DNA of 64,000 bases, taken from positions 2,790,001 to 2,854,000 of the forward strand of contig NZ_JACCFL010000001.1 of NCBI RefSeq assembly GCF_013410375.1, given 5' to 3'. Every line of letters starts with the position of its first letter. Position 1 is the first letter of the stretch. The notes beneath the pieces are model-generated. The model worked only from the letters and a program-made list of their open reading frames with translations, made no database searches and had not been told where the DNA came from. Position numbers and translations under genes: made by a program. Shown in pieces: positions 1 through 64,000 of the stretch. This DNA is from Leifsonia shinshuensis (lineage in GTDB: Bacteria > Actinomycetota > Actinomycetes > Actinomycetales > Microbacteriaceae).

Positions 1-565
1 TCGCCCCCTCACGAACTGCCCGGGGCCGCAGCGCCCCGGTCGCTGCAGACTATAGACCCGCGGAGAGGGCGAGCAACAGACGCCGGGCTACCGCTCGGCA
101 CGGTCCGCCGGGCGCGAGCAGGCACCAGGAGGAAGCGTGTTCGGGGCTCCACGTCACCGCCGTGGCCATCGCCCGCGAGCACCCAGGCCCGTGACATGCT
201 TCGGCTGGACCTTGGACAGGGATACTCCGCCTCGCACCTACCCGTGGAAAGATCCCGCCGGATGGACCGTGGTCGACGACGAGCCCAAAACCCCGCACTG
301 GGTCTTCGTGGGATTCTTCACTGGCTAGCCTGCTTTCGCTGCGCGTCGAGGGGCGAACGGCGCTCACGATGGCGCAGGGCATTAACGAGGCCTTCGGTGG
401 CGGGTAGAGACGCCTCCCCGCCCACTGGCGCCGGGATCCTGAACCAGTGCCAGGGGTCGGCGCTCGTCGACGTGGCCGGCGCGCTAGTGGTGGATCGTTC
501 AGCAACCCCCCGATTGGGGTGATACGGAGTGCGCCAACCATCAGGATATTCTCAGGTCCAGATTT
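1..565. other. Upstream region of the Rhs gene, no firm gene
   Basis: No convincing full-length gene is seen here. One short plus-strand frame (137-328, GTG start) has an AGGAGG four bases before the start and ends in a protein-like stretch rich in Trp and Pro (listed separately). Long minus-strand frames crossing this region are rich in Arg and Pro and look like GC-driven antisense frames. The promoter of the Rhs gene should lie here, but I see no clear -35/-10 pair. Confidence 0.4.
137..328 (+). CDS. Possible small protein or gene remnant (63 aa)
   Basis: A GTG start at 137 follows AGGAGG (127-132) at close spacing. The first third of the product is basic and low-complexity. The last 40 residues (GWTLDRDTPPRTYPWKDPAG and onward to a Val-Phe-Val-Gly-Phe-Phe end) look more like real protein. 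It could be the end of a decayed gene just upstream of the Rhs locus, or chance. No family is recognised. Confidence 0.25.
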   Translation: MFGAPRHRRGHRPRAPRPVTCFGWTLDRDTPPRTYPWKDPAGWTVVDDEPKTPHWVFVGFFTG

Positions 566-3500
566 GTGCCATTGGGCGATCGAGCGGGGGCTCCATTGAG
601 ACGTGCGGCTGGGTACTTGCTGTTCTCGATTCCGGCACTTATTTTTGTGGCGCTTGTTGGCGCATTCGTCCAAGCCGCAACCGCGGATTCTCTGCCAGCT
701 TCTCTTGTCATAGGCAGTATCAGCCGCGGCGCCACAGACGGCTACTTTGAGGCGACCGTCACCGCCTCAGCGAACGGGTACATAGGCACCGTCTGCGCGG
801 ATGCGAGTAACTGCGTCATCTCTGTGCAGGCGCAGCTCTCCAGCGACAACTCGATAGCGACGATTTCGAGCGCCTCGTATTTGAGCGGCCAGTCATACTC
901 CAACACGTTCACCAGTCGGACGCTCCTCAAGCAGGTGGGCGCCCTGCGAACCGTTGTGAGCGGTGCAAGCGGCACGGTCGCGTCTGACTGGGTATCGGTC
1001 ACCGACCCCTACCCCTCACCATCGGTGAGCGTGAGCGTGAACTCGATCTCACGCAACCCGACCAACGGCAACCTGAACTACGACTTCTCCGCGACCGCGT
1101 CCAACTTTTGGTTGCCCGACGGCATCTGCGCCTACAGCAGCAACAGCTGCAACCTCAATATCCAGGTCAAGTTTGCCGACGGCAGCACCCAGCAGATAGC
1201 TGCGTCCGCCAACATCTACGGTCAGCCCTACCCCTACACGACCAGGTTCACCGGCAACACACTCATCCGCCAGGTCGTCGCCGCACGCGCATACCTCGCC
1301 TCCGGCGCCGCCTACAGCACACCGACCCTGTTCTACTCTGACTGGGTATCGGTCACCGACCCCTACCCCTCACCATCGGTGAGCGTGAGCGTGAACTCGA
1401 TCTCACGCAACCCGACCAACGGCAACCTGAACTACGACTTCTCCGCGACCGCGTCCAACTTTTGGTTGCCCGACGGCATCTGCGCCTACAGCAGCAACAG
1501 CTGCAACCTCAATATCCAGGTCAAGTTTGCCGACGGCAGCACCCAGCAGATAGCTGCGTCCGCCAACATCTACGGTCAGCCCTACCCCTACACGACCAGG
1601 TTCACCGGCAACACACTCATCCGCCAGGTCGTCGCCGCACGCGCATACCTCGCCTCCGGCGCCGCCTACAGCACACCGACCCTGTTCTACTCTGACTGGG
1701 TATCGGTCACCGACCCCTACCCCTCACCATCGGTGAGCGTGAGCGTGAACTCGATCTCACGCAACCCGACCAACGGCAACCTGAACTACGACTTCTCCGC
1801 GACCGCGTCCAACTTTTGGTTGCCCGACGGCATCTGCGCCTACAGCAGCAACAGCTGCAACCTCAATATCCAGGTCAAGTTTGCCGACGGCAGCACCCAG
1901 CAGATAGCTGCGTCCGCCAACATCTACGGTCAGCCCTACCCCTACACGACCAGGTTCACCGGCAACACACTCATCCGCCAGGTCGTCGCCGCACGCGCAT
2001 ACCTCGCCTCCGGCGCCGCCTACAGCACACCGACCCTGTTCTACTCTGACTGGGTATCGGTCACCGACCCCTACCCCTCACCATCGGTGAGCGTGAGCGT
2101 GAACTCGATCTCACGCAACCCGACCAACGGCAACCTGAACTACGACTTCTCCGCGACCGCGTCCAACTTTTGGTTGCCCGACGGCATCTGCGCCTACAGC
2201 AGCAACAGCTGCAACCTCAATATCCAGGTCAAGTTTGCCGACGGCAGCACCCAGCAGATAGCTGCGTCCGCCAACATCTACGGTCAGCCCTACCCCTACA
2301 CGACCAGGTTCACCGGCAACACACTCATCCGCCAGGTCGTCGCCGCACGCGCATACCTCGCCTCCGGCGCCGCCTACAGCACACCGACCCTGTTCTACTC
2401 TGACTGGGTATCGGTCACCGACCCCTACCCCTCACCATCGGTGAGCGTGAGCATCTACGGGCTCGGCCGGGACTCTTCCAACCAAAACCTGACATGGGAT
2501 GTCGGCTCGACCGCTTCCTTCTTCTGGCTGCCAGACGCCGTCTGTGGCTATGGAGACTGCTCGCTGTGGATCCAGGGAAAGAGCATCGACGGATCCATTT
2601 CCACAATCGATGGCGTCAGCGGAATATACGGCCAGCTCTACCCGTTTGCGCACGAATTCAAGGGCAGCGCCCCTGTCAAGAACGTCACGGCGATCCGGGC
2701 GTACATCTCGGGAAACAACGGCACTCTCTCGTCCGCATGGCGAAACGTCACCGACCTGAGCGCTCGCGAAACCGCCGGTGGCTCCAACCCGTCTGAGAAG
2801 CCTTGCCAGTGCAGCCACGCCGACCCGATAAACACCGCCACCGGCGAGTACTACGAGAACTCGACAGACATTGGGATCTCCGGGGTCGGCCCAGCTCTTG
2901 CTATTACCCGCGGTTACTCTACGACTGCTGTCGCAACGGACGGGCCATTCGGGTACGGGTGGACCGGCAACTTCACCGCGGCCCTTACCTTCCCCTCGAG
3001 CGGCATCGTCGACGTACGGCAAGAGAACGGGTCAGTCGTCGAATACGCCCAGCAGAACGACGGCACCTACGCCGCGGCGCCAGTCGTGCACGCAACGCTG
3101 ACGAAGCGCAGCGACGGGACCTGGAAGTTCGTTCGACAAGCACGAGACACGCTCACGTTCAGTGCGTCCGGCTTGATCACCGCCGCCACCGATCTTCACG
3201 GGAACACGACCGCCTACACGAGCGACGCGAGCGGGCACGTGACCAACATCATCGCCACCGGTGGACGCGCACTGACCCTCACTTGGTCTGGATCCCACGT
3301 GACGAAGGTCACCGACAGTGCAGGGCGCTCAGTCAGCTACGGCTACGACGGCGCTTCGAATCTGAGTTCTGTTACCGCCGTGGATGGCGCAGTGACGGGC
3401 TACGGCTACGACTCCGGGCACTACATCACAACCATCACCAAGCCCGGTGGCGGAGTTACGACGAACATCTACGACGCATCTCACCGGGTCGTAACCCAAA

Positions 3501-6500
3501 CAGACGCGATAGGACGCCAGACCACGTTCGCTTACAACGGGCTCACCACGACCACAACCACGCCTGACGGTAGCCAAACGGTCGAAACCTACTCGGGTGG
3601 ACTTCTCACGAGTCAAACGGTGGCAGCAGGCACCGCCGTTGCCGCGACGACCTCCTTCTCGTACGACACTGCAGGCAACGTCCTTACCAAGACCGATGCC
3701 CTTGGAAAAACATCGAGCTACGCCTACGACACCGCCGGCAACCAACTCACATCAACTGACCCACTCGGCAACACCACCACGCGAACCTATGATGCCCTAA
3801 ACGATGTCTTGACATCACAGGACCCGTTGGGTCGTACCACCACGATGACGTACGACAGCGCCGGCGACATGAAGTCCCTGAGAAGCCCCGCTGGTCACAC
3901 TTCAACTTGGACGTTCAACTCGGACGGAACTACCGCCACGGCAACGGACGCCCTTAGCAAGACGACCTCTTACAGCTATGACTCTGCGGGCCGGCCATTG
4001 TGTGTAACAGACCCGGACTTGCGACAGACGTGCCAAAGTTACGACAGTCGCGGCCTGGCGACTACGAAGACCGACGGCGCAGGCAAGGTCACGACACTTA
4101 CCTACGACGACACGGGACGGGTGGTCACCATCACTGACCCGAACGCGAACACAACGACCAACGCGTATGACGCGGACGGTGACCTGACCTCAACTACCGA
4201 CCCAGCCGGGCACTCGGTAACCGCTGCGTATGACAAAGCGGGGCAGCGAACCGCAAGCACGGACGGGCTGGGCAAAGCCACGCACTACACCTACTCGGCT
4301 CGAGGCTCCTTGGCGACCATAACGGACCCGAATGGAGGCGTCGTTACATACGGCTACGACGCGCTGAACCGCCTCACCTCAACAACCGATGCCGACGGAC
4401 ATGTGACATCGTTCGTATATGACATTCTGGGCCGCAAGATCGCGACGACGCTGCCCTCCGGCGCGGTCACATCGTCAAGGTACGACGCGGACGGCCGATC
4501 AGTCGCGACCACCGACGCGCGCGGCAAGGTCACTAACTATACGTACGATGACGCAGGACAGCACACGTCGACAACGGACCCATTGGGTCGAGTCACTGCT
4601 TACAGCTACACCAAGGACGGCAAGCTGCTCGCCACCACTCTCCCGGACAATAGCGTCGAGACCTACACGTACGACGCGAATGACGCACAGACGTCGTTCA
4701 CCAACGCGGACGGGGAGGTCACCAGCTACACGTACGACGATGCCGGCCTCCTATCGACTAAGACTGAGCCAGGGGCAATGACCACCAGCTACAGCTACGA
4801 CGGCGCTGGTCGGATCCGCACCGTCACCACCCCCGACGGCGTCGTTTCAACCCGCAGTTACGACGATGCGGGCCGGCTAACGGGAATTGACTACCCGGGA
4901 ACGGGCAACGACATCACCTACACGTACTTTCCCAACGGCACCCGCCACACTATGACCGACGCCACAGGCACGACCACATACGCGTACAACGCGGACGCGG
5001 CCATGATCTCCGTCGAGAACGGCAACGGCCAAACGCTCGGCTACGGGTACGACGACGCCGGTCGACTCACCTCAATCACGTATCCCGGCTCTAAAACAGT
5101 CAACTACGGCTACGACAACGCGGGGAACATGACGGCGGTCACGGACTGGGCCTCCCGCACCACTACCTTCACCGTCACCCCCGACGGCCTACAAAATACC
5201 CGCACCGACCAATCCGGAGTAACAGAGACACGCATTTACAACGCCAACAACCAGCTCACCGACATCACCTCCGCCACGAGTTCCGCAACGCTTTCTGACT
5301 ATGGGTACGGCTATGACGACGCCGGCCAGCTGACCTCATCAACAACGACGGACCCGCTTCACCCGACTCAAACCACCGAAAGTTGGGGATACACTGCGCT
5401 CGGCCAGCTCAGCTCGACTGGTCCGTCGACCGGGTTCAGCTCCAGCCCGGGCGGTAAGACACTCACGACGCCCGCCGGTGATACCTTCACCTACGACAGC
5501 AGACGAGAACTAGTCACGGCAAGCAACGCGGAAGCCGGAACAACCACCACTTTCGGGTATAACGCCAACGGGTCACGCACCAGCTCGACCGCCACCTCCA
5601 GCGACGCTCCGACAGCGAAAGTCACTTACAGCTACGACGCCGAGGGCAATCTCGCTTCGGTTACCACCGGAACGAACACCATCAACTACACCTCCGACGG
5701 CGACGGTCTTCGGCAATCGCGAACCACAGGGTCCACCACCCAACAGTTCCTGTGGAATACCAACAGTGCGATTCCATTGCTGTTGGATGACGGTAAATAC
5801 AGCTATATCTACGCAATGGGCACTGCCCCGATCGCACAGATCGACGATACAAACGGAACAATCGAATATTTGCATGGGGATGTCCTAGGCTCGATCCGGC
5901 TAATTACCGACGCCAGTGGTGCGGCTATCGGCACCACCAACTACGACGCATATGGGAACCGCACAAACAACACCGGCACGGCCCACAGCGCAATTGGTTA
6001 CACCGGCAACTGGACCGACCCCACTACTGCATTCGTCTACCTGCGCGCCCGCGACTACGACCCGGCGACGAGCCAATTCATCACTGTCGATCCCGCTATC
6101 GACTCAACTCTCCAGCCCTACACCTACGTCCATAACAACCCGTTGCAAATGGTGGACCCGCTAGGGCTTAGCGGCGGTAACGTAGGCACGATCGCGGGCT
6201 GGATCAGCGTCGGCGCCGGCGTCCTCGGCCTCGCAGCGGATGCCACCGGCTTCGGGGCTCCCCTAGGCGCAGTTCTAGAAGTCGTTTCCGTAGCCGCCGG
6301 CGCGGTAGCTCTTCTCGATGACTGCTTTGGAACTTTTGGGGGGGACACTGACATCACTACGTGCGGGCTCGACGCGGCGGGGCTGGCCACCGCCGGCGTG
6401 GGCGAGATCGCTGGGCGAACGGCGGCCGCTGCGTCCAAATTGTCTAAAACTGCTGCCGAGACCGGTGTGAAGGAATACACCGCGGCCGCCAAGGCGGCGA

Positions 6501-6607
6501 AGGCTGCTGCACTCAACGAGAGCAAGATGCAGCTGGGTTGGGCGGGAGCGGGCACGGGGACGTGGGGGCTCGATCTGACGTATGGTAGGCAACTCATTTG
6601 CTCTTGA
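566..6607 (+). CDS. Secreted Rhs/YD-repeat protein with tandem N-terminal repeats (2013 aa)
   Basis: This is a large Rhs-type polymorphic toxin or wall-associated protein. A GTG start gives a basic N-terminus and a hydrophobic signal segment at about residues 14-38. Six related modules of about 118 residues follow: a divergent first copy, four identical copies (residues 140-257, 258-375, 376-493, 494-611) and a divergent sixth. A Cys-containing linker leads into an Rhs N-terminal segment (DPINTATGEYYE), then a long run of YD repeats from about 840 to 1770. The Rhs-associated core ends at DPLGL near residue 1865. The remaining 145 residues have a hydrophobic Gly/Ala-rich pretoxin-like stretch, but no toxin domain I recognise. 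In this family the YD repeats form a shell around the C-terminal cargo. Function here is inferred from architecture. The repeat module itself is not a family I can name. Confidence 0.9.
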   Translation: MPLGDRAGAPLRRAAGYLLFSIPALIFVALVGAFVQAATADSLPASLVIGSISRGATDGYFEATVTASANGYIGTVCADASNCVISVQAQLSSDNSIATISSASYLSGQSYSNTFTSRTLLKQVGALRTVVSGASGTVASDWVSVTDPYPSPSVSVSVNSISRNPTNGNLNYDFSATASNFWLPDGICAYSSNSCNLNIQVKFADGSTQQIAASANIYGQPYPYTTRFTGNTLIRQVVAARAYLASGAAYSTPTLFYSDWVSVTDPYPSPSVSVSVNSISRNPTNGNLNYDFSATASNFWLPDGICAYSSNSCNLNIQVKFADGSTQQIAASANIYGQPYPYTTRFTGNTLIRQVVAARAYLASGAAYSTPTLFYSDWVSVTDPYPSPSVSVSVNSISRNPTNGNLNYDFSATASNFWLPDGICAYSSNSCNLNIQVKFADGSTQQIAASANIYGQPYPYTTRFTGNTLIRQVVAARAYLASGAAYSTPTLFYSDWVSVTDPYPSPSVSVSVNSISRNPTNGNLNYDFSATASNFWLPDGICAYSSNSCNLNIQVKFADGSTQQIAASANIYGQPYPYTTRFTGNTLIRQVVAARAYLASGAAYSTPTLFYSDWVSVTDPYPSPSVSVSIYGLGRDSSNQNLTWDVGSTASFFWLPDAVCGYGDCSLWIQGKSIDGSISTIDGVSGIYGQLYPFAHEFKGSAPVKNVTAIRAYISGNNGTLSSAWRNVTDLSARETAGGSNPSEKPCQCSHADPINTATGEYYENSTDIGISGVGPALAITRGYSTTAVATDGPFGYGWTGNFTAALTFPSSGIVDVRQENGSVVEYAQQNDGTYAAAPVVHATLTKRSDGTWKFVRQARDTLTFSASGLITAATDLHGNTTAYTSDASGHVTNIIATGGRALTLTWSGSHVTKVTDSAGRSVSYGYDGASNLSSVTAVDGAVTGYGYDSGHYITTITKPGGGVTTNIYDASHRVVTQTDAIGRQTTFAYNGLTTTTTTPDGSQTVETYSGGLLTSQTVAAGTAVAATTSFSYDTAGNVLTKTDALGKTSSYAYDTAGNQLTSTDPLGNTTTRTYDALNDVLTSQDPLGRTTTMTYDSAGDMKSLRSPAGHTSTWTFNSDGTTATATDALSKTTSYSYDSAGRPLCVTDPDLRQTCQSYDSRGLATTKTDGAGKVTTLTYDDTGRVVTITDPNANTTTNAYDADGDLTSTTDPAGHSVTAAYDKAGQRTASTDGLGKATHYTYSARGSLATITDPNGGVVTYGYDALNRLTSTTDADGHVTSFVYDILGRKIATTLPSGAVTSSRYDADGRSVATTDARGKVTNYTYDDAGQHTSTTDPLGRVTAYSYTKDGKLLATTLPDNSVETYTYDANDAQTSFTNADGEVTSYTYDDAGLLSTKTEPGAMTTSYSYDGAGRIRTVTTPDGVVSTRSYDDAGRLTGIDYPGTGNDITYTYFPNGTRHTMTDATGTTTYAYNADAAMISVENGNGQTLGYGYDDAGRLTSITYPGSKTVNYGYDNAGNMTAVTDWASRTTTFTVTPDGLQNTRTDQSGVTETRIYNANNQLTDITSATSSATLSDYGYGYDDAGQLTSSTTTDPLHPTQTTESWGYTALGQLSSTGPSTGFSSSPGGKTLTTPAGDTFTYDSRRELVTASNAEAGTTTTFGYNANGSRTSSTATSSDAPTAKVTYSYDAEGNLASVTTGTNTINYTSDGDGLRQSRTTGSTTQQFLWNTNSAIPLLLDDGKYSYIYAMGTAPIAQIDDTNGTIEYLHGDVLGSIRLITDASGAAIGTTNYDAYGNRTNNTGTAHSAIGYTGNWTDPTTAFVYLRARDYDPATSQFITVDPAIDSTLQPYTYVHNNPLQMVDPLGLSGGNVGTIAGWISVGAGVLGLAADATGFGAPLGAVLEVVSVAAGAVALLDDCFGTFGGDTDITTCGLDAAGLATAGVGEIAGRTAAAASKLSKTAAETGVKEYTAAAKAAKAAALNESKMQLGWAGAGTGTWGLDLTYGRQLICS
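983..2452 (+). repeat. Four identical 354-bp tandem repeats plus a partial fifth
   Basis: Copies run 983-1336, 1337-1690, 1691-2044 and 2045-2398. A fifth copy matches only from 2399 to 2452 and then diverges. I see no base differences between the four full copies, including silent positions. The unit is 118 codons, so copy number can change without a frameshift. It encodes a module beginning SDWVSVTDPYPSPSVSVSV. Confidence 0.95.
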
Positions 6608-6618
6608 GGAGGGATAGG

Positions 6619-7695
6619 ATGCCGAGTCATCGGGCATCAGGCGCCGAGGCTGCGACGTGGGATGAGCCACTGATAAGGGGGGCTTCTGCAAGGACCTGGA
6701 TGCTGCTCGCCAGCGTCGCCTTTGTCATCTGGTTAGCCGATATGACAGCCGCAGTCGTGTCGAATTTCATCGCCCCACAGTTGATGGATGTGCGCACGGG
6801 TTCGCCAGCGGCAGTGACGGCCATCGTTGTGTTCGTCGTCAGCGGCGTCTCAGCCTGGGTGGCTTTTCACTTTCTCTTCCGTCAGGCCAACCGTGAAGGA
6901 TCTCTCGGCTACACCACGCTCACGTGGAACTCGTTGCGAGGGTCCGTTCCTCGCGTCAACCCGTACACCCGTCGGATCGAACGACTCGGGCCGCCTCGTT
7001 TTGACGCGGACGCCGCTCGCGCGCGCACTCCTTGGTCTAGCCACGGCGAAGCGCACCCATCGAACATCGCACCCGAGACGCCATCGTTCGGTCGCATCGA
7101 ACGGAGAGTCCGTTGGTTCGGCATCGCGGCCACAGCCTTGATGGCTGTCGCAATAGTTGCCCGGGTTCAAGGTGGGGGTGTTTCTGCGAGTACGACCCTA
7201 TTTCTCGGCCCCATCGTGCTCGCACTCTTGTTCGCAGCGGTCGTCGCAACAGTCATCATCATTGTTTTCGTGCAAGCCACACGCTTGGCTCGGGTGAGCC
7301 GGGTTGCGTCTGGGATCATTCTGAGTGCGTTCAGTACCCTGGACACGCGTGCTGCTACCGAACGACTGAACCTTGCAGCGGGCACGATCCCGTGGTTGGC
7401 CGTGCTCGTTTTTGACGAGGATGGCTTCTCCATATGGCGAGGATCTCGAGAGCCGCGACCAGTGTGGAACGTGTCACGGTCAGATGTCATTGGTCTCGAC
7501 ACCACGCTGATCGTCAACGGGCGCACGTCCAACACAGGTTTGGAGGTCGCGGTAATTCCACCAGACGAGCGGTGGCCGCTTCTTCTCGACTTCACCATCT
7601 CCGACCCCTCCCGGCGGTTCGCTGCGACCAACGAACGGAAACTGAACGCGATCACTGAATCAATTTGCGCACTCTGGATTGGCCGGGGTGCCTGA
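6619..7695 (+). CDS. Membrane protein next to the Rhs gene (358 aa)
   Basis: The chosen ATG at 6619 follows GAGGAGGG (6606-6613) at good spacing and starts 11 bases after the Rhs stop, so the two genes are probably cotranscribed. Four membrane segments are visible, in two pairs at about residues 28-50, 62-85, 168-186 and 192-218. A soluble C-terminal domain of about 140 residues follows. It is not a family I recognise. Its position directly after an Rhs C-terminus is where an immunity protein is normally encoded, so that role is possible but is inferred from position only. Confidence 0.75.
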   Translation: MPSHRASGAEAATWDEPLIRGASARTWMLLASVAFVIWLADMTAAVVSNFIAPQLMDVRTGSPAAVTAIVVFVVSGVSAWVAFHFLFRQANREGSLGYTTLTWNSLRGSVPRVNPYTRRIERLGPPRFDADAARARTPWSSHGEAHPSNIAPETPSFGRIERRVRWFGIAATALMAVAIVARVQGGGVSASTTLFLGPIVLALLFAAVVATVIIIVFVQATRLARVSRVASGIILSAFSTLDTRAATERLNLAAGTIPWLAVLVFDEDGFSIWRGSREPRPVWNVSRSDVIGLDTTLIVNGRTSNTGLEVAVIPPDERWPLLLDFTISDPSRRFAATNERKLNAITESICALWIGRGA

Positions 7696-8040
7696 ATAGC
7701 GGGTCGTCGCTCGTTGGCCGCTGATGCGCGGCTTCGATTGTCCAAAGTGCGGTACCACTACGCTCGGATGTTCGCGTTCGGTTTCAGCGGCTAAGTATGT
7801 GTGGCGGACAGACCTCGAGACAGAGCTTCACGTAGTGCTCCGGCGCGCCACCGCCACGCACCGACACGAACTCGGACCGCAGCCACCGCAGCGCCGCGCA
7901 CCGACCCCGGCACGACGGCGAAGCGTCCACGACGAGACGGAACGCCGACGGGTTGAAGGCAAGGCGTGGACGCGCCGTCCCCGGTCGGGCCAAGCAGCTG
8001 GACAGGTATCAAGAGGGATGTTCGACGTTGTGGCCTTCGT
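7696..8040. other. Gap with no supported gene
   Basis: Nothing convincing is seen. A plus-strand frame from 7724 begins with a CPKC motif, but it then becomes Arg/Thr-rich and continues antisense through the membrane-protein gene at 8041-8421, so it is not called. Confidence 0.4.
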
Positions 8041-8421
8041 TCAGCCGAGAATGACGACGACCCCGAGGACCGTGAGCAGAGCAGAGACAGGTGTCATCGT
8101 CAACCTTTCCTGCGGGCTGCGTGACAGGGCGTTCATCACAGTGCCGAACGCCAGGTACGCAACGATAACCCAGGCCAGAATCGTGACGAGCAGCGCCGGA
8201 AGCGGGCCAGCCTGCAGGATGAAAACGACAGCGAAGATGGTGTACAGCACGATCGCTCCGGCGCTCGCGACGCGCCGCTTCGCCGGGAGCACCCGGTCGG
8301 AGCCACCCCAAGCGAAACGACCAAACGGCGCCCCAAGAATCAGGGCGAGCTGGAACAGAGCAAGCGCGATAAGCGCGATGCACAGCAGAACGACGGCAAT
8401 GGCGACGATGGGCACCTCCAC
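8041..8421 (-). CDS. Small membrane protein (about 126 aa)
   Basis: The product has three or four hydrophobic segments. The first is next to the N-terminus (VAIAVVLLCIALIALALFQL), two are in the middle and one is at the very C-terminus. A conserved-looking GAPFGRFAWGG segment follows the first helix, as in small actinobacterial integral membrane proteins of unknown function. I use the GTG at 8421 because it begins just before the first helix. An in-frame GTG at 8484 would add 21 non-hydrophobic residues, and no ribosome site decides between them. No function can be assigned. Confidence 0.7.
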   Translation of the reverse strand: MEVPIVAIAVVLLCIALIALALFQLALILGAPFGRFAWGGSDRVLPAKRRVASAGAIVLYTIFAVVFILQAGPLPALLVTILAWVIVAYLAFGTVMNALSRSPQERLTMTPVSALLTVLGVVVILG

Positions 8422-8697
8422 AACATATCGGCACCGGTCAGGAAACGGCTGCGGCGCGAGCAGGACATCCGTGGGCTGACGCACTCAGCCGCCCGAAAGG
8501 CATTCGGCGCCGTGGACGAGAACGTAACATCGACGGGAACCGCTCCCAAGGTCGCCGCGCAGCAGCCGGCGCGAAGCAAACCAGAGCAACGCGTCAGATC
8601 TTTCCGCGGTTCGCTGTACTGCGGCGTCGCCGGCGGGTGTGCACTCGCTGCGTAGCAACGATGCCGCCGCATCGTAGCGAATGCGGCCGACGGGGAT

Positions 8698-9105
8698 ATG
8701 CGCGAACTGGCAGACTTCCATGAAACCGATCGGGGGATCGAAATGATGTTGTTCGGACCTGAACGACCAACCGGCAACACCGACCGCGAACCGGAGGAAG
8801 TGCAGCGCGCGGCCGTCCACGCCGTCGGCGCGCTCGGACTCTTAGCCGTCCCGCTCATTCTCATCTTCAACTCGCTGCTGACCGCGTTCCGGAGCTGGGG
8901 TGTACAGGACGAGGCGGCGCGGGCCGCGATCGACGCGAAAGCGTTCCCGTTGATGGTCGCGGCGGGAATCGTCATGGCCGTCGCCGCCGTCGCAGTGTTC
9001 ATCCTCCGAGGGTTTGTCCGAAGCCGGTTCATCGGCGGGAACATCTGGGTGGTCATCGCCGTGCTCGCACTGCCAGTCGCGTGCTACATCGCCGCGGTCG
9101 GCTGA
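8698..9105 (+). CDS. Small membrane protein (up to 135 aa)
   Basis: After a charged N-terminus the product has three hydrophobic segments: about residues 45-65 (ALGLLAVPLILIFNSLLTAF), 85-103 and 117-134. The frame has alternative ATG starts at 8743 and 8746, and neither has a strong ribosome site. It is divergent from the membrane gene at 8041-8421. The family is not recognised. The C-terminal helix ends directly at the stop codon. Confidence 0.65.
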   Translation: MRELADFHETDRGIEMMLFGPERPTGNTDREPEEVQRAAVHAVGALGLLAVPLILIFNSLLTAFRSWGVQDEAARAAIDAKAFPLMVAAGIVMAVAAVAVFILRGFVRSRFIGGNIWVVIAVLALPVACYIAAVG

Positions 9106-9176
9106 TACAACCTCTGAGCAGCTGCTGCCGCTCGCAGGGCTGACGGAGCCCACGAACCGGCCGATAGAGTCCGGGG

Positions 9177-9449
9177 ATGGAAGCTGACGTCCGAGCGAAC
9201 CTCATGCAGCGCCTCGAATACCTGAAAGCGATGAGGGCCGCGCGGGAACGCCTCCCCGAAGTCGCGGCAGTCATCGCTGCGGCGGAGTCCGATGAGGACG
9301 CGCTGGCCGGCATCCGATCAACGCTCGGATGCTCCGAAATCGCCGCAAGCGTCGTCTACAACATGCAGCTGCGGAGACTGCGGGTACGGCCCCAAGACGC
9401 CCTGACCGCAGAGATTGCGGAAGTCGAACAGCTACTCGAGGACGGGTAG
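9177..9449 (+). CDS. Orphan GyrA coiled-coil-like domain protein (90 aa)
   Basis: The whole 90-aa product resembles the helical coiled-coil and exit-gate segment of DNA gyrase subunit A. It keeps the order of a helix with Leu-Pro-Glu-Val, a short variable segment with a Ser-Asp-Glu-Asp-Ala-Leu turn, and then SEIAASVVYNMQLRRL, which corresponds to the SEIQAQAILDMQLRRL type of motif in GyrA/ParC. No catalytic Tyr domain, ATPase or DNA-wrapping domain is present or encoded nearby, so it cannot be a topoisomerase by itself. It might interact with gyrase or form a dimer through the same helices. That role is inference. The ATG at 9177 is followed by a sigma-factor gene 68 bases downstream. Confidence 0.7.
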   Translation: MEADVRANLMQRLEYLKAMRAARERLPEVAAVIAAAESDEDALAGIRSTLGCSEIAASVVYNMQLRRLRVRPQDALTAEIAEVEQLLEDG

Positions 9450-9517
9450 GGCGACTAAGCGTCGAACAGGCCCGCGCAGAGTGAAACCTTTCCGCGGCGA
9501 CTGGACATTACATCAGC

Positions 9518-10117
9518 ATGGAGAGCATGGACGGTCTCACCGACGCAGAACTCCGGTCCCGTGTCCGAGCCGGTGACGGCGCCGCGTTCGGTGTCGTCTA
9601 CGACCGGCATGTCCACCGGGTGTTCGGGCTCTGCCGGCGAGCGGCCGACTCCGTCGACGCGGCCGACGACCTCACCGCGCTCGTCTTCCTCGAAGCGTGG
9701 CGGAACCGGTCACGTGTTCGAATCGTCAACGGGTCGATCATCGGGTGGCTGCTTGTGACCGCCGGGTACGTCGCCCGCAACCACGCCCGTGCGGAACGTC
9801 GCTACCGCCGGTACCTGACCGCGGTGCCGACGGCAGAGCATGTACCGGACCCGAGCGACGAGGTTCTCCACCGTCTTGATGTGGAAGCGCGAACCCAGCG
9901 GGTCCAGCGAGCGATCACCAGGCTTAGCGCACGCGACCAGGAGGTGCTGACGCTCTGCGTCCTCGAGGAGCTGCCACTCGCCGATGTCAGCGGCGTGCTG
10001 CGGGTTCCGCTGGGAACGGTGAAGTCCAGGCTCAGCCGCGCGAAGGCACGGCTCGCGCAGCTGCTGTCCGAACCTGCCGGCGACCAGCCGGCGCGAACCG
10101 TCGAAGGGGGAATCTGA
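9518..10117 (+). CDS. ECF-type RNA polymerase sigma factor (199 aa)
   Basis: Region 2 is at about residues 18-85 (VYDRHVHRVFGLCRRAADSV, then an Asp-rich segment with FLEAWRNR). Region 4 is at about 128-180 (ITRLSARDQEVLTLCVLEEL, then an HTH with VPLGTVKSRLSRAKARL). Length and domain order fit extracytoplasmic-function sigma factors. An alternative ATG at 9527 is preceded closely by GGAGAG. The stop overlaps the start of the next gene (ATGA-type overlap at 10115-10117), so the membrane protein downstream is translationally coupled and is a candidate regulator of this sigma factor. Confidence 0.85.
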   Translation: MESMDGLTDAELRSRVRAGDGAAFGVVYDRHVHRVFGLCRRAADSVDAADDLTALVFLEAWRNRSRVRIVNGSIIGWLLVTAGYVARNHARAERRYRRYLTAVPTAEHVPDPSDEVLHRLDVEARTQRVQRAITRLSARDQEVLTLCVLEELPLADVSGVLRVPLGTVKSRLSRAKARLAQLLSEPAGDQPARTVEGGI

Positions 10118-10632
10118 TGCCCGCCACCCAGCAGGAACGCCGCGCAGCCATCCGGGAGGCGCTGGTCTCCGTCGCCGAGAAGAACACCTCGGCGAACCGC
10201 CGAATGCGGAACGCCCGGCGTGCGTGGATTCTCATTCCCGCCGCCGCAACTGCTGTCGCACTCACCGCTGGAGCGCTCGTGTTCGCTCAGTACGCAAACG
10301 TCACTGACAGGAGCTCTGTCGCATGTTTCGCCCGACCGGAACTGAACCCGTTCGGTGGTTTCCCGGGCACCCCCGCGGCGGTCGCCGACGAGAATGGCAA
10401 CGGCCCGGCGTCGATCGATGACGCGCGAGCCCTCTGCGCCGACCTGTGGGCTCAGAACATCCTCGACGCGGGCACCCCGAGCGGGACCGCATCGAAAGAC
10501 GCGTACGACCGCAGCTTCTCTCACCCCGTTCCGCCGCACCTTGCCGTGTGCATGATGGGCGACGGAACCGCCGCCGTGGTCCCTGGTGATGACACGGTCT
10601 GCGCGAAGCTGGGGCTGGCGGTGAAGCGTTAA
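10117..10632 (+). CDS. Membrane-anchored protein coupled to the sigma factor, possible anti-sigma (171 aa)
   Basis: The N-terminal 45 residues are cytoplasmic and basic. One membrane helix follows at about residues 47-70 (WILIPAAATAVALTAGALVF), then an exported domain of about 100 residues containing four Cys. The start overlaps the sigma-factor stop. This topology and coupling fit anti-sigma factors, but no classical zinc-binding HxxxCxxC motif is visible in the cytoplasmic part, so the role is inferred from context. Confidence 0.6.
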   Translation: MPATQQERRAAIREALVSVAEKNTSANRRMRNARRAWILIPAAATAVALTAGALVFAQYANVTDRSSVACFARPELNPFGGFPGTPAAVADENGNGPASIDDARALCADLWAQNILDAGTPSGTASKDAYDRSFSHPVPPHLAVCMMGDGTAAVVPGDDTVCAKLGLAVKR

Positions 10633-10801
10633 CTCGTGCCAGCAGTACCCGGCGCTGACGGCACGGGTAGAACGCCGGGACAGAACGGACCTTCTCGCTC
10701 CCCGGATACTCACGCCTCACAGCGAAGTGGTTCCCGCCAACCGACGGCGTCCCGCGTTCTGGGGCTGGGCCGACCTTTCCGCTTCTTCATAGTCTGAGTG
10801 A

Positions 10802-11338
10802 ATGCTCAGATTCGCCGCGCCAGCTCGCACGCTGACTGCATTTGCCCTCGTCATCGCTCTCGCAGGCTGCACAGCCCAATCCGTTTCCGACGCGACGTCT
10901 CAGATACCCACGAAGACCGCCACTGCATCCCCTACACCGCTGCCGACGCCGACTGTCATGACGTTGGAGGAGTCCGCCGCCGCTTACAAGGCCGGGGCGT
11001 GCCGTGTGAACGCGCAGGGGCAAATGTTCAACCAGGTGTGGACATCGGGCTCTGGTGACATCGGCGCCCTCCGACAAGCGGCTGCGACAGCGAGGGACGC
11101 CATGTCCACAACCGCCACCGCACTCGACCAAGGCAAATGGCCGGAAGAACTGAGAGCCGACATTGCGCTGGTCCGAGACGCCGACTTCGCACAGGCATCT
11201 ATCCTCGCTCAGATCGCGACCGCGCCGAACTGGGATTCGGCGATGACCAATGCCTTCCCCGCCCTCACCGAGGCGTCGGCCGCCAGCCAGCGCCTCCGCT
11301 CCCGACTCGGTCTTCCAGCCGACCCATCGGCGTGCTGA
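10802..11338 (+). CDS. Putative lipoprotein (178 aa)
   Basis: The signal peptide ends in the lipobox LAGC, with Cys23 as the predicted lipidated residue. A Thr/Pro-rich linker follows, then an alpha-helical domain from about residue 50 to the end with two further Cys. No named family is recognised. The stop codon overlaps the start of the next lipoprotein gene (TGATG), so the two form an operon and are probably both on the outer face of the membrane. Confidence 0.7.
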   Translation: MLRFAAPARTLTAFALVIALAGCTAQSVSDATSQIPTKTATASPTPLPTPTVMTLEESAAAYKAGACRVNAQGQMFNQVWTSGSGDIGALRQAAATARDAMSTTATALDQGKWPEELRADIALVRDADFAQASILAQIATAPNWDSAMTNAFPALTEASAASQRLRSRLGLPADPSAC

Positions 11339-11970
11339 TGTACCGCCGCCTTCTCGTCGCCACCGCGGTGCTGCTCTCAGTTGCAACAACCGCTGCCTGC
11401 TCAAACACTTCAACACCTTCGACACCAACAAGATCTGTCGTAGCCGAATCGGTAAATGTCCCTGACGTAGTTGGGCTGACACGTTCCGCCGCGCGGAAGA
11501 CGTTGCAGAACCGAGGTTTCGCTGCAGTGGACGGGAGTCTGGCCGCGACTGGGACCGATCCCAAGGTCACCGCACAGGAACCTGCGCCGGGCAGTAGAGC
11601 GGACCAGGGGGCCGTCGTGTCGCTTAAGTTTGCCGAGGACACCATCGCAGCAACGTCGCCCGCAGTTCAGGAATCCTCCCTGGTGCAGAAGATCAAAGCG
11701 CAGTTCCCGGGGTACCCGGTGGTAGTTTCGGTCGCCAGCGTCGACTCGCGAGTCTCGTACTGGTCCGGGCTCGGCGGGTCATCGGTAACACAGCTCGTCG
11801 CCGTGGCGCCAGGAGTGTACGAGGCATACAACCCGGCAGTACCCGACCTGAACCTTTACGTTGACTCCGGCCCGGTGATGGGTGACTGCATCCTCATCAA
11901 GGCGACGTTCCCCGACCGAGGCAGCACCTGCTGGGATGGCGTGCGAGCCGGCTCCGATGAGCCGAAATAG
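11338..11970 (+). CDS. PASTA-domain lipoprotein (210 aa)
   Basis: The ATG at 11338 sits in the TGATG overlap with the preceding lipoprotein, which decides this start over upstream in-frame codons. The signal peptide ends TTAAC with Cys21 as the lipidation site. A PASTA domain covers about residues 39-102 (VNVPDVVGLTRSAARKTLQN, then DPKVTAQEPAPGSRADQGA). PASTA domains bind peptidoglycan fragments or muropeptides in serine/threonine kinases and PBPs. Here it is fused to a C-terminal domain of about 100 residues with two Cys and unknown function. Confidence 0.8.
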   Translation: MYRRLLVATAVLLSVATTAACSNTSTPSTPTRSVVAESVNVPDVVGLTRSAARKTLQNRGFAAVDGSLAATGTDPKVTAQEPAPGSRADQGAVVSLKFAEDTIAATSPAVQESSLVQKIKAQFPGYPVVVSVASVDSRVSYWSGLGGSSVTQLVAVAPGVYEAYNPAVPDLNLYVDSGPVMGDCILIKATFPDRGSTCWDGVRAGSDEPK

Positions 11971-12150
11971 CTGATGTGAGCGCGAGGCGTTGCCGTCTAC
12001 GTTCTTCCAACGTAGCGGCCGGTACGGCTGGAGACAGGGTGAAGAGGCGGTTGGCGTGGAGATCACGCCCCTTCGTGCATCGCTGATGGGTTGGCAGCGG
12101 GCTCAGCTGTGGAACGCGACTCAGCGCGCTCGAGACGCCGACAGCGCGCT

Positions 12151-12984
12151 TTACGGCGTTCCGCGTTGTGACCGAGCGATACCGTCAGCGGCCACCCGGA
12201 GTGCAGTGACGTCATGAACGGTGGGCCCGTACCCGTCAGCTTCACTGATCAGGAAGCTCCTGGCGGCGCTGTCACGGTCGGCGACTCTGCTGCCGCGGGA
12301 CGTCCAGAGATCCGTCGCAGCGAGCTCGGCGGCCAATTCAGCAAACCGACCTTGGAGCGTCATGTACGTGGCAATAGCGTTGTCTTGCGCCCTGATTGAC
12401 GCGCGAGCGACTACTCGGGATCGCAGCACCTCATCGTCTACATCAAGAAGTGATTCCACGAGTGCGGATCCAACGGCGCGGCGCGTGTTGATGCTGGCGG
12501 CACGGAACTCGGGGTGAGCTTCTAGCTGGTCGACCAAATGGGTGGTCCGAGCTTCCTTAGCAGAGCGTTCCTTATCGAAGCGTTCTCGCCGGTCGATCTC
12601 GTTCACGACCAGCAGCTGGTTCAGCCTGCCTCGCCAGTCCGCAGCTGCGTAATAGGCCAAAGTGACTGCGCCGTGGATCCAGTAGACACCAACCGTGTCC
12701 ACATCGCCGACTTGATCATCGAAGATCCGGATCACCTCCGGGTCGAGTGGCCCAGCCGATGCCTCCACGGCTTCTTCAAGCTCGTCGCGATCGAGACGAG
12801 TGGTGGTGATGGTCGCGAGAGGCGTGAACGATGCCGATACGAGTTCGATGAGGTCATCGACGGTCGTGGATTCCTCATCCAGCGAAATCGCCGGCTCCGC
12901 GGCGAAGATGGCCTCCATAACACGCACACCACGCGCGGACAGACCCTCACGGATACGGTCAGCCAGCTCGCCCAGGTCGGTCAC
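12151..12984 (-). CDS. Hypothetical protein (277 aa)
   Basis: The product is acidic and predominantly helical, with many Ala, Glu and Asp and no signal peptide or membrane segment. A central YWIHGAVTLAYYAAADWRGR segment is the most distinctive part. The region after it is rich in Arg and Glu and probably coiled. No family is recognised. It lies 21 bases upstream of no other gene on its strand but shares orientation with the DUF2510 gene at 13002-14405, which is upstream and ends 17 bases before its start, so the two may be cotranscribed. Confidence 0.6.
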   Translation of the reverse strand: MTDLGELADRIREGLSARGVRVMEAIFAAEPAISLDEESTTVDDLIELVSASFTPLATITTTRLDRDELEEAVEASAGPLDPEVIRIFDDQVGDVDTVGVYWIHGAVTLAYYAAADWRGRLNQLLVVNEIDRRERFDKERSAKEARTTHLVDQLEAHPEFRAASINTRRAVGSALVESLLDVDDEVLRSRVVARASIRAQDNAIATYMTLQGRFAELAAELAATDLWTSRGSRVADRDSAARSFLISEADGYGPTVHDVTALRVAADGIARSQRGTP

Positions 12985-13001
12985 GAGCCGAGCCTAGCGT
13001 C

Positions 13002-14405
13002 CTAGCCGCCGAGTTTCGGCTGGGCGGCGCGCACCTGCGCCACCGTCTGCTCAAGTTCGTGAATGAGCTCGTCCCGCCGTCCGGTGAAGTCGGCTTGGGC
13101 CAAGGTGATCGTCATCTGCAGATCGAATGCGTAGCCTGGCTGGTATTGGAGCAAGGTCACTTTCTGACGGTTGCTGACCGCGATGGCCAGCTGGCCGGGC
13201 GCCGGCCAGTCCACACCAATCAGCTTGGCGAACAGCGACTCCCGGCTTTGCTTCTGCCCGAGGAACAACAACCTCGTCGACGTCACGATCAGGCTCCCTT
13301 GATCAACCGCCGTCGCCACGGTGGTGCGGTCGACGTGACCCTTCGTAGCTCCCACCGAGTACCGGACGGAGCGACCGCCGATCTTCGCGACCGGGATGCT
13401 CAGACCCTGATGGCCGCTGGTCCACGAGGTCTGCACCCGGTCCTCGATGAGCTGAACCGGGAATGACTGCCACCAGGTCTCCCCCGCCTTCAGCATGACG
13501 GGAGCACCGGCCGCTGAGGGCTTCTCGTCGCTAGCGAACCGGAGCGCGCGCTCGGCAATCGATAGGTCCGAACGCCACGACGCGAGACGCTTCTCCAGCT
13601 CTTCTGTTGCTTTCCTCAGTTCGCGGGCGTCCCGCCGCTGCTCGCGCGGAGACTTTCGCTCAGCAGCGACCGGGGTCAGCGCCGCGGTCCGCTGCCGATC
13701 CAATTCCCCCACCGACCTCGCCGCAGGAACCGTCAGTGCCGTAGACGTCGGCGGGACGACCTCGGGTCGCTCCCGCTTCGCTTCCCTCATGAGCGTGGCT
13801 GTTGCCTCTGGCTTCACCACTTCCCCACGCGCGGCCGCCTGCGCGAGAGGGATCTTCGGCCGAGCGGCTGCGACAGCATCAAGCATCCACAAGTGAAAGT
13901 CCGACCAGTCGTCGCGCATTGACTCCGGGCCGCCGGGAAGCACAATCGTCCACGGGTCCAGGTAACGGCCTTTCGGCTCAGCGGCATCACCGGTGACGAA
14001 GATCCGAAAAGCCCCGTTCCGCCACACGCCAGGCGGCTCGTACGTGATTGCGTCGATATTGTGCAACGAGAGCTCGCGCGACTTGCCGCGGAGAGTGAAT
14101 GTGACCGTGTCACCGTTCACGGTGACACGACCGTTGCGCGTCTTCGCCTCACGGACAACCGGCGCGGTGACCGATGCCGCCTCAAGGCCGTCGTCGTGCG
14201 TCGACAAAGCGGCGTCTGCCGTGGTCCCCGCGAGCGGAGACACCTGCGACGACATCGGCGGCTCGGTGGAGATGAGATGAGGCTGCTCAACGGTCGGCAC
14301 GCTCGGGAGGGGCGCGTAGTGTGCCGTCCAAGCCGTGCCGTCCCACCACCGCAGCTGACCTTGGCCATCCGGGTACCACCCGGCGGGCGCGTTCGCATCA
14401 CTCAC
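13002..14405 (-). CDS. DUF2510-domain protein (about 467 aa)
   Basis: The N-terminus carries the DUF2510 signature AGWYPDGQGQLRWWDGTAWT, which is common at the N-terminus of actinobacterial membrane-associated proteins. The remainder has a Pro/Ala-rich linker, a central domain with VTVNGDTVTFTLRGKSRELS that looks like a PH-like or SHOCT-associated beta domain, a basic coiled segment, and a second beta-rich domain. No membrane helix is evident. I place the start at the GTG at 14405, directly before SDANAPAGWYPDG. An in-frame start at 14429 would add eight residues. Confidence 0.65.
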   Translation of the reverse strand: MSDANAPAGWYPDGQGQLRWWDGTAWTAHYAPLPSVPTVEQPHLISTEPPMSSQVSPLAGTTADAALSTHDDGLEAASVTAPVVREAKTRNGRVTVNGDTVTFTLRGKSRELSLHNIDAITYEPPGVWRNGAFRIFVTGDAAEPKGRYLDPWTIVLPGGPESMRDDWSDFHLWMLDAVAAARPKIPLAQAAARGEVVKPEATATLMREAKRERPEVVPPTSTALTVPAARSVGELDRQRTAALTPVAAERKSPREQRRDARELRKATEELEKRLASWRSDLSIAERALRFASDEKPSAAGAPVMLKAGETWWQSFPVQLIEDRVQTSWTSGHQGLSIPVAKIGGRSVRYSVGATKGHVDRTTVATAVDQGSLIVTSTRLLFLGQKQSRESLFAKLIGVDWPAPGQLAIAVSNRQKVTLLQYQPGYAFDLQMTITLAQADFTGRRDELIHELEQTVAQVRAAQPKLGG

Positions 14406-14429
14406 GGCATTCAAGCTACAACCGGCCAA

Positions 14430-15087
14430 CCAGCACCGCCGTCACCCATTCGGAGGGCACCGCACATGCCCAAGCCGGGGGTTGAGGTGGCAGAGCCCGA
14501 AAAGCGACAGCCACATGGCTAGCTCGCTCGCTAGCTAGCTAGCTAGACAGCGACATGGCTAGCTCGCTCGCTCGCTCGCTAGCTAGGCAGGCGGTGTGGC
14601 TACTAGCTAGCTAGCTACAAACACGAAGGCATCGCCGAAGTTCATAGACTCTTTGGAGGTAGTGAGAATGATGCCTTGCGTCTCCAGAACAAGAGACTCA
14701 AATGCCAAACCGGGTCGAGATCCGAAGATCCGTCGACTCAGCCTTTGTCCGCACGAAAGCAGCACCGCGCCCCTACGATCTCATCCCCCGTCGGCGGGTC
14801 GTCACGTCACGCCGACGCCACGCGCTCGCACCGGTGCCGCTTCACGGTTCGCCACGTCCCGCGCCGCACCGCTGCGACCCGCTCTATGTCACGCTGGCGT
14901 CGCGGCGCGGCGATCCGGCCGCTGGACGTAGCGACCCGCCCAGCTGTTGCGCGTTCACAGCGGCTGGCCGTCCTGTCCGAACTCAGCGATCCGTTGCTCC
15001 GTGCCCCAGAGCCGCGGGTCGGTCCCGACCGCGACCCGAGTTCTTGAACTGACCGACCAGGCCCAGACGTAATATGAGGTGGTGTCC
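14430..15087. other. Intergenic region with CTAG-rich repeat, no firm gene
   Basis: Apart from the tetranucleotide repeat at 14516-14617, nothing firm is seen. A frame starting near 14653 has GGAGG at suitable spacing, but its product is Arg/Pro/Thr-rich with no domain, so I do not call it. The promoter of the TetR gene at 15088 should lie near the right end. Confidence 0.4.
14516..14617. repeat. CTAG/CTCG tetranucleotide repeat cluster
   Basis: Three runs of 4-bp units (AGCT/CGCT phase) lie at about 14517-14546, 14558-14586 and 14602-14617. The first two runs are each preceded by an ACATGG block, so the cluster also has a direct repeat of about 40 bp. CTAG occurs 11 times in about 100 bases. 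Confidence 0.85.
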
Positions 15088-15708
15088 ATGACAGCCGAAC
15101 CGCCCCTCGCGCGCCTCACCGCGCGAGGGGCTGCCACGCGGGAACGGATCGTCACTGCGGCAGCGGACCTGATGTACGTGCGCGGGGTCGGCGCCACCAC
15201 GTTGGATGACGTGCTCGCCGCGAGCGGTGTCAGCAAGTCACAGTTGTACCGGCACTTCGCGAACAAGGACCAGGTCGTTCGCGCGGTGATCGACCTGATG
15301 GGTGAGCGGGTGATCCAGCGCGAGCAGGATGCGCTGGGCCGCGTCTCCACGATCGCGGGCCTGCGCCGCTGGCGGGACGCGCTCGTACAGAACAACGCGC
15401 TGCGGCACGGCGCCTACGGCTGTTCTCTCGGCTCCTTCGCGTCCGAGGTCGCTGATCACGATGATGTCGCACGCCGGACGCTGATGGCGCTGTTCGCCGA
15501 GTGGAAGGATCTCATCGCCGGTGCGATCCGCCGGTTGCAGGAGAACGGCACCCTCGCGCCGGATGCGCCGGTGGAGGATCTCGCGACCGGCCTGCTTGCG
15601 GCGCTGCAGGGCGGGTACCTGCTCGCTCAGACCGCGGGCGACGTGGCGCCGATGGCGACGTCGCTCGACATGGCGCTCACGCATATCGAGAGCCTTTCGA
15701 CACACTGA
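15088..15708 (+). CDS. TetR/AcrR-family regulator (206 aa)
   Basis: An N-terminal helix-turn-helix spans about residues 13-60 (ATRERIVTAAADLMYVRGVG, then SGVSKSQLYRHFANKDQV), and a ligand-binding helical C-terminus follows. The ATG at 15088 is chosen over the GTG at 15079 because GAGGTGG (15076-15082) is correctly spaced for it. The 3' end overlaps the convergent MFS gene by 32 bases. It probably controls the divergent promoters at 17284-17472, where paired GGAC-N6-GTCC palindromes are seen. Confidence 0.85.
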   Translation: MTAEPPLARLTARGAATRERIVTAAADLMYVRGVGATTLDDVLAASGVSKSQLYRHFANKDQVVRAVIDLMGERVIQREQDALGRVSTIAGLRRWRDALVQNNALRHGAYGCSLGSFASEVADHDDVARRTLMALFAEWKDLIAGAIRRLQENGTLAPDAPVEDLATGLLAALQGGYLLAQTAGDVAPMATSLDMALTHIESLSTH

Positions 15709-16906
15709 CCAGCTCCGCGACGGGGTTCTTCGCGAACGCCGTCGTGTAGGCCGTGCCGATCAGTGCTAACACCGCGTAGCCGACGGCTATCTGCGGCACC
15801 GAGACCACAGCCGAGAGTTTCCCGGCGATCAGGCTCGGGATGGTCGCACCGGTGTAGCTGAGCAGGAAGATGACGGTGAAGATGGCCGCACGCTCCGTGA
15901 TGTTGCTGCCGGACACGAGGCCGTGCGTCACCGCGCTTATCGCGATGCCCTGCCCGACGCCGGCGACGATTGTCGCCACGAGGAACAGCGGCAGCGCTCC
16001 CGTCGCGTTCGCCGTGATGAGCCCGGCCCAGCCCAGCAGGAACGCGGCCATTCCGATCCGCTGCGCCGTGGCCGGTTTGAAGCGGTGTCCGACCGGCGCT
16101 CCGAACACGCTGGGGGCCATGTAGGCGGCGAAGACCAGCCCAAGGATCAGCGGACTCTTGGTGTGCAGTTGGTCCTCCACCAGCGCGGGGACGAACGCCT
16201 GGTAGAACGCGCCCGTGGCCCACGTCGGAAGGATCACCGCCGCGGCAACCGGCAGCAACGGCCGGACCTGGGGCGGCACCCTCACGCTCGGCCGCAGCGA
16301 GCTCCAGACGAACGACGCCTTGGTCACGGTCTCCGGGCTGAGGACGATCAGCACCGCGGACATGACCAGGAGCGCGATCGCGACTAGGTATGCCAGCTGC
16401 CGCGGCCACGGCGCGAACTGCACGAGCGCACCGGAGCCGATGGCACCGACGGCGAGCCCCAGCATCACGGTCTGGCTCGAGGCGACCGATGCCAGCCACG
16501 CGGGTCGCTTCGGGGCGGTATCCACGATGTAGGCGGCGAGGCTGCTGCTGGCCATGCCGGCGCCAAGCCCCATGAGCAGGCGACCGGCCACCAGCACGCC
16601 GATCGCGTGCACGTTCAGCAGCACCACGCATCCAGCGACCAGCACCGCGAGAGCGGTGACCGCGGCAGCCCGTCGGCCCACGTAGTTCGAGAGTCGGCCG
16701 AGGACGAGCAGCGTGCCGATGGTTCCGACCGAGTACGCCACCACGGTCAGCGCTATCGCTCCGTTCGTGAAGTGGTCCTGCGCCCGGTAGATGTTGAACA
16801 GCGGGATCGTCGATCCGACGGCCGCGAACGCCGCGATCAGGGCCACGACCGCCGAGACGAAGGCGAACAGCAGCCTCGTCTCGGGGCGGCGTTGTGCGTC
16901 CGCCAT
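15677..16906 (-). CDS. MFS transporter (409 aa)
   Basis: About 12 hydrophobic segments with the MFS loop-2/3 type motif (GRLSNYVGRRAAAV) at about residues 70-83 mark a major facilitator, most like drug or metabolite exporters. The ATG at 16906 overlaps the stop of the upstream SnoaL-like gene (TGATG), which decides the start and indicates translational coupling. It is convergent with, and overlaps by 32 bases, the TetR gene at 15088. Substrate unknown. Confidence 0.85.
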   Translation of the reverse strand: MADAQRRPETRLLFAFVSAVVALIAAFAAVGSTIPLFNIYRAQDHFTNGAIALTVVAYSVGTIGTLLVLGRLSNYVGRRAAAVTALAVLVAGCVVLLNVHAIGVLVAGRLLMGLGAGMASSSLAAYIVDTAPKRPAWLASVASSQTVMLGLAVGAIGSGALVQFAPWPRQLAYLVAIALLVMSAVLIVLSPETVTKASFVWSSLRPSVRVPPQVRPLLPVAAAVILPTWATGAFYQAFVPALVEDQLHTKSPLILGLVFAAYMAPSVFGAPVGHRFKPATAQRIGMAAFLLGWAGLITANATGALPLFLVATIVAGVGQGIAISAVTHGLVSGSNITERAAIFTVIFLLSYTGATIPSLIAGKLSAVVSVPQIAVGYAVLALIGTAYTTAFAKNPVAELVSVSKGSRYA

Positions 16907-17283
16907 CAGGACCCCGGTGCGATCGCGCACGCGGAGATGCAGTACCAGGAGCCGTCGCGCTTCTGATAGGCGTCCGTGTACAGCGCCTCCTGCACAGAGC
17001 CGTCGCTGACGAGTGTGTAACGAGCCCTGCCGTGGATCAGTGCCACATCCCCGAACAGCCGCACCCGCGACTCCAAGAGGGTGAGTCCGGTGAAGGGGCG
17101 TGGGCCAGCGATGTACCGGAGGTACTCCTCTCGGTTGCGGGTGACGCCTGGTGTCTGCACCACGAAGTCGTCCGCGAGCAGGGTCTTGAACCGCTCGGCG
17201 TCGCTGGCCTGGTCAGCCGCGTTGTAGTCGAGATTCAACTGCTCCAGAATGGCGACATCATCGGTGATCTGGTCGATGGTCAT
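16906..17283 (-). CDS. SnoaL-like / NTF2-fold protein (125 aa)
   Basis: Length and pattern fit the NTF2-like superfamily (SnoaL or DUF4440-type): an N-terminal helix, then LNLDYNAADQASDAERFKTL, LLADDFVV, and a closing strand set with GSWYCISACAIAP. Members are small-ligand isomerases, hydrolases or binding proteins. The ATG follows GGAGG at about 6 bases. It is the first gene of a two-gene unit with the MFS transporter and is divergent from the oxidoreductase gene at 17473. Confidence 0.75.
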   Translation of the reverse strand: MTIDQITDDVAILEQLNLDYNAADQASDAERFKTLLADDFVVQTPGVTRNREEYLRYIAGPRPFTGLTLLESRVRLFGDVALIHGRARYTLVSDGSVQEALYTDAYQKRDGSWYCISACAIAPGS

Positions 17284-17303
17284 GAAATTCCTCCATTTGT
17301 CGA

Positions 17304-17387
17304 CCCGTTCAAAACGGGACTAATTCGTCCAGTCTATGCGCCTAGCAATTGGCCGTTGACACATCATTGGACTATTTCGTCCCGTTT
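17304..17387. promoter_or_regulatory. Putative TetR operators in a divergent promoter region
   Basis: Two matched sites are seen: GGGACTAATTCGTCC (17316-17330) and GGACTATTTCGTCCCGTT (17369-17386). Both have GGAC and GTCC arms around a 6-bp centre, with flanking ACGGG/CCCGT half extensions. A further perfect inverted repeat, CCCGTT-CAA-AACGGG, lies at 17304-17318. They sit between the SnoaL/MFS genes and the oxidoreductase, which suits control by the TetR protein encoded at 15088. Confidence 0.6.
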
Positions 17388-17472
17388 GTGCTTACCATGT
17401 TCCCAGATTCGATCAGAAGGTCGAACCTAGAGACAGGAGCGGCCGCGAGGTCGCAGTGCAGGGAGGTGCCTG

Positions 17473-18390
17473 ATGAAGGCAGTAGTGGTGACCGACCAGG
17501 CCGAGGGTGCGGCCGGCATGAAGCTGACGGAGCGTCCGCAGCCGAAGCCCGCGATCAACGACGTGCTCGTCGAAGTGCACGCCGCAGGGTACGTCCCGAC
17601 CGAGATCGACTGGCCCTCCACGTGGGCCGACCGCGCGGGCAAACCCAAAACGCCCTCCATTCTTGGCCACGATCTCGCCGGGGTCGTCACGGCTCTCGGT
17701 TACGGCACCACCGGGCTTAGCATCGGCCAGCGCGTCATCGGGATTTCCGATTGGCACCGCGACGGCACCCTCGCCGAGTACGTCGCCGTCGAGTCCCGGA
17801 ACCTCGCCCCGCTTCCCGGTGACATGGACTTCACTGTCGGCGCGAGCCTGCCCATCTCCGGACTCACGGCCTGGCAGGGCCTGTTCCAGCACGGCCGCCT
17901 CCAGGCGGGGCAGACCGTCCTCGCTCACGGAGCCGCGGGCGCGGTGGGCACGATGGTCACCCAGCTCGCTCGCGAGGCCGGCGCGTATGTCATCGGCACC
18001 GGCCGCGCCGGCGACCGCGATAAGGCGCTCGACTACGGCTCGCACGAGTTCGTCGACCTCGAGAACGAGGACCTCGAAGACCTCGGCAAGGTCGACCTGG
18101 TCTTCGATGTCATCGGCGGCTCCATCCAGGAGCGCTCGGTCCCGCTGATCCGTCCGGGCGGGACCCTGGTCACCATCAACGGGCTCGGCGACATCCGCCC
18201 GGAGGAAGGGCTCGCTGTCGACTTCGTCGTGGAGTCTGTGCCCTCTCAGCTCACCGAGATCATCCAGCGGGTCCGCGACGGGCGCCTGCGCACCAACATC
18301 GGCACCATCGCCCCGATCGACGACGCGATCGCGGCCCTCAACCCCGCCCAGCGGCGCAAGGGCAAGACCATCATCACCTTCCGTCCTTGA
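17473..18390 (+). CDS. Zinc-less quinone oxidoreductase-type MDR enzyme (305 aa)
   Basis: This is a medium-chain dehydrogenase/reductase of the quinone-oxidoreductase branch. The N-terminal GroES-like fold contains LGHDLAGVV at about residue 63. The NAD(P)-binding fold has HGAAGAVGTMVTQLAREAGA at about residues 153-172. No structural or catalytic zinc Cys pattern is visible. The ATG at 17473 follows GGGAGG at good spacing. The GNAT gene follows 29 bases later, so they are probably cotranscribed. Substrate unknown. Confidence 0.85.
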   Translation: MKAVVVTDQAEGAAGMKLTERPQPKPAINDVLVEVHAAGYVPTEIDWPSTWADRAGKPKTPSILGHDLAGVVTALGYGTTGLSIGQRVIGISDWHRDGTLAEYVAVESRNLAPLPGDMDFTVGASLPISGLTAWQGLFQHGRLQAGQTVLAHGAAGAVGTMVTQLAREAGAYVIGTGRAGDRDKALDYGSHEFVDLENEDLEDLGKVDLVFDVIGGSIQERSVPLIRPGGTLVTINGLGDIRPEEGLAVDFVVESVPSQLTEIIQRVRDGRLRTNIGTIAPIDDAIAALNPAQRRKGKTIITFRP

Positions 18391-18419
18391 ATCTCAGAAC
18401 TCCCCGGAGGCAAGAACTC

Positions 18420-18860
18420 ATGAGCACCTCGAACTTCGAATACCCCGACGAAGCCGGCTACCCCGACGGCATCGGCACTCTCACCCAGGATCAAGTGACC
18501 CTCATCGAAGAAGTGAACACCGACGACCATTCCCCCACCATCAACTTCTTCGTCTCCAACAACGAAGAGATCTCCACCTACGAGGCCATCTCCGGCGACA
18601 CCGTCATTGGCGGCCTCACCTACAGCCTCACAGGCACCAAACGCGTGGTTCTCATCGCAGCCGCGGTGTTCCCCGAGTACCGAGGGCAAGGCGTCGCCAC
18701 CGAACTGATCCGCCGCGTCCTCGACGACATCCGTGACCGCGGGAACACGGTCACGATCCTCTGCCCCATCGTCTGGGCATTCATCGACCGCAACCCCGAG
18801 TACAACGACCTCGTCGACCCGACCCTCCCAGGGCTTCGGAAGACCCGACCCGAGAGCTGA
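18420..18860 (+). CDS. GNAT-like N-acetyltransferase (146 aa)
   Basis: The compact acetyl-CoA fold has VFPEYRGQGVATELIRRVLD at about residues 81-100, the acetyl-CoA pyrophosphate-binding motif of small YidJ-like (Acetyltransf_CG type) GNATs. A family-typical C-terminal segment follows (CPIVWAFIDRNPEY). The ATG at 18420 has GGAGG at about 8 bases and is preferred over an in-frame start at 18387 that lacks one. It follows the oxidoreductase gene in what looks like one operon. Confidence 0.85.
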   Translation: MSTSNFEYPDEAGYPDGIGTLTQDQVTLIEEVNTDDHSPTINFFVSNNEEISTYEAISGDTVIGGLTYSLTGTKRVVLIAAAVFPEYRGQGVATELIRRVLDDIRDRGNTVTILCPIVWAFIDRNPEYNDLVDPTLPGLRKTRPES

Positions 18861-18865
18861 CGGGC

Positions 18866-19000
18866 ATGACGCTCGAAATCACCGGCGCCGCCCGTGCCGA
18901 GAACAACGCTGCGCTCATCGCCCGGAATCCGGCCTATGCCAACCGCATCGACCGGGTGCATCCTGGAGACGGCGCCGGCGTGCGCCGGTCTGACAGGTGA
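18866..19000 (+). CDS. Small ORF resembling the GNAT C-terminus, probable remnant (44 aa)
   Basis: This ATG-started frame begins 6 bases after the GNAT stop. Its segment ALIARNPAYANRI matches the preceding protein's AFIDRNPEYNDLV in spacing and in the Arg-Asn-Pro-x-Tyr core. It therefore looks like the C-terminal tail of a second, mostly deleted GNAT-family copy. It may be untranslated. There is no strong ribosome site. Confidence 0.4.
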   Translation: MTLEITGAARAENNAALIARNPAYANRIDRVHPGDGAGVRRSDR

Positions 19001-19007
19001 TCACGCT

Positions 19008-19340
19008 ATGAGCACGAAAAAGCACAAGGCGGCGCAGCACTTCCCCGTGATGGACGGCGCGCAATCGGCGCCCCGCGAGGACCAGATCGCGGGCATCGTC
19101 CAGCGCGTCTGGGCCGACTCCCGGGTCTACCACCAAGACGTCGAAGTCCTCCTCCGCGAATGGCTCACCGCGGACCACTGCATCGTCACCGAAGCCGAGT
19201 TCGCGGCCCTCGCCGAGAAAGCGCACAGCGAATTCGAAAAGATCGCAACACCTGATGCCTCCGGCGCACCGGCCTGCCCCGCCTATTCGCTTGTCGAGTG
19301 CGTCTACTGGGACGTACAAGCGCTCGAGCGAACCGCCTGA
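19008..19340 (+). CDS. Hypothetical protein (110 aa)
   Basis: The ATG at 19008 begins a basic MSTKKHKAAQHFPVMDG segment, then a mostly helical acidic protein with EVLLREWLTADHCIVTEAEF in the middle and a Cys-containing end. No family is recognised. An upstream in-frame start at 18894 would overlap the GNAT-tail frame and add implausible residues. It lies 23 bases before the SDR-like pseudogene on the same strand. Confidence 0.55.
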   Translation: MSTKKHKAAQHFPVMDGAQSAPREDQIAGIVQRVWADSRVYHQDVEVLLREWLTADHCIVTEAEFAALAEKAHSEFEKIATPDASGAPACPAYSLVECVYWDVQALERTA

Positions 19341-19363
19341 GAGCCTCGACGAAGGAGCCCCCG

Positions 19364-20124
19364 ATGAAAGTCGTAGTCGCCGGCGGTACGGGACTCGTCG
19401 GCGCGAAGGTCGTGGAGAAGTTAAGAGCCGCCGGCCACGACGTTGTCCCCGCGTCCCGCCGAACCGGAGTGAATCTGTACACCCGAGAGGGCCTCCCGGA
19501 GGTCATGGACGGGGCCCAGGTCGTCGTGGATGCATCGAACTCCCTCTACACCGACTACCAGGGCGCTCTGGACTTCTCGAGACCGAGACGCTGAACCTTT
19601 TGACCGTCGGTGCCACATCGGGGGTGCGCCATCATGTCGTCCTGTCTGTGGTCGGAACCGACCGACTCGCCCGGGCCGGCGGCCGATACTTCCAGGCCAA
19701 GGCCCAGCAGGAGCGGCTGGTCACCGAGTCGGGGGTTCCCCACTCAATCGTCCGCTCGACGCAATTCTTCGAATTCGTCCGGGCCATCGCAGACTCTGCC
19801 ACACGGGCCCAAGTCACGCGTGTGGCTGAGGCGCTTGTCCAGCCAATCGCCGCGGCGGACACTGCGGCCGCTGTCGCCGACGCCGCGACACAAGCACCGC
19901 GCCAAGGAATGATCGAAGTGGCGGGCCCCGACGAATTCCGTCTGGGAGACCTGGTTGAACTGGAGTTGCGCTGGTCGCGCGACCCACGAGAAGTCAGGGC
20001 CGAAGCGGAACGAGAATACTTCGGCACGCCCTTGCAACCTCGCGATCTGCTCCCCTCAACCGACGCGCGACTCTACTGGTCGCATTTCACCGACTGGCTA
20101 GACCGACGCACGCGATCCGACTGA
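19364..20124 (+). pseudogene. NmrA-like/atypical SDR NAD(P)-binding protein, frameshifted
   Basis: The first part, from ATG 19364, has the Rossmann motif VVVAGGTGLVGAKVVEKLRA at residues 3-22, and its frame ends at 19594 after DFSRPRR. The second part continues one frame over from about 19578 (ETETLNLLTVGATSGVRHHV, then LSVVGTDRL and VRSTQFFEF) to 20124. Joining them at 19575-19578 gives a normal SDR/NmrA-type protein of about 252 residues, so one base is missing near 19577. This is either a real frameshift or a sequencing error. The family binds NAD(P) and often acts as a sensor or reductase. Confidence 0.8.
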
Positions 20125-20328
20125 CCCTCTGAGACGAGAAGTAGGTATCAATGGCGCCGGTGCGCACCCCTCTTCCGACCAGATCAGACGGCACGAACTA
20201 GTGTGAGAACCACCTACAAGGAATGAGGTACGACGAAGCTCCGGCCGCCAACCGGTTCTATTTCGGTAAGACTGCTTCCGATCTGTCCTGTCGCCAGACA
20301 ATTCCAAGATCCGAAGTACCAAGACTCC

Positions 20329-20351
20329 AGGCCCGCCCTCGTGGCGGGCCT
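20329..20351. terminator. GC-rich hairpin, terminator-like
   Basis: A perfect 9-bp inverted repeat (AGGCCCGCC, loop CTCGT, GGCGGGCCT) is followed by a weak CTTGCG tail. It lies 205 bases after the SDR pseudogene and upstream of the gene at 20437, a position where a terminator is expected. Confidence 0.55.
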
Positions 20352-20436
20352 CTTGCGCTAAATGGGCCGAGCCAACCGAGCGGAGCTCGTAACGCGTCGC
20401 TCGGGTGCAACCGCCACCGGCGTGTAGCCTCAAACT

Positions 20437-20787
20437 GTGGTGGAGAGAATCGGTGCCCTGCTCGACCAGCTCATCGACCGAGGAGTCAACCAGGAACTCA
20501 ACGCTTGGGGTGCCGCCCACGGGTTGCCGCCGTTAGCATGGCAGATGTCGCTGGCAGATGACGTGACGATCGAGGGAACCGACCCCAACGGACGCGCTGC
20601 CCCTGGCGCAGGAGAGTTCTGCGCACGATGGGCGGACCTGCTCGAACTGCCAGAGATGGACCCCTTCGGCCCTAACGAAGGTCTCATCAGCTGGCGCGGA
20701 CCCACCGATGATGGGAAGACCATCGAGATCTACGCAATCACAGACGTGGAGCTCTACAACTCCGCCTACCCGGACGACCTCGTCTAG
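20437..20787 (+). CDS. Hypothetical protein, paralogue of the 27860-28237 gene (116 aa)
   Basis: The product has an N-terminal LLDQLIDRGVNQELNAWGAA helix pair, a central AWQMSLADDV strand, a conserved RAAPGAGEFCARWADLLELP segment and a final beta strand near IYAITDVELYNSAYPDD. The same order and residues recur in the minus-strand gene at 27860-28237, so a family of at least two is present here. The function is not known. Start codons are GTG at 20437 or GTG at 20440. Confidence 0.7.
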   Translation: MVERIGALLDQLIDRGVNQELNAWGAAHGLPPLAWQMSLADDVTIEGTDPNGRAAPGAGEFCARWADLLELPEMDPFGPNEGLISWRGPTDDGKTIEIYAITDVELYNSAYPDDLV

Positions 20788-21335
20788 AGACATCACGCCG
20801 GCGGGGCGTGACCGCGCTTTGACACCGGGTGCTCCGCGGGGCCGGGCAGAACGGCGGCTACCTCGACGGGAAGCGGCGGCGTGTAGAGAGCGATATGAGG
20901 CGTCGACGATTCGCAAACGAATCGCACAATGGGTAGCCAATCTCAGAGCTTGAGCTGAATCCGAGCACGAACTCCACCCCACTCCCAGGAACCCCGACCA
21001 CCGCGCACAACCAGCCACCTCCGCCACCTGGTCGGGGCGTTACCGCCACGCCTTCGCATCGCCACCCGAATCGCAGCCGCAGAACGACTCGCCCCGCTCC
21101 GTCACGGACCGACACCGCCCCGCCGCGATACGAACCCCGTCACCGCCTCGAAACGGTCCGTAGGCAAGACGAAAGCGAGCCGTTTGGGCGAGCGTCAGCG
21201 AGCCCTGCCCACCCCTTAGTCGGTCACTCCTGTTTGGCTGCCGCACACCACGTTCATATGAGGTCCCGACGGACGGCGCTTCGCGCCGCCGATCGGTCCC
21301 TCAATGTACTGGTTTCCAAGCATCAGGAGGTCACC
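20788..21335. other. Gap with no supported gene
   Basis: Only small hairpins are seen: CGATTCG-CAAA-CGAATCG at 20907-20924 and a GGCGC-TTC-GCGCC near 21274. Frames crossing the gap are Arg/Pro-rich and lack ribosome sites. It ends with AGGAGG (21325-21330), the ribosome site of the next gene. Confidence 0.45.
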
Positions 21336-22580
21336 TTGGCCGTTCAGTTCACCGACCACCACACAGCTACCGTCAGCACAGACCTCGCCGGCCTGCTTCG
21401 TCCCCAGCTGGACGTCACCGGCCGCGCGGAACAGGGCCCTCGCCCTGCCCTGCTCCGGGCGCTCTGCGCTGGCCTGTCGGCCTCCCACTCCACGACTGCG
21501 ATCCGCCGGGCTATCGCACTCGTCGGCTCGCCGGAGCAGATCGAACTCTCCTCTTCCCGCCCGGCCTGGTCGGCCCTCGTCCGCACGGCCAAGGCGAGGG
21601 TGGAGGACCAGTCATCGGATGCCGGCCGAGACCGCAACCGATTGGCCACAGCCAGGGTCACTGTTGCACGGTGCTCGTCCCCGCTGGCCGGCGGGACGAT
21701 CTCGCCGCGACGGGAGGCGATGTGTCGGCGCGCGTTCGCGGTCATCGGCGTCCAGCTCTGCACGCTCGGGTTCGACAAGGTCGTGGTCTCGTCGGCGTGG
21801 CTTGGCCTGCAACTCGGCCTCACCGAGGACGCAGCAAGGCTGGTCATCCGCAGCCTCGTCAACGACCTCCGCTGGCTCTCCCCCGCCGGCAGGCGTGGAC
21901 GCGCCGGACGATACCGATTCCGCACGCTCGAGACCGAGGATCTCCGCCAGCGCGCGTGGCTTCACTCAGACACCGTGAACGAGCTGGGTGCCGGGACCGC
22001 CGATACAGCGCTCGCGCAGGTTCTCATGGCCGCGGGGCACCCGGCCCTCTCCTACGGCGAGCTCACCACGCAACTGTGGATCGCCTGGCTCCACCAGGCC
22101 GCCGGCGTCCCTGACGACTCAACCCTCGGCGTCAGCATCAAGCCCCGACGATCACAGTTGCGCCGCTCCCCCGTCACCGGCGGCGGCCTCGACCTCCTCG
22201 ACCAGCTCGACGAGCAGGCGGCACGGGACTCGGCGTTTGCTGCCCGCGACGCCGCCGAAGCTGCGTTCCGCCAGCGCGCTGTGGAGACTGCGGCTCGCCT
22301 CGCCGCGCATCGTGCCGCCAGCGCGGAACGCTACCGTCTCGTGAAAGCCGCTCGCGCCGCGGTCCGTGCCGTCATCGACACGACCGGGCTGCCGCCCGCG
22401 GACCGGGAGGACGCGCGGAGATGGATGGGTTCACTCACCGCCGCGGTTCGCGAGCACCCGTGGACCGAACAGCTGGCTGCTGAGCTGCGGACGACGCTGA
22501 CCAAGAGGGGATGGTCGGAGGCGATGGTCGACGCGGCCATTCAGCATCTCGAACGGGTCGTCGGCTCGGCGGCAGCGTAA
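21336..22580 (+). CDS. Putative DNA-binding protein with winged-helix-like segment (414 aa)
   Basis: The start is the TTG at 21336, placed five bases after a perfect AGGAGG. The frame stays open upstream but has no ribosome site there. The N-terminal part is helical. A segment at about residues 145-200 (VVSSAWLGLQLGLTEDAARL, then RSLVNDLRWLSP and a basic hairpin) looks like a winged helix. The C-terminal third is an Ala/Arg-rich coiled coil ending in a domain with TLTKRGWSEAMVDAAIQHLE. That last domain is repeated in the following gene at 22681. The family is not recognised. A replication, partition or regulatory role in the island is only a guess. Confidence 0.6.
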   Translation: MAVQFTDHHTATVSTDLAGLLRPQLDVTGRAEQGPRPALLRALCAGLSASHSTTAIRRAIALVGSPEQIELSSSRPAWSALVRTAKARVEDQSSDAGRDRNRLATARVTVARCSSPLAGGTISPRREAMCRRAFAVIGVQLCTLGFDKVVVSSAWLGLQLGLTEDAARLVIRSLVNDLRWLSPAGRRGRAGRYRFRTLETEDLRQRAWLHSDTVNELGAGTADTALAQVLMAAGHPALSYGELTTQLWIAWLHQAAGVPDDSTLGVSIKPRRSQLRRSPVTGGGLDLLDQLDEQAARDSAFAARDAAEAAFRQRAVETAARLAAHRAASAERYRLVKAARAAVRAVIDTTGLPPADREDARRWMGSLTAAVREHPWTEQLAAELRTTLTKRGWSEAMVDAAIQHLERVVGSAAA

Positions 22581-22680
22581 CGGTAAGGGGCGGGGCGCTA
22601 CCGTTCCGGCCCGCACCGCATCCGTCTCGGCCACCGTCGCACTGATACCGACCCGGGAGACGGCACGCTGGGCAGCTCGG

Positions 22681-22992
22681 ATGCGCGCCGCGCTGGAGGA
22701 AACGAACCGGAAACGGCTCGCCGCGGTTCGGGAGCAGCGGGCGGCACGTATCGACCGGGCTCGGCGCGCACGCGAAGAGGCGCGGCCCGTGGTCGCGGCG
22801 CTGCTGAAGCGGGTCGGTGACTTGCCGTCTGCGGTGGAGCGTGATGCGGGTGCGCGATGGGTGCAGGCGGCGCGAGCGCATCTCCGTGAACATCTGCCGG
22901 GTGTCTGGCCGCTGCTCGTCCGGAAGATGGCTCAGGCGGGGTGGACGGATGCGATGATCGAGACGGCAGCGGACCTCATCGTTCCGGCATAG
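22681..22992 (+). CDS. Paralogous copy of the C-terminal domain of the preceding gene (103 aa)
   Basis: The product aligns with the last 100 residues of the protein encoded at 21336-22580: a basic coiled coil, then a helical domain ending KMAQAGWTDAMIETAADLIV against TKRGWSEAMVDAAIQHLERV. The frame is open back into the preceding gene without a good start, so it may be the tail of a partly deleted second copy rather than an independent gene. No ribosome site is evident before the ATG at 22681. Confidence 0.55.
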   Translation: MRAALEETNRKRLAAVREQRAARIDRARRAREEARPVVAALLKRVGDLPSAVERDAGARWVQAARAHLREHLPGVWPLLVRKMAQAGWTDAMIETAADLIVPA

Positions 22993-23157
22993 CCTCGGTC
23001 ATGAATGCACTCGAGGCGGGGTTGCCGCTCGGGGATAGCCCAGGCTGCTGGCGCGCCGGATACGAATACACAGAGCAGCCGTAGTGCCGATGATTTGCGC
23101 TCCCCCCGTTCGCAGGATTGCGAGACAGGGAAGGCCACGAGGGCTAGAGCGGCTGGT

Positions 23158-24108
23158 TTAGAACCACGATACGATCCGGCCGAGGAGTCCTCGTGAGCGG
23201 TCCGGACGAGCCTCAGCTTCCGTCCGTTTGAGTTCGTCAGCACGAGACTTGAATTCCGCCGCGCGCTCTCGGTAAACGTTGGCGGCGAGTTGGGCTCTGA
23301 AGCCGAATGCTGCCACAACAATTGTTAGCGCACCGGCCGGGATTAGGGCGAGGGGTTGGCTGACCAGCGATGCCAGCTCAGCGCCGAGGACGACGGAGCT
23401 CAGCAGCAAGATCCATGCTGCAGACAGCTCACGGGTTCGCGCTTTCGCGATTGCGAGCCGCTCGTAGCTTGTCGCCGACGCACTCGTCGTAAGGCTCGCT
23501 GGCGCGACGAGGTCATAAGTTCGCAGCCCCGTCAGACCCGTGCTGATCGACCGAGAAGTTCGCTCGTCGAAGCCATCGAAATATGGCTTCGCTCGTAGCG
23601 ATTTACGGATCCTTCCGAGCCCCACGATCGCGCCCACCCAAGTCGGCAAAGTCGTAATGGAGAGTCCAATGAACCACCATCCGTAGGTAACAGCTGGCGT
23701 GTTCCCGCCTACCAGTGCCGAGAGTACGAGGAACGCCGCAAACCAGCTGACTGTCCACAGCCCGAGCCACCAACACGTCCGCGCGGATAGCAACACGTGG
23801 TTGAACGACTCTGTGGTTGAGTCATCAGAACTCACCCGTAGCGACAGCAATGTCTGCGTGAAGAGCAGACAGCTAGCAGTCCCTCCCGCTGCGAGGAGAA
23901 TCACTGCCACGTTGAACGGCGTATGAAATCCCTCGTTCAGGTCGGTCAAGGTCTTTCGAATGTCACCGGGTGTGAACGCCACCGCGTAAATCACTGGCAC
24001 GGTCACTGCTACGGCAGCCGCCTGAGTGACAACCATTACCCAAATGACCGGAGTCAATTGGCTGGAAGTGAGGGCGACGGTGACACCGCCGCGGGTCGAA
24101 ATGGCCAC
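23158..24108 (-). CDS. Membrane protein with C-terminal coiled coil (316 aa)
   Basis: Four strong membrane segments occur in the first half, at about residues 18-45, 66-90, 110-135 and 142-165. A soluble stretch and a two-helix hairpin follow at about 235-275 (AAWILLLSSVVLGAELASLV). The protein ends in a charged coiled coil with basic residues (AAEFKSRADELKRTEAEARP). No family is recognised and there are no neighbours on the same strand nearby. Confidence 0.65.
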   Translation of the reverse strand: MAISTRGGVTVALTSSQLTPVIWVMVVTQAAAVAVTVPVIYAVAFTPGDIRKTLTDLNEGFHTPFNVAVILLAAGGTASCLLFTQTLLSLRVSSDDSTTESFNHVLLSARTCWWLGLWTVSWFAAFLVLSALVGGNTPAVTYGWWFIGLSITTLPTWVGAIVGLGRIRKSLRAKPYFDGFDERTSRSISTGLTGLRTYDLVAPASLTTSASATSYERLAIAKARTRELSAAWILLLSSVVLGAELASLVSQPLALIPAGALTIVVAAFGFRAQLAANVYRERAAEFKSRADELKRTEAEARPDRSRGLLGRIVSWF

Positions 24109-24648
24109 GCGACATGCTAATGGCGGATGCCTCCCGCGATGCCGTCAAGACACGCGGCCCAGCGGGATCGCACATCAGCCTTGTGGTATCAACGTGCACT
24201 AGCGGGCCGGCCATTGCCGTGACGGGACGGCGGCGACATGTCGCGGTCCGCCTCTGGGCCGGCGCCGCGTCAAGCGGCGGTCTCGTCGCGGGGTCACCGC
24301 GAGGACGGAGTAGCGATATCCGGCGAGACAGCGCAGGACAACACGTGGGACATGTCGTGACAGCCCGGCGGGACAGGCGACTGTCTCAACGATCCCGTCC
24401 GATGGGACAGTCCGGGTGACACCGACGGGACGACCGGCGAGGCAGTGGCGTCACGAACGCGGGTCGCAGTCGTCCCGTTACGTGGGACAGGGAGCGTGTC
24501 GCGGGCGTCCCGCTGCGGGGCGATGGGAGCGCGTCGTCAGCGTCCCGCGACGGATTGTTGTCTCCGTCACATCGGCACGCTGCACGCGTTTGCGGCTCGT
24601 TCGCGCGATGTTTACGGTCCGGTTCGATGACCTCTGAAGCATCGGGGC
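24109..24648. other. Gene-free stretch rich in GGGAC/GTCCC motifs
   Basis: No gene is seen. Between 24222 and 24546 the pentamer GGGAC or its complement occurs about nine times, several as TGGGACA or CGGGACA. Frames in this region are Arg-rich and unsupported. The stretch lies between the start of the membrane gene at 24108 and a small plus-strand gene at 24649, so it probably includes both promoters. Confidence 0.45.
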
Positions 24649-24864
24649 GTGGTCGATGGTTTCGAGTATGTGACTGTGCAGATAGGGTCGTCGCCCGGTA
24701 GACCGCACTCGGACGCGCTCACGGTCGGGATCAACAACGTGTCGCAGCACGGATGGCGGCTCATCGCGCCTCCATCGCTGTTCCATAAAGGGATTGGGAC
24801 AGAGCCAAGCATCTACATGGCGACATTCGAGCGGCCAAAAGCGTGGGTCTCAGATGCCCAATGA
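24649..24864 (+). CDS. DUF4177-like small protein (71 aa)
   Basis: The pattern FEYVTVQIG near the N-terminus, then GINNVSQHGWRLIAPPSLFH and a closing strand (SIYMATFER), fits the DUF4177 fold: a strand, the Leu/Asn-x-x-x-x-Gly-Trp turn, and further strands. The function of that family is unknown. The start is a GTG at 24649 with a poor ribosome site. Its end overlaps the start of the next gene by 11 bases, suggesting coupling. Confidence 0.55.
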   Translation: MVDGFEYVTVQIGSSPGRPHSDALTVGINNVSQHGWRLIAPPSLFHKGIGTEPSIYMATFERPKAWVSDAQ

Positions 24865-25438
24865 CTTGTACCCGGAACGGCCGTGGGAAAACCGGCCCGC
24901 ATCGCCGGGCCTGCCACCCAAGGCGCCGCTGGCTCCACAGAGGAAGCGGCACACCGGCATCTGGGTGACCTTCGCTGTCGCGGCAGTCTTGATGGTCGTA
25001 CTGGTTGTTGCTTTCGGTCGCGCTAAGCCGGCCATTGACGCTGGGCCGCAAACCATTGCCGCAGCAGATTCAATCTCGGCTGAGTGCGAAGCCGCTGCTG
25101 CCAAGGCCGACGCAGTGCTAACGCAGCTCTACGCGGCCGGTGGTCCCGACGACAAGCTGAACGACGCCGCGCTCAGCGTAAAGACCCCGGAGCAGCAGGC
25201 CGAATACGATGCTGCGCGCAAGGCAGTCGAGGACGCGGACGCCGCGGCTGTATTGCCGACGTTCGACTCGTGCAAGACCGCTTCCGAATGGCTCGGTGCA
25301 GCGAAGAAGCATCTCGCGCTTGCGCAGGTGACTAGCCCCGACGCGGTCACCGATCTCACGATTGCGTCGCTGTGCGGTTTTCCCGGCGCATCCGCGAAGC
25401 CGGCCTGCGTCGATGCTGCCGCGCTTGGGGTGACATGA
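24854..25438 (+). CDS. Single-pass membrane protein with exported helical domain (194 aa)
   Basis: A Pro-rich cytoplasmic N-terminus of about 35 residues (MPNDLYPERPWENRPASPGL) precedes one membrane helix at about residues 38-58 (WVTFAVAAVLMVVLVVAFGR). An exported Ala-rich helical domain with four Cys follows. The ATG at 24854 overlaps the end of the DUF4177-like gene. No family is recognised. Confidence 0.65.
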   Translation: MPNDLYPERPWENRPASPGLPPKAPLAPQRKRHTGIWVTFAVAAVLMVVLVVAFGRAKPAIDAGPQTIAAADSISAECEAAAAKADAVLTQLYAAGGPDDKLNDAALSVKTPEQQAEYDAARKAVEDADAAAVLPTFDSCKTASEWLGAAKKHLALAQVTSPDAVTDLTIASLCGFPGASAKPACVDAAALGVT

Positions 25439-25542
25439 GCTCGCAGGACTGCCACTGTCTCTTGGAGGGACGGCGTGGAATTCTCGCTGCACACGCTGTG
25501 CGGTAGGCGACGGTGATGTCGTTTCAGCAGTTCGGCAACTGC

Positions 25543-25810
25543 TCAGCAGTACGGCAACTGGTCGACCTGACCTTGGAGCCCGTTCAGCTCAATGAGGTCG
25601 GTGCCGGCTGCGGCGTGGTCGTTTGACGCAGCGTTAGTCGCTTGCAGCAGCAGGGCCTTTGCAGCCGCGAGCTTGTCTGATGCGACGCTTGCGGTGAAGT
25701 GACCAGCACCGGGGTTGTTGAGCGCGCCGAGGGCGTTGGTCAGCGCCGGGAGCACGCTGCCGAGGCTGTTCGCGGTGTCCGACAGGTTGTTCCAGGGCTG
25801 ACTGCTCCGC
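25543..25810 (-). pseudogene. Remnant of a helical secreted protein, 5' end missing
   Basis: The reading frame encodes about 85 residues of sensible sequence (NSLGSVLPALTNALGALNNP at the start and DLIELNGLQGQVDQLPYC at the end), but upstream it runs into an in-frame TGA near 25823 with no start codon. The usable sequence begins around QPWNNLSDTANSLGS. It looks like the C-terminal piece of a gene whose 5' part was lost. A start at 25755 would give a 70-aa product. Confidence 0.45.
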
Positions 25811-25825
25811 GGATCTCAGACCCGA

Positions 25826-25868
25826 AGCCGCTTGCGGCCGTATCGTCATGATGCGGCCGCAAGCGGCT
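25826..25868 (-). terminator. Strong inverted repeat, terminator-like
   Basis: A perfect 15-bp inverted repeat has arms AGCCGCTTGCGGCCG (25826-25840) and CGGCCGCAAGCGGCT (25854-25868) with a 13-base loop. It lies 27 bases beyond the stop of the DUF2510 gene at 25896 and probably ends that transcript. There is no T-tract. Confidence 0.6.
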
Positions 25869-25895
25869 GTTCACCCACGCGCAGGCGAGCCTCTT

Positions 25896-26507
25896 CTAGG
25901 CGACGCGGCCTATGAAGCCAGCGATAATTCCGAGAACCAGGCCGATCCAGAACGGCGCGAACGTGAAAAGTATCCCGAGCGTCAGCCCTGCAGCTGCAAC
26001 ACCACCGTTCCCGCGAGTTCTGTACCGGGCGAGACCGATCGCTGAGAAAACGATCCCCGCGATCGCCAGCCCCGGCGCGATGACAACGCCGGCGAGCGAC
26101 ACGTATGCGCTCCAGTCTTGACCGGGGATATGCGTAGCAACGTCCAACATGATGACGGTGACGATCGAGACCATCACAGCGAGGAGCGACAGTCCCCGGC
26201 CAACGAATGCGTGACTGTTACGGGGCGAGGCCGCGGATTGGCGGCGCGGGTACTCGGCTTCGACTGCTGCGCGTCGAGACGCAAACGGGACGTAAGCGAC
26301 TTCTTCATGCAGCGGAGCGGCCGTGTTCTCGTAAGGCAACGGCTCCGGAGCGATAGCAGAGGGCGCCGGCGACATCTGCAGGGCCGGCGAAGTTGTTCGC
26401 ACGTGCTCGGTCCAAGCGGAACCGTTCCACCAACGGTGCGAGCCGTCGGCCCGGTTCGGGTCCGGGTCTTCGTACCAGCCAGCAGGCGGCAGGACAGCAT
26501 CGGTCAC
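25896..26507 (-). CDS. DUF2510 membrane protein (about 203 aa)
   Basis: The N-terminal DUF2510 motif (LPPAGWYEDPDPNRADGSHR then WWNGSAWTEH) is followed by a Pro/Ala linker and three hydrophobic segments in the last 100 residues, ending with IGLVLGIIAGFIGRVA. A DUF4190-like pair of helices with SAIGLARYRTRG between them is visible. The GTG at 26507 is chosen because it directly precedes the domain. A start at 26537 would add ten residues. Confidence 0.7.
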   Translation of the reverse strand: MTDAVLPPAGWYEDPDPNRADGSHRWWNGSAWTEHVRTTSPALQMSPAPSAIAPEPLPYENTAAPLHEEVAYVPFASRRAAVEAEYPRRQSAASPRNSHAFVGRGLSLLAVMVSIVTVIMLDVATHIPGQDWSAYVSLAGVVIAPGLAIAGIVFSAIGLARYRTRGNGGVAAAGLTLGILFTFAPFWIGLVLGIIAGFIGRVA

Positions 26508-26643
26508 TGGACTCCCCCATTCGAGCGCTCGGACCAAGCTCTCGGGCAGAGTGGCGGCGCGGTCGTTACAAGCTACAGATCAATCGCGTTGAAAGGCGCG
26601 CCCCAGAACGGGTGATCTCGGTCACGAAACGTGAGGGCTAGCG

Positions 26644-26823
26644 CTACTCGCCGCGGTACAGCTCGCGCACTGGTCCGTTGATCTCTGCGTGGTGCTTCCG
26701 GAGTGCAGACAGGACTGCCCCACGGATGATCGCCCACCAGATCAGCACCCAAATGATGATGCCAAGTAGTGAAGCCGCGATTGTGCCGATGATCATGAGG
26801 ACCGGAGTGTTGGGCGAGACCAT
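26644..26823 (-). CDS. Small single-pass membrane protein (59 aa)
   Basis: The ATG at 26823 opens a 59-codon frame with an N-terminal VSPNTP stretch, one long hydrophobic helix at about residues 8-34 (MIIGTIAASLLGIIIWVLIW), a basic LRKHH turn and an acidic end. Membrane hydrophobicity, positive-inside charge and typical codon use support a real small protein. It is upstream of the DUF2510 membrane gene on the same strand, 137 bases away. Confidence 0.6.
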   Translation of the reverse strand: MVSPNTPVLMIIGTIAASLLGIIIWVLIWWAIIRGAVLSALRKHHAEINGPVRELYRGE

Positions 26824-26959
26824 TCCGTCAGGCTATCGGCGTGCCTGAGACCGAGACCCAGCCTACGGGGCTGTGCGTGACCCCAGTTCGGGCCGGCGGT
26901 GCTCGAGGAACGGCACCCGTCAGCACGCTGTGTCCCCAGCGTATGCGACGCTTTTCAGC

Positions 26960-27835
26960 ATGATCCGTTTGTCACCAGGCGCTTCCGTCGAGTCAGCGAA
27001 AGAAGCGCTCACCACTGCCGCCCGCGACGCAGGCAACGTCATCGGCGCCGGCGGCACCGGCGTTGACCGCTTCAACGGCTACTTGGACTGGGCCGTCACA
27101 CAGGAGCGCAGGCTTGCAAACGCGTACAGTGGCGCCGCGATCGACGACCTTCTCAGGACTCGGCGGTACTGGGCAATTCAGACGCTCTCCCCCGCCGACT
27201 ACGGCTCTTCTCTCGGGCGTTTCATCGAACTCGAGTTGACCGACCGGATCCGAGAGTTCGAAGCTGAGGTAACGAAGCTCAACGAGGCCGCAGCACTATG
27301 GCAGGAGCATCCCAACGGTTCCCTGCTGAACTGCGTCGTGCTCGACACCAACATGATCATGGGTCACGCAACCGGCCTGGCCAGCCTCGACTGGACGCGG
27401 ATGATTGACCGGCGGCCACATGAGCCGATAGGTCTCGCGACCCTTTCTGTTGTCATCGACGAGCTTGATTCGCTCAAAACGGCGTCAGGGAACATGACGA
27501 ACGTTGCCGGCGAGTCGTACCCGAGACGGAGTCTTGCGCAGCGAGCCCTGAACCACCTCAATAAGACCTTCCCCGACAAGCATCGACGGACACAGCTTGA
27601 ATACACTCCTGCCGACGCCGGACCGATCGTTCCCAGGCTGTATCAGGTCCTCGTGCTCGATGACCTTGATCACACGCGCCTGCCAACCGCCGATGCAGAG
27701 ATCCTGGACCGAGCCCTGACCCTCGAGCCCTTCACCCAAAGCGTGACGGTGGTCAGTTACGACACCAACCTCATCTTCACTGCGCGAAGCCTTGGACTAG
27801 AAGCGAAGCTACTCAACCACGACGAAGCGTCTTAG
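26960..27835 (+). CDS. PIN-domain protein, probable RNase (291 aa)
   Basis: An N-terminal helical domain of about 120 residues precedes a PIN domain from about residue 127 (LNCVVLDTNMIMGHATG, then VVIDELDSLK, ADAEILDRAL and SYDTNLIFTARSLGLEAKLL). The Asp/Glu pattern of the metal site (DTN, DELD, DAEILD, YDTN) is present. PIN domains are usually Mg-dependent RNases. No antitoxin gene is next to it, so a toxin role is not supported. The ATG at 26960 is chosen because residues upstream of it in the frame look non-coding. Confidence 0.75.
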   Translation: MIRLSPGASVESAKEALTTAARDAGNVIGAGGTGVDRFNGYLDWAVTQERRLANAYSGAAIDDLLRTRRYWAIQTLSPADYGSSLGRFIELELTDRIREFEAEVTKLNEAAALWQEHPNGSLLNCVVLDTNMIMGHATGLASLDWTRMIDRRPHEPIGLATLSVVIDELDSLKTASGNMTNVAGESYPRRSLAQRALNHLNKTFPDKHRRTQLEYTPADAGPIVPRLYQVLVLDDLDHTRLPTADAEILDRALTLEPFTQSVTVVSYDTNLIFTARSLGLEAKLLNHDEAS

Positions 27836-27859
27836 CACCGGCGCGAAGGCCACGCGCAA

Positions 27860-28237
27860 TTAGTCGATATCGCCGGGAAACGCTTCCCGATAACGATCCT
27901 CGTTCGTGACGCAGAAAACCCTGACCGTCCAATCGCGGACGTATCCTGTCCAGACCCGGAAGCCTTCGGCTTCACCCGCGGCTGGCGGCGGGTCAAGTTC
28001 GAGCAGCCCACCCCACTGGTCGCATAGCTCGCTCCTGCCAGGGGCGGCCGCTCCTTCCGGGTGCTCTCCAGTCAGGATTGGCTCGAACTCGAGGTCGACC
28101 CGCCACGACAACGGTTCAAGGCCGTGGGCTGCACCGTGCGCGTTCAGTTCTTTGGCGATGCCGAGCTCGATCAGTTGATGCACGAAGACTTCGGTCGCCG
28201 CGGTCAGGATGTGATCGTACCGATACGATCCGGTCAT
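27860..28237 (-). CDS. Hypothetical protein, paralogue of the 20437-20787 gene (125 aa)
   Basis: The segments QLIELGIAKELNAHGAAHGL, PLSWRVDLEF, AAAPGRSELCDQWGGLLELD and VRVFCVTNEDRYREAFPGDI each match a corresponding segment of the gene at 20437-20787 in the same order, so the two are paralogues. No known family is recognised. The ATG start at 28237 overlaps, on the opposite strand, the ATG of the gene at 28236. The 3' end faces the PIN-domain gene. Confidence 0.7.
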   Translation of the reverse strand: MTGSYRYDHILTAATEVFVHQLIELGIAKELNAHGAAHGLEPLSWRVDLEFEPILTGEHPEGAAAPGRSELCDQWGGLLELDPPPAAGEAEGFRVWTGYVRDWTVRVFCVTNEDRYREAFPGDID

Positions 28238-28676
28238 GGAGATCCGAAAAGGCGCAGTCCCCCTTCGAACGGTCACCCCTCGCGAGAACGACGCTGGCGA
28301 GAACCTGGACGGCACGAGCCTGATCCCGTTGCTGTACGCGACGAGGACGGCTAAGGCCAACCCGGAGGGACAGCTTCTCCGGTGCGCTGCGTGCGGGTCC
28401 GATGTGGTGTCGCCGACGAATGTCGAGACCTACGTCAGTGAGTACGACGAGCTTCAGCCTGGCACACGCATGGACCTCGTCAACGGTTCAACCGAATCCG
28501 TCACGGGAAACGAAGCGCTACGGACCGACTACCGGCCGCGCGGCAACACGGTGGGTGTCTTCTTCCGCTGCGAGATGGGGCACAGATTCGTGCTCGAGCT
28601 CGCCCGTCACAAAGGGCAAACGATGGCCGCGACCTACTCCTGGATCGACGGCGACGAGTCGTGGTGGAACGAATGA
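28236..28676 (+). CDS. Hypothetical zinc-ribbon-like protein (146 aa)
   Basis: A Cys-x-x-Cys (LRCAACGSDVVSPTNVETY) at about residue 50 and a second pair FFRCEMGHRF at about residue 108 suggest a zinc ribbon. The C-terminus is Trp-rich (WIDGDESWWNE). The ATG at 28236 overlaps the opposite-strand ATG of the gene at 27860-28237. It ends just before the repeat array at 28721. The function is not known. Confidence 0.6.
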   Translation: MEIRKGAVPLRTVTPRENDAGENLDGTSLIPLLYATRTAKANPEGQLLRCAACGSDVVSPTNVETYVSEYDELQPGTRMDLVNGSTESVTGNEALRTDYRPRGNTVGVFFRCEMGHRFVLELARHKGQTMAATYSWIDGDESWWNE

Positions 28677-28720
28677 TCGTGGCCTCGACCGCCGGCGTGC
28701 CCTCATAAGTCCGCTTGCAG

Positions 28721-29640
28721 CGGCGCGTGTGGGTGACGCGAGAGGCTGGCTCTCGTACATTTGGTGGCGGCCGCACGCGTATCTAGTGACGCGAGAGGCT
28801 GGCTCTCGTACATTGGGTGACGCCCCCGCGGCCATCCGCTGCCGCGCCCGAGCGTTCTCGTACCTTTGGTGGCGGGCACCCAGCGTGTGTATCTGGTGAC
28901 GCCAGCCCCTTCGTAAATTCGGTGGCGGCGCGGGGCCTCTCGTACTTTCGGTGGCGCCTCCGCGGCCATCCGCTGCCGCACGAGCGTTCTCGTACCTTTG
29001 GTGGCGGGTACCGCCGCGTGTATATCTGGTGACGCCGGACCCCTCGAAAATTCGGTGACGCCTCCGCGGTCCTCCGGTGCCACACGAGCGTTCTCGTACC
29101 TTTGGTGGCGGGCACCGCCGCGTGTGTATCTGGTGACGCCAGCCCATTCGTAAATTCGGTGGCGCCTCCGCGCTCATCCGATCCCGCACGAGCATTCTCG
29201 TACCTTTGGTGGCGGCCACCGCGCGCGTGTATCTGGTGACGCCGGAGGGCTCTCATGCATTCGGTGACCGGCCAGGGCCTCTCGTGCTTTCGGTGACGCC
29301 CCCGCGGCCATCCGGTGCCGCACGAGCGTTCTCGTACCTTTGGTGGCGGGCACCGCCGCGTGTGTATCTGGTGACGCCGGAGGGCTCTCGTACTTTCGGT
29401 GACGCCCCCGCGGCCATCCGCTGCCGCACGAGCGTTCTCGTACCTTTGGTGGCGGGCACCGCCGCGTGTGTATCTGGTGACGCCGGAGGGCTCTCGTACT
29501 TTCGGTGACGCCCCCGCGGCCATCCGCTGCCGCACGAGCGTTCTCGTACCTTTGGTGGCGGGCACCGCCGCGTGTGTATCTGGTGACGCCGGACTACTCG
29601 CACATTCAGTGACGCCCCCGCTCCGACGTGCATCCACTGA
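28721..29640. repeat. Array of about 28 degenerate 20-bp motifs in 104-134-bp higher-order units
   Basis: The recurring motif is close to TCTCGTACCTTTGGTGGCG, in three alternating forms: CTCGTACCTTTGGTGGCG, GTGTATCTGGTGACGCC and CTCGTACTTTCGGTGACGCC. I count about 28 instances, 30-45 bp apart. Three in order make a larger unit whose TTCTCGTACC element starts at 28855, 28987, 29091, 29195, 29329, 29435 and 29541, so the last units are 106 bp apart and almost identical. The spacers are also repeated, so this is not a CRISPR. It lies between the 3' ends of two convergent genes. Long frames here (up to 284 codons) are products of the periodic sequence and are not called. Confidence 0.9.
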
Positions 29641-29652
29641 TGCCCGCGCGCC

Positions 29653-29973
29653 CTACCAGTCCCTGGGCCCGGCATCCTCCGAGAACGGCCTCGCCCGTTG
29701 TCCGTCGAGGTAGTCCGAAAGCCCGTTGATCGACCCCGGCGTAGCCAGTTGTGCCGGTTTCGTCAGCGGGTGCGGTGCCGAAACCCGATTCGCGGCGACG
29801 CGCCGGCGAATCCGCCGTCCGTCGCGATGCCAGCGGGCGTCGGCGCGAAGGCGGAGCTCCCAGCGCACGAGGAACCGGAGGACTTGGACAGCGCCGACGG
29901 ATGAGAAGAGCGCGAATATCGCGAAGCCGGCCCAATAGGCGGTCGGGTTGGTGGCGGCCAGGTGCTCGAGCAT
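29653..29973 (-). CDS. Small membrane protein (106 aa)
   Basis: The ATG at 29973 starts MLEHLAATNPTAYWAGFAIF, whose hydrophobic stretch runs to about residue 36 as a single membrane helix. A very basic segment follows (WHRDGRRIRRRVAANR), then a soluble tail. It ends 13 bases beyond the repeat array. No family is recognised. Confidence 0.6.
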   Translation of the reverse strand: MLEHLAATNPTAYWAGFAIFALFSSVGAVQVLRFLVRWELRLRADARWHRDGRRIRRRVAANRVSAPHPLTKPAQLATPGSINGLSDYLDGQRARPFSEDAGPRDW

Positions 29974-30058
29974 CGCTGTCAGGCTAGTGAGCGGACTTAG
30001 ACGGCCGCGAGGTCCCGTTCTGGGGGCAGCCGTAACAGCGATGTTCCCGCAACCTACC

Positions 30059-30679
30059 TCAAACGTCTCCCCCTGTATCTCGCTCCGGCTGATGCTGACT
30101 AAAAGCCAGAACCTCGTCGACCGTGTCCTCACTCAGGAGTCGCGCGAGATCTTCTGTCGGAACTTCGGGAAGCCGCCTCATGAACTCGTCTCGAATCGCC
30201 CGCCGGGCGAGCGCCCTGCTTTCAAGCTCCGACTTCTGGTACGCGGCCGCGGCCCGGTTGCTGGCGCGAGTTGTTGTCCAATCCCGGATGATTTCCAGGA
30301 TACGAACGAGGAAGGGGAAGTTCACGCTGAGATCGATCTTGAGCGGGTTCTCGTAGACGACACTCACCGCCTGCGCGCGTGGGACGCCCTGCTCCAAAAG
30401 GATCGCTTGCAGTCTGCGTTCGCGTGCAGCCCGAAAAGATGGGGGAGGGATGACGGCCCTGATCGAGAGGGCTTCAGCCACCACTTCGAAGCTCCCGCCC
30501 TGCAACTCTTCGACTGTCTCTCGATCCAGAATTCCCGCCTGCTCGCGGTATGCAAGGTTCTGCGCGTCAACCGCCAACAAGATGATGCTATTCAGCTCGT
30601 TGACCCGTTCCGCAATGACGCTGAAATCCGCGTCGGGACCAAGGTCCCAACTCAAAGTGAGCCGCACTGGTTCCGCCAT
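30059..30679 (-). CDS. Hypothetical protein (206 aa)
   Basis: The N-terminal half is beta/helix mixed (SWDLGPDADFSVIAERVNEL), the middle has a conserved-looking NPLKIDLSVNFPFLVRILEI segment, and the C-terminal half is a charged helix. No membrane segment or known domain is visible. The ATG at 30679 is at the end of the frame and the next upstream gene is 365 bases away. Confidence 0.65.
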   Translation of the reverse strand: MAEPVRLTLSWDLGPDADFSVIAERVNELNSIILLAVDAQNLAYREQAGILDRETVEELQGGSFEVVAEALSIRAVIPPPSFRAARERRLQAILLEQGVPRAQAVSVVYENPLKIDLSVNFPFLVRILEIIRDWTTTRASNRAAAAYQKSELESRALARRAIRDEFMRRLPEVPTEDLARLLSEDTVDEVLAFSQHQPERDTGGDV

Positions 30680-31043
30680 GCGGCGACTCTAGCGAGCGCA
30701 CGCGGAACGCACCAGGATAGCCAAGCTGGCACGCGTCACCGCGCCGAACCCTCGAGCTCCCCCAACCGCGCCCTCTTCCACTCCGCGTGCCGGCGGATGG
30801 TCGCGCAAGATCCCCGCTCCACACGCCCGCCTCCTGCTTCTGCACCAGCAACCACTACGCCGCCCTAGCAACCGCCTCGCCGAACGCTCGGTGTCAGACC
30901 GTCGCGATACGAGTTCGGCGATCGCGCCGTCAGTAAGAAGTTCGGGGTGGGTCGTGGCGAGCCTACCGTTGGCCGGCGACATGAGACGGTGTCGCCATTT
31001 GCCGACGCAACGCTACCCGCTAGGGGAAAAGACCTAGAAGATC
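30680..31043. other. Gap with no supported gene
   Basis: A minus-strand frame (30689-30982) begins with a plausible 30-residue stretch (MSPANGRLATTHPELLTDGA) and then becomes Arg/Cys-rich, so it may be a decayed gene. I see no ribosome site or domain and do not call it. Confidence 0.4.
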
Positions 31044-31667
31044 TCAGCCCTCGGAAGTGGTCTCGGCTGCGCATGCTCGTGCGGCTAGGTACTTCGTTCT
31101 CGTGAACAAGAACACCAATACCAGCACCGCCACGACGAGCAGACTCACGCCGACCGTAATCCAGGCACAAGCCAAGGCCGCCTCAGCCGACGACGCGTCG
31201 CCACTGGCGCGAGCAGCCGCCTGGGCCGCGTCGGCCTGCGCGCGGGTCACATCATCCTTCGCCGAGTTCAGGTTGCCATACCCGCTCTCTACAGCTTGGT
31301 TTGCCGCCTCGAACCTCTTGCGTTCGGTTAGTAGAGCAGCTGGCGGATTCGACCCTGCTGTTGCTTGCTGGATCAGCATCAGGCCCGCTGCGCCGTATTT
31401 GTCGGTGTAGACCTGGAGCGCGGCCAACGCGGCCTGGTACTGCGCCTGCATGGCCGCCTCGGAGCCTTTCGCGTCCGTGACATGCCGGCGGGCGCTGATT
31501 GCTTCACTTTTTGAGGACGCGGCGTTACCGGCGGCGCTGCCCGCTGAGATGAACACCGCCACTGAGAGAACAGCTCCGACAATGGTCGCCACGATCAACA
31601 CGACACCCGCAGCGAACATGAGCGTCCGCGTGCTGCGAATATGCGCCTCGGCTTGCTGGGTCGACAT
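31044..31667 (-). CDS. Two-helix membrane protein with coiled coil between (207 aa)
   Basis: The first membrane helix is at about residues 17-42 (LMFAAGVVLIVATIVGAVLS) and the second at about 168-190 (AWITVGVSLLVVAVLVLVFL). Between them lies an Ala/Gln-rich coiled coil (VTRAQADAAQAAARASGDAS). No function is known. The same general layout is found in many small actinobacterial envelope proteins. Confidence 0.65.
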   Translation of the reverse strand: MSTQQAEAHIRSTRTLMFAAGVVLIVATIVGAVLSVAVFISAGSAAGNAASSKSEAISARRHVTDAKGSEAAMQAQYQAALAALQVYTDKYGAAGLMLIQQATAGSNPPAALLTERKRFEAANQAVESGYGNLNSAKDDVTRAQADAAQAAARASGDASSAEAALACAWITVGVSLLVVAVLVLVFLFTRTKYLAARACAAETTSEG

Positions 31668-31742
31668 GGCATGAGGGTACCGATGGCGCGGTCGTCACGC
31701 ATACCCCAAAACGGAGTGGACAACTAATCTGCGATTCCGATC

Positions 31743-32641
31743 TTGAGAGGGCTAGGGACAACCAGAAAACGCCCGAACTTGTATCGAACCGCATCGGCGG
31801 CGGTCCGGAAGCGAACCGGTGGGGTCGCGGTTAGAGGACGGGCCGTGGACGATGCGCGGGCGTGGCTACTCCGTGGTGCGGCGCCGCGAGACGCGGCGCC
31901 TTGGTGGGAGGACGCGCTGCTGCGCCCGGAGGGCCGCCATTGGACTGATTTCTTTGCTCCCACGCCGAGTCCCCAGACCGTGCAGCGACACGAATCATCG
32001 CTTTCCGCGCACATCCTGCCGGCGTTCGGCGACCTTTCGGTGTCCGAGCTCTCCAACCCCCGACTGCGAAAGTGGATTAAAGCGTTGGCGAAAGACCACC
32101 TCGCTGAAGCGCGAAATTCGCGGGTCGTTCTTCGCCACGTGCTCTCAAAAGGCGCCGACGAAGGAGTTTGCACGCCAAGCCTCTTCGACTTCGACGGCAT
32201 CAGGCTCGCGGTGCCCAAGAAGAAGGCTCGAGCAATCACCCGAGATGAGCTAGAGCGCCTGCGCAACCTGGTTGCGGATGACCGGGCACGTCCACGAAGT
32301 GGCCCGAAGACTCGGAAAGCGCACGACGACGTCGTCGACGCAATCGACCTCGCACTCGCCACTAGCCTGCGCATCTCGGAGGTTCTCGGCATCAGCTCGC
32401 AGGACCTCGACTTCGACGGTGCAGAGCCCACACTGAATGTCACTGCGAAGGTCGAATACGTGCGCGGCTCCGGTTATGGACTCGGGCCCGTTAAGACGGC
32501 GACGACCGAGCGGGGCATCGTCCTTCCGCGGTTCGCCGCCGAAATCGTCCAAGCACGAATCGAGACCTACGGGCCTGGACTCATCTTCCGGAGTTCACGA
32601 GCGGCCGGCGGCCCTATCTCGCAGAACAACCTGCGCAGGCT
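31743..32641 (+). pseudogene. Tyrosine integrase, 5' part (interrupted by IS)
   Basis: The frame has the N-terminal core-binding region (SPQTVQRHESSLSAHILPAF, then the helical pair) and the first part of the catalytic domain, with catalytic Arg at about residue 210 (LRISEVLG) and Lys at about 251 (GPVKTATTERG). It reads to NNLRRL at 32641 and then enters the IS element. The rest is at 35240-35491. Joining the parts across one AGGCT copy restores one frame (NNLRRLLREIVKGTDLEW). The TTG at 31743 is an uncertain start. Confidence 0.85.
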
Positions 32642-32801
32642 GAATATTCGCTTCTCTGAGCGCCACGAGTATTGGGGTTGAGCGCGACTTGCTCGTGGAC
32701 GCGATCGCGTTGTTGAGCGCCACCGGATATTGGGGTTCGGCGCCGTCTTTCTAGGCTCCTTCTGCCGCGTGGCTGATCACACGGCAGAAGGAGTAGTTCG
32801 G

Positions 32802-34367
32802 ATGGTACGCAGGATCAAGGCGAAGCTGGTGCTGAGGCTTCGCGCGGAGGGGCTCACGGGTCGGCAGATCGCGGCGCAGGGCATGTCCAGGCACTCGGTG
32901 ACGGCGGTGCTCGACGCCGCTGACCGGGAGGGCATCGGCTGGGACGACATCGTCGAGCTCGAGGAAGCGGACGTGTATGCGCGGCTGTTCCCAGGGCGTG
33001 GTGATTACGAGAGTGTTCACGCGCAGCCGGACTGGGACCGGGTGCATCGGGAGCTCGCCCGGGTCGGGGTGACGTTGAAGCTGCTGCATGGTGAGTACGT
33101 CGACGCTTGCCGGAGCAAGGGGGAGACGGCGATGGGGTACGACCGATTCTGCAAGTCGTATCAGCGTCACGTGCTGGTGATCGGCGCGTCGTCGCGGGTT
33201 GGACACAAGGCGGGGCAGACGGTCGAGGTCGACTGGTCCGGGAAGACGATGCAGCTGACCGATCCGGTCACCGGGCAGCAGACGAGGGTGTACTTGTTCG
33301 TCGCGACGCTGCCGTTCTCGAGGTATTCGTTCGTCGAGCCGGCCCTGGATATGAAGCAGGACACCTGGTTGCGCGCGAACGCGGCGATGTTCGACTGGTT
33401 CGGGGGCAGCGTCCCGCGGATCGTCCCTGACAACCTGAAGACGGGAGTGATCAAGCACCCCGCTGAGGGCGAGGTCGTGCTCAACGACGCGTATCGGGAG
33501 CTCGCCGCGCACTACTCCGCGGCGGTGCTGCCGGGCCGGCTCGCGAAGCCGAAAGACAAGGCGAGCGTCGAGGGCACCGTCGGGAACGTCGCCACCTCGG
33601 TGATCGCGACGCTGCGCAACAGGGCTTTCGCGACGCTGTCGGAACTGCGCGTCGCGATCCATGAGCGGGTCACCGCTTACAACGCCGAGCCGTTCCAGAA
33701 GCGCGCCGGATCGAGGCTTTCCGTGTTCGAGGCGGAGGAGAAGCCGCTGCTGAGGCCGCTGCCGGCGGTTCCGTTCGAGATCTCCCAGTGGCGCTATGGA
33801 CGCAAGGTCCAGAAGAACGGGCACGTGGTGTTCGAGCGGAACTTCTACTCCGTCCCCTACGAGCACATCGGCCGGTCCGTCGACCTGCGGATCACGGACA
33901 GCACCCTGGAGGTGTTCGCCGGGGACCAGCGGCTCACCAGTCACCTCCTCGCCCCCGCGGGGGTGATCAACGAGTACCGGACGCATGACAGCGACCTGCC
34001 CGACGGGCCCCGCTACCAGCAGATGGACCCTCAACGGGCGCGGGAATGGGCGGCGAGGATCGGGGAGAACACCACCACGATCGTGAACCGCATCTTCGAG
34101 TCCGTGCCCGTCGATGAGCAGGGCCTGGACGCTGCGCTGGCAGTGCTGCGGATGACGAGACGCTACTCCGCGGCACGGGTCGAGGCGGCGGCCGGCATCG
34201 CGCTGCAGTCGCGGGTGAGGTCGCCGCGGTATGCGCATCTGCGACCGATCCTGGAGTCGAACCAGGAGCAGACCGGCAGGCGACAGCCAAGGTTCGAACC
34301 GAGTGCTTGGGAGGAACCGGCCGGGTATGTCCGCGGCGCCGACTACTACGCGGGAGGCACCCGATGA
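32802..34367 (+). CDS. istA: IS21-family transposase IstA (521 aa)
   Basis: An N-terminal HTH (EGLTGRQIAAQGMSRHSVTA) precedes a DDE integrase core with Asp144 (VEVDWSGK), Asp210 (IVPDNLKTGV) and Glu257 (DKASVEGTVG), and a C-terminal domain. Length is typical of IstA. The ATG at 32802 follows AGAAGGAG at good spacing. It overlaps istB by four bases (ATGA). IstA performs the DNA cleavage and joining and IstB assists. Confidence 0.95.
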   Translation: MVRRIKAKLVLRLRAEGLTGRQIAAQGMSRHSVTAVLDAADREGIGWDDIVELEEADVYARLFPGRGDYESVHAQPDWDRVHRELARVGVTLKLLHGEYVDACRSKGETAMGYDRFCKSYQRHVLVIGASSRVGHKAGQTVEVDWSGKTMQLTDPVTGQQTRVYLFVATLPFSRYSFVEPALDMKQDTWLRANAAMFDWFGGSVPRIVPDNLKTGVIKHPAEGEVVLNDAYRELAAHYSAAVLPGRLAKPKDKASVEGTVGNVATSVIATLRNRAFATLSELRVAIHERVTAYNAEPFQKRAGSRLSVFEAEEKPLLRPLPAVPFEISQWRYGRKVQKNGHVVFERNFYSVPYEHIGRSVDLRITDSTLEVFAGDQRLTSHLLAPAGVINEYRTHDSDLPDGPRYQQMDPQRAREWAARIGENTTTIVNRIFESVPVDEQGLDAALAVLRMTRRYSAARVEAAAGIALQSRVRSPRYAHLRPILESNQEQTGRRQPRFEPSAWEEPAGYVRGADYYAGGTR

Positions 34368-35113
34368 GCCGGCTCGATGCGGAGACGAAGCGGAAGCTGC
34401 GGGAGATGGGCGTCCCCGCCCTGATCGACGCGTTCGACGTCCAGGACGACACCCTCACCATGGGGTTGGTGTTCGAAGAGCGCATCAAGCTCGCCGTCGA
34501 CGACGCCCACGCCGCGTTCACCCACTCGAAGGTCGAGGGGCTGATCCGGCGGGCGGGGCTGCGATACCCGAACGCGGACCTGCGCCGCGTCGATCTGCTC
34601 GAACAGCGCGGCCTGGACCGGGGTGTGATCGCGCAGCTCGGGACCTGTCAGTTCATCACCCGGCACATGAACGTCGTGTTCCAAGGCTTCACCGGCTCCG
34701 GGAAGTCCTACCTCGGGTCCGCGTTGGCGAAACAGGCGTGTCAGCACCGCTACCGGGCGCACTACATCCGCATGCCCGACCTCGAAGAGACCTGGGCCGC
34801 CGCGAAAGACCGCCCCGCGGGCAGGGAGAAGTGGCTGCGGAAGTACTCCACGTTCACGCTGCTGGTGATCGACGAGTGGTTGCTCGACCCGCCCACCGAC
34901 GACGTCCGGTCCATGCTGCTCGAGCTCCTCGAGAGGCGTTACGACGCGACCTCGACGGTGTTCTGCACCCAATACGCGAAGAAGGACTGGCACCAGCGCC
35001 TCGGCGGCGGGGTCCATGCCGACGCGATCATGGACCGCATCGTCCACAACACCCTCTGGATCGAGACCGGCGACGTCAACATGCGCGAGCAGACCGCCGC
35101 CGCGGCCGGCTGA
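34364..35113 (+). CDS. istB: IS21-family helper ATPase IstB (249 aa)
   Basis: Walker A is GFTGSGKS at residues 108-115 and Walker B LLVIDEWLL at about 166-174. The AAA+ ATPase fold is full length for IstB. The start at 34364 overlaps the istA stop, so the two are translationally coupled. IstB is the target-selection and regulator ATPase of IS21-type transposition. Confidence 0.95.
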   Translation: MSRLDAETKRKLREMGVPALIDAFDVQDDTLTMGLVFEERIKLAVDDAHAAFTHSKVEGLIRRAGLRYPNADLRRVDLLEQRGLDRGVIAQLGTCQFITRHMNVVFQGFTGSGKSYLGSALAKQACQHRYRAHYIRMPDLEETWAAAKDRPAGREKWLRKYSTFTLLVIDEWLLDPPTDDVRSMLLELLERRYDATSTVFCTQYAKKDWHQRLGGGVHADAIMDRIVHNTLWIETGDVNMREQTAAAAG

Positions 35114-35239
35114 AACCGGGCCGGTGAGCGTCGCGCCCGCGGGGGTGGCGCTCACCGGCAATACCAGTGGCCCCGAGAGTGAATATCGACTGGCGCTCAA
35201 CCGCAATAATCAGTGGCGCTCACGACTCCAAATACTCAC

Positions 35240-35491
35240 AGGCTTCTACGCGAAATCGTGAAGGGTACCGACCTGGAATGGGTGACACCTCACGCAGCCC
35301 GGAAGACGGTGCTCACGGCAGTGAACCACCAGCTCGGTTCCAAGGTTGCAGCTGCGGTAGCGGGCCACGCTGACGACGCGCTCATAATCAGCACCTACGG
35401 TGAGAAGGCGAGCATGGCCCCGAACGTGACCAGCATCACCGAGGCAATGTTCGCGCGGAATCGACCGGTCGCCGACGAACAAATCGGCTGA
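35240..35491 (+). pseudogene. Tyrosine integrase, 3' part
   Basis: This carries the remaining catalytic residues of the integrase begun at 31743: His and Arg of PHAARKT (codons at 35291 and 35300), His of AGHADD (35366) and the nucleophile Tyr of STYGEKAS (35396). It ends TGA at 35489-35491. The protein is therefore split by the IS and inactive unless the IS excises precisely. Confidence 0.9.
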
Positions 35492-35510
35492 GAAGCGCCA
35501 GCCTCGACAA

Positions 35511-35540
35511 GCGCCCCCGCATTGCGGGGGCGCTTTCGTT
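35511..35540 (+). terminator. Rho-independent terminator of the integrase
   Basis: A perfect stem GCGCCCCCGC (35511-35520), loop ATT, GCGGGGGCGC (35524-35533) is followed by TTTCGTTTT. It lies 20 bases after the integrase stop. Confidence 0.85.
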
Positions 35541-35648
35541 TTCGGCACCGCGCATTTTCGTGCCCGGGACGTTTATTCGCCGTTTAATCGGTGAGAACGA
35601 GTGAATTCGCATGAAGCCAGATGAGAGCCAAGCTCCCAAAACAGCAGA

Positions 35649-35672
35649 AAACCCCGGTAATCACCGGGGTTT
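35649..35672 (-). terminator. Terminator-like hairpin downstream of tRNA-Gln
   Basis: The inverted repeat AAACCCCGGT (35649-35658), loop AATC, ACCGGGGTTT (35663-35672) read on the minus strand ends in TTTTCTGC. It is 16 bases beyond the 3' end of the tRNA on the same strand. Confidence 0.75.
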
Positions 35673-35687
35673 CGACTGGATTTCTTG

Positions 35688-35759
35688 CTGGGGTACCTGG
35701 ACTCGAACCAAGAACAACTGAACCAGAATCAGCCGTGTTGCCAATTACACCATACCCCA
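35688..35759 (-). tRNA. tRNA-Gln (anticodon CTG)
   Basis: The minus-strand sequence folds as a cloverleaf. The acceptor stem is TGGGGTA (5') with TACCCCA (3') and a G discriminator. The D arm contains the GTAATTGGCAAC loop. The anticodon arm is CTGA-TTCTGGT-TCAG with anticodon CTG (reads CAG, Gln). The T arm has the GGTTCGAGTCC loop. The CCA end is not encoded. The 3' end points toward the split integrase, making it the likely attachment site. Confidence 0.95.
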
Positions 35760-35834
35760 AGGGCTTCGGGCTGTGGCCCGGGCACGAGATACAACAATAG
35801 CCTATGCTCCGGCGCTTTCCCAAAACGCGGGGGG

Positions 35835-35858
35835 GGCCGGGCGAGCCGTCGCCCGGCC
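35835..35858 (-). terminator. GC-rich terminator-like hairpin
   Basis: A 10-bp perfect inverted repeat (GGCCGGGCGA, loop GCCG, TCGCCCGGCC) lies just past the stop codon of the membrane gene at 35866. Read on the minus strand it is followed by a C-tract and GTTTTGG. Confidence 0.6.
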
Positions 35859-35865
35859 GTGCGGG

Positions 35866-36942
35866 TCAGGCCGCGACCGCGGCCGTCGCCTCCTCCTCAG
35901 CGGTCGCCTCGACCGTGTCGTCGGCGGCCCGGCGGCGGCGGACGGTGAGGAGGTGGCTGATGCCGATCAGCGCCAGTCCCGCGGTCGCCCAGAGCGCCAG
36001 CCGGAGGCCGTCGAACCCGAACTGCTGCCCGGGCAGGTAGGTCAGCGCGCGGGCGGCGTCCAGCCAGGCGGCGCCCGTCCAGAAGGTGCTGAGGCCTGCG
36101 AAGAACGGCGGCTGCATGTTCTGCGGGAAGATGCCGCCCGAGGTCGTCACGTTGAGCATGACGAACAGCAGGGTGAGGACCGGGGTGGTCCAGCGTCCCA
36201 GCATCGGGTGCAGGCCGACGCCGATGGTGATGATGCCGAACGTGTAGAGCGCGCCGAGGAGGCCGATGCTCCACTCGTTGCCGGAGAGCACGTGGAAGAG
36301 CGGGCCGGCGACCACGGTGGTGATCGCCGAGACGGCCACCGCGGTCGCGGCGGAGACGGCGACCCGCCAACCGATCCCGAGGCGGCCGGCGACGGCGGCG
36401 ATCGCGATCGCGCTGGAGTAACCGCCCACGCTCATCGCCACCATCATGAAGAACAGCCCCTGGCCGGTCATGTCGTCGGCCGGCACCGGGCGGACGTCGT
36501 CGATCGTCACCGGCAGGTGCTGCTGGTACGCGATGGGGAGGAACAGCTCCTCCGCGGCGGACGCCTCGGCCGGGGATGCGGCGGTGGAGACGATGATCGT
36601 CGCGTGGGTCCGGTCGGTGGCGTACGCGGCCGACAGGGTGCCGTCCGCGACCTTCGCCTTCGCCGTCGCGACCGTCGCAACAGTGCTCACGTCCAGCGCG
36701 GCGGGCGCCTTGTCGTTGAGGGTCTGGGCGAAGACGTCGGTCGCGGGCCCCTGGCCGACGATCCCGACCGGGATGTTGTCCGGGTGCGCGGCGTGGAACG
36801 CGCCGAGGTACGCCAGCGCCATGCCCGCGGCGAGGAACAGCGGGATGACGATGTGCGACCCGAGGGCCTTCCAGAAGGCGGCGGGCGGCCACGGGCGCGG
36901 GCGGGCGACGGCGGGGACGGGGGTGATGCGGTGCGCGGACAT
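35866..36942 (-). CDS. YhgE/Pip or ABC-2-like membrane protein (358 aa)
   Basis: One helix near the N-terminus (about residues 29-48) is followed by an extracytoplasmic domain of about 150 residues and then five or six membrane helices. That layout is typical of DUF3533/YhgE-type and ABC-2 permease-like proteins, often linked to export or phage receptors. The ATG at 36942 (MSAHRITPVP) is used, as the frame upstream has no ribosome site. The gene is divergent from the MarR gene with two palindromes between, so MarR is its probable regulator. Confidence 0.7.
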   Translation of the reverse strand: MSAHRITPVPAVARPRPWPPAAFWKALGSHIVIPLFLAAGMALAYLGAFHAAHPDNIPVGIVGQGPATDVFAQTLNDKAPAALDVSTVATVATAKAKVADGTLSAAYATDRTHATIIVSTAASPAEASAAEELFLPIAYQQHLPVTIDDVRPVPADDMTGQGLFFMMVAMSVGGYSSAIAIAAVAGRLGIGWRVAVSAATAVAVSAITTVVAGPLFHVLSGNEWSIGLLGALYTFGIITIGVGLHPMLGRWTTPVLTLLFVMLNVTTSGGIFPQNMQPPFFAGLSTFWTGAAWLDAARALTYLPGQQFGFDGLRLALWATAGLALIGISHLLTVRRRRAADDTVEATAEEEATAAVAA

Positions 36943-36970
36943 GCGGGTGCCGGGATCCTCTCGTGCGTAT

Positions 36971-37012
36971 GTTGCATAAAGCAACGTACGTTAGATCGTT
37001 GTATTGTGCAAC
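36971..37012. promoter_or_regulatory. Two MarR-type operators
   Basis: Two 15-bp sites of the form GTTG-N7-CAAC are present: GTTGCATAAAGCAAC (36971-36985), with 5-bp perfect arms, and GTTGTATTGTGCAAC (36998-37012). Their centres are 27 bp apart in the divergent gap between the membrane protein and the MarR gene. Confidence 0.75.
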
Positions 37013-37035
37013 TCGACTGCCGGTAGGCTGGGACG

Positions 37036-37497
37036 ATGACGCCCCCGACCGCGCCGGATCCCCGCGATCGCACCTCCAGCGACCCGATCGCCCGCGTGCA
37101 GCGCGAGCTCCTCACCCTGGGCCGCCGCGGCACGGCGCGCGTCCGCCGGGAGGACGAGGTGCTGTCGGTCGTGGACCGCTCGCTGCTGACCTACATCCAG
37201 GACAACCCCGGCTGCCGGGCCGTCGACATCGCGGCGCACTTCCAGCTCAACCGCTCGACCGTGTCGCGGCAGCTCGCCGCCCTCCTGGAGCACGGCTACG
37301 TGGCGGCCGACGACGACGCTCCCGGAGGCTCGCGCGGCATCGCGCTGCGGCTCACCCCGGCAGGCGGCCGCGCCTTCGACCAGTCGACGCGCACGGTCCT
37401 GGACTCGGTGGCGCGCCGCCTCGAGGGCTGGTCCGAGACGGACCTCGAGGCGTTCGCGCGCATGCTCGAGCGCTACAACGCGGCGCCCGACGAGTGA
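37036..37497 (+). CDS. MarR-family regulator (153 aa)
   Basis: The wing-helix core is at about residues 55-115 (GCRAVDIAAHFQLNRSTVSR, then the wing with GGSRGIALRLTPAG) between dimerisation helices. The ATG at 37036 is 23 bases after the second of two GTTG-N7-CAAC operators, so it probably autoregulates and represses the divergent membrane protein gene. Confidence 0.9.
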   Translation: MTPPTAPDPRDRTSSDPIARVQRELLTLGRRGTARVRREDEVLSVVDRSLLTYIQDNPGCRAVDIAAHFQLNRSTVSRQLAALLEHGYVAADDDAPGGSRGIALRLTPAGGRAFDQSTRTVLDSVARRLEGWSETDLEAFARMLERYNAAPDE

Positions 37498-37511
37498 CCC
37501 CGCGCACAGCG

Positions 37512-37651
37512 ATTCGTGCCGAATGTCGCGAATCGCAGCGCCAAAGCCCACATTCGTGACGAATGTCGCGCCCTCGCCGACGCGGCCGCGCGCTAGCGAT
37601 TCGTGACGAATGTCGCGAATGCGGGCGCTAAAGCCCACATTCGTGACGAAT
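37512..37651. repeat. Four copies of the ATTCGTGACGAAT palindrome
   Basis: The palindromic core (ATTCGT-G-ACGAAT) is at 37552-37564, 37599-37611 and 37639-37651, with a one-base variant (ATTCGTGCCGAAT) at 37512-37524. Each is followed by GTCGCG. The copies fall in two pairs 87 bp apart, each pair 40 bp apart, with a GGGC-GCTAAA-GCCC hairpin in the second pair. They fill the gap between the convergent MarR and oxidoreductase genes and may act as terminator or REP-like elements. Confidence 0.85.
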
Positions 37652-37661
37652 GTCGCGCGGG

Positions 37662-38600
37662 CTAGAGGACCGCGCCCTCGTCCGCGGCGATCCCGATCAG
37701 GTCGCGGTTCACCGCGGCGGCGACGACCGCGCCGGACCCGGCGGCCACGATCAGCTGCTGCGGACCGGGAGCCGTGGTCTCCCCCGCCGCATAGACCCCG
37801 GGGAGCGACGTGCGCCCGTGGGCGTCCGTCACCAGATAGCCGTCGGAGTCCCGGTCCAGGTCGAGGCCGTCGGCGAACGACAGCGCGGGCGTCCAGACCG
37901 GTCGCACGAAGCCTCCCGCCCGCGGGATCACAGTGCCGTCGGCGAGCCGGACGCCGGTCATGACACCCTTCTCCCCCACCACGTCCTCGATCGGCCGCCG
38001 CTCGACCCGAACGCCGAGCCGCGCGAGCGCGCGCTCCTCGTCGTCACCGATCGGCGCGACGCCGTTGGTGAAGACGATGAGGTCGTCCGTCCACTGGGTG
38101 AGCAGCAGCGCCCGCTCGGCCATGTCCGCCGTCTCGCCGATCAGCGCGAGCGGCTCCCCCGCCTTCTCGAAGCCGTCGCACTCCAGGCAGCTGTGCAGCT
38201 GGGTGCCGTAGAACGCCCGCAGGCTCGGGAGGGCGGGCATCGTCTCGGTGACCCCGGTCGCGATCACGACCGTCTCGGCCACCGCGTCCACGTCGGCGCC
38301 GCCGCGCACGCCCGTGGCGCGCACCCGGAAGCCGTCGGCGTCCACCGCAACCTCGCTCACCTGGGCGAACACGACGTCGGCCTCGTCGTAGCCGGAGACC
38401 TCCTCGCGGCCGAGGCGGCGCAGCTCCGCAGGAGCGACGCCGTCGCGGCTGAGGAAGCCGTGCGCCTGCAGCGTCGCCGCGTGGCGCGGCCGGTTGCCGT
38501 CCACCACCAGCACGCGACGCCGGGCGCGCGCCAGGTTCAGCGCGGCACTGAGGCCGGCCGGACCGCCCCCGACGACGATGACTTCGACGCTGGCCGCCAC
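37662..38600 (-). CDS. Thioredoxin-reductase-like FAD/NAD(P) oxidoreductase (312 aa)
   Basis: The FAD-binding GGGPAGLSAALNLARARRRV is at residues 11-30. A redox CLEC pair at about 138-141 (HSCLECDGFE) fits the thioredoxin-reductase type, in which the two Cys form the active disulfide. The second dinucleotide motif is IGETADMAE, less canonical than GxGxxA. It ends with GVYAAGETT and AAGSGAVVAAAVN, the second FAD contact. It is next to gltX (10 bases) on the same strand, so they may be cotranscribed. Confidence 0.85.
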   Translation of the reverse strand: MAASVEVIVVGGGPAGLSAALNLARARRRVLVVDGNRPRHAATLQAHGFLSRDGVAPAELRRLGREEVSGYDEADVVFAQVSEVAVDADGFRVRATGVRGGADVDAVAETVVIATGVTETMPALPSLRAFYGTQLHSCLECDGFEKAGEPLALIGETADMAERALLLTQWTDDLIVFTNGVAPIGDDEERALARLGVRVERRPIEDVVGEKGVMTGVRLADGTVIPRAGGFVRPVWTPALSFADGLDLDRDSDGYLVTDAHGRTSLPGVYAAGETTAPGPQQLIVAAGSGAVVAAAVNRDLIGIAADEGAVL

Positions 38601-38609
38601 CGCGCCCGC

Positions 38610-40127
38610 CTAGCCCAGGCTCGCCGACAGCGCGTCGAGGCGGGCGAGCGACTCGGCCTTGCCGAGGATCTCCATCGACTCGAAGAGCGGAGGCGACACC
38701 CGGCGGCCGGAGATCGCGACCCGTAGCGGGCCGAAGGCGACCCGCGGCTTGAGCGCGAGGCCGTCCACCAGAGCGTCGCGCAGGGCGGCCTCGATCGCGT
38801 CGTGCGTCCAGCCGTCTTCCGGGAGCAGCTCGAGCGCGCCGAGCGATGCGGCCAGCACCTCGCCGGCGTTGTCGGGCAGCGACGCGCGGGCGTCGTCCTC
38901 GATGGTCAGCGACGCGGCGTCGGTGAACAGGAAGCCCAGCATCCCCGGCGTCTCGCCGAGGAGCTGCACGCGCTCCTGCACCAGCGGCGCGGCCTCGGCC
39001 AGCACCGCGCGCTGCGCCTCGGTCAGCGGTTCGGTGAGCACACCGGCCGCGACCAGGTACGGGATGGTCCGCTCGGCGAAGTCCCCGACCTCCAGCAGCC
39101 GGATGTGGTCGCCGTTGATCGACTCGGCCTTCTTCTGGTCGAAGCGGGCCGGGTTCGGGTTCACGTCGGCGACGTCGAACGCCGCCACGAGCTCCTGGAT
39201 GGAGAACACGTCGCGGTCGTGCGTCAGCGACCAGCCGAGGAGCGCCAGGTAGTTGACCAGCCCCTCCGGGATGAACCCGCGGTCGCGGTGGTGGAACAGG
39301 TTGGACTCGGGGTCGCGCTTGGAGAGCTTCTTGTTGCCCTCTCCCATGACGTACGGGAGGTGGCCGAAGCGCGGGACGAACGTGGTCACGCCGGCGTCGA
39401 TGAGCGCGTGGTACAGCGCGATCTGCCGCGGCGTGGAGGACAGCAGGTCCTCGCCGCGGAGGACGTGCGTGACGCCCATGAGCGCGTCGTCCACCGGGTT
39501 CACGAAGGTGTAGAGCGGGTGGCCGTTCGGCCGCACCACGACGAAGTCGCTGAACGAGCCGGCCGGGAAGGTGATCTCGCCGCGCACCAGGTCGTCGAAG
39601 CTGAGGTCGTCGTCCGGCACGCGCAGGCGCAGCGCGGGCTCGCGGCCCTCGGCGCGGTAGGCGGCCTTCTGCTCGTCGGTGAGGTCGCGCTCGAAGTTGT
39701 CGTAGCCGAGCTTCGGGTCGCGGCCGAGCGACACGTTGCGCGCCTCGATCTCCTCGCCGGTGGCGAAGCTCTCGTAGATGTGGCCGGAGGCCTTCAGCCG
39801 CTCGATCAGCTCGCGGTAGATGTCGTAGCGCTGCGACTGCCGGTAGGGCTCGTTCGGGCCGCCGGCGTCGATGCCCTCGTCCCAGTCGAGGCGCAGCCAG
39901 CGCAGCGCGTCGATGATCATCGCGTAGGACTCTTCGCTGTCGCGGGCCGCGTCGGTGTCCTCGATGCGGAAGATGAGCTTGCCGCCGGTGTGCCGCGCGT
40001 ACGCCCAGTTGAACAGGGCGGTGCGGATCAGGCCGACGTGCGGCGTTCCGGTGGGCGACGGGCAGAACCGGACGCGGACGTCCGCGCCGGTCGCGGTCGA
40101 GAAGGGGTGCGAAGTGTTGTCAGACAT
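38610..40127 (-). CDS. gltX: Glutamyl-tRNA synthetase (505 aa)
   Basis: This class I synthetase has a HIGH-type motif [10 protein letters not shown] at about residues 24-33 and a KMSKS-type motif KLSKRD at about residue 269. The C-terminal anticodon-binding helical domain is present. It charges tRNA-Glu, and also tRNA-Gln in bacteria with the amidation route. The length is normal. The ATG is at 40127. Confidence 0.95.
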
Positions 40128-40139
40128 ACCTCTGAAATC

Positions 40140-40925
40140 CTACTTGGGAGCGCGCACCGGATTCACCAGCGAACCGACGCCCTCGACCTCCACCTCGACG
40201 GTGTCGCCCGCGACGATCGGCCCGACGCCGGCCGGCGTCCCGGTGAGGATGACGTCCCCCGGCAGCAGCGTGAAGACGCTGGACGCGTACGCGATGATCG
40301 ACGGGATGTCGTGCACCATCTCGGAGACGCGCGCCTCCTGCTTGAGCTCGCCGTTGACCCGGGTGCGCAGGAACGCCTCCGGGTCCAACTCGGTCTCGAT
40401 GACCGGGCCGAGCGGGCAGAAGGTGTCGAAGCCCTTCGCGCGCGTCCACTGGCCGTCCGCCTTCTGCAGGTCCCGGGCGGTGACGTCGTTGGCGACGGTG
40501 TAGCCGAAGATGTGCTCGGCGGCCTTCTCCGCCGGGACGTGCCGGGCGATCTTGCCGATCACGACGGCCAGCTCGCCCTCGTACTCGACCTGCTGCGACT
40601 GCGGCGGCAGCAGGATGGCATCGCCGAGGCCGATCACGGACGTGTTCGGCTTGAGGAAGAGCAGCGGCTCGCCCGGCGCCTCCGAGCCCATCTCGGCGGC
40701 GTGCTCGCGGTAGTTCTTGCCGACGGCGACGACCTTCGAGCGCGGGATGACCGGCGCCAGGAGCGACCCGACCTGGCCGAGCGGCACCCGCTCCCCCGTC
40801 GTGTCGAAGCCGGAGAACAGCGGATCGCCGGCCAGGACGACCAGGGCGTCGTCGTCCACGATGCCGTAGTCGATGACCGGGGTCTGCTCGGAGGGACGCG
40901 TGTGGCTGAACCGTGCGATCTTCAC
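40140..40925 (-). CDS. Fumarylacetoacetate hydrolase family protein (261 aa)
   Basis: The FAH fold is clear: YEGELAVVIG, FGYTVANDVTARDLQ, KGFDTFCPLGP, and a closing GDVILTGTPAGVGPI. Metal-binding Glu/Asp positions of the family are within these motifs. The GTG at 40925 overlaps the stop of the upstream PanE-like gene (GTGA), which decides the start. Family members hydrolyse C-C bonds or isomerise oxopentenoates. The exact substrate cannot be told. Confidence 0.85.
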   Translation of the reverse strand: MKIARFSHTRPSEQTPVIDYGIVDDDALVVLAGDPLFSGFDTTGERVPLGQVGSLLAPVIPRSKVVAVGKNYREHAAEMGSEAPGEPLLFLKPNTSVIGLGDAILLPPQSQQVEYEGELAVVIGKIARHVPAEKAAEHIFGYTVANDVTARDLQKADGQWTRAKGFDTFCPLGPVIETELDPEAFLRTRVNGELKQEARVSEMVHDIPSIIAYASSVFTLLPGDVILTGTPAGVGPIVAGDTVEVEVEGVGSLVNPVRAPK

Positions 40926-41806
40926 GCGTTCGAGCCTAGCGCCGCGACGATCCGGGCGATGGCCGGGGTGGGGACGCCGTGACGGGCGCCGATGCGCAGC
41001 AGCGCGCCGCCGAGCGCGTCCAGCTCGTTCGGATGGCCGTCGGCGAGGTCCTCCTGCAGGGAGGTGCGCATCCCGCCCGGCACGCTGTGCAGCGCCCGGA
41101 CGAGGTCGAGCGCAGAGGCCGGCACCCCTTCGGCCGTCGAGCACGCGACGATCTCGGAGACGACCGCCTCGGTCAGCTCGGGATCCTCGCTCAGCGCCGG
41201 ACCGGCCGACTGCCGCCAGTAGGAGGTCAGCAGGGCGAGCGCGGACAGCAGCCGGAACTTCGCCCAGAGCACCTCGGCCTCCGTGCCGCCGACCTTCACG
41301 CGCGGGCCGGCGTCGGCGAGGGCGCGGATCGACGCGAAGCCGCTCGCGGCCTCCGGCGCCTCGATGTTCACGAACGGGCTGCGGTGGTCGATCACCGTCG
41401 TGGCGGCGCGCAGGGCCGAGACCGCGACGGAGGCGCCGGCCACCGGCACGTCCGGCAGCGCCGCCCGCAGCGGGCCCATGTGCTCGACGCCGTTGAGGAA
41501 GGAGACCACCTCGCGCGGGCGGGCGGCCGCGATGCCGGGGAGGACATCCTCCAGCCCGTAGGCCTTGGTGGCGACGATGACGCTCGCGCCGGCGGGGACC
41601 TCCGTCGACGCCGGCATGCGCTCGACACCGTCGCCGAACGTCGCGCTGCGCACCTCGATGCCGAAGGCGCGGATGGCCTCCACCGTCCCCGGCCGCCCCA
41701 CCGCGACCACCTCGTGACCGGCACGCGTCAGCAGCCAGGCGAACAGGCCGCCGACCGCACCGGGACCGACGACGGCGAAGACGGGGGCGGGTTCGGCAGC
41801 GCTCAT
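40922..41806 (-). CDS. 2-dehydropantoate reductase-family protein (294 aa)
   Basis: The Rossmann motif VVGPGAVGGLFAWLLTRAGH is at residues 12-31, the family Lys of KAYG is at about 88-91, and the C-terminal helical domain contains WAKFRLLSALALL and PGGMRTSLQEDL. This fits ApbA/PanE-type ketopantoate reductases, which reduce 2-oxoacids with NADPH. It is coupled to the FAH gene. Whether it makes pantoate or acts on another oxoacid cannot be settled here. Confidence 0.85.
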   Translation of the reverse strand: MSAAEPAPVFAVVGPGAVGGLFAWLLTRAGHEVVAVGRPGTVEAIRAFGIEVRSATFGDGVERMPASTEVPAGASVIVATKAYGLEDVLPGIAAARPREVVSFLNGVEHMGPLRAALPDVPVAGASVAVSALRAATTVIDHRSPFVNIEAPEAASGFASIRALADAGPRVKVGGTEAEVLWAKFRLLSALALLTSYWRQSAGPALSEDPELTEAVVSEIVACSTAEGVPASALDLVRALHSVPGGMRTSLQEDLADGHPNELDALGGALLRIGARHGVPTPAIARIVAALGSNA

Positions 41807-41826
41807 GGCTCGATCGTAGCCAGCGT

Positions 41827-42768
41827 TCAGAGCGCGGACAGCCCCCAGGGCGCCCCGTCGAGGGTGAGCAGCACGTCCGCGGTCGCGGCGATCGCCGGGA
41901 CGGCGTCCGAGCCGGTCGCCGCGACCAGGTTGATGGTGCGGTGGTCGCGGTTGGCGGTCGGGCGCAGGACGACCCCCTCGACCGCCCCCGCGCTGCCGAC
42001 CGCGAGCGCGGGCAGCAGCGCGACGCCGACGCCCTCGGCGACCATCCGCAGCACGGCGATGAAGTTGTCGGTCTCGTACGCGATCCGCGGAGCGTAGCCG
42101 CAGGCGTCGGTCAGCTCCAGGAGGTGGCCGCGGCAGCGCGGGCAGCCGCCGATCCAGGCCGCGGACGCCAGCTCGGCGAGGTCGACGCGCTCCCCCGCGG
42201 CGAGCGGGTGGTCGGCACGCAGCGCGACCAGCATCTCGTCCTTCCAGAGCGGCACGACCGCGAGGCCTCTGGCGCTCTCGCGGTGCGGGTCGACGCGGTC
42301 GCCCGGGTAGCTGAAGGTGATCGCCAGGTCTGCGGTCTGGTCCCGGACGGCGGCGACCGCCTCGGGAGGTTCGGCCTCCAGATAGGTGATCCGGACGCCG
42401 GGATGCTCGGCCTCCATCGTGTTGAGCAGCCGCGGGACGAGCGAGGACGACGCCGAGGGGAAGCCGGCCAGCCGGACCCGGCCGGTGCGGAGGCCGCGCA
42501 GGTCGGCGAGCTCGCCCGCCGCCGCGTCGAGGGCCGTCGTCACGGCGCGCGCGTGCCGGGCGAGGACGCGGCCCGCCTCCGTCAGCCGCACCCCGCGGCC
42601 GGCGCGCGCGACCAGCGGCATCCCGATGCGCGCCTCCAGGCGGCGCAAGTGCTGACTGATCGCGGGCTGGCTGTAGCCGAGGGACTCGGCGGCGCGGGTG
42701 ATCGAGCCGTGGTCGGCGATCGCCCGCACCACGCGGAGGCTGTGGGAGTCGAGGTCGTCGAGCAGCAT
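41827..42768 (-). CDS. LysR-family regulator (313 aa)
   Basis: An N-terminal HTH (residues 18-48: DHGSITRAAESLGYSQPAIS then HLRRLE) is followed by a type 2 periplasmic-binding-like effector domain. The gene is divergent from the class V aminotransferase at 42842, with an inverted repeat between, so it probably controls that gene. The effector is unknown. Confidence 0.9.
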   Translation of the reverse strand: MLLDDLDSHSLRVVRAIADHGSITRAAESLGYSQPAISQHLRRLEARIGMPLVARAGRGVRLTEAGRVLARHARAVTTALDAAAGELADLRGLRTGRVRLAGFPSASSSLVPRLLNTMEAEHPGVRITYLEAEPPEAVAAVRDQTADLAITFSYPGDRVDPHRESARGLAVVPLWKDEMLVALRADHPLAAGERVDLAELASAAWIGGCPRCRGHLLELTDACGYAPRIAYETDNFIAVLRMVAEGVGVALLPALAVGSAGAVEGVVLRPTANRDHRTINLVAATGSDAVPAIAATADVLLTLDGAPWGLSAL

Positions 42769-42804
42769 GCCGGAATCATAACGCCGTGTGATGCGTGCGA
42801 TTCA

Positions 42805-42820
42805 ACACCTGTTCTGGTGT
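42805..42820. promoter_or_regulatory. Inverted repeat, candidate LysR site
   Basis: ACACC-TGTTCT-GGTGT is a perfect 5-bp inverted repeat in the 73-bp divergent gap between the LysR gene and the aminotransferase gene. Confidence 0.5.
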
Positions 42821-42841
42821 GATGTGTGAGGGTCGCTCAGG

Positions 42842-43966
42842 ATGGACAGCGTGCCCGAGACCCTCACCCACCCCGCCACCGTGTCCGCACCGTCGTACCG
42901 CGACGCCTTCGCCGCCGGCGCCGGCTACCTCGCCGCGTGCACGCAGGGCCTGCCGACCCGCGCCACGGTCGAGGCGACCCGCGCCGACCTGGAGCGGTGG
43001 GCGCGCGGGGAGGCCACTCCCGCCGACTACGACGTGGCCATCTCCCGCGCCCGGGCGGCGTTCGCCCGGCTGGCGGGCGTGGCGGTGGACGACATCGCGA
43101 TCGGGTCGCAGGCGTCCGTCCTCGCCTCGCTGATCGCCGCCGCCGCCCCGGACGGCGCCGTGGTGCTCTGCCCGGAGGGCGACTTCGCCTCGGTCGTCGC
43201 CCCCTTCCAAGCGCAGGCGCACCGCGGGGTGCGGGTCAGGGAGGTCCCGCTGGCCGGCCTCGCGGACGCGATCGACGACGACACGTGGCTCGTCGCCTTC
43301 TCGCTCGTGCAGTCCGCCACCGGGGAGCACGCCGACGCCGACGCGATCCTCGCGGCCTGCGCCCGCACGGGCACGCTGAGCCTGGCCGATCTGACGCAGG
43401 CGCTCGGCTGGCTGCCGGTGGACGCCTCCCGGTTCGACGTCACCATCACGCATGCCTACAAGTGGCTGTGCGCGCCGCGCGGGAGCGCGTTCCTCACCGT
43501 GCGCCCGGCCCTGCTGGACGCCCTCACCCCGGTGCACGCCGGCTGGTACGCGGGCGAGGACCCGTGGGCGTCCTGCTACGGGCCGCTCCTGGCTCCCGCG
43601 GCCTCCGCCCGCCGGTTCGATGTGTCGCCGGCGTGGCCGGTCTGGCCGGGCACCGCGGCGGCGCTGGAGTTCTTCGCGTCGCTCGACCCGGCCGCGGTGC
43701 ACGCGCACGCGACGGGGCTCGCGGATCGGTTGTCGGAGGCGCTGGACCTCACCGACGCCGTCGGCGATCGGGTGCGCGGCCGCGCCGTCCTCACCTGGCC
43801 GGACCCCGAGGGCGCGGACCTCGCCGCGCTCACCGCCGCGGGCCTGCGTGCGTCCGGTCGCGCGGGCCGCGCCCGCGTCGCCTTCCACCTCTGGAACACC
43901 GACGACGACGTCGACCGCATCCTCGCCGCACTCGTACCGGCCGCGCGACATTCGTCACGAATGTAG
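42842..43966 (+). CDS. Class V aminotransferase / kynureninase-like PLP enzyme (374 aa)
   Basis: The fold-type I PLP pattern is present: SQASVLASLIAAAAPDG, SLADLTQALGWLPVD with the PLP-pyridine Asp, and ITHAYKWLCAPRGS with the Schiff-base Lys. The C-terminal small domain ends near residue 368. The last residues (RHSSRM) and the TAG stop come from an intergenic palindromic repeat, so the original C-terminus was probably altered. The substrate is unknown. It is controlled probably by the divergent LysR. Confidence 0.8.
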   Translation: MDSVPETLTHPATVSAPSYRDAFAAGAGYLAACTQGLPTRATVEATRADLERWARGEATPADYDVAISRARAAFARLAGVAVDDIAIGSQASVLASLIAAAAPDGAVVLCPEGDFASVVAPFQAQAHRGVRVREVPLAGLADAIDDDTWLVAFSLVQSATGEHADADAILAACARTGTLSLADLTQALGWLPVDASRFDVTITHAYKWLCAPRGSAFLTVRPALLDALTPVHAGWYAGEDPWASCYGPLLAPAASARRFDVSPAWPVWPGTAAALEFFASLDPAAVHAHATGLADRLSEALDLTDAVGDRVRGRAVLTWPDPEGADLAALTAAGLRASGRAGRARVAFHLWNTDDDVDRILAALVPAARHSSRM

Positions 43967-44037
43967 GGAAACGTCGCCGCTTTCGCGACATTCGTCACGA
44001 ATGTGGATACGCCCCTGTGCCACGATTCGTGACGAAT
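43951..44037. repeat. Three copies of the ATTCGTSACGAAT palindrome between convergent genes
   Basis: Cores are at 43951-43963, 43990-44002 and 44025-44037. The first lies in the end of the aminotransferase CDS and contributes its stop. The third is nested in a longer hairpin with 10-bp perfect arms, CGCCCCTGTG (44010-44019) and CACAGGGGCG (44043-44052). That hairpin could be a bidirectional terminator for the aminotransferase and ilvE genes. Confidence 0.85.
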
Positions 44038-44064
44038 CGCGACACAGGGGCGGCAGGACGCGGG

Positions 44065-45195
44065 CTACGCGTCGAGGCGCATCATCCAGCCGTGGCGGTC
44101 GCGCTCGCGGCCGTACTGGATGTCGGTGAGCTCCTTGCGCAGCGACATCGTCAGCTCCCCGGGAGGAGCGGTGATGTCGCCGACCGTGAACGTGTCGGAC
44201 TTCAGCTCGCCGATCGGCGTGATGACCGCCGCGGTGCCGCAGGCGAACACCTCGACGATGTCGCCGGACTCCACGCCGTCGCGCCACTCGTCGATCGTCA
44301 CGCGGCGACGCTCCACCGTGTGGCCGCGGTCGCGCGCGAGCTGCAGCACCGAGTCGAGCGTGATGCCCTCGAGGATGCTGTCCGAGTCGGGCGTGACCAG
44401 GGTGCCGTCCTTGTAGACGAGCACCACGTTCATGCCGCCGAGCTCCTCGATGTACTTCCCCTCCACCGAGTCGAGGAAGAGCACCTGCGCACAGCCGTGC
44501 TCGTACGCCTCGGCCTGCGGGAGCAGGCTGGAGGCGTAGTTGCCGCCGGTCTTCGCGGCGCCGGTGCCGCCCTTGCCCGCGCGCGACCAGTGGTCGGACA
44601 GCCAGATGGACACCGGGGCAACGCCGCTCGGGAAGTACGCGCCCGCGGGGCTGGCGATCAGGTAGTACGCGACCTTGTTGGCCGGGCGCACCCCGAGGAA
44701 CGCCTCCTTGGCGAACATGAACGGGCGCAGGTAGAGGCTGGTCTCCTCGCGGTCCGGCACCCAGTCGCCGTCCACCGCGACGAGCTGCTTGAGCGAGTCG
44801 AGGAAGTGCTCGACGGGCAGTTCCGGCAGCGCCAGGCGGTAGGCGGAGCGCTGCATGCGGGCGGCGTTCGCCTCCGGGCGGAAGCTCCAGATCGAGCCGT
44901 CGGCGTGGCGGTACGCCTTGAGCCCCTCGAAGATCTCCTGCGCGTAGTGCAGCACGGCGGCCGACGGCTCCAGCTGGATGGGCCCGTACGGGGAGACCCG
45001 GGGCCGGTGCCAGCCGCCCTTGGCCGACCAGCACAGGTCGACCATGTGGTCGGTGAAGTAGTTGCCGAAGCCGGGGTTCGCGAGGATCTCCTCGCGCTCC
45101 GCCGCGCTGCGCGCCGACTCGTTGCGCGTGACGTTCCAGAGGAGGCCGGCGGTCTCGGAGGGTCCGGAGGTGAGGTTGATGCTGGTGGAGGTCAT
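44065..45195 (-). CDS. ilvE: Branched-chain amino acid aminotransferase (376 aa)
   Basis: This fold-type IV PLP enzyme carries the signature AYRHADGSIWSFRPEANAAR and the Schiff-base Lys in AAKTGGNYASSL at about residue 208. It has the length and order of the IlvE-II type (376 aa). It makes the last step of Leu, Ile and Val synthesis from the oxoacids. The gene follows leuB on the same strand with a gap of 22 bases, so they are probably cotranscribed. Confidence 0.95.
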   Translation of the reverse strand: MTSTSINLTSGPSETAGLLWNVTRNESARSAAEREEILANPGFGNYFTDHMVDLCWSAKGGWHRPRVSPYGPIQLEPSAAVLHYAQEIFEGLKAYRHADGSIWSFRPEANAARMQRSAYRLALPELPVEHFLDSLKQLVAVDGDWVPDREETSLYLRPFMFAKEAFLGVRPANKVAYYLIASPAGAYFPSGVAPVSIWLSDHWSRAGKGGTGAAKTGGNYASSLLPQAEAYEHGCAQVLFLDSVEGKYIEELGGMNVVLVYKDGTLVTPDSDSILEGITLDSVLQLARDRGHTVERRRVTIDEWRDGVESGDIVEVFACGTAAVITPIGELKSDTFTVGDITAPPGELTMSLRKELTDIQYGRERDRHGWMMRLDA

Positions 45196-45217
45196 TGAGT
45201 GTCCTTTGTGCGATGCG

Positions 45218-46288
45218 TCAATTCTGCGCCACGCGGGCCGCGATCGCGTCGCCGATCTCGGAGGTCGTGCGCGTCGGGTCCGTGGACGATCGGCCGCTGC
45301 GGGCGGCCAGGTCGGACGTCACCGCCTGCTCGACCCGCTCGGCGAGCTCCCGGGCGCCCAGGTGGCGGAGGAGGAGCGCGACGGAGAGGATCGCGGCGGT
45401 GGGGTCGGCCTTCTGCTGGCCGGCGATGTCGGGAGCCGATCCGTGAACCGGTTCGAACATGCTCGGGAATTCACCCGCGGGGTTGATGTTGCCCGAGGCG
45501 GCCAGTCCGATGCCGCCGCTGATCGCGGCCGCGAGGTCGGTGAGGATGTCGCCGAAGAGGTTGTCCGTGACGATCACATCGAATCTAGCAGGATCCGTGA
45601 CCAGGAAGATCGTCGCCGCGTCCACGTGCAGGTAGTCGACGGCCACCTCCGGGTGCTCGGCGGCGACGGCGTCCACGATGCGCTTCCAGAGCCCGCCCGC
45701 GAAGGTGAGCACGTTGGTCTTGTGCACGAGCGTCAGCTTCTTGCGGCGCTGCCCGGCCTGCTCGAACGCATAGCGGACGACGCGCTCCACGCCGTAGGCG
45801 GTGTTGACCGAGACCTCGTTGGCGATCTCGTGCGGCGTGCCCTGGCGGATCGCGCCGCCGTTGCCGACGTACGGGCCTTCGGTCCCCTCGCGGACGACGA
45901 CGAAGTCGACCTCGCCCGGGTTCGCCAGCGGGCTCGCGATGCCGGGGAACAGCGTGGTCGGGCGCAGGTTCACGTAGTGGTCGAGCGAGAACCGCAGCTT
46001 CAGCAGCAGCCCGCGCTCGATGTTCGCGCCGGCCAGCCGCGGGTCGCCCGGCTTGCCGCCGACCGCTCCGAGCAGGATGGCGTCGTGGCCGGCGATGGCC
46101 GCGAGGTCGTCGTCGGTGAGCACGTCGCCGGTCGCGAGGTACCGGTCGGCGCCGAGCGAGAAGTGGGTCTTCTCGAACGCGAGGTCGCTTCCGGCGGTGA
46201 CCGCGTCGAGCACCTTGACCGCCTCCGCGATCACCTCCGGACCGATTCCGTCCCCGGGGATGACGGCGAGTTGGACGGTTCTGCTCAT
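45218..46288 (-). CDS. leuB: 3-isopropylmalate dehydrogenase (356 aa)
   Basis: The NAD-dependent beta-decarboxylating dehydrogenase pattern is clear: [20 protein letters not shown] near the N-terminus, [34 protein letters not shown], and [14 protein letters not shown]. It converts 3-isopropylmalate to 2-oxoisocaproate in leucine synthesis. It is the first gene of the leuB-ilvE pair. Confidence 0.95.
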
Positions 46289-46363
46289 GACGCTCCTGCA
46301 CTGATCGGTGGGCGGACGGTTCCCCTACACACTATCGCCGCCGCACCGCCACCGCCTCGCGCC

Positions 46364-47938
46364 TCAGCCCCGCACGCGCCGCAGGGTGACCAGCGCCAGG
46401 ACCGCGGCCGTCAGCATCAGGCCGGCGCCGATGGAGGCCGTGAGCGCGATCCCGCTGTCGAACGCGTGCCGCGCCGAGGCCAGGAGCTCCGCCGCCGTCG
46501 CGGACGGGAGCGAGCCCGCGACCGTCACCGCGCCGCCGAGGGTGTCGGCGGCGGCAGTCGCGTCGGCGGGGCTCAGCCCGGCCGGCAGCACGATCGCGGC
46601 GCGGTAGGACGCGATGATGATGCTGCCCAGCGTCGCCGTGCCGAGCACGGCCCCGAGTTCGTAGGCCGTCTCGGAGACCGCGGACGCCGCGCCGGCCTTG
46701 TCGGCGGGCGCCGTCGAGACGATGAGCTCGTTCGAGACCGTCTCCGCCGCCCCGATGCCCGCGCCGAGCAGCACGAACGCCGCCAGCAGCACACCCCACG
46801 ACGCGTCCCCGCCGCTGACGGCGACGAGCACGTAGCCCGCCGCGGAGACGCAGAGCCCGCCCGCGATGACGAGGCCGGGCCGCAGGCGCCGCGCGACCGG
46901 CACGACGAGCAGGCCGGAGACGATCATCGTCGCGAGCCCCGGGAGCAGCACCATCCCCGCGCGCATCGGCGCCATCCCGAGCACGAGCTGCAGGTGCTGC
47001 GAGACGAAGAACAGGAAGCCGACCAGCGCGATGACGCTGAGCAGGTTGATGAGCACGGCCCCGCTGAACGCCGCCCGCCGGAACAGCCGCATGTCGAGCA
47101 TCGGGACCGGCCGCCGCAGCTGCCGCCGGACGAACAGCACACCGGCGGTGAGCCCGACCAGCACGGCGAGCACCGGGACGACCCCGAGCCCGTGCACGGC
47201 GAACTCCTTGATGCCGTAGACGATCGGCGCCATCGTCACCAGCGACAGCAGGATGGACACGACGTCCACCGGCCCCGGCGCCGGATCGCGCGACTCGCGC
47301 ACCAGCAGCGGCGTGAGCACCAGCAGCGGGATGAGCACGGGGACCGCGAGCAGGAACACCGAGCCCCACCAGAAGTGCTCGATCAGCAGGCCGCCCACGA
47401 TCGGCCCGAGCGCGGATCCCGCCGCGAAGCCCGCCGCCCAGATCGCGATGGCGACGCGGCGCTGCTCGCGGTCCTGGAAGACGCTGCGCAGCAGCGAGAG
47501 CGTCGACGGCATCAGCATGGCGCCGAAGACGCCGAGCAGCGCGCGGGCGCCGATCAGCAGCTCGGCGGTCGGGGCGAACGCGGCGGCCGCGGAGACGGCG
47601 GCGAAACCGGTGGCGCCGATCAGGAGGACCTTCCGGCGGCCGATGCGGTCCCCGAGGCTGCCCATCGCGACGAGGAGGCCCGCGAGCACCAGCGGGTAGA
47701 CGTCCACGATCCAGAGCATCTGGGTGGACGACGGCCGCAGCGCCTCGGTGATCGCCGGGAGGGCGAAGCCGAGGACGGTGTTGTCGACCGACACCAGGAG
47801 GACGGGGAGCATGAGGACGACCAGGGCGGCCCAGGCGCGCGCACCGGCGCGGGCCGGCGTCGGCGTCGGCGCGTGCAGCGTCTGGGCCGTCGTCTCGGCG
47901 GCGGCCGGCATGCGGTCGGGGCAGGTGGTCGAGGTCAT
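46364..47938 (-). CDS. MFS drug exporter, DHA2 (14-TM) type (524 aa)
   Basis: About 14 membrane helices and a length above 500 residues indicate the DHA2 subfamily. It has the motif GDRIGRRKVLLIG at about residue 96. The ATG at 47938 is chosen because it is closest to the operator, which is only four bases upstream. The divergent TetR gene is at 48053. The substrate is unknown; family members export dyes and antibiotics. Confidence 0.9.
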   Translation of the reverse strand: MTSTTCPDRMPAAAETTAQTLHAPTPTPARAGARAWAALVVLMLPVLLVSVDNTVLGFALPAITEALRPSSTQMLWIVDVYPLVLAGLLVAMGSLGDRIGRRKVLLIGATGFAAVSAAAAFAPTAELLIGARALLGVFGAMLMPSTLSLLRSVFQDREQRRVAIAIWAAGFAAGSALGPIVGGLLIEHFWWGSVFLLAVPVLIPLLVLTPLLVRESRDPAPGPVDVVSILLSLVTMAPIVYGIKEFAVHGLGVVPVLAVLVGLTAGVLFVRRQLRRPVPMLDMRLFRRAAFSGAVLINLLSVIALVGFLFFVSQHLQLVLGMAPMRAGMVLLPGLATMIVSGLLVVPVARRLRPGLVIAGGLCVSAAGYVLVAVSGGDASWGVLLAAFVLLGAGIGAAETVSNELIVSTAPADKAGAASAVSETAYELGAVLGTATLGSIIIASYRAAIVLPAGLSPADATAAADTLGGAVTVAGSLPSATAAELLASARHAFDSGIALTASIGAGLMLTAAVLALVTLRRVRG

Positions 47939-47942
47939 GACC

Positions 47943-47972
47943 ACTACTGTACCGTCCGGACGGTACAGTAGT
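47943..47972. promoter_or_regulatory. Perfect 30-bp palindromic TetR operator
   Basis: The left arm is ACTACTGTACCGTCC (47943-47957) and the right arm its exact complement. It is between the MFS gene and the TetR gene and only four bases upstream of the MFS start, so it would block transcription or early elongation of the exporter. Confidence 0.9.
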
Positions 47973-48052
47973 CAACGATCCGCGGCCGCGCGCCCCGCCC
48001 GCGCACCGCTGTGCGCACCGCTGAGCGTCCGCGTCGCGGCTAGCATGGCCCC

Positions 48053-48634
48053 ATGTCCTCCCCCGCCGCCCCGGCGTCCACCTCGTCCGCAGCCCCGTCG
48101 CGCTCGGCCCGCGATCGCATCCTCGACGCGTTCGAGGACCTGCTCGCCGAGCAGAGCGAGCGCGCTGCGACGCTCGAGGCCGTCGCCGCCCGGGCGGGCG
48201 TGTCCAAGGGCGGTCTGCTCTACCACTTCGCCTCGAAGGACGCGCTGGTCGACGGCGTTCTCGAACGCTTCGCCGCCGACCTCGCGCAGGACATCGAGCA
48301 CATGCGCGCCGCGCCGGACGGGCCGGTGGCGTACTTCCTGCGCACCTCCATCCCCTCGGACAACCGGCTGGAACGGGTGATCGTGGCGATCGCACGGCTG
48401 GCCCAGGCCTCGGACGCCCGCGCCAGCGACGCCCTCGCCGACGCGCAGCGCCAGTGGCTGAGCGAGCTGGAGGCCGTCGTCGGCGATCGGATGGTCGCGC
48501 GCACCATCATGCTGATCGGCGACGGGATGTACTACAACACGGCGCTGCTGCCCGCCGCGAACACCGTGCTCCGCGACGAGACCGACCTGCAGGAGCTGAT
48601 CGGCCTGGTCGAGCGCCTCAGCGCCCGGGACTGA
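48053..48634 (+). CDS. TetR-family regulator (193 aa)
   Basis: The HTH is at residues 19-66 (RDRILDAFEDLLAEQSERAA, then RAGVSKGGLLYHFASKDAL). The C-terminal domain is TetR_C-like. The gene is divergent from the DHA2 exporter across a perfect 30-bp palindrome, so it most likely represses that pump. Confidence 0.9.
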   Translation: MSSPAAPASTSSAAPSRSARDRILDAFEDLLAEQSERAATLEAVAARAGVSKGGLLYHFASKDALVDGVLERFAADLAQDIEHMRAAPDGPVAYFLRTSIPSDNRLERVIVAIARLAQASDARASDALADAQRQWLSELEAVVGDRMVARTIMLIGDGMYYNTALLPAANTVLRDETDLQELIGLVERLSARD

Positions 48635-48643
48635 GCCGGCCCC

Positions 48644-49915
48644 TCACGCGCCGCCCGCGGCGAGCAGCCGCAGCAGCGACCGCCGCGTCCGGTCGTCCTC
48701 CGCCGTCCCGATCGCGCGCCGCAGCTCGGCCTCCGACGCCGCGCGGTCGCCCGCCAGCCGCAGCAGCTCCGCCCGTGCCGCGTGCGCGCGCGAGGACAGC
48801 GGCCCGGCGAACAGGTCGGGCTCGGCGTCGAGCGCGGCCAGTGCGACCTCCGGTCCGGCGTCCGGGCTGTGGCCCAGCGCGACCAGGCGGCCGAGTCGTG
48901 CCGTCGCGCTCGGCCACACCTGCACCAGACCGTCGTAGAGCCGGACGATCGCCGGCCAATCGGTGGCCGCCCAGGTCGGCGCGATCGCGTGCAGCCCGGC
49001 GATGCCCGCCTGGAGCCCGTACCTGCCGTCCGCCCCGGGACCGGCCTCGCGGCCCGCGCCGTCCAGCGCGATCGTCGCCAGCCGCTCCCCCTCCACCATC
49101 ATCGCCACGTCCCAGCGCGTCCGGTCGGCCTCCCGCAGCGTCGCGAACTCGTCGTCGGCGGTCAGCCGGGTGGTCTGGCGCGCCTCGGTGAGCAGCAGCA
49201 GGCCGAGCAGGCCCGCACTCTCGGTGTCGTCCGCGACCCGGCGGGCGTCCCGCGCCAGGGCGATGGCGTCGGCGCGCAGCCGGCCGTCCGCGGTCGCATG
49301 GCCGACCGTGTAGAGCAGGTAGATCGTGGTCAGCGCGTCCGGCATCCGGGCCGCGACCGCCGCCCGATCGTCCAGGGCGAAGCGGATCCCCCGGTCGTGG
49401 ATGCGCTTCTTGGCCCGGGTGAGCCGAGCGGCCATCGTCGGCTCCGAGACGAGGAACGCGTCGGCGATCCGCGCGGTCGGCACGCCGCAGACGTGCCGGA
49501 GCGCCAGCGCGACGCGGGTCTCCGGCGCGAGGTCGGGATGCGCCACGAGAAGGATCAGGTCGAGCCGTTCGTCGCCGGTGAACACGGACCCGCCTCCCTC
49601 CTGCGCTCTCCGCTCCTCCGCCTCGGCCGCCGCGCTCTCGGCCCGTTCGCGCTCGGCCGCGAGCATCGGCGCAACCCGGCGCGCGGACCGCTCCCGGCGC
49701 ACCGCGTCGAGTGCGACGCGGCGGGCGACCGTAGTGATCCAGGCCGCGGGGTTCCGCGGCTCGCGGCCGCGCGCCGCCTCGGCGACCGCGCGCGCGAAGG
49801 CCTCCTGCACCGCGTCCTCGGCGAGCAGGAGATCGCCGGTCGTGCGCGCGACCGCGCCCAGGATGCGGGTGGCGTCCTCGCGGTAGGCACGCTCGATCCG
49901 GGTGGCCGCCGTCAC
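48644..49915 (-). CDS. ECF42-type sigma factor with C-terminal TPR-like domain (423 aa)
   Basis: Regions 2 and 4 are in the first 185 residues (EDAVQEAFARAVAEAARG; VCGVPTARIADAFLVSEPTM). The long C-terminal domain is helical and TPR-like and replaces the need for an anti-sigma factor in ECF42. The upstream neighbour on the same strand is a DGPF-motif protein, the constant partner of ECF42 sigma factors. The ATG at 49915 is used. Confidence 0.85.
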   Translation of the reverse strand: MTAATRIERAYREDATRILGAVARTTGDLLLAEDAVQEAFARAVAEAARGREPRNPAAWITTVARRVALDAVRRERSARRVAPMLAAERERAESAAAEAEERRAQEGGGSVFTGDERLDLILLVAHPDLAPETRVALALRHVCGVPTARIADAFLVSEPTMAARLTRAKKRIHDRGIRFALDDRAAVAARMPDALTTIYLLYTVGHATADGRLRADAIALARDARRVADDTESAGLLGLLLLTEARQTTRLTADDEFATLREADRTRWDVAMMVEGERLATIALDGAGREAGPGADGRYGLQAGIAGLHAIAPTWAATDWPAIVRLYDGLVQVWPSATARLGRLVALGHSPDAGPEVALAALDAEPDLFAGPLSSRAHAARAELLRLAGDRAASEAELRRAIGTAEDDRTRRSLLRLLAAGGA

Positions 49916-49964
49916 GGCCCGCGCCTTCGTGCGGTGCCCGTCATCGCGCCGCCCGGCTGCGTCC

Positions 49965-50330
49965 TCAGAGCACCGTGTCGAGCGCGAGGACCGGGTAGAG
50001 CTCCACCCAGCCTCCGGTCGGGACCAGCGCGGCCAGCTCCCTGGCCTGCTCCGGCGTCGCCGCGGTGTAGCTGTAGAAGCCGGTCAGGACCTCCGTGGTC
50101 TCCCCGAACGGCCCGTCGGTGATCAGCGGCGCGCCACCCGGCGTCGGCGTGATCTTGGCCGCGCGGGTGGCCGGCTGGAGGGCGCCGGTGGCGACGATCC
50201 GCTCACCGGCCGCGACCACGGCGTCCTGGAACGCCTTGTGGCCGGCCATGCCCGCCTGCCATTCCTCCGCCGTCATCGCCTCGGGGTCCCAGCTCGGCTC
50301 GCGGATGAGCAGGACGTACTCGTCGGACAT
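49965..50330 (-). CDS. DGPF/YCII-related protein (121 aa)
   Basis: The YCII-like alpha/beta fold has the diagnostic DGPFGETTEVLTGFY at about residues 71-85. The ATG at 50330 (MSDEYVLLIREP) has GGAGAC upstream. DGPF proteins are encoded next to ECF42 sigma factors and may be their targets. The biochemical role is not known. Confidence 0.85.
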   Translation of the reverse strand: MSDEYVLLIREPSWDPEAMTAEEWQAGMAGHKAFQDAVVAAGERIVATGALQPATRAAKITPTPGGAPLITDGPFGETTEVLTGFYSYTAATPEQARELAALVPTGGWVELYPVLALDTVL

Positions 50331-50447
50331 CGTGGTCTCCTCACGTCGTCGGAACGCCGCCCCGTGCGGGGCGACATTCCTATGACGCAAGTCAACAGCC
50401 GAAATCGACAGCGCGCGACAGCGGAGTTCCGAAGCCGACGCCGGAGC

Positions 50448-52040
50448 TCAGGACTCGGTGATGTCGATCTCCTGCATCAGGTCGGCCTTGATCGCGATCC
50501 GCACGGTCTCCAGCAGGCCCTCCGGGACGCGCGAGTCGACGGTCAGGACGCTGAGCGCCTTGCCGCCGGCGGACGTCCGGGCGATCTGCATGCCGGCGAT
50601 GTTGATCTTCGCCTCGCCGAACTCGTGGCCGTACACCGCGACGATGCCGGGGCGGTCGTCGTAGACCATGACGATCAGGTGCTCGGCGATCGGCACTTCG
50701 ACGTCGTAGCCGTTGATCTCGACGACCTTCTCGATCTGCTTCGTGCCGGTGAGCGTGCCGGAGACCGACACCTGCGAGCCGTCGCTGAGCGCGCCGCGCA
50801 GCGTGATCAGGTTGCGGTACTCCTCGCTCACCGAGTCGGTGATGAGGCGCACCTCGATGCCGCGCTGCTCGGCGAGGAGGGGCGCGTTCACGTAGGAGAC
50901 CGTCTCGGAGACGATGTTCGTGAAGATGCCCTTGAGCGCCGCCAGCTTGAGGACGCTCACGTCGTAGTCGACCAGCTCGCCGCGCACCTCGACGTCGATG
51001 CTGGTCAGCGGGCTGTGTGCGAGGCCGGAGAAGACCTGGCCCAGCTTCTCGACCAGCGGGATGCCCGGACGCACGTACGGGTCGATGACGCCGCCGGCGA
51101 CGTTGACCGCGTCGGGCACCAGCTCGCCGGAGAGCGCGAGGCGCACCGACTTGGCGACGGACACGCCCGCCTTCTCCTGGGCCTCGTCTGTGGACGCGCC
51201 GAGGTGCGGGGTGACGACGACGTTCTCGAGCTCGAGCAGCGGCGACTCGGTGGGCGGCTCGCTCACGAACACGTCGAGGCCGGCGCCGGCGATGCTGCCC
51301 GTGCTGAGCGCGCGGTAGAGCGCGTCCTCGTCGATCAGGCCGCCGCGGGCGACGTTGACGATGAACGCGGTCGGCTTCATCTGGGCGAGCTGGTCGTCGG
51401 AGATCATCCCGGTGGTCTCGGGCGTCTTCGGCATGTGGATGGTGATGAAGTCGGCGTCGGTGAGCAGCTCGTCCAGGCTCACGAGCTGGACGCCGAGCTG
51501 CTGCGCGCGGGCGCTGGTGACGTAGGGGTCGTACGCGATCACCTTGGTGCCGAACGCCTGCAGGCGGGCGGTGATGAGCGCGCCGATCCGGCCGAGGCCG
51601 ATGATGCCGACCGTCTTCTCGTAGAGTTCGACGCCGGTGTACTTGGAGCGCTTCCACTGCCCCTGCGCGAGCGCGCTGTGGGCGGCGGGGATGTGCCGGG
51701 CGAGGCTCAGGATGTGGCCGACGGTGAGCTCGGCGGCCGAGATGATGTTGGAGGTCGGCGCGTTGACGACCATGACGCCGGCGTTGGTCGCGGTCTTGAT
51801 GTCCACGTTGTCGAGGCCGACGCCCGCGCGGGCGATGACGCGCAGCTTCGGGGCGGCGGAGATGACCTCGGCGTCGACCTTGGTGGCGGAGCGCACCAGG
51901 ATGGCGTCCGCGTCGGAGACCGCGGAGAGGAGGGCGGGCCGATCGGTCCCGTCGACGTTGCGGATCTCGAAATCCGGCCCGAGGGCGTCGACGGTGGCGG
52001 GCGAAAGTTCTTCGGCGATCAGCACGACCGGCTTTGTCAC
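50448..52040 (-). CDS. serA: D-3-phosphoglycerate dehydrogenase (530 aa)
   Basis: The NAD-binding motif VGIIGLGRIGALITARLQAF is at about residues 144-163, the substrate Arg is in VARGGLIDEDAL, and the catalytic His is in TPHLGASTDEAQ. An intervening domain and a C-terminal ACT domain (from about 455) fit the long actinobacterial SerA with serine feedback. It catalyses the first step of serine synthesis. Confidence 0.95.
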   Translation of the reverse strand: MTKPVVLIAEELSPATVDALGPDFEIRNVDGTDRPALLSAVSDADAILVRSATKVDAEVISAAPKLRVIARAGVGLDNVDIKTATNAGVMVVNAPTSNIISAAELTVGHILSLARHIPAAHSALAQGQWKRSKYTGVELYEKTVGIIGLGRIGALITARLQAFGTKVIAYDPYVTSARAQQLGVQLVSLDELLTDADFITIHMPKTPETTGMISDDQLAQMKPTAFIVNVARGGLIDEDALYRALSTGSIAGAGLDVFVSEPPTESPLLELENVVVTPHLGASTDEAQEKAGVSVAKSVRLALSGELVPDAVNVAGGVIDPYVRPGIPLVEKLGQVFSGLAHSPLTSIDVEVRGELVDYDVSVLKLAALKGIFTNIVSETVSYVNAPLLAEQRGIEVRLITDSVSEEYRNLITLRGALSDGSQVSVSGTLTGTKQIEKVVEINGYDVEVPIAEHLIVMVYDDRPGIVAVYGHEFGEAKINIAGMQIARTSAGGKALSVLTVDSRVPEGLLETVRIAIKADLMQEIDITES

Positions 52041-52180
52041 GTGGCAGTTCCTTACGGGGAGGCTGGCTTGGGAGAAGACGCGCAGCAGTCGTCGGTGCGC
52101 GGGTTGCTTAACTCTAGCCGGAGCGCAACACCGCCTTTCGCCGCGTTACGGCCGGACGCCGCGTGTGGCCGGACCTCGCG

Positions 52181-52927
52181 TTACGGCCGGACGTCGCGAA
52201 CGGCCGCGACCGCCTCCCGGACGCTGATCGGGTCGGTGATGTCGTAAGCCGCGTCCCCGCCGCCTGGGCCGCTCGGCGCGCCGGACACCGACTCGCGCGC
52301 GGAGAGGTGCACCGCGTCGACGCCCGCGGCGATCAGCGCGTGGATGTCCTGCACGCGCACTCCCCCGCCGGCCATCACCTGCAGGCGCCCATCCACCCGC
52401 TGGGCCAGCGCCCGCAGCCCCTCGATCCCGTCGGCGCTGCGCTGGGCGCCGCCGGAGGTGAGGACGCGCGCGACGCCCAGCTGGGCGAGCGCGTCGCCCG
52501 CGCCGAGCGAGTCCGGCAGCGTGTCGAACGCGCGGTGGAACGTCACCTCCAGCCCGCCGGCCTCCCCGACGAACCGGGCGACGGCCTCCCGGTCGACCCT
52601 GCCCGCCTCGTCCAGCGCACCGACGACGACGCCGTCGGCGCCGGCCTCGCGGGCGAAGCGGATGTCGGCGACGATCGTGTCGAGCTCGTCGGAGTCGTAG
52701 ACGAAACCGCCCCCGCGCGGGCGGACGAGAACGTGGACGAAGCCGGTGCGGCCGTCCTCGCGCGCCTCCTCGACCGCCGCACGCACGAGCCCGGCCGACG
52801 GGGTCAGCCCGCCGAGGCCCAGCGCGACGCACAGCTCGACCCGGTCCGCCCCCTCCGCGAGTGCGACGCGCACTCCGGCGACGTCCTGGACGGCGATCTC
52901 GACGGCGGTGCGGCGCGGTTCGGGCAT
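52181..52927 (-). CDS. cutC: CutC-family protein (248 aa)
   Basis: The CutC TIM-barrel is recognisable: VEIAVQDVAGVRVALAEGAD, RVELC, VLVRPRGGGFVY, GVVVGALDEAGRVD, FHRAFDT, LTSGGAQRSADGIEGL and VMAGGGVRVQDI. The ATG at 52927 gives the family length. Its copper-homeostasis label comes from E. coli and its actual activity is uncertain. Confidence 0.9.
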   Translation of the reverse strand: MPEPRRTAVEIAVQDVAGVRVALAEGADRVELCVALGLGGLTPSAGLVRAAVEEAREDGRTGFVHVLVRPRGGGFVYDSDELDTIVADIRFAREAGADGVVVGALDEAGRVDREAVARFVGEAGGLEVTFHRAFDTLPDSLGAGDALAQLGVARVLTSGGAQRSADGIEGLRALAQRVDGRLQVMAGGGVRVQDIHALIAAGVDAVHLSARESVSGAPSGPGGGDAAYDITDPISVREAVAAVRDVRP

Positions 52928-53003
52928 GCGGCCACGATAGCGGCATTCCCGCCGCGGCGGCCCCGGCGTAACGTCGGCAGTGAGGTTCAGGGAGGAGGCC
53001 GTC

Positions 53004-53192
53004 ATGCAGGCGACGATCGGAGACCGGATCTGCATCCGGGGCACCCATGTCGAGTCCGCCGACCGCCACGGAGAGGTGGTCGAGGTGCGCGGGGAGGACG
53101 GCGCACCGCCGTACCTGGTCCGGTTCGACGACGGGCACGAGACGCTCGTCTACCCGGGCACGGACGCGGTCATCGAGCACAGCGCGGCGTGA
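53004..53192 (+). CDS. DUF1918 protein (62 aa)
   Basis: The product fits DUF1918: ATIGDRICIRGTHVESADRH, GEVVEVRG and YLVRFDDGHETLVYPGTDA, an SH3-like small barrel common in actinobacteria. The ATG at 53004 has GGGAGGAGG six bases upstream. Function unknown. Confidence 0.85.
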   Translation: MQATIGDRICIRGTHVESADRHGEVVEVRGEDGAPPYLVRFDDGHETLVYPGTDAVIEHSAA

Positions 53193-53200
53193 GACGGCGG

Positions 53201-53234
53201 ACGGGGCCGCACCGATCGTCCGGTGCGGCCCCGT
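53201..53234. terminator. Bidirectional terminator hairpin
   Basis: A perfect 14-bp stem (ACGGGGCCGCACCG / CGGTGCGGCCCCGT, loop ATCGTC) lies between the ends of the convergent DUF1918 gene and ilvC. Confidence 0.8.
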
Positions 53235-53266
53235 TCGTGCCGTCGTGCTGGTTCAGCGCGGCTGGA

Positions 53267-54367
<1,101 letters not shown>

Positions 54368-54877
54368 CTAGTTCTTGAAGACGCGCTCGGTGATGGACTT
54401 GCCGCCGCGGCCGATCGCGAGGAGGCCCGACTGGGCCATCTCCTTGATGCCGTACGGCTCCAGCACCTTGAGCAGCGCCTGGGTCTTGCCGCTGTCGCCG
54501 GTGACCTCGATGACGAGGGCGTCGGTGGCCACGTCGACGACGCGGGCGCGGAAGAGGTTGACCGCCTCCAGCACCTGGGAGCGGGTCGAGTTGTCGACCC
54601 GCACCTTGATCAGCAGGTGCTCGCGCTGGACCGACTGCGCCGGGTCCAGCTCCACGATCTTGATGACGTTGATCAGCTTGTTCAGCTGCTTGGTGACCTG
54701 CTCCAGCGGGAGGTCCTCCACGTCCACCACGACGGTGATGCGCGAGAGGCCGTCGACCTCGCTCGTGCCCACCGCCAGCGAGTGGATGTTGAAGCCGCGC
54801 CGTGCGAACAGGCCGGCGACCCGGGTCAGCAGACCGGGCTTGTCCTCGACGAGGAGGCTCAGAACGTGGGTGCTCAT
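54368..54877 (-). CDS. ilvN: Acetolactate synthase small subunit (169 aa)
   Basis: An N-terminal ACT domain (HVLSLLVEDKPGLLTRVAGL, RRGFNIHSLAVG) precedes a C-terminal ALS_ss domain ending GRGGKSITERVF. It binds valine and regulates IlvB. The start at 54877 lies five bases after the ilvB stop at 54883. Confidence 0.95.
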   Translation of the reverse strand: MSTHVLSLLVEDKPGLLTRVAGLFARRGFNIHSLAVGTSEVDGLSRITVVVDVEDLPLEQVTKQLNKLINVIKIVELDPAQSVQREHLLIKVRVDNSTRSQVLEAVNLFRARVVDVATDALVIEVTGDSGKTQALLKVLEPYGIKEMAQSGLLAIGRGGKSITERVFKN

Positions 54878-54882
54878 GGGGG

Positions 54883-56688
54883 TCACTCCTCTCCGAAGGC
54901 GGGGCTGTGGTCGCGTGCGTACTGCACGTAGCTGTTGCTGACGCCCTGCGGGACCATCGGCCACACCATGGCGTCGGCGCTGACGACGAAGTCGATGACG
55001 ACCGGGCGGTCGTTCGTCTCCAGGGCCAGCTTGATGGCGGCGTCGACTTCCTCCTCCTTCGTGACGCGGATCCCGAGGGCGCCGTACGCCTCGGCCAGTT
55101 TCACGAAGTCGGGCACGCGCACGGTGTCGTGGCCCGTGTTGAGGTCGGTGTTGGAGTAGCGGCCGTCGTAGAACAGCGTCTGCCACTGCCGGACCATCCC
55201 GAGCGACGAGTTGTTGATGATCGCCACCTTGATCGGGATGTCGTTGATCGTGCAGGTGGCCAGTTCCTGGTTGGTCATCTGGAAGCAGCCGTCGCCGTCG
55301 ATCGCCCACACGACGCGGTCGGGCTGGGCGACCTTGGCGCCCATCGCGGCCGGGACCGAGTAGCCCATCGTGCCCGCGCCTCCCGAGTTCAGCCACGAGT
55401 TGGGGCGCTCGTACTTGATGAACTGCGCCGCCCACATCTGGTGCTGGCCGACGCCGGCGGTGTAGATGCCCTCCGGTCCGGTCAGCTCACCGATCCGCTG
55501 GATCACGTGCTGCGGGGCGAGCAGGCCGTCGCTGGTGGGCGTGTAGCCGAGCGGGAACTCCTCGCGAAGGCCGTTCAGGTACGTCCACCACTCGACCAGG
55601 TCGGGAGCACCCGCGCGGGCGGCCTCCTGGTAGGCCGCGGTCAGATCGACGATGACGTCCTTGGCATCGCCGACGATGGGGACGTCGGCGATCCGGATCT
55701 TGGAGATCTCGGCGGGGTCGACGTCGACGTGCACGATCTTCGCGTTCGGCGCGAAGAGGGAGGTGTTGCCGGTGACCCGGTCGTCGAAGCGCGCTCCGAG
55801 CGACACGATGAGATCGGACTCCTGCAGCGCGAGCACCGCGGGCACCGTGCCGTGCATGCCGGGCATGCCGAGGTGCTGCTTGTGCGTGTCGGGGAACGCC
55901 CCGCGCGCCATCAGCGTGGTGACCACGGGGATGCCCGTCGCCTCGGCGAGCTCCAGCAGCTCCTGCGAGGCGCGCGAGCGGATGACGCCGCCGCCGACGT
56001 AGAGCACCGGCTTCTTGGACTCGACGAGCAGCTGGGCCGCGGCGAGGATCTGCTTGCCGTGCGCCTTGGTGATCGGGCGGTAGCCGGGCAGGTCGATCTT
56101 GGGCGGCCAGACGAACGGCACCGCGTTCTGCTGGGCGTCCTTGGTGATGTCCACCAGCACGGGGCCCGGCCGGCCGGTCCCCGCGATGTGGTACGCCGCG
56201 GCGATGGTGGCCGGGATGTCCTCGGCCTTCTTGACCAGGAACGAGTGCTTGGTGATCGGCATCGTGATGCCGACGATGTCGGCCTCCTGGAACGCGTCCG
56301 TGCCCATGAGGGTGGAGAACACCTGGCCGGTGATGAACACGACGGGGACGGAGTCCATGTGCGCGTCCATGATCGCGGTGACGAGGTTGGTGGCGCCCGG
56401 GCCGGACGTCGCCATCGCGACGCCGACCTTGTTGGCCGCCGATGCGTAGCCCTCGGCGGCGTGGCCGCCGCCCTGCTCGTGGCGGACCAGGATGTGGCGG
56501 ATCACGGACGAGTCCATGATCGCGTCGTAGATGGGGAGGATCGCACCGCCCGGGAGTCCGAAGACGTCGGTGACGCCGAGGAGCTCGAGGGTGCGGACGA
56601 CCGACTGGGAGCCGGTCAGGATTTCGGGCGACGCCTTTCCTGGCGCCGCGGGGGGCAACACTGAACTGGGGGTTGCATCCGGCGTCAT
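54883..56688 (-). CDS. ilvB: Acetolactate synthase large subunit (601 aa)
   Basis: The ThDP enzyme motifs are present: the catalytic Glu in [14 protein letters not shown] at about residue 70, and the ThDP/Mg motif [14 protein letters not shown] at about 461-474. The middle FAD-binding domain is intact. Length and order fit IlvB. It makes acetolactate or acetohydroxybutyrate. Confidence 0.97.
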
Positions 56689-56744
56689 GCCTTATCGATC
56701 CCTTACGTGCGAAGCGGTTGATGATTCTGTGTGGGGGCGAAGGG

Positions 56745-58439
56745 CTACCCCGTGACCGCGCCTTCCGCAGCGGAGTGCACGAGCTTGGAGTACTTCGCGA
56801 GAACGCCACGGGTATAGCGCGGAGGAAGAGGCGCCCAGCCGTCACGGCGGGCGGTCAGCTCTGACTCGTCGACAAGTAGGTCGAGGGAGCGAGCCGCGAT
56901 ATCGACCCGTATCAGATCACCATCGCGCACGAAGGCGATGGGACCTGCGTCCACCGCTTCGGGTGCTATGTGGCCGATGCACAGGCCGGTTGTGCCGCCT
57001 GAGAATCGTCCGTCCGTCAATAGTAGTACATCCTTGCCGAGGCCTGCGCCCTTGATGGCGGCGGTGATGGCGAGCATCTCGCGCATGCCGGGGCCGCCCT
57101 TCGGGCCCTCGTAGCGGATGATGACGACATCGCCCGCGTTGATGCGGCCCTCGGTCAGCGCGTCCATCGCGGCGCGCTCGCGCTCGAACACCCGCGCGGG
57201 ACCCTCGAACACGTCGGCGTCGAAGCCGGCCGTCTTGACGACGGCGCCCTCCGGAGCGAGCGAGCCCTTGAGGATGGTGAGGCCGCCGGTCGGGTGGATC
57301 GGGTTGTCGAGCGAGCGCATGACGTTGCCGTCCGGCGCGGGCGGGTTGATCTCCGCCAGGTTCTCCGCGACGGTCTTGCCCGTCACCGTGAGGCAGTCGC
57401 CGTGCAGCAGGCCCGCGTCGAGCAGGGCCTTCATGACCACGGGGACGCCGCCGTGCCGGTCGACGTCGTTCATGACGTACTTGCCGAACGGCTTGAGGTC
57501 GCCGATGTGCGGCACCTTGTCGCCGATCCGGTTGAAGTCGTCGATCGTGAGCTCGACCTCCGCCTCGTTCGCGATCGCCAACAGGTGCAGCACGACGTTG
57601 GTCGAGCCACCGAACGCCATCGCCACGGCGATCGCGTTCTCGAACGCCTTCTTGGTCAGGATGTCGCGCGCGGTGATCCCCTGCTTGAGCAGGTTGACCA
57701 CGGCCTCGCCCGACCGGTGGGCGAAGTAGTCGCGGCGGCGGTCGGCCGAGGGCGGCGCGGCCGAGCCGGGGAGGCTCATGCCGAGCGCTTCGGCGACGCT
57801 CGCCATGGTGTTCGCGGTGTACATGCCGCCGCAGGCGCCCTCGCCCGGGGCGATGGCGCACTCGATGCGCTTGAGGTCCTCCTCGCTCATCTTGCCGGCC
57901 TTGCACGCGCCGACCGCCTCGAAGGAGTCGATGATCGTGACGTCCTTCTCGGTGCCGTCGCTGAGCTTGACCCAGCCCGGCGCGATGGAGCCCGCGTAGA
58001 GGAAGACGGCGGAGAGGTCGAGCCGTGCCGCTGCCATGAGCATGCCGGGGAGCGACTTGTCGCAGCCGGCGAGCAACACGGTGCCGTCGAGGCGCTCGGC
58101 CATCATGACGGTCTCGACCGAGTCGGCGATGACCTCGCGGGAGACCAGCGAGAAGTGCATGCCCTCGTGGCCCATCGAGATGCCGTCGGAGACGGAGATG
58201 GTGCCGAACTGGAGCGGGTAGCCGCCGCCGGAGTGCACGCCTTCCTTCGCGCCCTGCGCGAGGCGGTCGAGCGACAGGTTGCACGGCGTGATCTCGTTCC
58301 ACGAGCTGGCGATGCCGATCTGCGGCTTCTCCCAGTCCGCGTCGCCCATGCCGACGGCCCGCAGCATCCCGCGGCTGGTGGTGGCTTCGATTCCGTCCGT
58401 GACGACGCGCGAACGCGGCTTCCAATCGATCTCTGGCAT
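56745..58439 (-). CDS. ilvD: Dihydroxy-acid dehydratase (564 aa)
   Basis: The IlvD/Edd signatures [15 protein letters not shown] and [20 protein letters not shown] (both with iron-sulfur cluster Cys) are present, along with [20 protein letters not shown] near the end. It makes the 2-oxoacids of the Val/Ile route and comes first in the ilvD-ilvB-ilvN-ilvC series on this strand. Confidence 0.97.
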
Positions 58440-58510
58440 GTGACAACTCTAGGACCGTTTGGATGCCGGTTCGGCCATGCCTCCCGACCCGTGGAGAACG
58501 GCCGCGCGGC

Positions 58511-59380
58511 TCAGGCTGGGGAGGACGTGGGCGCGCTCTCTCCGCGAGCGGCCTCCCGCGCGTCCGCGAGCAGCGTCAGCAGCGTCGCGACCGCGCGCTC
58601 GTCGGCGACGCGGAACTGCGCCGCCGTCTCGCCCTGGCCGACCTTGATCCCGAGGTCGCCCTGCTCCGGGCGCAGCACGCCGAAGCCGTCCTCGTCGGTG
58701 ACGTCGTCCCCGGCGAACAGCACAGCGGTCGCGTGCGTGTACTCCCGCAGCCGCTCAATGCCGTCGCCCTTGTCGGCCCCGCGGACCGAGAACTCGATGA
58801 TGTCCTTGCCGTCGCGGATCGTCAGCTGGTCGCTGACGGACGCCGCCGCCTCGTACGCCCGAGCGACGACGGCGGCGCCTTCGTCGCCCTCCAGCAGCCG
58901 GTAGTGCACGCCGAAACCGACCGGCTTCACCTCCAGGCGCGTGCCGGGGACGCTGTCCACCAGCGCGCCGAGCGTCTCGCCCAGCTTGTCGAGCGTCGCG
59001 CGCTCCTCGTCGGAGAGGTCGACGGAGACCCCGTCGCGGCCGAACCGGATCTCCACGCCGTGCGAGCCGATCAGCAGGGCGTCCTCGTCCGCCTCCGTCA
59101 CGATCTCCAGGCTGGCGAGCGGACGGCCGGAGACGTACGCGACCCAGGTGTCCGGGAGTGCCTCGAGCCGGTCCAGCGCCGCCTTGATCGCCGGGAGCAT
59201 CCGCGCCGCCTTCGGGATGTCCACGAACGGGGCGAGCGTGCCGTCGAAGTCGAGCGCGAGGAGCAGGCGCTCGGCGCGGGCGAGCCGCGCCACGGCGGTC
59301 GCCAGGGCGATGGCGGCGGGCTGTGCGATGCCGGCGGGCTGGGCGCCGCCGGCGTCCGGGTGGGAGGGCGTGTCTGTCAT
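58511..59380 (-). CDS. otsB: Trehalose-6-phosphate phosphatase (289 aa)
   Basis: HAD-superfamily motif I LALDFDGTLAPF at about residues 42-53 and motif IV GDDVTDEDGF in the C-terminal part identify OtsB. It completes trehalose synthesis after OtsA, whose gene is 31 bases upstream on the same strand. Confidence 0.95.
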   Translation of the reverse strand: MTDTPSHPDAGGAQPAGIAQPAAIALATAVARLARAERLLLALDFDGTLAPFVDIPKAARMLPAIKAALDRLEALPDTWVAYVSGRPLASLEIVTEADEDALLIGSHGVEIRFGRDGVSVDLSDEERATLDKLGETLGALVDSVPGTRLEVKPVGFGVHYRLLEGDEGAAVVARAYEAAASVSDQLTIRDGKDIIEFSVRGADKGDGIERLREYTHATAVLFAGDDVTDEDGFGVLRPEQGDLGIKVGQGETAAQFRVADERAVATLLTLLADAREAARGESAPTSSPA

Positions 59381-59411
59381 GGGCTCTCTGTCGGGTGGGA
59401 TGCTGTCCGGC

Positions 59412-60890
<1,479 letters not shown>

Positions 60891-61068
60891 CAGGTCGTAG
60901 GTTTCGGTTGCTGAGGCGTGGGACGTCTGGCTGATAGTGGGTCAACTCCCCCAGTTGAAGCGGCGTTCTCCTGCCACAGTACCAGCGCACGCACCGGCGG
61001 GAACCGGCCCCGGCGTTCCCCTCGAGGACACTGGTCGTTCAGCCGCCGTGGCTAGAGTGACGGGCGTG

Positions 61069-61980
61069 ATGCGCATCGGCATGGGCACGACCTGCGTCTA
61101 CCCTCTCGGGGTCGAGACGGCCTTCCGCACGGCCGCCGAACTGGGCTACGACGGTGTGGAGGTGATGGTCACCCGCGACGAGACCACGCAGTCGGCCGCG
61201 CCGCTGCGCAGGCTCGCGGAGCGCTACGGCACCCGCGTGCTGAGCATCCATGCGCCCGTCCTGCTGCTGACGCACTTCGTCTGGGGCCGCGACCCCGGCG
61301 TCAAGCTGCAGCGCTCGGCCGAGCTCGCCGCCGAGCTGGACGCCGACACGGTCGTCGTGCACCCGCCGTTCCGCTGGCAGTCGGGCTACGCAGAGGACTT
61401 CCTCGGGATCGTCCGCGGCACCGCCGAGCGCACCGGCGTGACCGTCGCGGTCGAGAACATGTTCCCGTGGAAGGTCGCGGGCCGCTCGATGGCCGGGTAC
61501 GTCCCGCACTGGAACCCCGTCGGCATGGACTGCGACGCGGTCACCCTCGACTTCTCCCACGCCGCGCTCAGCGGTGTGGACGGGATGGACCTGGCGACCG
61601 CGCTCGGCGGCCGGTTGCGCCACGTCCACCTCTGCGACGGCTCCGGGCCGCTCGACGACTCCCGCGTGTTCGACGAGCACCTCATCCCTGGGCGCGGCAG
61701 CCAGCCGGTCGCCGAGGTGCTCCGGTCGCTCGCCGGCTCCGGCTGGGAGGGCTCGATCGTGGCGGAGGTCAACACCCGCAAGGCGAAGGACGCCGGCGAC
61801 CGCATGGCGATGCTGCGCGAGACGCTGGACTTCGCCCGCACGCACATCGCCGACGTTCCCGCCGGCGCGGAGCCCGTGGGCGCCGACCCGGTTACTTCGC
61901 CCGGCCCAGCAGCCGCACCAGAGCGTTCGCGTACTGCGCGTAGCCCGCTGCGGTCGGGTGGAAGGCGAAGGGCCCGCTGA
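61069..61980 (+). CDS. Sugar phosphate isomerase/epimerase-type TIM barrel (303 aa)
   Basis: The AP-endonuclease-2-like xylose-isomerase fold is seen: MGTTCVYPLGVETAFRTAAE, ELGYDGVEVMVTRD, ADTVVVHPPF, VENMFPW, LDFSHAALSG, VHLCDGSG and IVAEVNTRK, with metal-binding His/Asp/Glu positions. The ATG at 61069 is used. The last 30 residues are Pro/Arg-rich and overlap the antisense SGNH gene, so the natural C-terminus may be earlier. The substrate is unknown. Confidence 0.8.
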   Translation: MRIGMGTTCVYPLGVETAFRTAAELGYDGVEVMVTRDETTQSAAPLRRLAERYGTRVLSIHAPVLLLTHFVWGRDPGVKLQRSAELAAELDADTVVVHPPFRWQSGYAEDFLGIVRGTAERTGVTVAVENMFPWKVAGRSMAGYVPHWNPVGMDCDAVTLDFSHAALSGVDGMDLATALGGRLRHVHLCDGSGPLDDSRVFDEHLIPGRGSQPVAEVLRSLAGSGWEGSIVAEVNTRKAKDAGDRMAMLRETLDFARTHIADVPAGAEPVGADPVTSPGPAAAPERSRTARSPLRSGGRRRAR

Positions 61981-62761
61981 CGTTCAGCCACGGCTTCTTC
62001 GAGCCGATGCCGTGCCCGGCGAAGTCGACCCCGACGTAGGTCATCGGGACGCCCTGCGCCCGCTGACTGGCCACCACGTCCGAGATGGTCTGGTTGAGGC
62101 CGAGCGTGGCCGCATTGATCGCGGTGTCCGTGCCGAAGGTGGGTGACTTCGGGTCGTAGTTGTCGAAGAACACGGCATAGCCGGTGACGACGATGCGTGC
62201 GTTCGGCGCCGCGGTGTGGACGGCCGCGTAGACCGAGGCCAGCCGCTCCGGGAGGACGTTGAGCAGCGACAGCGCTGAGGAGACCCCGTTGCGGCACGCC
62301 ACGGCCTTGCCCGCGGAGCACTCCGCCGCGATGGCGGCCACGCCGAGGTCGTTGCCGCCGATGCTCAGCGTCACCAGGTCGGTGCGGTCGTCCAGGGCGA
62401 TCAGCTGGTGCTTGAGGAGGTCGGAGGTGGTGGCGCCCGCGCAGGCGGCGTTGACGACGAGGTCGACGCCGGAGGCCCGGGTGAAGTCGCTGGGGTAGCT
62501 GTACGGACTGGACCGGCATTTGCCCGTCTCGTCTCCCCCGCCCATCCCGGCGGCGAACGAGTCGCCCAGCGCGACGTAGCGCGTCCTGGCGGTGAGCGGC
62601 GTCTTCGGGAACGGGTCGTGCGTCGCCGTCGGGGCGGGCGTCGCGGTGCCGGCGCCCGGCGACGCGGCCGGTTCCGCCGGGGCGGCGCATGCGGTCACGA
62701 CCAGCAGCACGGCCGCGCACAGCGCGGTCGTGAGGGCGGGACGGAGCACTCGACGTCGCAT
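61892..62761 (-). CDS. SGNH/GDSL hydrolase, probably a lipoprotein (289 aa)
   Basis: A signal peptide ends TACAAP with a Cys at about residue 25 as possible lipidation site. The catalytic Ser is in ALGDSFAAG, the oxyanion Gly/Asn in LSIGGNDLG and the His in FHPTAAGY close to the C-terminus. It is likely an exported esterase or lipase. The ATG at 62761 is chosen over a GTG three codons upstream. The 3' end overlaps the convergent isomerase gene by 89 bases. Confidence 0.85.
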   Translation of the reverse strand: MRRRVLRPALTTALCAAVLLVVTACAAPAEPAASPGAGTATPAPTATHDPFPKTPLTARTRYVALGDSFAAGMGGGDETGKCRSSPYSYPSDFTRASGVDLVVNAACAGATTSDLLKHQLIALDDRTDLVTLSIGGNDLGVAAIAAECSAGKAVACRNGVSSALSLLNVLPERLASVYAAVHTAAPNARIVVTGYAVFFDNYDPKSPTFGTDTAINAATLGLNQTISDVVASQRAQGVPMTYVGVDFAGHGIGSKKPWLNVSGPFAFHPTAAGYAQYANALVRLLGRAK

Positions 62762-62836
62762 CGAGCACACGTTACCCGGTGCGGCTCGACGTTCGATCAG
62801 ACTTGCGCCGCGATCGGAGCCGGGTGCCTGCGGCGA

Positions 62837-63499
62837 TCAGATCCGCTCGGTGAGCGCCAGCAGGATCGCGGGCACGGACTGGGAGAGCCGCTCGGAGAAC
62901 TTGCGCTCGTCGCGCGCCAGCAGTGCCCTGGCCTCCCCGTTGGCGCACAGCTCCGCGATGACGCGGACGGCTTCCTCCGGGTCGATCGTGAACCGCCGCC
63001 TGGCGCTCGCGAGCGCGGCGACGACCGTCTCGGTGAGCTCCTGGAAGAAGCCGTCCTGGTAGCGCAGGAAGTCGGCGGAGATCGCCGGGTCGCGCAGGGC
63101 GAGGAGCAGGAACTCCGACTGCACCAGCCACCAGCGCCGATCGTCGGACTGCAGTTCGAGGATGCGGGTGATCGTGCGGATGACGTCGTCGTCGTCGAGC
63201 TCCACGCCGCCCGCGCCGACGAGCGGCCGCAGGAACTGCTCGACGCCGGCGTCGAGCTGCTCGAGGCGCATCGTCTTCTCGCGCTCCATCAGCGCGAAGA
63301 AGAGCTCCTCCTTGCTGGAGAAGTTGGAGTAGAACGCACCGCGGGTGAAGCCCGCCGCCTCGGCGATCGTCTCCACGCTCGCGGCTTTGACACCCTGCTC
63401 GGCGAAGACGTCGAAGGCGGCGTCCAGGAGCCGGGTGCGGGTGCGCTGCCGGCGCGCGGACTCGACAGGCGCGTCGTCTCTGAGAGCTGTGCTGGTCAA
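62837..63499 (-). CDS. TetR-family regulator (220 aa)
   Basis: The HTH is at residues 20-66 (TRLLDAAFDVFAEQGVKAAS, then AAGFTRGAFYSNFSSKEELF). The C-terminal domain is helical. The gene is divergent from an MMPL transporter gene across two GATAC-N6-GTATC palindromes, so it most likely represses that transporter and itself. Confidence 0.9.
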   Translation of the reverse strand: MTSTALRDDAPVESARRQRTRTRLLDAAFDVFAEQGVKAASVETIAEAAGFTRGAFYSNFSSKEELFFALMEREKTMRLEQLDAGVEQFLRPLVGAGGVELDDDDVIRTITRILELQSDDRRWWLVQSEFLLLALRDPAISADFLRYQDGFFQELTETVVAALASARRRFTIDPEEAVRVIAELCANGEARALLARDERKFSERLSQSVPAILLALTERI

Positions 63500-63526
63500 G
63501 CTGAAACCTTCCTGTGTCGAGTTTCC

Positions 63527-63576
63527 GATACACGAGTGTATCCGATACAGTCGGGCATCGGATACGACGGTGTATC
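63527..63576. promoter_or_regulatory. Two 16-bp TetR operators
   Basis: GATACACGAGTGTATC (63527-63542) is a perfect palindrome. GATACGACGGTGTATC (63561-63576) is a second copy with 5-bp arms, and an extra CGATAC half-site lies between. They are in the divergent gap before the MMPL transporter. Confidence 0.85.
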
Positions 63577-63637
63577 GAAACCCTCTCGACGGCGCCGTTC
63601 CTCCGGCGCCGTCGTTCCCCTGACTGCTGGAGAACGC

Positions 63638-64000
63638 GTGTCCTCGCTCCTGTACTCGATCGGCCGCTGGGCCTTCCGTGCCCGCAAGCTGGTCGTCTCA
63701 CTATGGCTGCTGCTGCTCGTCCTCCTGGCCGGCGGCGCGATCGCCTTCAACCAGGGCACGGACAACACGTTCAGCATCCCCGGCACGGAGTCCCAGGCGG
63801 CGCTCGACACGCTGAGCAGGACCTTCCCGCAGGTCAGCGGCACGAGCGCGCAGATCGTCGTCGTCGCACCGAAGGGCGAGACCGTCGACCAGGCCGCGAT
63901 CAAGGACCCGGTCGAGAGCACCGTCGCCGACCTCGCCAAGACCGACGGCGTGGCGGGGACGACCTCCCCGTACAGCACCACCGTCAAGAACCTGATCTCC
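63638..64000 (+). CDS. MMPL/RND-family transporter, N-terminal part (truncated by window end)
   Basis: The GTG at 63638 has GGAG nine bases upstream. The 121 codons present encode a first membrane helix at about residues 18-38 (LVVSLWLLLLVLLAGGAIAF) followed by an exported domain with TFSIPGTESQAALDTLSRTF, typical of actinobacterial MMPL proteins. The rest is beyond the window. Confidence 0.85.
   Translation, partial: MSSLLYSIGRWAFRARKLVVSLWLLLLVLLAGGAIAFNQGTDNTFSIPGTESQAALDTLSRTFPQVSGTSAQIVVVAPKGETVDQAAIKDPVESTVADLAKTDGVAGTTSPYSTTVKNLIS

What the first reader, a model, noticed from the sequence alone, without database searches (positions are those of the whole stretch)
28721..29640. Higher-order array of about 28 twenty-bp motifs between convergent genes
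A roughly 0.9-kb region consists of a degenerate motif (about CTCGTAC-YTTYGGTGRCG) repeated about every 35 bp, arranged in three alternating variants that build units of 104-134 bp, the last three of which are almost identical at 106-bp spacing. The motif resembles an iteron set more than a coding repeat. The gradient from divergent left copies to identical right copies suggests growth by unequal recombination at the right end. It could be a protein-binding cluster (origin, partition or silencing site), a repeated RNA, or a satellite. It does not match any element I know, and it is the best candidate in the window for an undescribed feature.
Basis: partly seen in the sequence, partly recalled or inferred. 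Interest (0 to 1): 0.75.

Follow-up and report, generated by a model that had tools for sequence, protein, structure and literature searches.

The report
Orphan plasmid iteron array on chromosome
A 0.9-kb repeat array in a chromosomal island is built from repeats like those that two kinds of plasmid use to start replication, but no replication gene or origin was found with it, so it may soak up the replication proteins of incoming plasmids, or may be a relic.

Summary
The array is real. I placed 34 sites of about 18 bp at 28,721-29,614, all on the + strand, most of them 22 or 28 bp apart, in a four-site unit (28+28+28+22 = 106 bp). Two units are identical, 106/106.

The motif matches iterons beside the RepA_C (PF04796) initiator gene of Microbacteriaceae plasmids. 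A matrix trained only on the Glaciihabitans sp. INWT7 plasmid sites puts its 20 best hits in the 64-kb window inside the array. Two plasmid types are interleaved: 18 'a' sites lie 1-3 mismatches of 17 from a Glaciihabitans copy, and 8 'b' sites 1-3 from a G034-plasmid copy; the other 8 sites are weak.

The own genome shows no RepA_C match. The array lacks the AT-rich stretch seen in 10 of 10 plasmid arrays and the DnaA-box-like site seen in 9 of 10. It lies in a tRNA-Gln island whose integrase is split by an IS21-type element.

Best reading: orphan Rep-binding sites without an origin, acting as a Rep-titrating incompatibility decoy, or surviving as a relic. Identity is fairly secure; function is inferred. 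A second, a-type-only array without a RepA match exists in another genus (G133).

The parts
28721..29614 (+). Iteron array: 34 hand-placed sites (8 a, 9 b, 10 a2, 7 c) of about 18 bp, all on the + strand, spacing 22-31 bp; 26 are recognisable plasmid-type sites
   Evidence: plasmid-trained matrices pick it out of the 64-kb window
28857..28874 (+). Example of an a site, CTCGTACCTTTGGTGGCG (2 of 17 mismatches to a Glaciihabitans-plasmid copy)
29359..29376 (+). Example of a b site, CGTGTGTATCTGGTGACG (1 of 17 mismatches to a G034-plasmid copy)
29321..29532 (+). Two identical 106-bp four-site units (recent duplication)
28236..28676 (+). ORF (146 aa) just left of the array; no relative found except itself
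29653..30132 (-). ORF (159 aa) converging on the array from the right; no Pfam match
31743..32681 (+). Tyrosine integrase, N-terminal part, cut off by the IS21-type element
32730..35113 (+). IS21-type element: transposase (Mu-transpos_C_2; rve below cut-off) and IstB
35213..35491 (+). Probable C-terminal remainder of the integrase beyond the IS21-type element
   Evidence: weak Pfam match, 18.6 bits against a 27.1 cut-off
35687..35759 (-). tRNA-Gln (ctg) at the right edge of the low-GC island
1..35686 (.). Low-GC island (0.61-0.67 per 2.5 kb; flanks 0.66-0.77); by comparison with G026 the inserted stretch may begin up to 4.8 kb left of the window

Best explanation
The array is a cluster of binding sites (iterons) of the kind used by RepA_C-family plasmid initiators, carried by a chromosomal island without an initiator gene or origin. 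Shown by sequence: two plasmid iteron types are interleaved, the origin parts are missing, and no RepA_C gene was detected in the genome. Inferred: when a plasmid whose RepA recognises these sites enters the cell, the array binds or pairs that RepA and lowers or blocks plasmid replication, so it acts as an incompatibility decoy. My odds: sites are RepA_C-type iterons, about 0.8; they act as a titrating decoy today rather than being inert, about 0.45.
For: Motif identity: the Glaciihabitans-plasmid matrix has 20 of its top 20 window hits in the array (1.5% of the window); the G034, Cnuibacter and Micrococcus matrices have 8 of 10 each. All 18 a/a2 sites lie 1-3 mismatches of 17 from a Glaciihabitans copy (3 at one, 14 at two, 1 at three) and 5 or more from the G034 and Cnuibacter copies; 8 of 9 b sites lie 1-3 from a G034 copy (5 at one); none of 1000 random 17-mers came nearer than 4 to any of six plasmid sets. 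Clusters in genomes: 5 or more b-type matches only in G000, G034 and G076 of 284; clear a-type arrays of 5 or more sites only in G000, G125 and G133 of 398. G034, G076 and G125 are among the 12 of 398 genomes with a RepA_C match, with the array beside that gene. Iteron similarity rises with RepA similarity over 15 replicons (Mantel rho 0.35, p 0.0016). No origin: lowest 50-bp GC 0.58 against 0.36-0.50 in 10 plasmid-type arrays, and no DnaA-box-like site (up to 1 mismatch) against 9 of 10. Site cores differ less than flanks, 0.176 against 0.311, column permutation p 0.00025. Precedent: fragments of plasmid RA3 with the putative iteron r3, given in trans, reduced co-existence to under 1% (PMC9455977 section 2.2).
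Against: No Rep binding or plasmid exclusion has been shown. No RepA_C match in 28 genomes of the genus, own included, so no current target is known there. The G259 matrix has 0 of its top 10 hits in the array and seven other plasmid matrices 0-1 of their top 40, so only some RepA types match. The two types are not sharply apart: the 8 b sites are 3-4 mismatches from a Glaciihabitans copy and also score 8.3-17.0 with that matrix, and the Cnuibacter matrix scores 2 sites in the Glaciihabitans array, the Glaciihabitans matrix 1 in the Cnuibacter and 2 in the Micrococcus region; one RepA may read both. Class c is near chance distance and varies more in the core than in the flank (0.328 against 0.252). 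G133 has an a-type array without a RepA_C match, so not every array is beside repA. RA3 tests used high-copy clones; this is one chromosomal copy. A plasmid ParB could be the binder. The island looks partly decayed.
Confidence: 0.45

Rival explanations
1. Inert relic: the island once was, or captured, a RepA_C replicon; rep, par and the origin were lost and the array remained, growing by unequal crossing-over without function.
For: Integrase split by an IS21-type element; tandem arrays duplicate without selection (general knowledge); the identical units lie near one end; no current target plasmid seen in the genus sample.
Against: No RepA remnant by tblastn and no rep or par family in the 30 hand-chosen window ORFs scanned. 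The plasmid arrays compared are mainly of one type, this one holds both at regular spacing. The a-site core is nearly invariant (0.015) while its flank varies (0.209).
Confidence: 0.35
2. Replication site of a satellite: the island excises and a helper plasmid's RepA replicates it from this array.
For: Salmonella genomic island 1 (SGI1) has four 17-bp iterons just downstream of its rep gene, and SGI1 variants encode a RepA_C-domain or an alternative initiator (PMC7433901 abstract and oriV section).
Against: No AT-rich stretch or DnaA-box-like site, all sites in one orientation, no rep found; the integrase is broken. SGI1 encodes its own rep.
Confidence: 0.08
3. Centromere-like or regulatory cluster: the sites bind a plasmid ParB or a chromosomal protein rather than RepA, for partition or silencing.
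For: The plasmid arrays lie near parA as well as repA; SGI1 carries parS-like repeats that bind the helper's ParB (PMC10954446 abstract).
Against: RepA_C plasmids of other lineages have such repeats beside repA, three of them with no parA in the listed annotation of the stretch (the plasmid gene tables are incomplete). The motif has no second cluster in the own genome.
Confidence: 0.1
4. Structured or repeated RNA, or plain satellite.
For: Tandem higher-order structure.
Against: No Rfam match there, folding no better than shuffles, no promoter- or terminator-like site in a weak scan, specific match to plasmid iterons.
Confidence: 0.02

Closest known systems
Iteron arrays beside the RepA_C (PF04796) gene of Microbacteriaceae plasmids (Glaciihabitans sp. 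INWT7 NZ_CP043654.1; G034; Cnuibacter NZ_CP020716.1)
   Same: About 18-bp motif, many copies tens of bp apart, noncoding region; in 5 of 7 annotated plasmid loci the next gene converges on it too
   Different: No repA found, no AT-rich part, no DnaA-box-like site, one orientation only, two iteron types interleaved, 106-bp higher-order unit
Salmonella genomic island 1 parS-like repeats and oriV
   Same: A chromosomal island that carries a plasmid's protein-binding sites (parS-like), or an iteron origin
   Different: There two parS-like copies, shown by experiment, and the island has its own rep; here many iteron-like sites and no rep found
RA3 (IncU) DR1 repeats
   Same: Repeated putative initiator-binding sites that exclude the replicon when supplied in trans
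   Different: DR1 belongs to a working plasmid; repeat units of 38 and 60 bp; tested on high-copy vectors
Chromosomal array of G133 (another genus)
   Same: a-type sites with no RepA_C match in that genome
   Different: About 7 copies, a-type only, in two opposed groups around a more AT-rich part (minimum 50-bp GC 0.46)

Membership tests
RepA_C plasmid iteron array | Many copies of a 17-20 bp site | tested here: met
RepA_C plasmid iteron array | Site sequence matches iterons beside a RepA_C gene | tested here: met
   Glaciihabitans, G034, Cnuibacter and Micrococcus matrices (8-10 of top 10), Curtobacterium 5 of 10; G259 0 of 10 and seven others 0-1 of 40
RepA_C plasmid iteron array | repA gene next to the array | tested here: not met
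   No match in the own genome nor in the window; the same alignment found 12 of 398 family genomes
RepA_C plasmid iteron array | One iteron type per array | tested here: not met
   18 a-type and 8 b-type sites; caveat: b sites also score moderately with the a-type matrix, and a few cross-hits exist in plasmid arrays
Iteron origin of replication (oriV) | AT-rich unwinding stretch and DnaA box | tested here: not met
   (sequence criteria only)
Iteron origin of replication (oriV) | Binding of Rep and start of replication | not testable with these tools
   needs protein and plasmid tests
Incompatibility (Rep-titrating) site | Excludes or destabilises the matching plasmid in trans | not testable with these tools
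   needs a plasmid establishment test
SGI1-type helper-exploiting island | Own rep gene with downstream iteron oriV | tested here: not met
   No RepA_C match and no rep family in the window ORFs scanned
SGI1-type helper-exploiting island | parS-like sites of a helper plasmid | not tested
   no parS of these plasmids is known to me

The most novel reading that the evidence does not exclude
A noncoding anti-plasmid immunity array: a chromosomal island that has collected and interleaved the iterons of two plasmid incompatibility types, stripped of origin parts, and amplifies them by recombination so that several families of RepA_C plasmids are titrated and excluded; the G133 array would be a second, single-type example.
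Probability: 0.22. Interest if true: 0.8.

Novelty: new variant of a known kind. Interest (0 to 1): 0.55.

Why it matters
Plasmid incompatibility is normally a by-product of sharing control sequences. A chromosomal, gene-free array that carries two plasmid iteron types without an origin would make incompatibility itself a defence, readable from sequence. It also gives a map of iteron arrays of RepA_C plasmids of Microbacteriaceae, for which I saw no description in the listings of the eight paper searches named in the full report. Even if it is a relic, it would show that iterons outlive their replicons on chromosomes, and it links an unknown repeat to a named initiator family.

Tried and rejected
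Blastn hits in four relatives (5 of 60 genomes with a match, own included) are single short matches without an array; rejected as chance. The genome contigs pair pattern gave 19 stretches from many phyla; several show 3-13 copies at up to 2 mismatches, and none of the 19 has a RepA match at 1e-3 in the DNA held. I did not pursue them, so they neither support nor exclude wider spread; they are a result against a strict motif-RepA link. The order-wide triple pattern (8 of 396 genomes) shows this motif only in G000, judged by eye; the rest look like low-complexity repeats. In the family-wide triple pattern (20 of 398) I also judged by eye; small arrays in G346, G135 and G015 were not counted, though the three G135 copies (CCGTACTTYYGGTGAGGC) come close to the a site. 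Plasmid and phage blastn with the array found nothing credible; a Staphylococcus record hit was judged chance. Flank genes gave no plasmid link; the integrase has 2 distant plasmid relatives, the PIN-domain gene 13 Streptomyces plasmid records; island ORFs against 13 loci gave one RHS-type match. In one search the pooled matrix was one column out of register for G034 and Cnuibacter, and the reversed control was run on that pooled matrix only; I rely on the single-plasmid matrices. In one search the b set held overlapping duplicates, so its b p-values are not used. In one search the automatic motif of G100 (4 copies) and of the three weakest RepA loci were judged not to be iteron arrays; the count for L088 includes near-palindromic sites found on both strands. 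The p treats columns as independent and the register was set by hand. No attachment repeat was found. A 17/17 identity to a plasmid copy holds only for a majority consensus of the a2 sites; real sites are 1-3 mismatches away.

Full report
OBSERVATION. A matrix made from the exact motif finds 18 sites at 28,749-29,615. Including weaker variants I placed 34 site ends by hand from the listing: class a 8, b 9, a2 10, c 7, all on the + strand, spacing 22-31 bp. The higher-order unit is a-b-a2-c = 28+28+28+22 = 106 bp. Units at 29,321 and 29,427 are identical (106/106); the next is 79/106. In the 4,418,190-base genome blastn finds the array nowhere else; of 44 motif matches with up to 3 mismatches 18 lie in it, including all 12 exact ones.

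WHAT THE MOTIF IS. A search of 398 genomes of the same family (up to 1 mismatch) gave matches in 27. Apart from the own genome only G125 had a cluster (6 matches; all other genomes 0-2). That place is a 148,839-base replicon, identified by tblastn as Glaciihabitans sp. INWT7 plasmid NZ_CP043654.1, family Microbacteriaceae. There 14 sites lie in both orientations with unrelated spacers, directly beside a RepA_C gene, with ParA and a ParB-like gene (below Pfam's cut-off) next to it. I then fetched the RepA regions of eight Microbacteriaceae plasmids including this one (L085-L092): all eight have an iteron array beside repA, 10-25 copies by the automatic count (six of them also). Of the 12 RepA_C matches among 398 family genomes, 8 have an array in the neighbouring 1.5 kb and 4 do not (judged by eye; some of the 8 are plasmids already counted). 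Of eight RepA_C plasmids from other families and phyla, 6 have at least 5 copies, one 4 and one 3; there they lie upstream of repA in 7 of 8. The motif differs by plasmid and its similarity rises with RepA similarity (15 replicons, one Curtobacterium only; rho 0.35, Mantel p 0.0016).

THE MATCH TO THE WINDOW. A matrix from the 14 Glaciihabitans plasmid sites alone, run over both strands of the 64-kb window, puts its top 20 hits, and 26 of its top 30, in the array. The G034, Cnuibacter and Micrococcus matrices put 8 of their top 10 there, Curtobacterium 5 of 10, G259 none of 10; six others (two Frondihabitans, G248, Pseudonocardia, Nocardia, Rhodothermus) none of 40 and Burkholderia 1 of 40. 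Site by site: the 18 a and a2 sites are 1-3 mismatches of 17 from a Glaciihabitans copy (3, 14 and 1 sites) and at least 5 from the G034 and Cnuibacter copies. Of 9 b sites, 8 are 1-3 mismatches from a G034 copy (5, 2 and 1 sites) and 3-4 from a Glaciihabitans copy; one is not recognisable. The 7 c sites are 4-6 away, which is near chance: of 1000 random 17-mers 4 reached four and none came nearer. For comparison, the Glaciihabitans copies are 3-7 from the nearest G034 or Cnuibacter copy. At a score of 8 the Glaciihabitans matrix finds 0 sites in the G034 array, 1 in the Cnuibacter and 2 in the Micrococcus region; the G034 matrix finds 0 and the Cnuibacter matrix 2 in the Glaciihabitans array. 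So the two types are largely separate on plasmids but interleaved here; the b sites also score 8.3-17.0 with the a-type matrix, and the Micrococcus motif is intermediate, so one RepA reading both cannot be excluded. RepA of Glaciihabitans and of G034 are 40% identical; G034 and Cnuibacter, which share the b type, 72%. In a separate search of 284 family genomes for the b site (51 with a match), 5 or more matches occur only in the own genome (7), G034 (13) and G076 (5); G034 and G076 carry RepA_C.

NO REPLICON HERE. RepA_C: no match in the own genome by Pfam model or by the seven-sequence alignment, none in 28 genomes of the genus, own included, no remnant in the window by tblastn (best E 0.52). 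One search lacked a positive control; one search is the control for the alignment. The array's lowest 50-bp GC is 0.58, against 0.36-0.50 in ten plasmid-type arrays; ordinary 1.3-kb pieces of the island average 0.49 (0.40-0.58). No 9-mer is within one mismatch of TTRTCCACA (DnaA box, consensus recalled), against 9 of those 10 arrays, 3 of them with an exact copy. Thirty window ORFs chosen by hand were scanned with Pfam: among them an RHS-repeat protein, a sigma factor, a TetR-type regulator with an MFS transporter, enzymes, a PIN-domain protein, a tyrosine integrase in two pieces and an IS21-type pair, but no rep or par family.

THE ISLAND. GC is 0.61-0.67 per 2.5 kb from about window 1 to the tRNA-Gln at 35,687-35,759, against 0.66-0.77 in the flanks. 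All 28 genus genomes gave a match to the tRNA/right-flank query, many over the tRNA only. Of five loci that match it nearly whole, G026 has the left core flank (window -4,823 and beyond) about 160 bp from its tRNA-Gln, and G020 has left-flank sequence about 1.3 kb away; the other three show none in the 1.5 kb held. So the inserted stretch is roughly 36-40 kb. No attachment repeat was found.

SELECTION. Within site classes the 17-bp core differs less than the flank (mean pairwise difference 0.176 against 0.311, column permutation p 0.00025); class a 0.015 against 0.209, b 0.186 against 0.345, a2 0.176 against 0.440, but class c 0.328 against 0.252. So a, b and a2 look maintained and c does not. 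Duplication makes copies non-independent, so this is suggestive only.

A SECOND CASE. The triple-site pattern over 398 family genomes (20 with a match) found, besides G000 and G125, an array in G133, on a 3.35-Mb contig of another genus: 7 a-type copies by matrix, in two opposed groups as read in the sequence, with no RepA_C match in that genome or by tblastn in 57 kb.

HOW IT PROBABLY WORKS. Iteron plasmids are shut off when extra iterons titrate or pair the initiator (general knowledge; RA3 fragments with the r3 repeat reduced co-existence to under 1%, PMC9455977, abstract, passages and section 2.2 read). SGI1 shows that an island can carry a plasmid's binding sites and expel it (parS-like repeats, PMC10954446, abstract and passages), and that RepA_C initiators and iteron origins occur on islands (PMC7433901, abstract and one section). 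By analogy the array may act as a decoy for incoming RepA_C plasmids. Two iteron types, many sites and no origin fit a decoy better than a simple relic; the broken integrase and the absence of such plasmids in the genus sample fit a relic. Not shown: Rep binding, any effect on plasmids, any present partner.

KNOWN OR NEW. Eight paper searches (listings only, except the three papers named) listed no paper whose title or abstract start describes iteron arrays of Microbacteriaceae RepA_C plasmids or chromosomal iteron arrays of two types. The library lacks most subscription journals.

Noticed in passing
window 983-2452: 4.2 perfect copies (100%) of a 354-bp tandem repeat inside a 2013-aa RHS-repeat protein: an in-frame (118-codon) recent amplification.
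   Followed up: no
window 37,552-37,651 and 43,950-44,037; L117 (G015) 1487-1779: Near-palindrome ATTCGTGACGAAT, 6 exact copies in the window counting both strands, and 7 copies at 40-bp steps (one step 80) in a congener: a separate repeat family.
   Followed up: partly
window 32,730-35,113: IS21-type element (transposase and IstB) lies between two pieces of the island's tyrosine integrase.
   Followed up: partly
L138 8243-8620 (G133 chromosome): Second a-type iteron array without a RepA_C match, in two opposed groups.
   Followed up: partly
L139 7202-7290 (G346) and L123 1494-1566 (G135): Three-copy arrays with a GGTGAGG-type end; the G135 copies come close to the a site. Relation to iterons unclear.
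   Followed up: no
L066-L084 (genome contigs pair-pattern stretches), for example L067, L071, L074, L080: Short repeat arrays matching the loose pair pattern in other phyla, without a RepA match in the DNA held.
   Followed up: partly
window 14,506-14,617: GCTA-rich tandem repeat (CTAGCTAG runs) near a DUF2510 protein; similar CTAG runs beside RepA loci of G259 and G076.
   Followed up: no
window 28,236-28,676 and 30,059-30,679: ORFs beside the array whose only match at E 0.001 among 5.8 billion proteins is themselves.
   Followed up: yes
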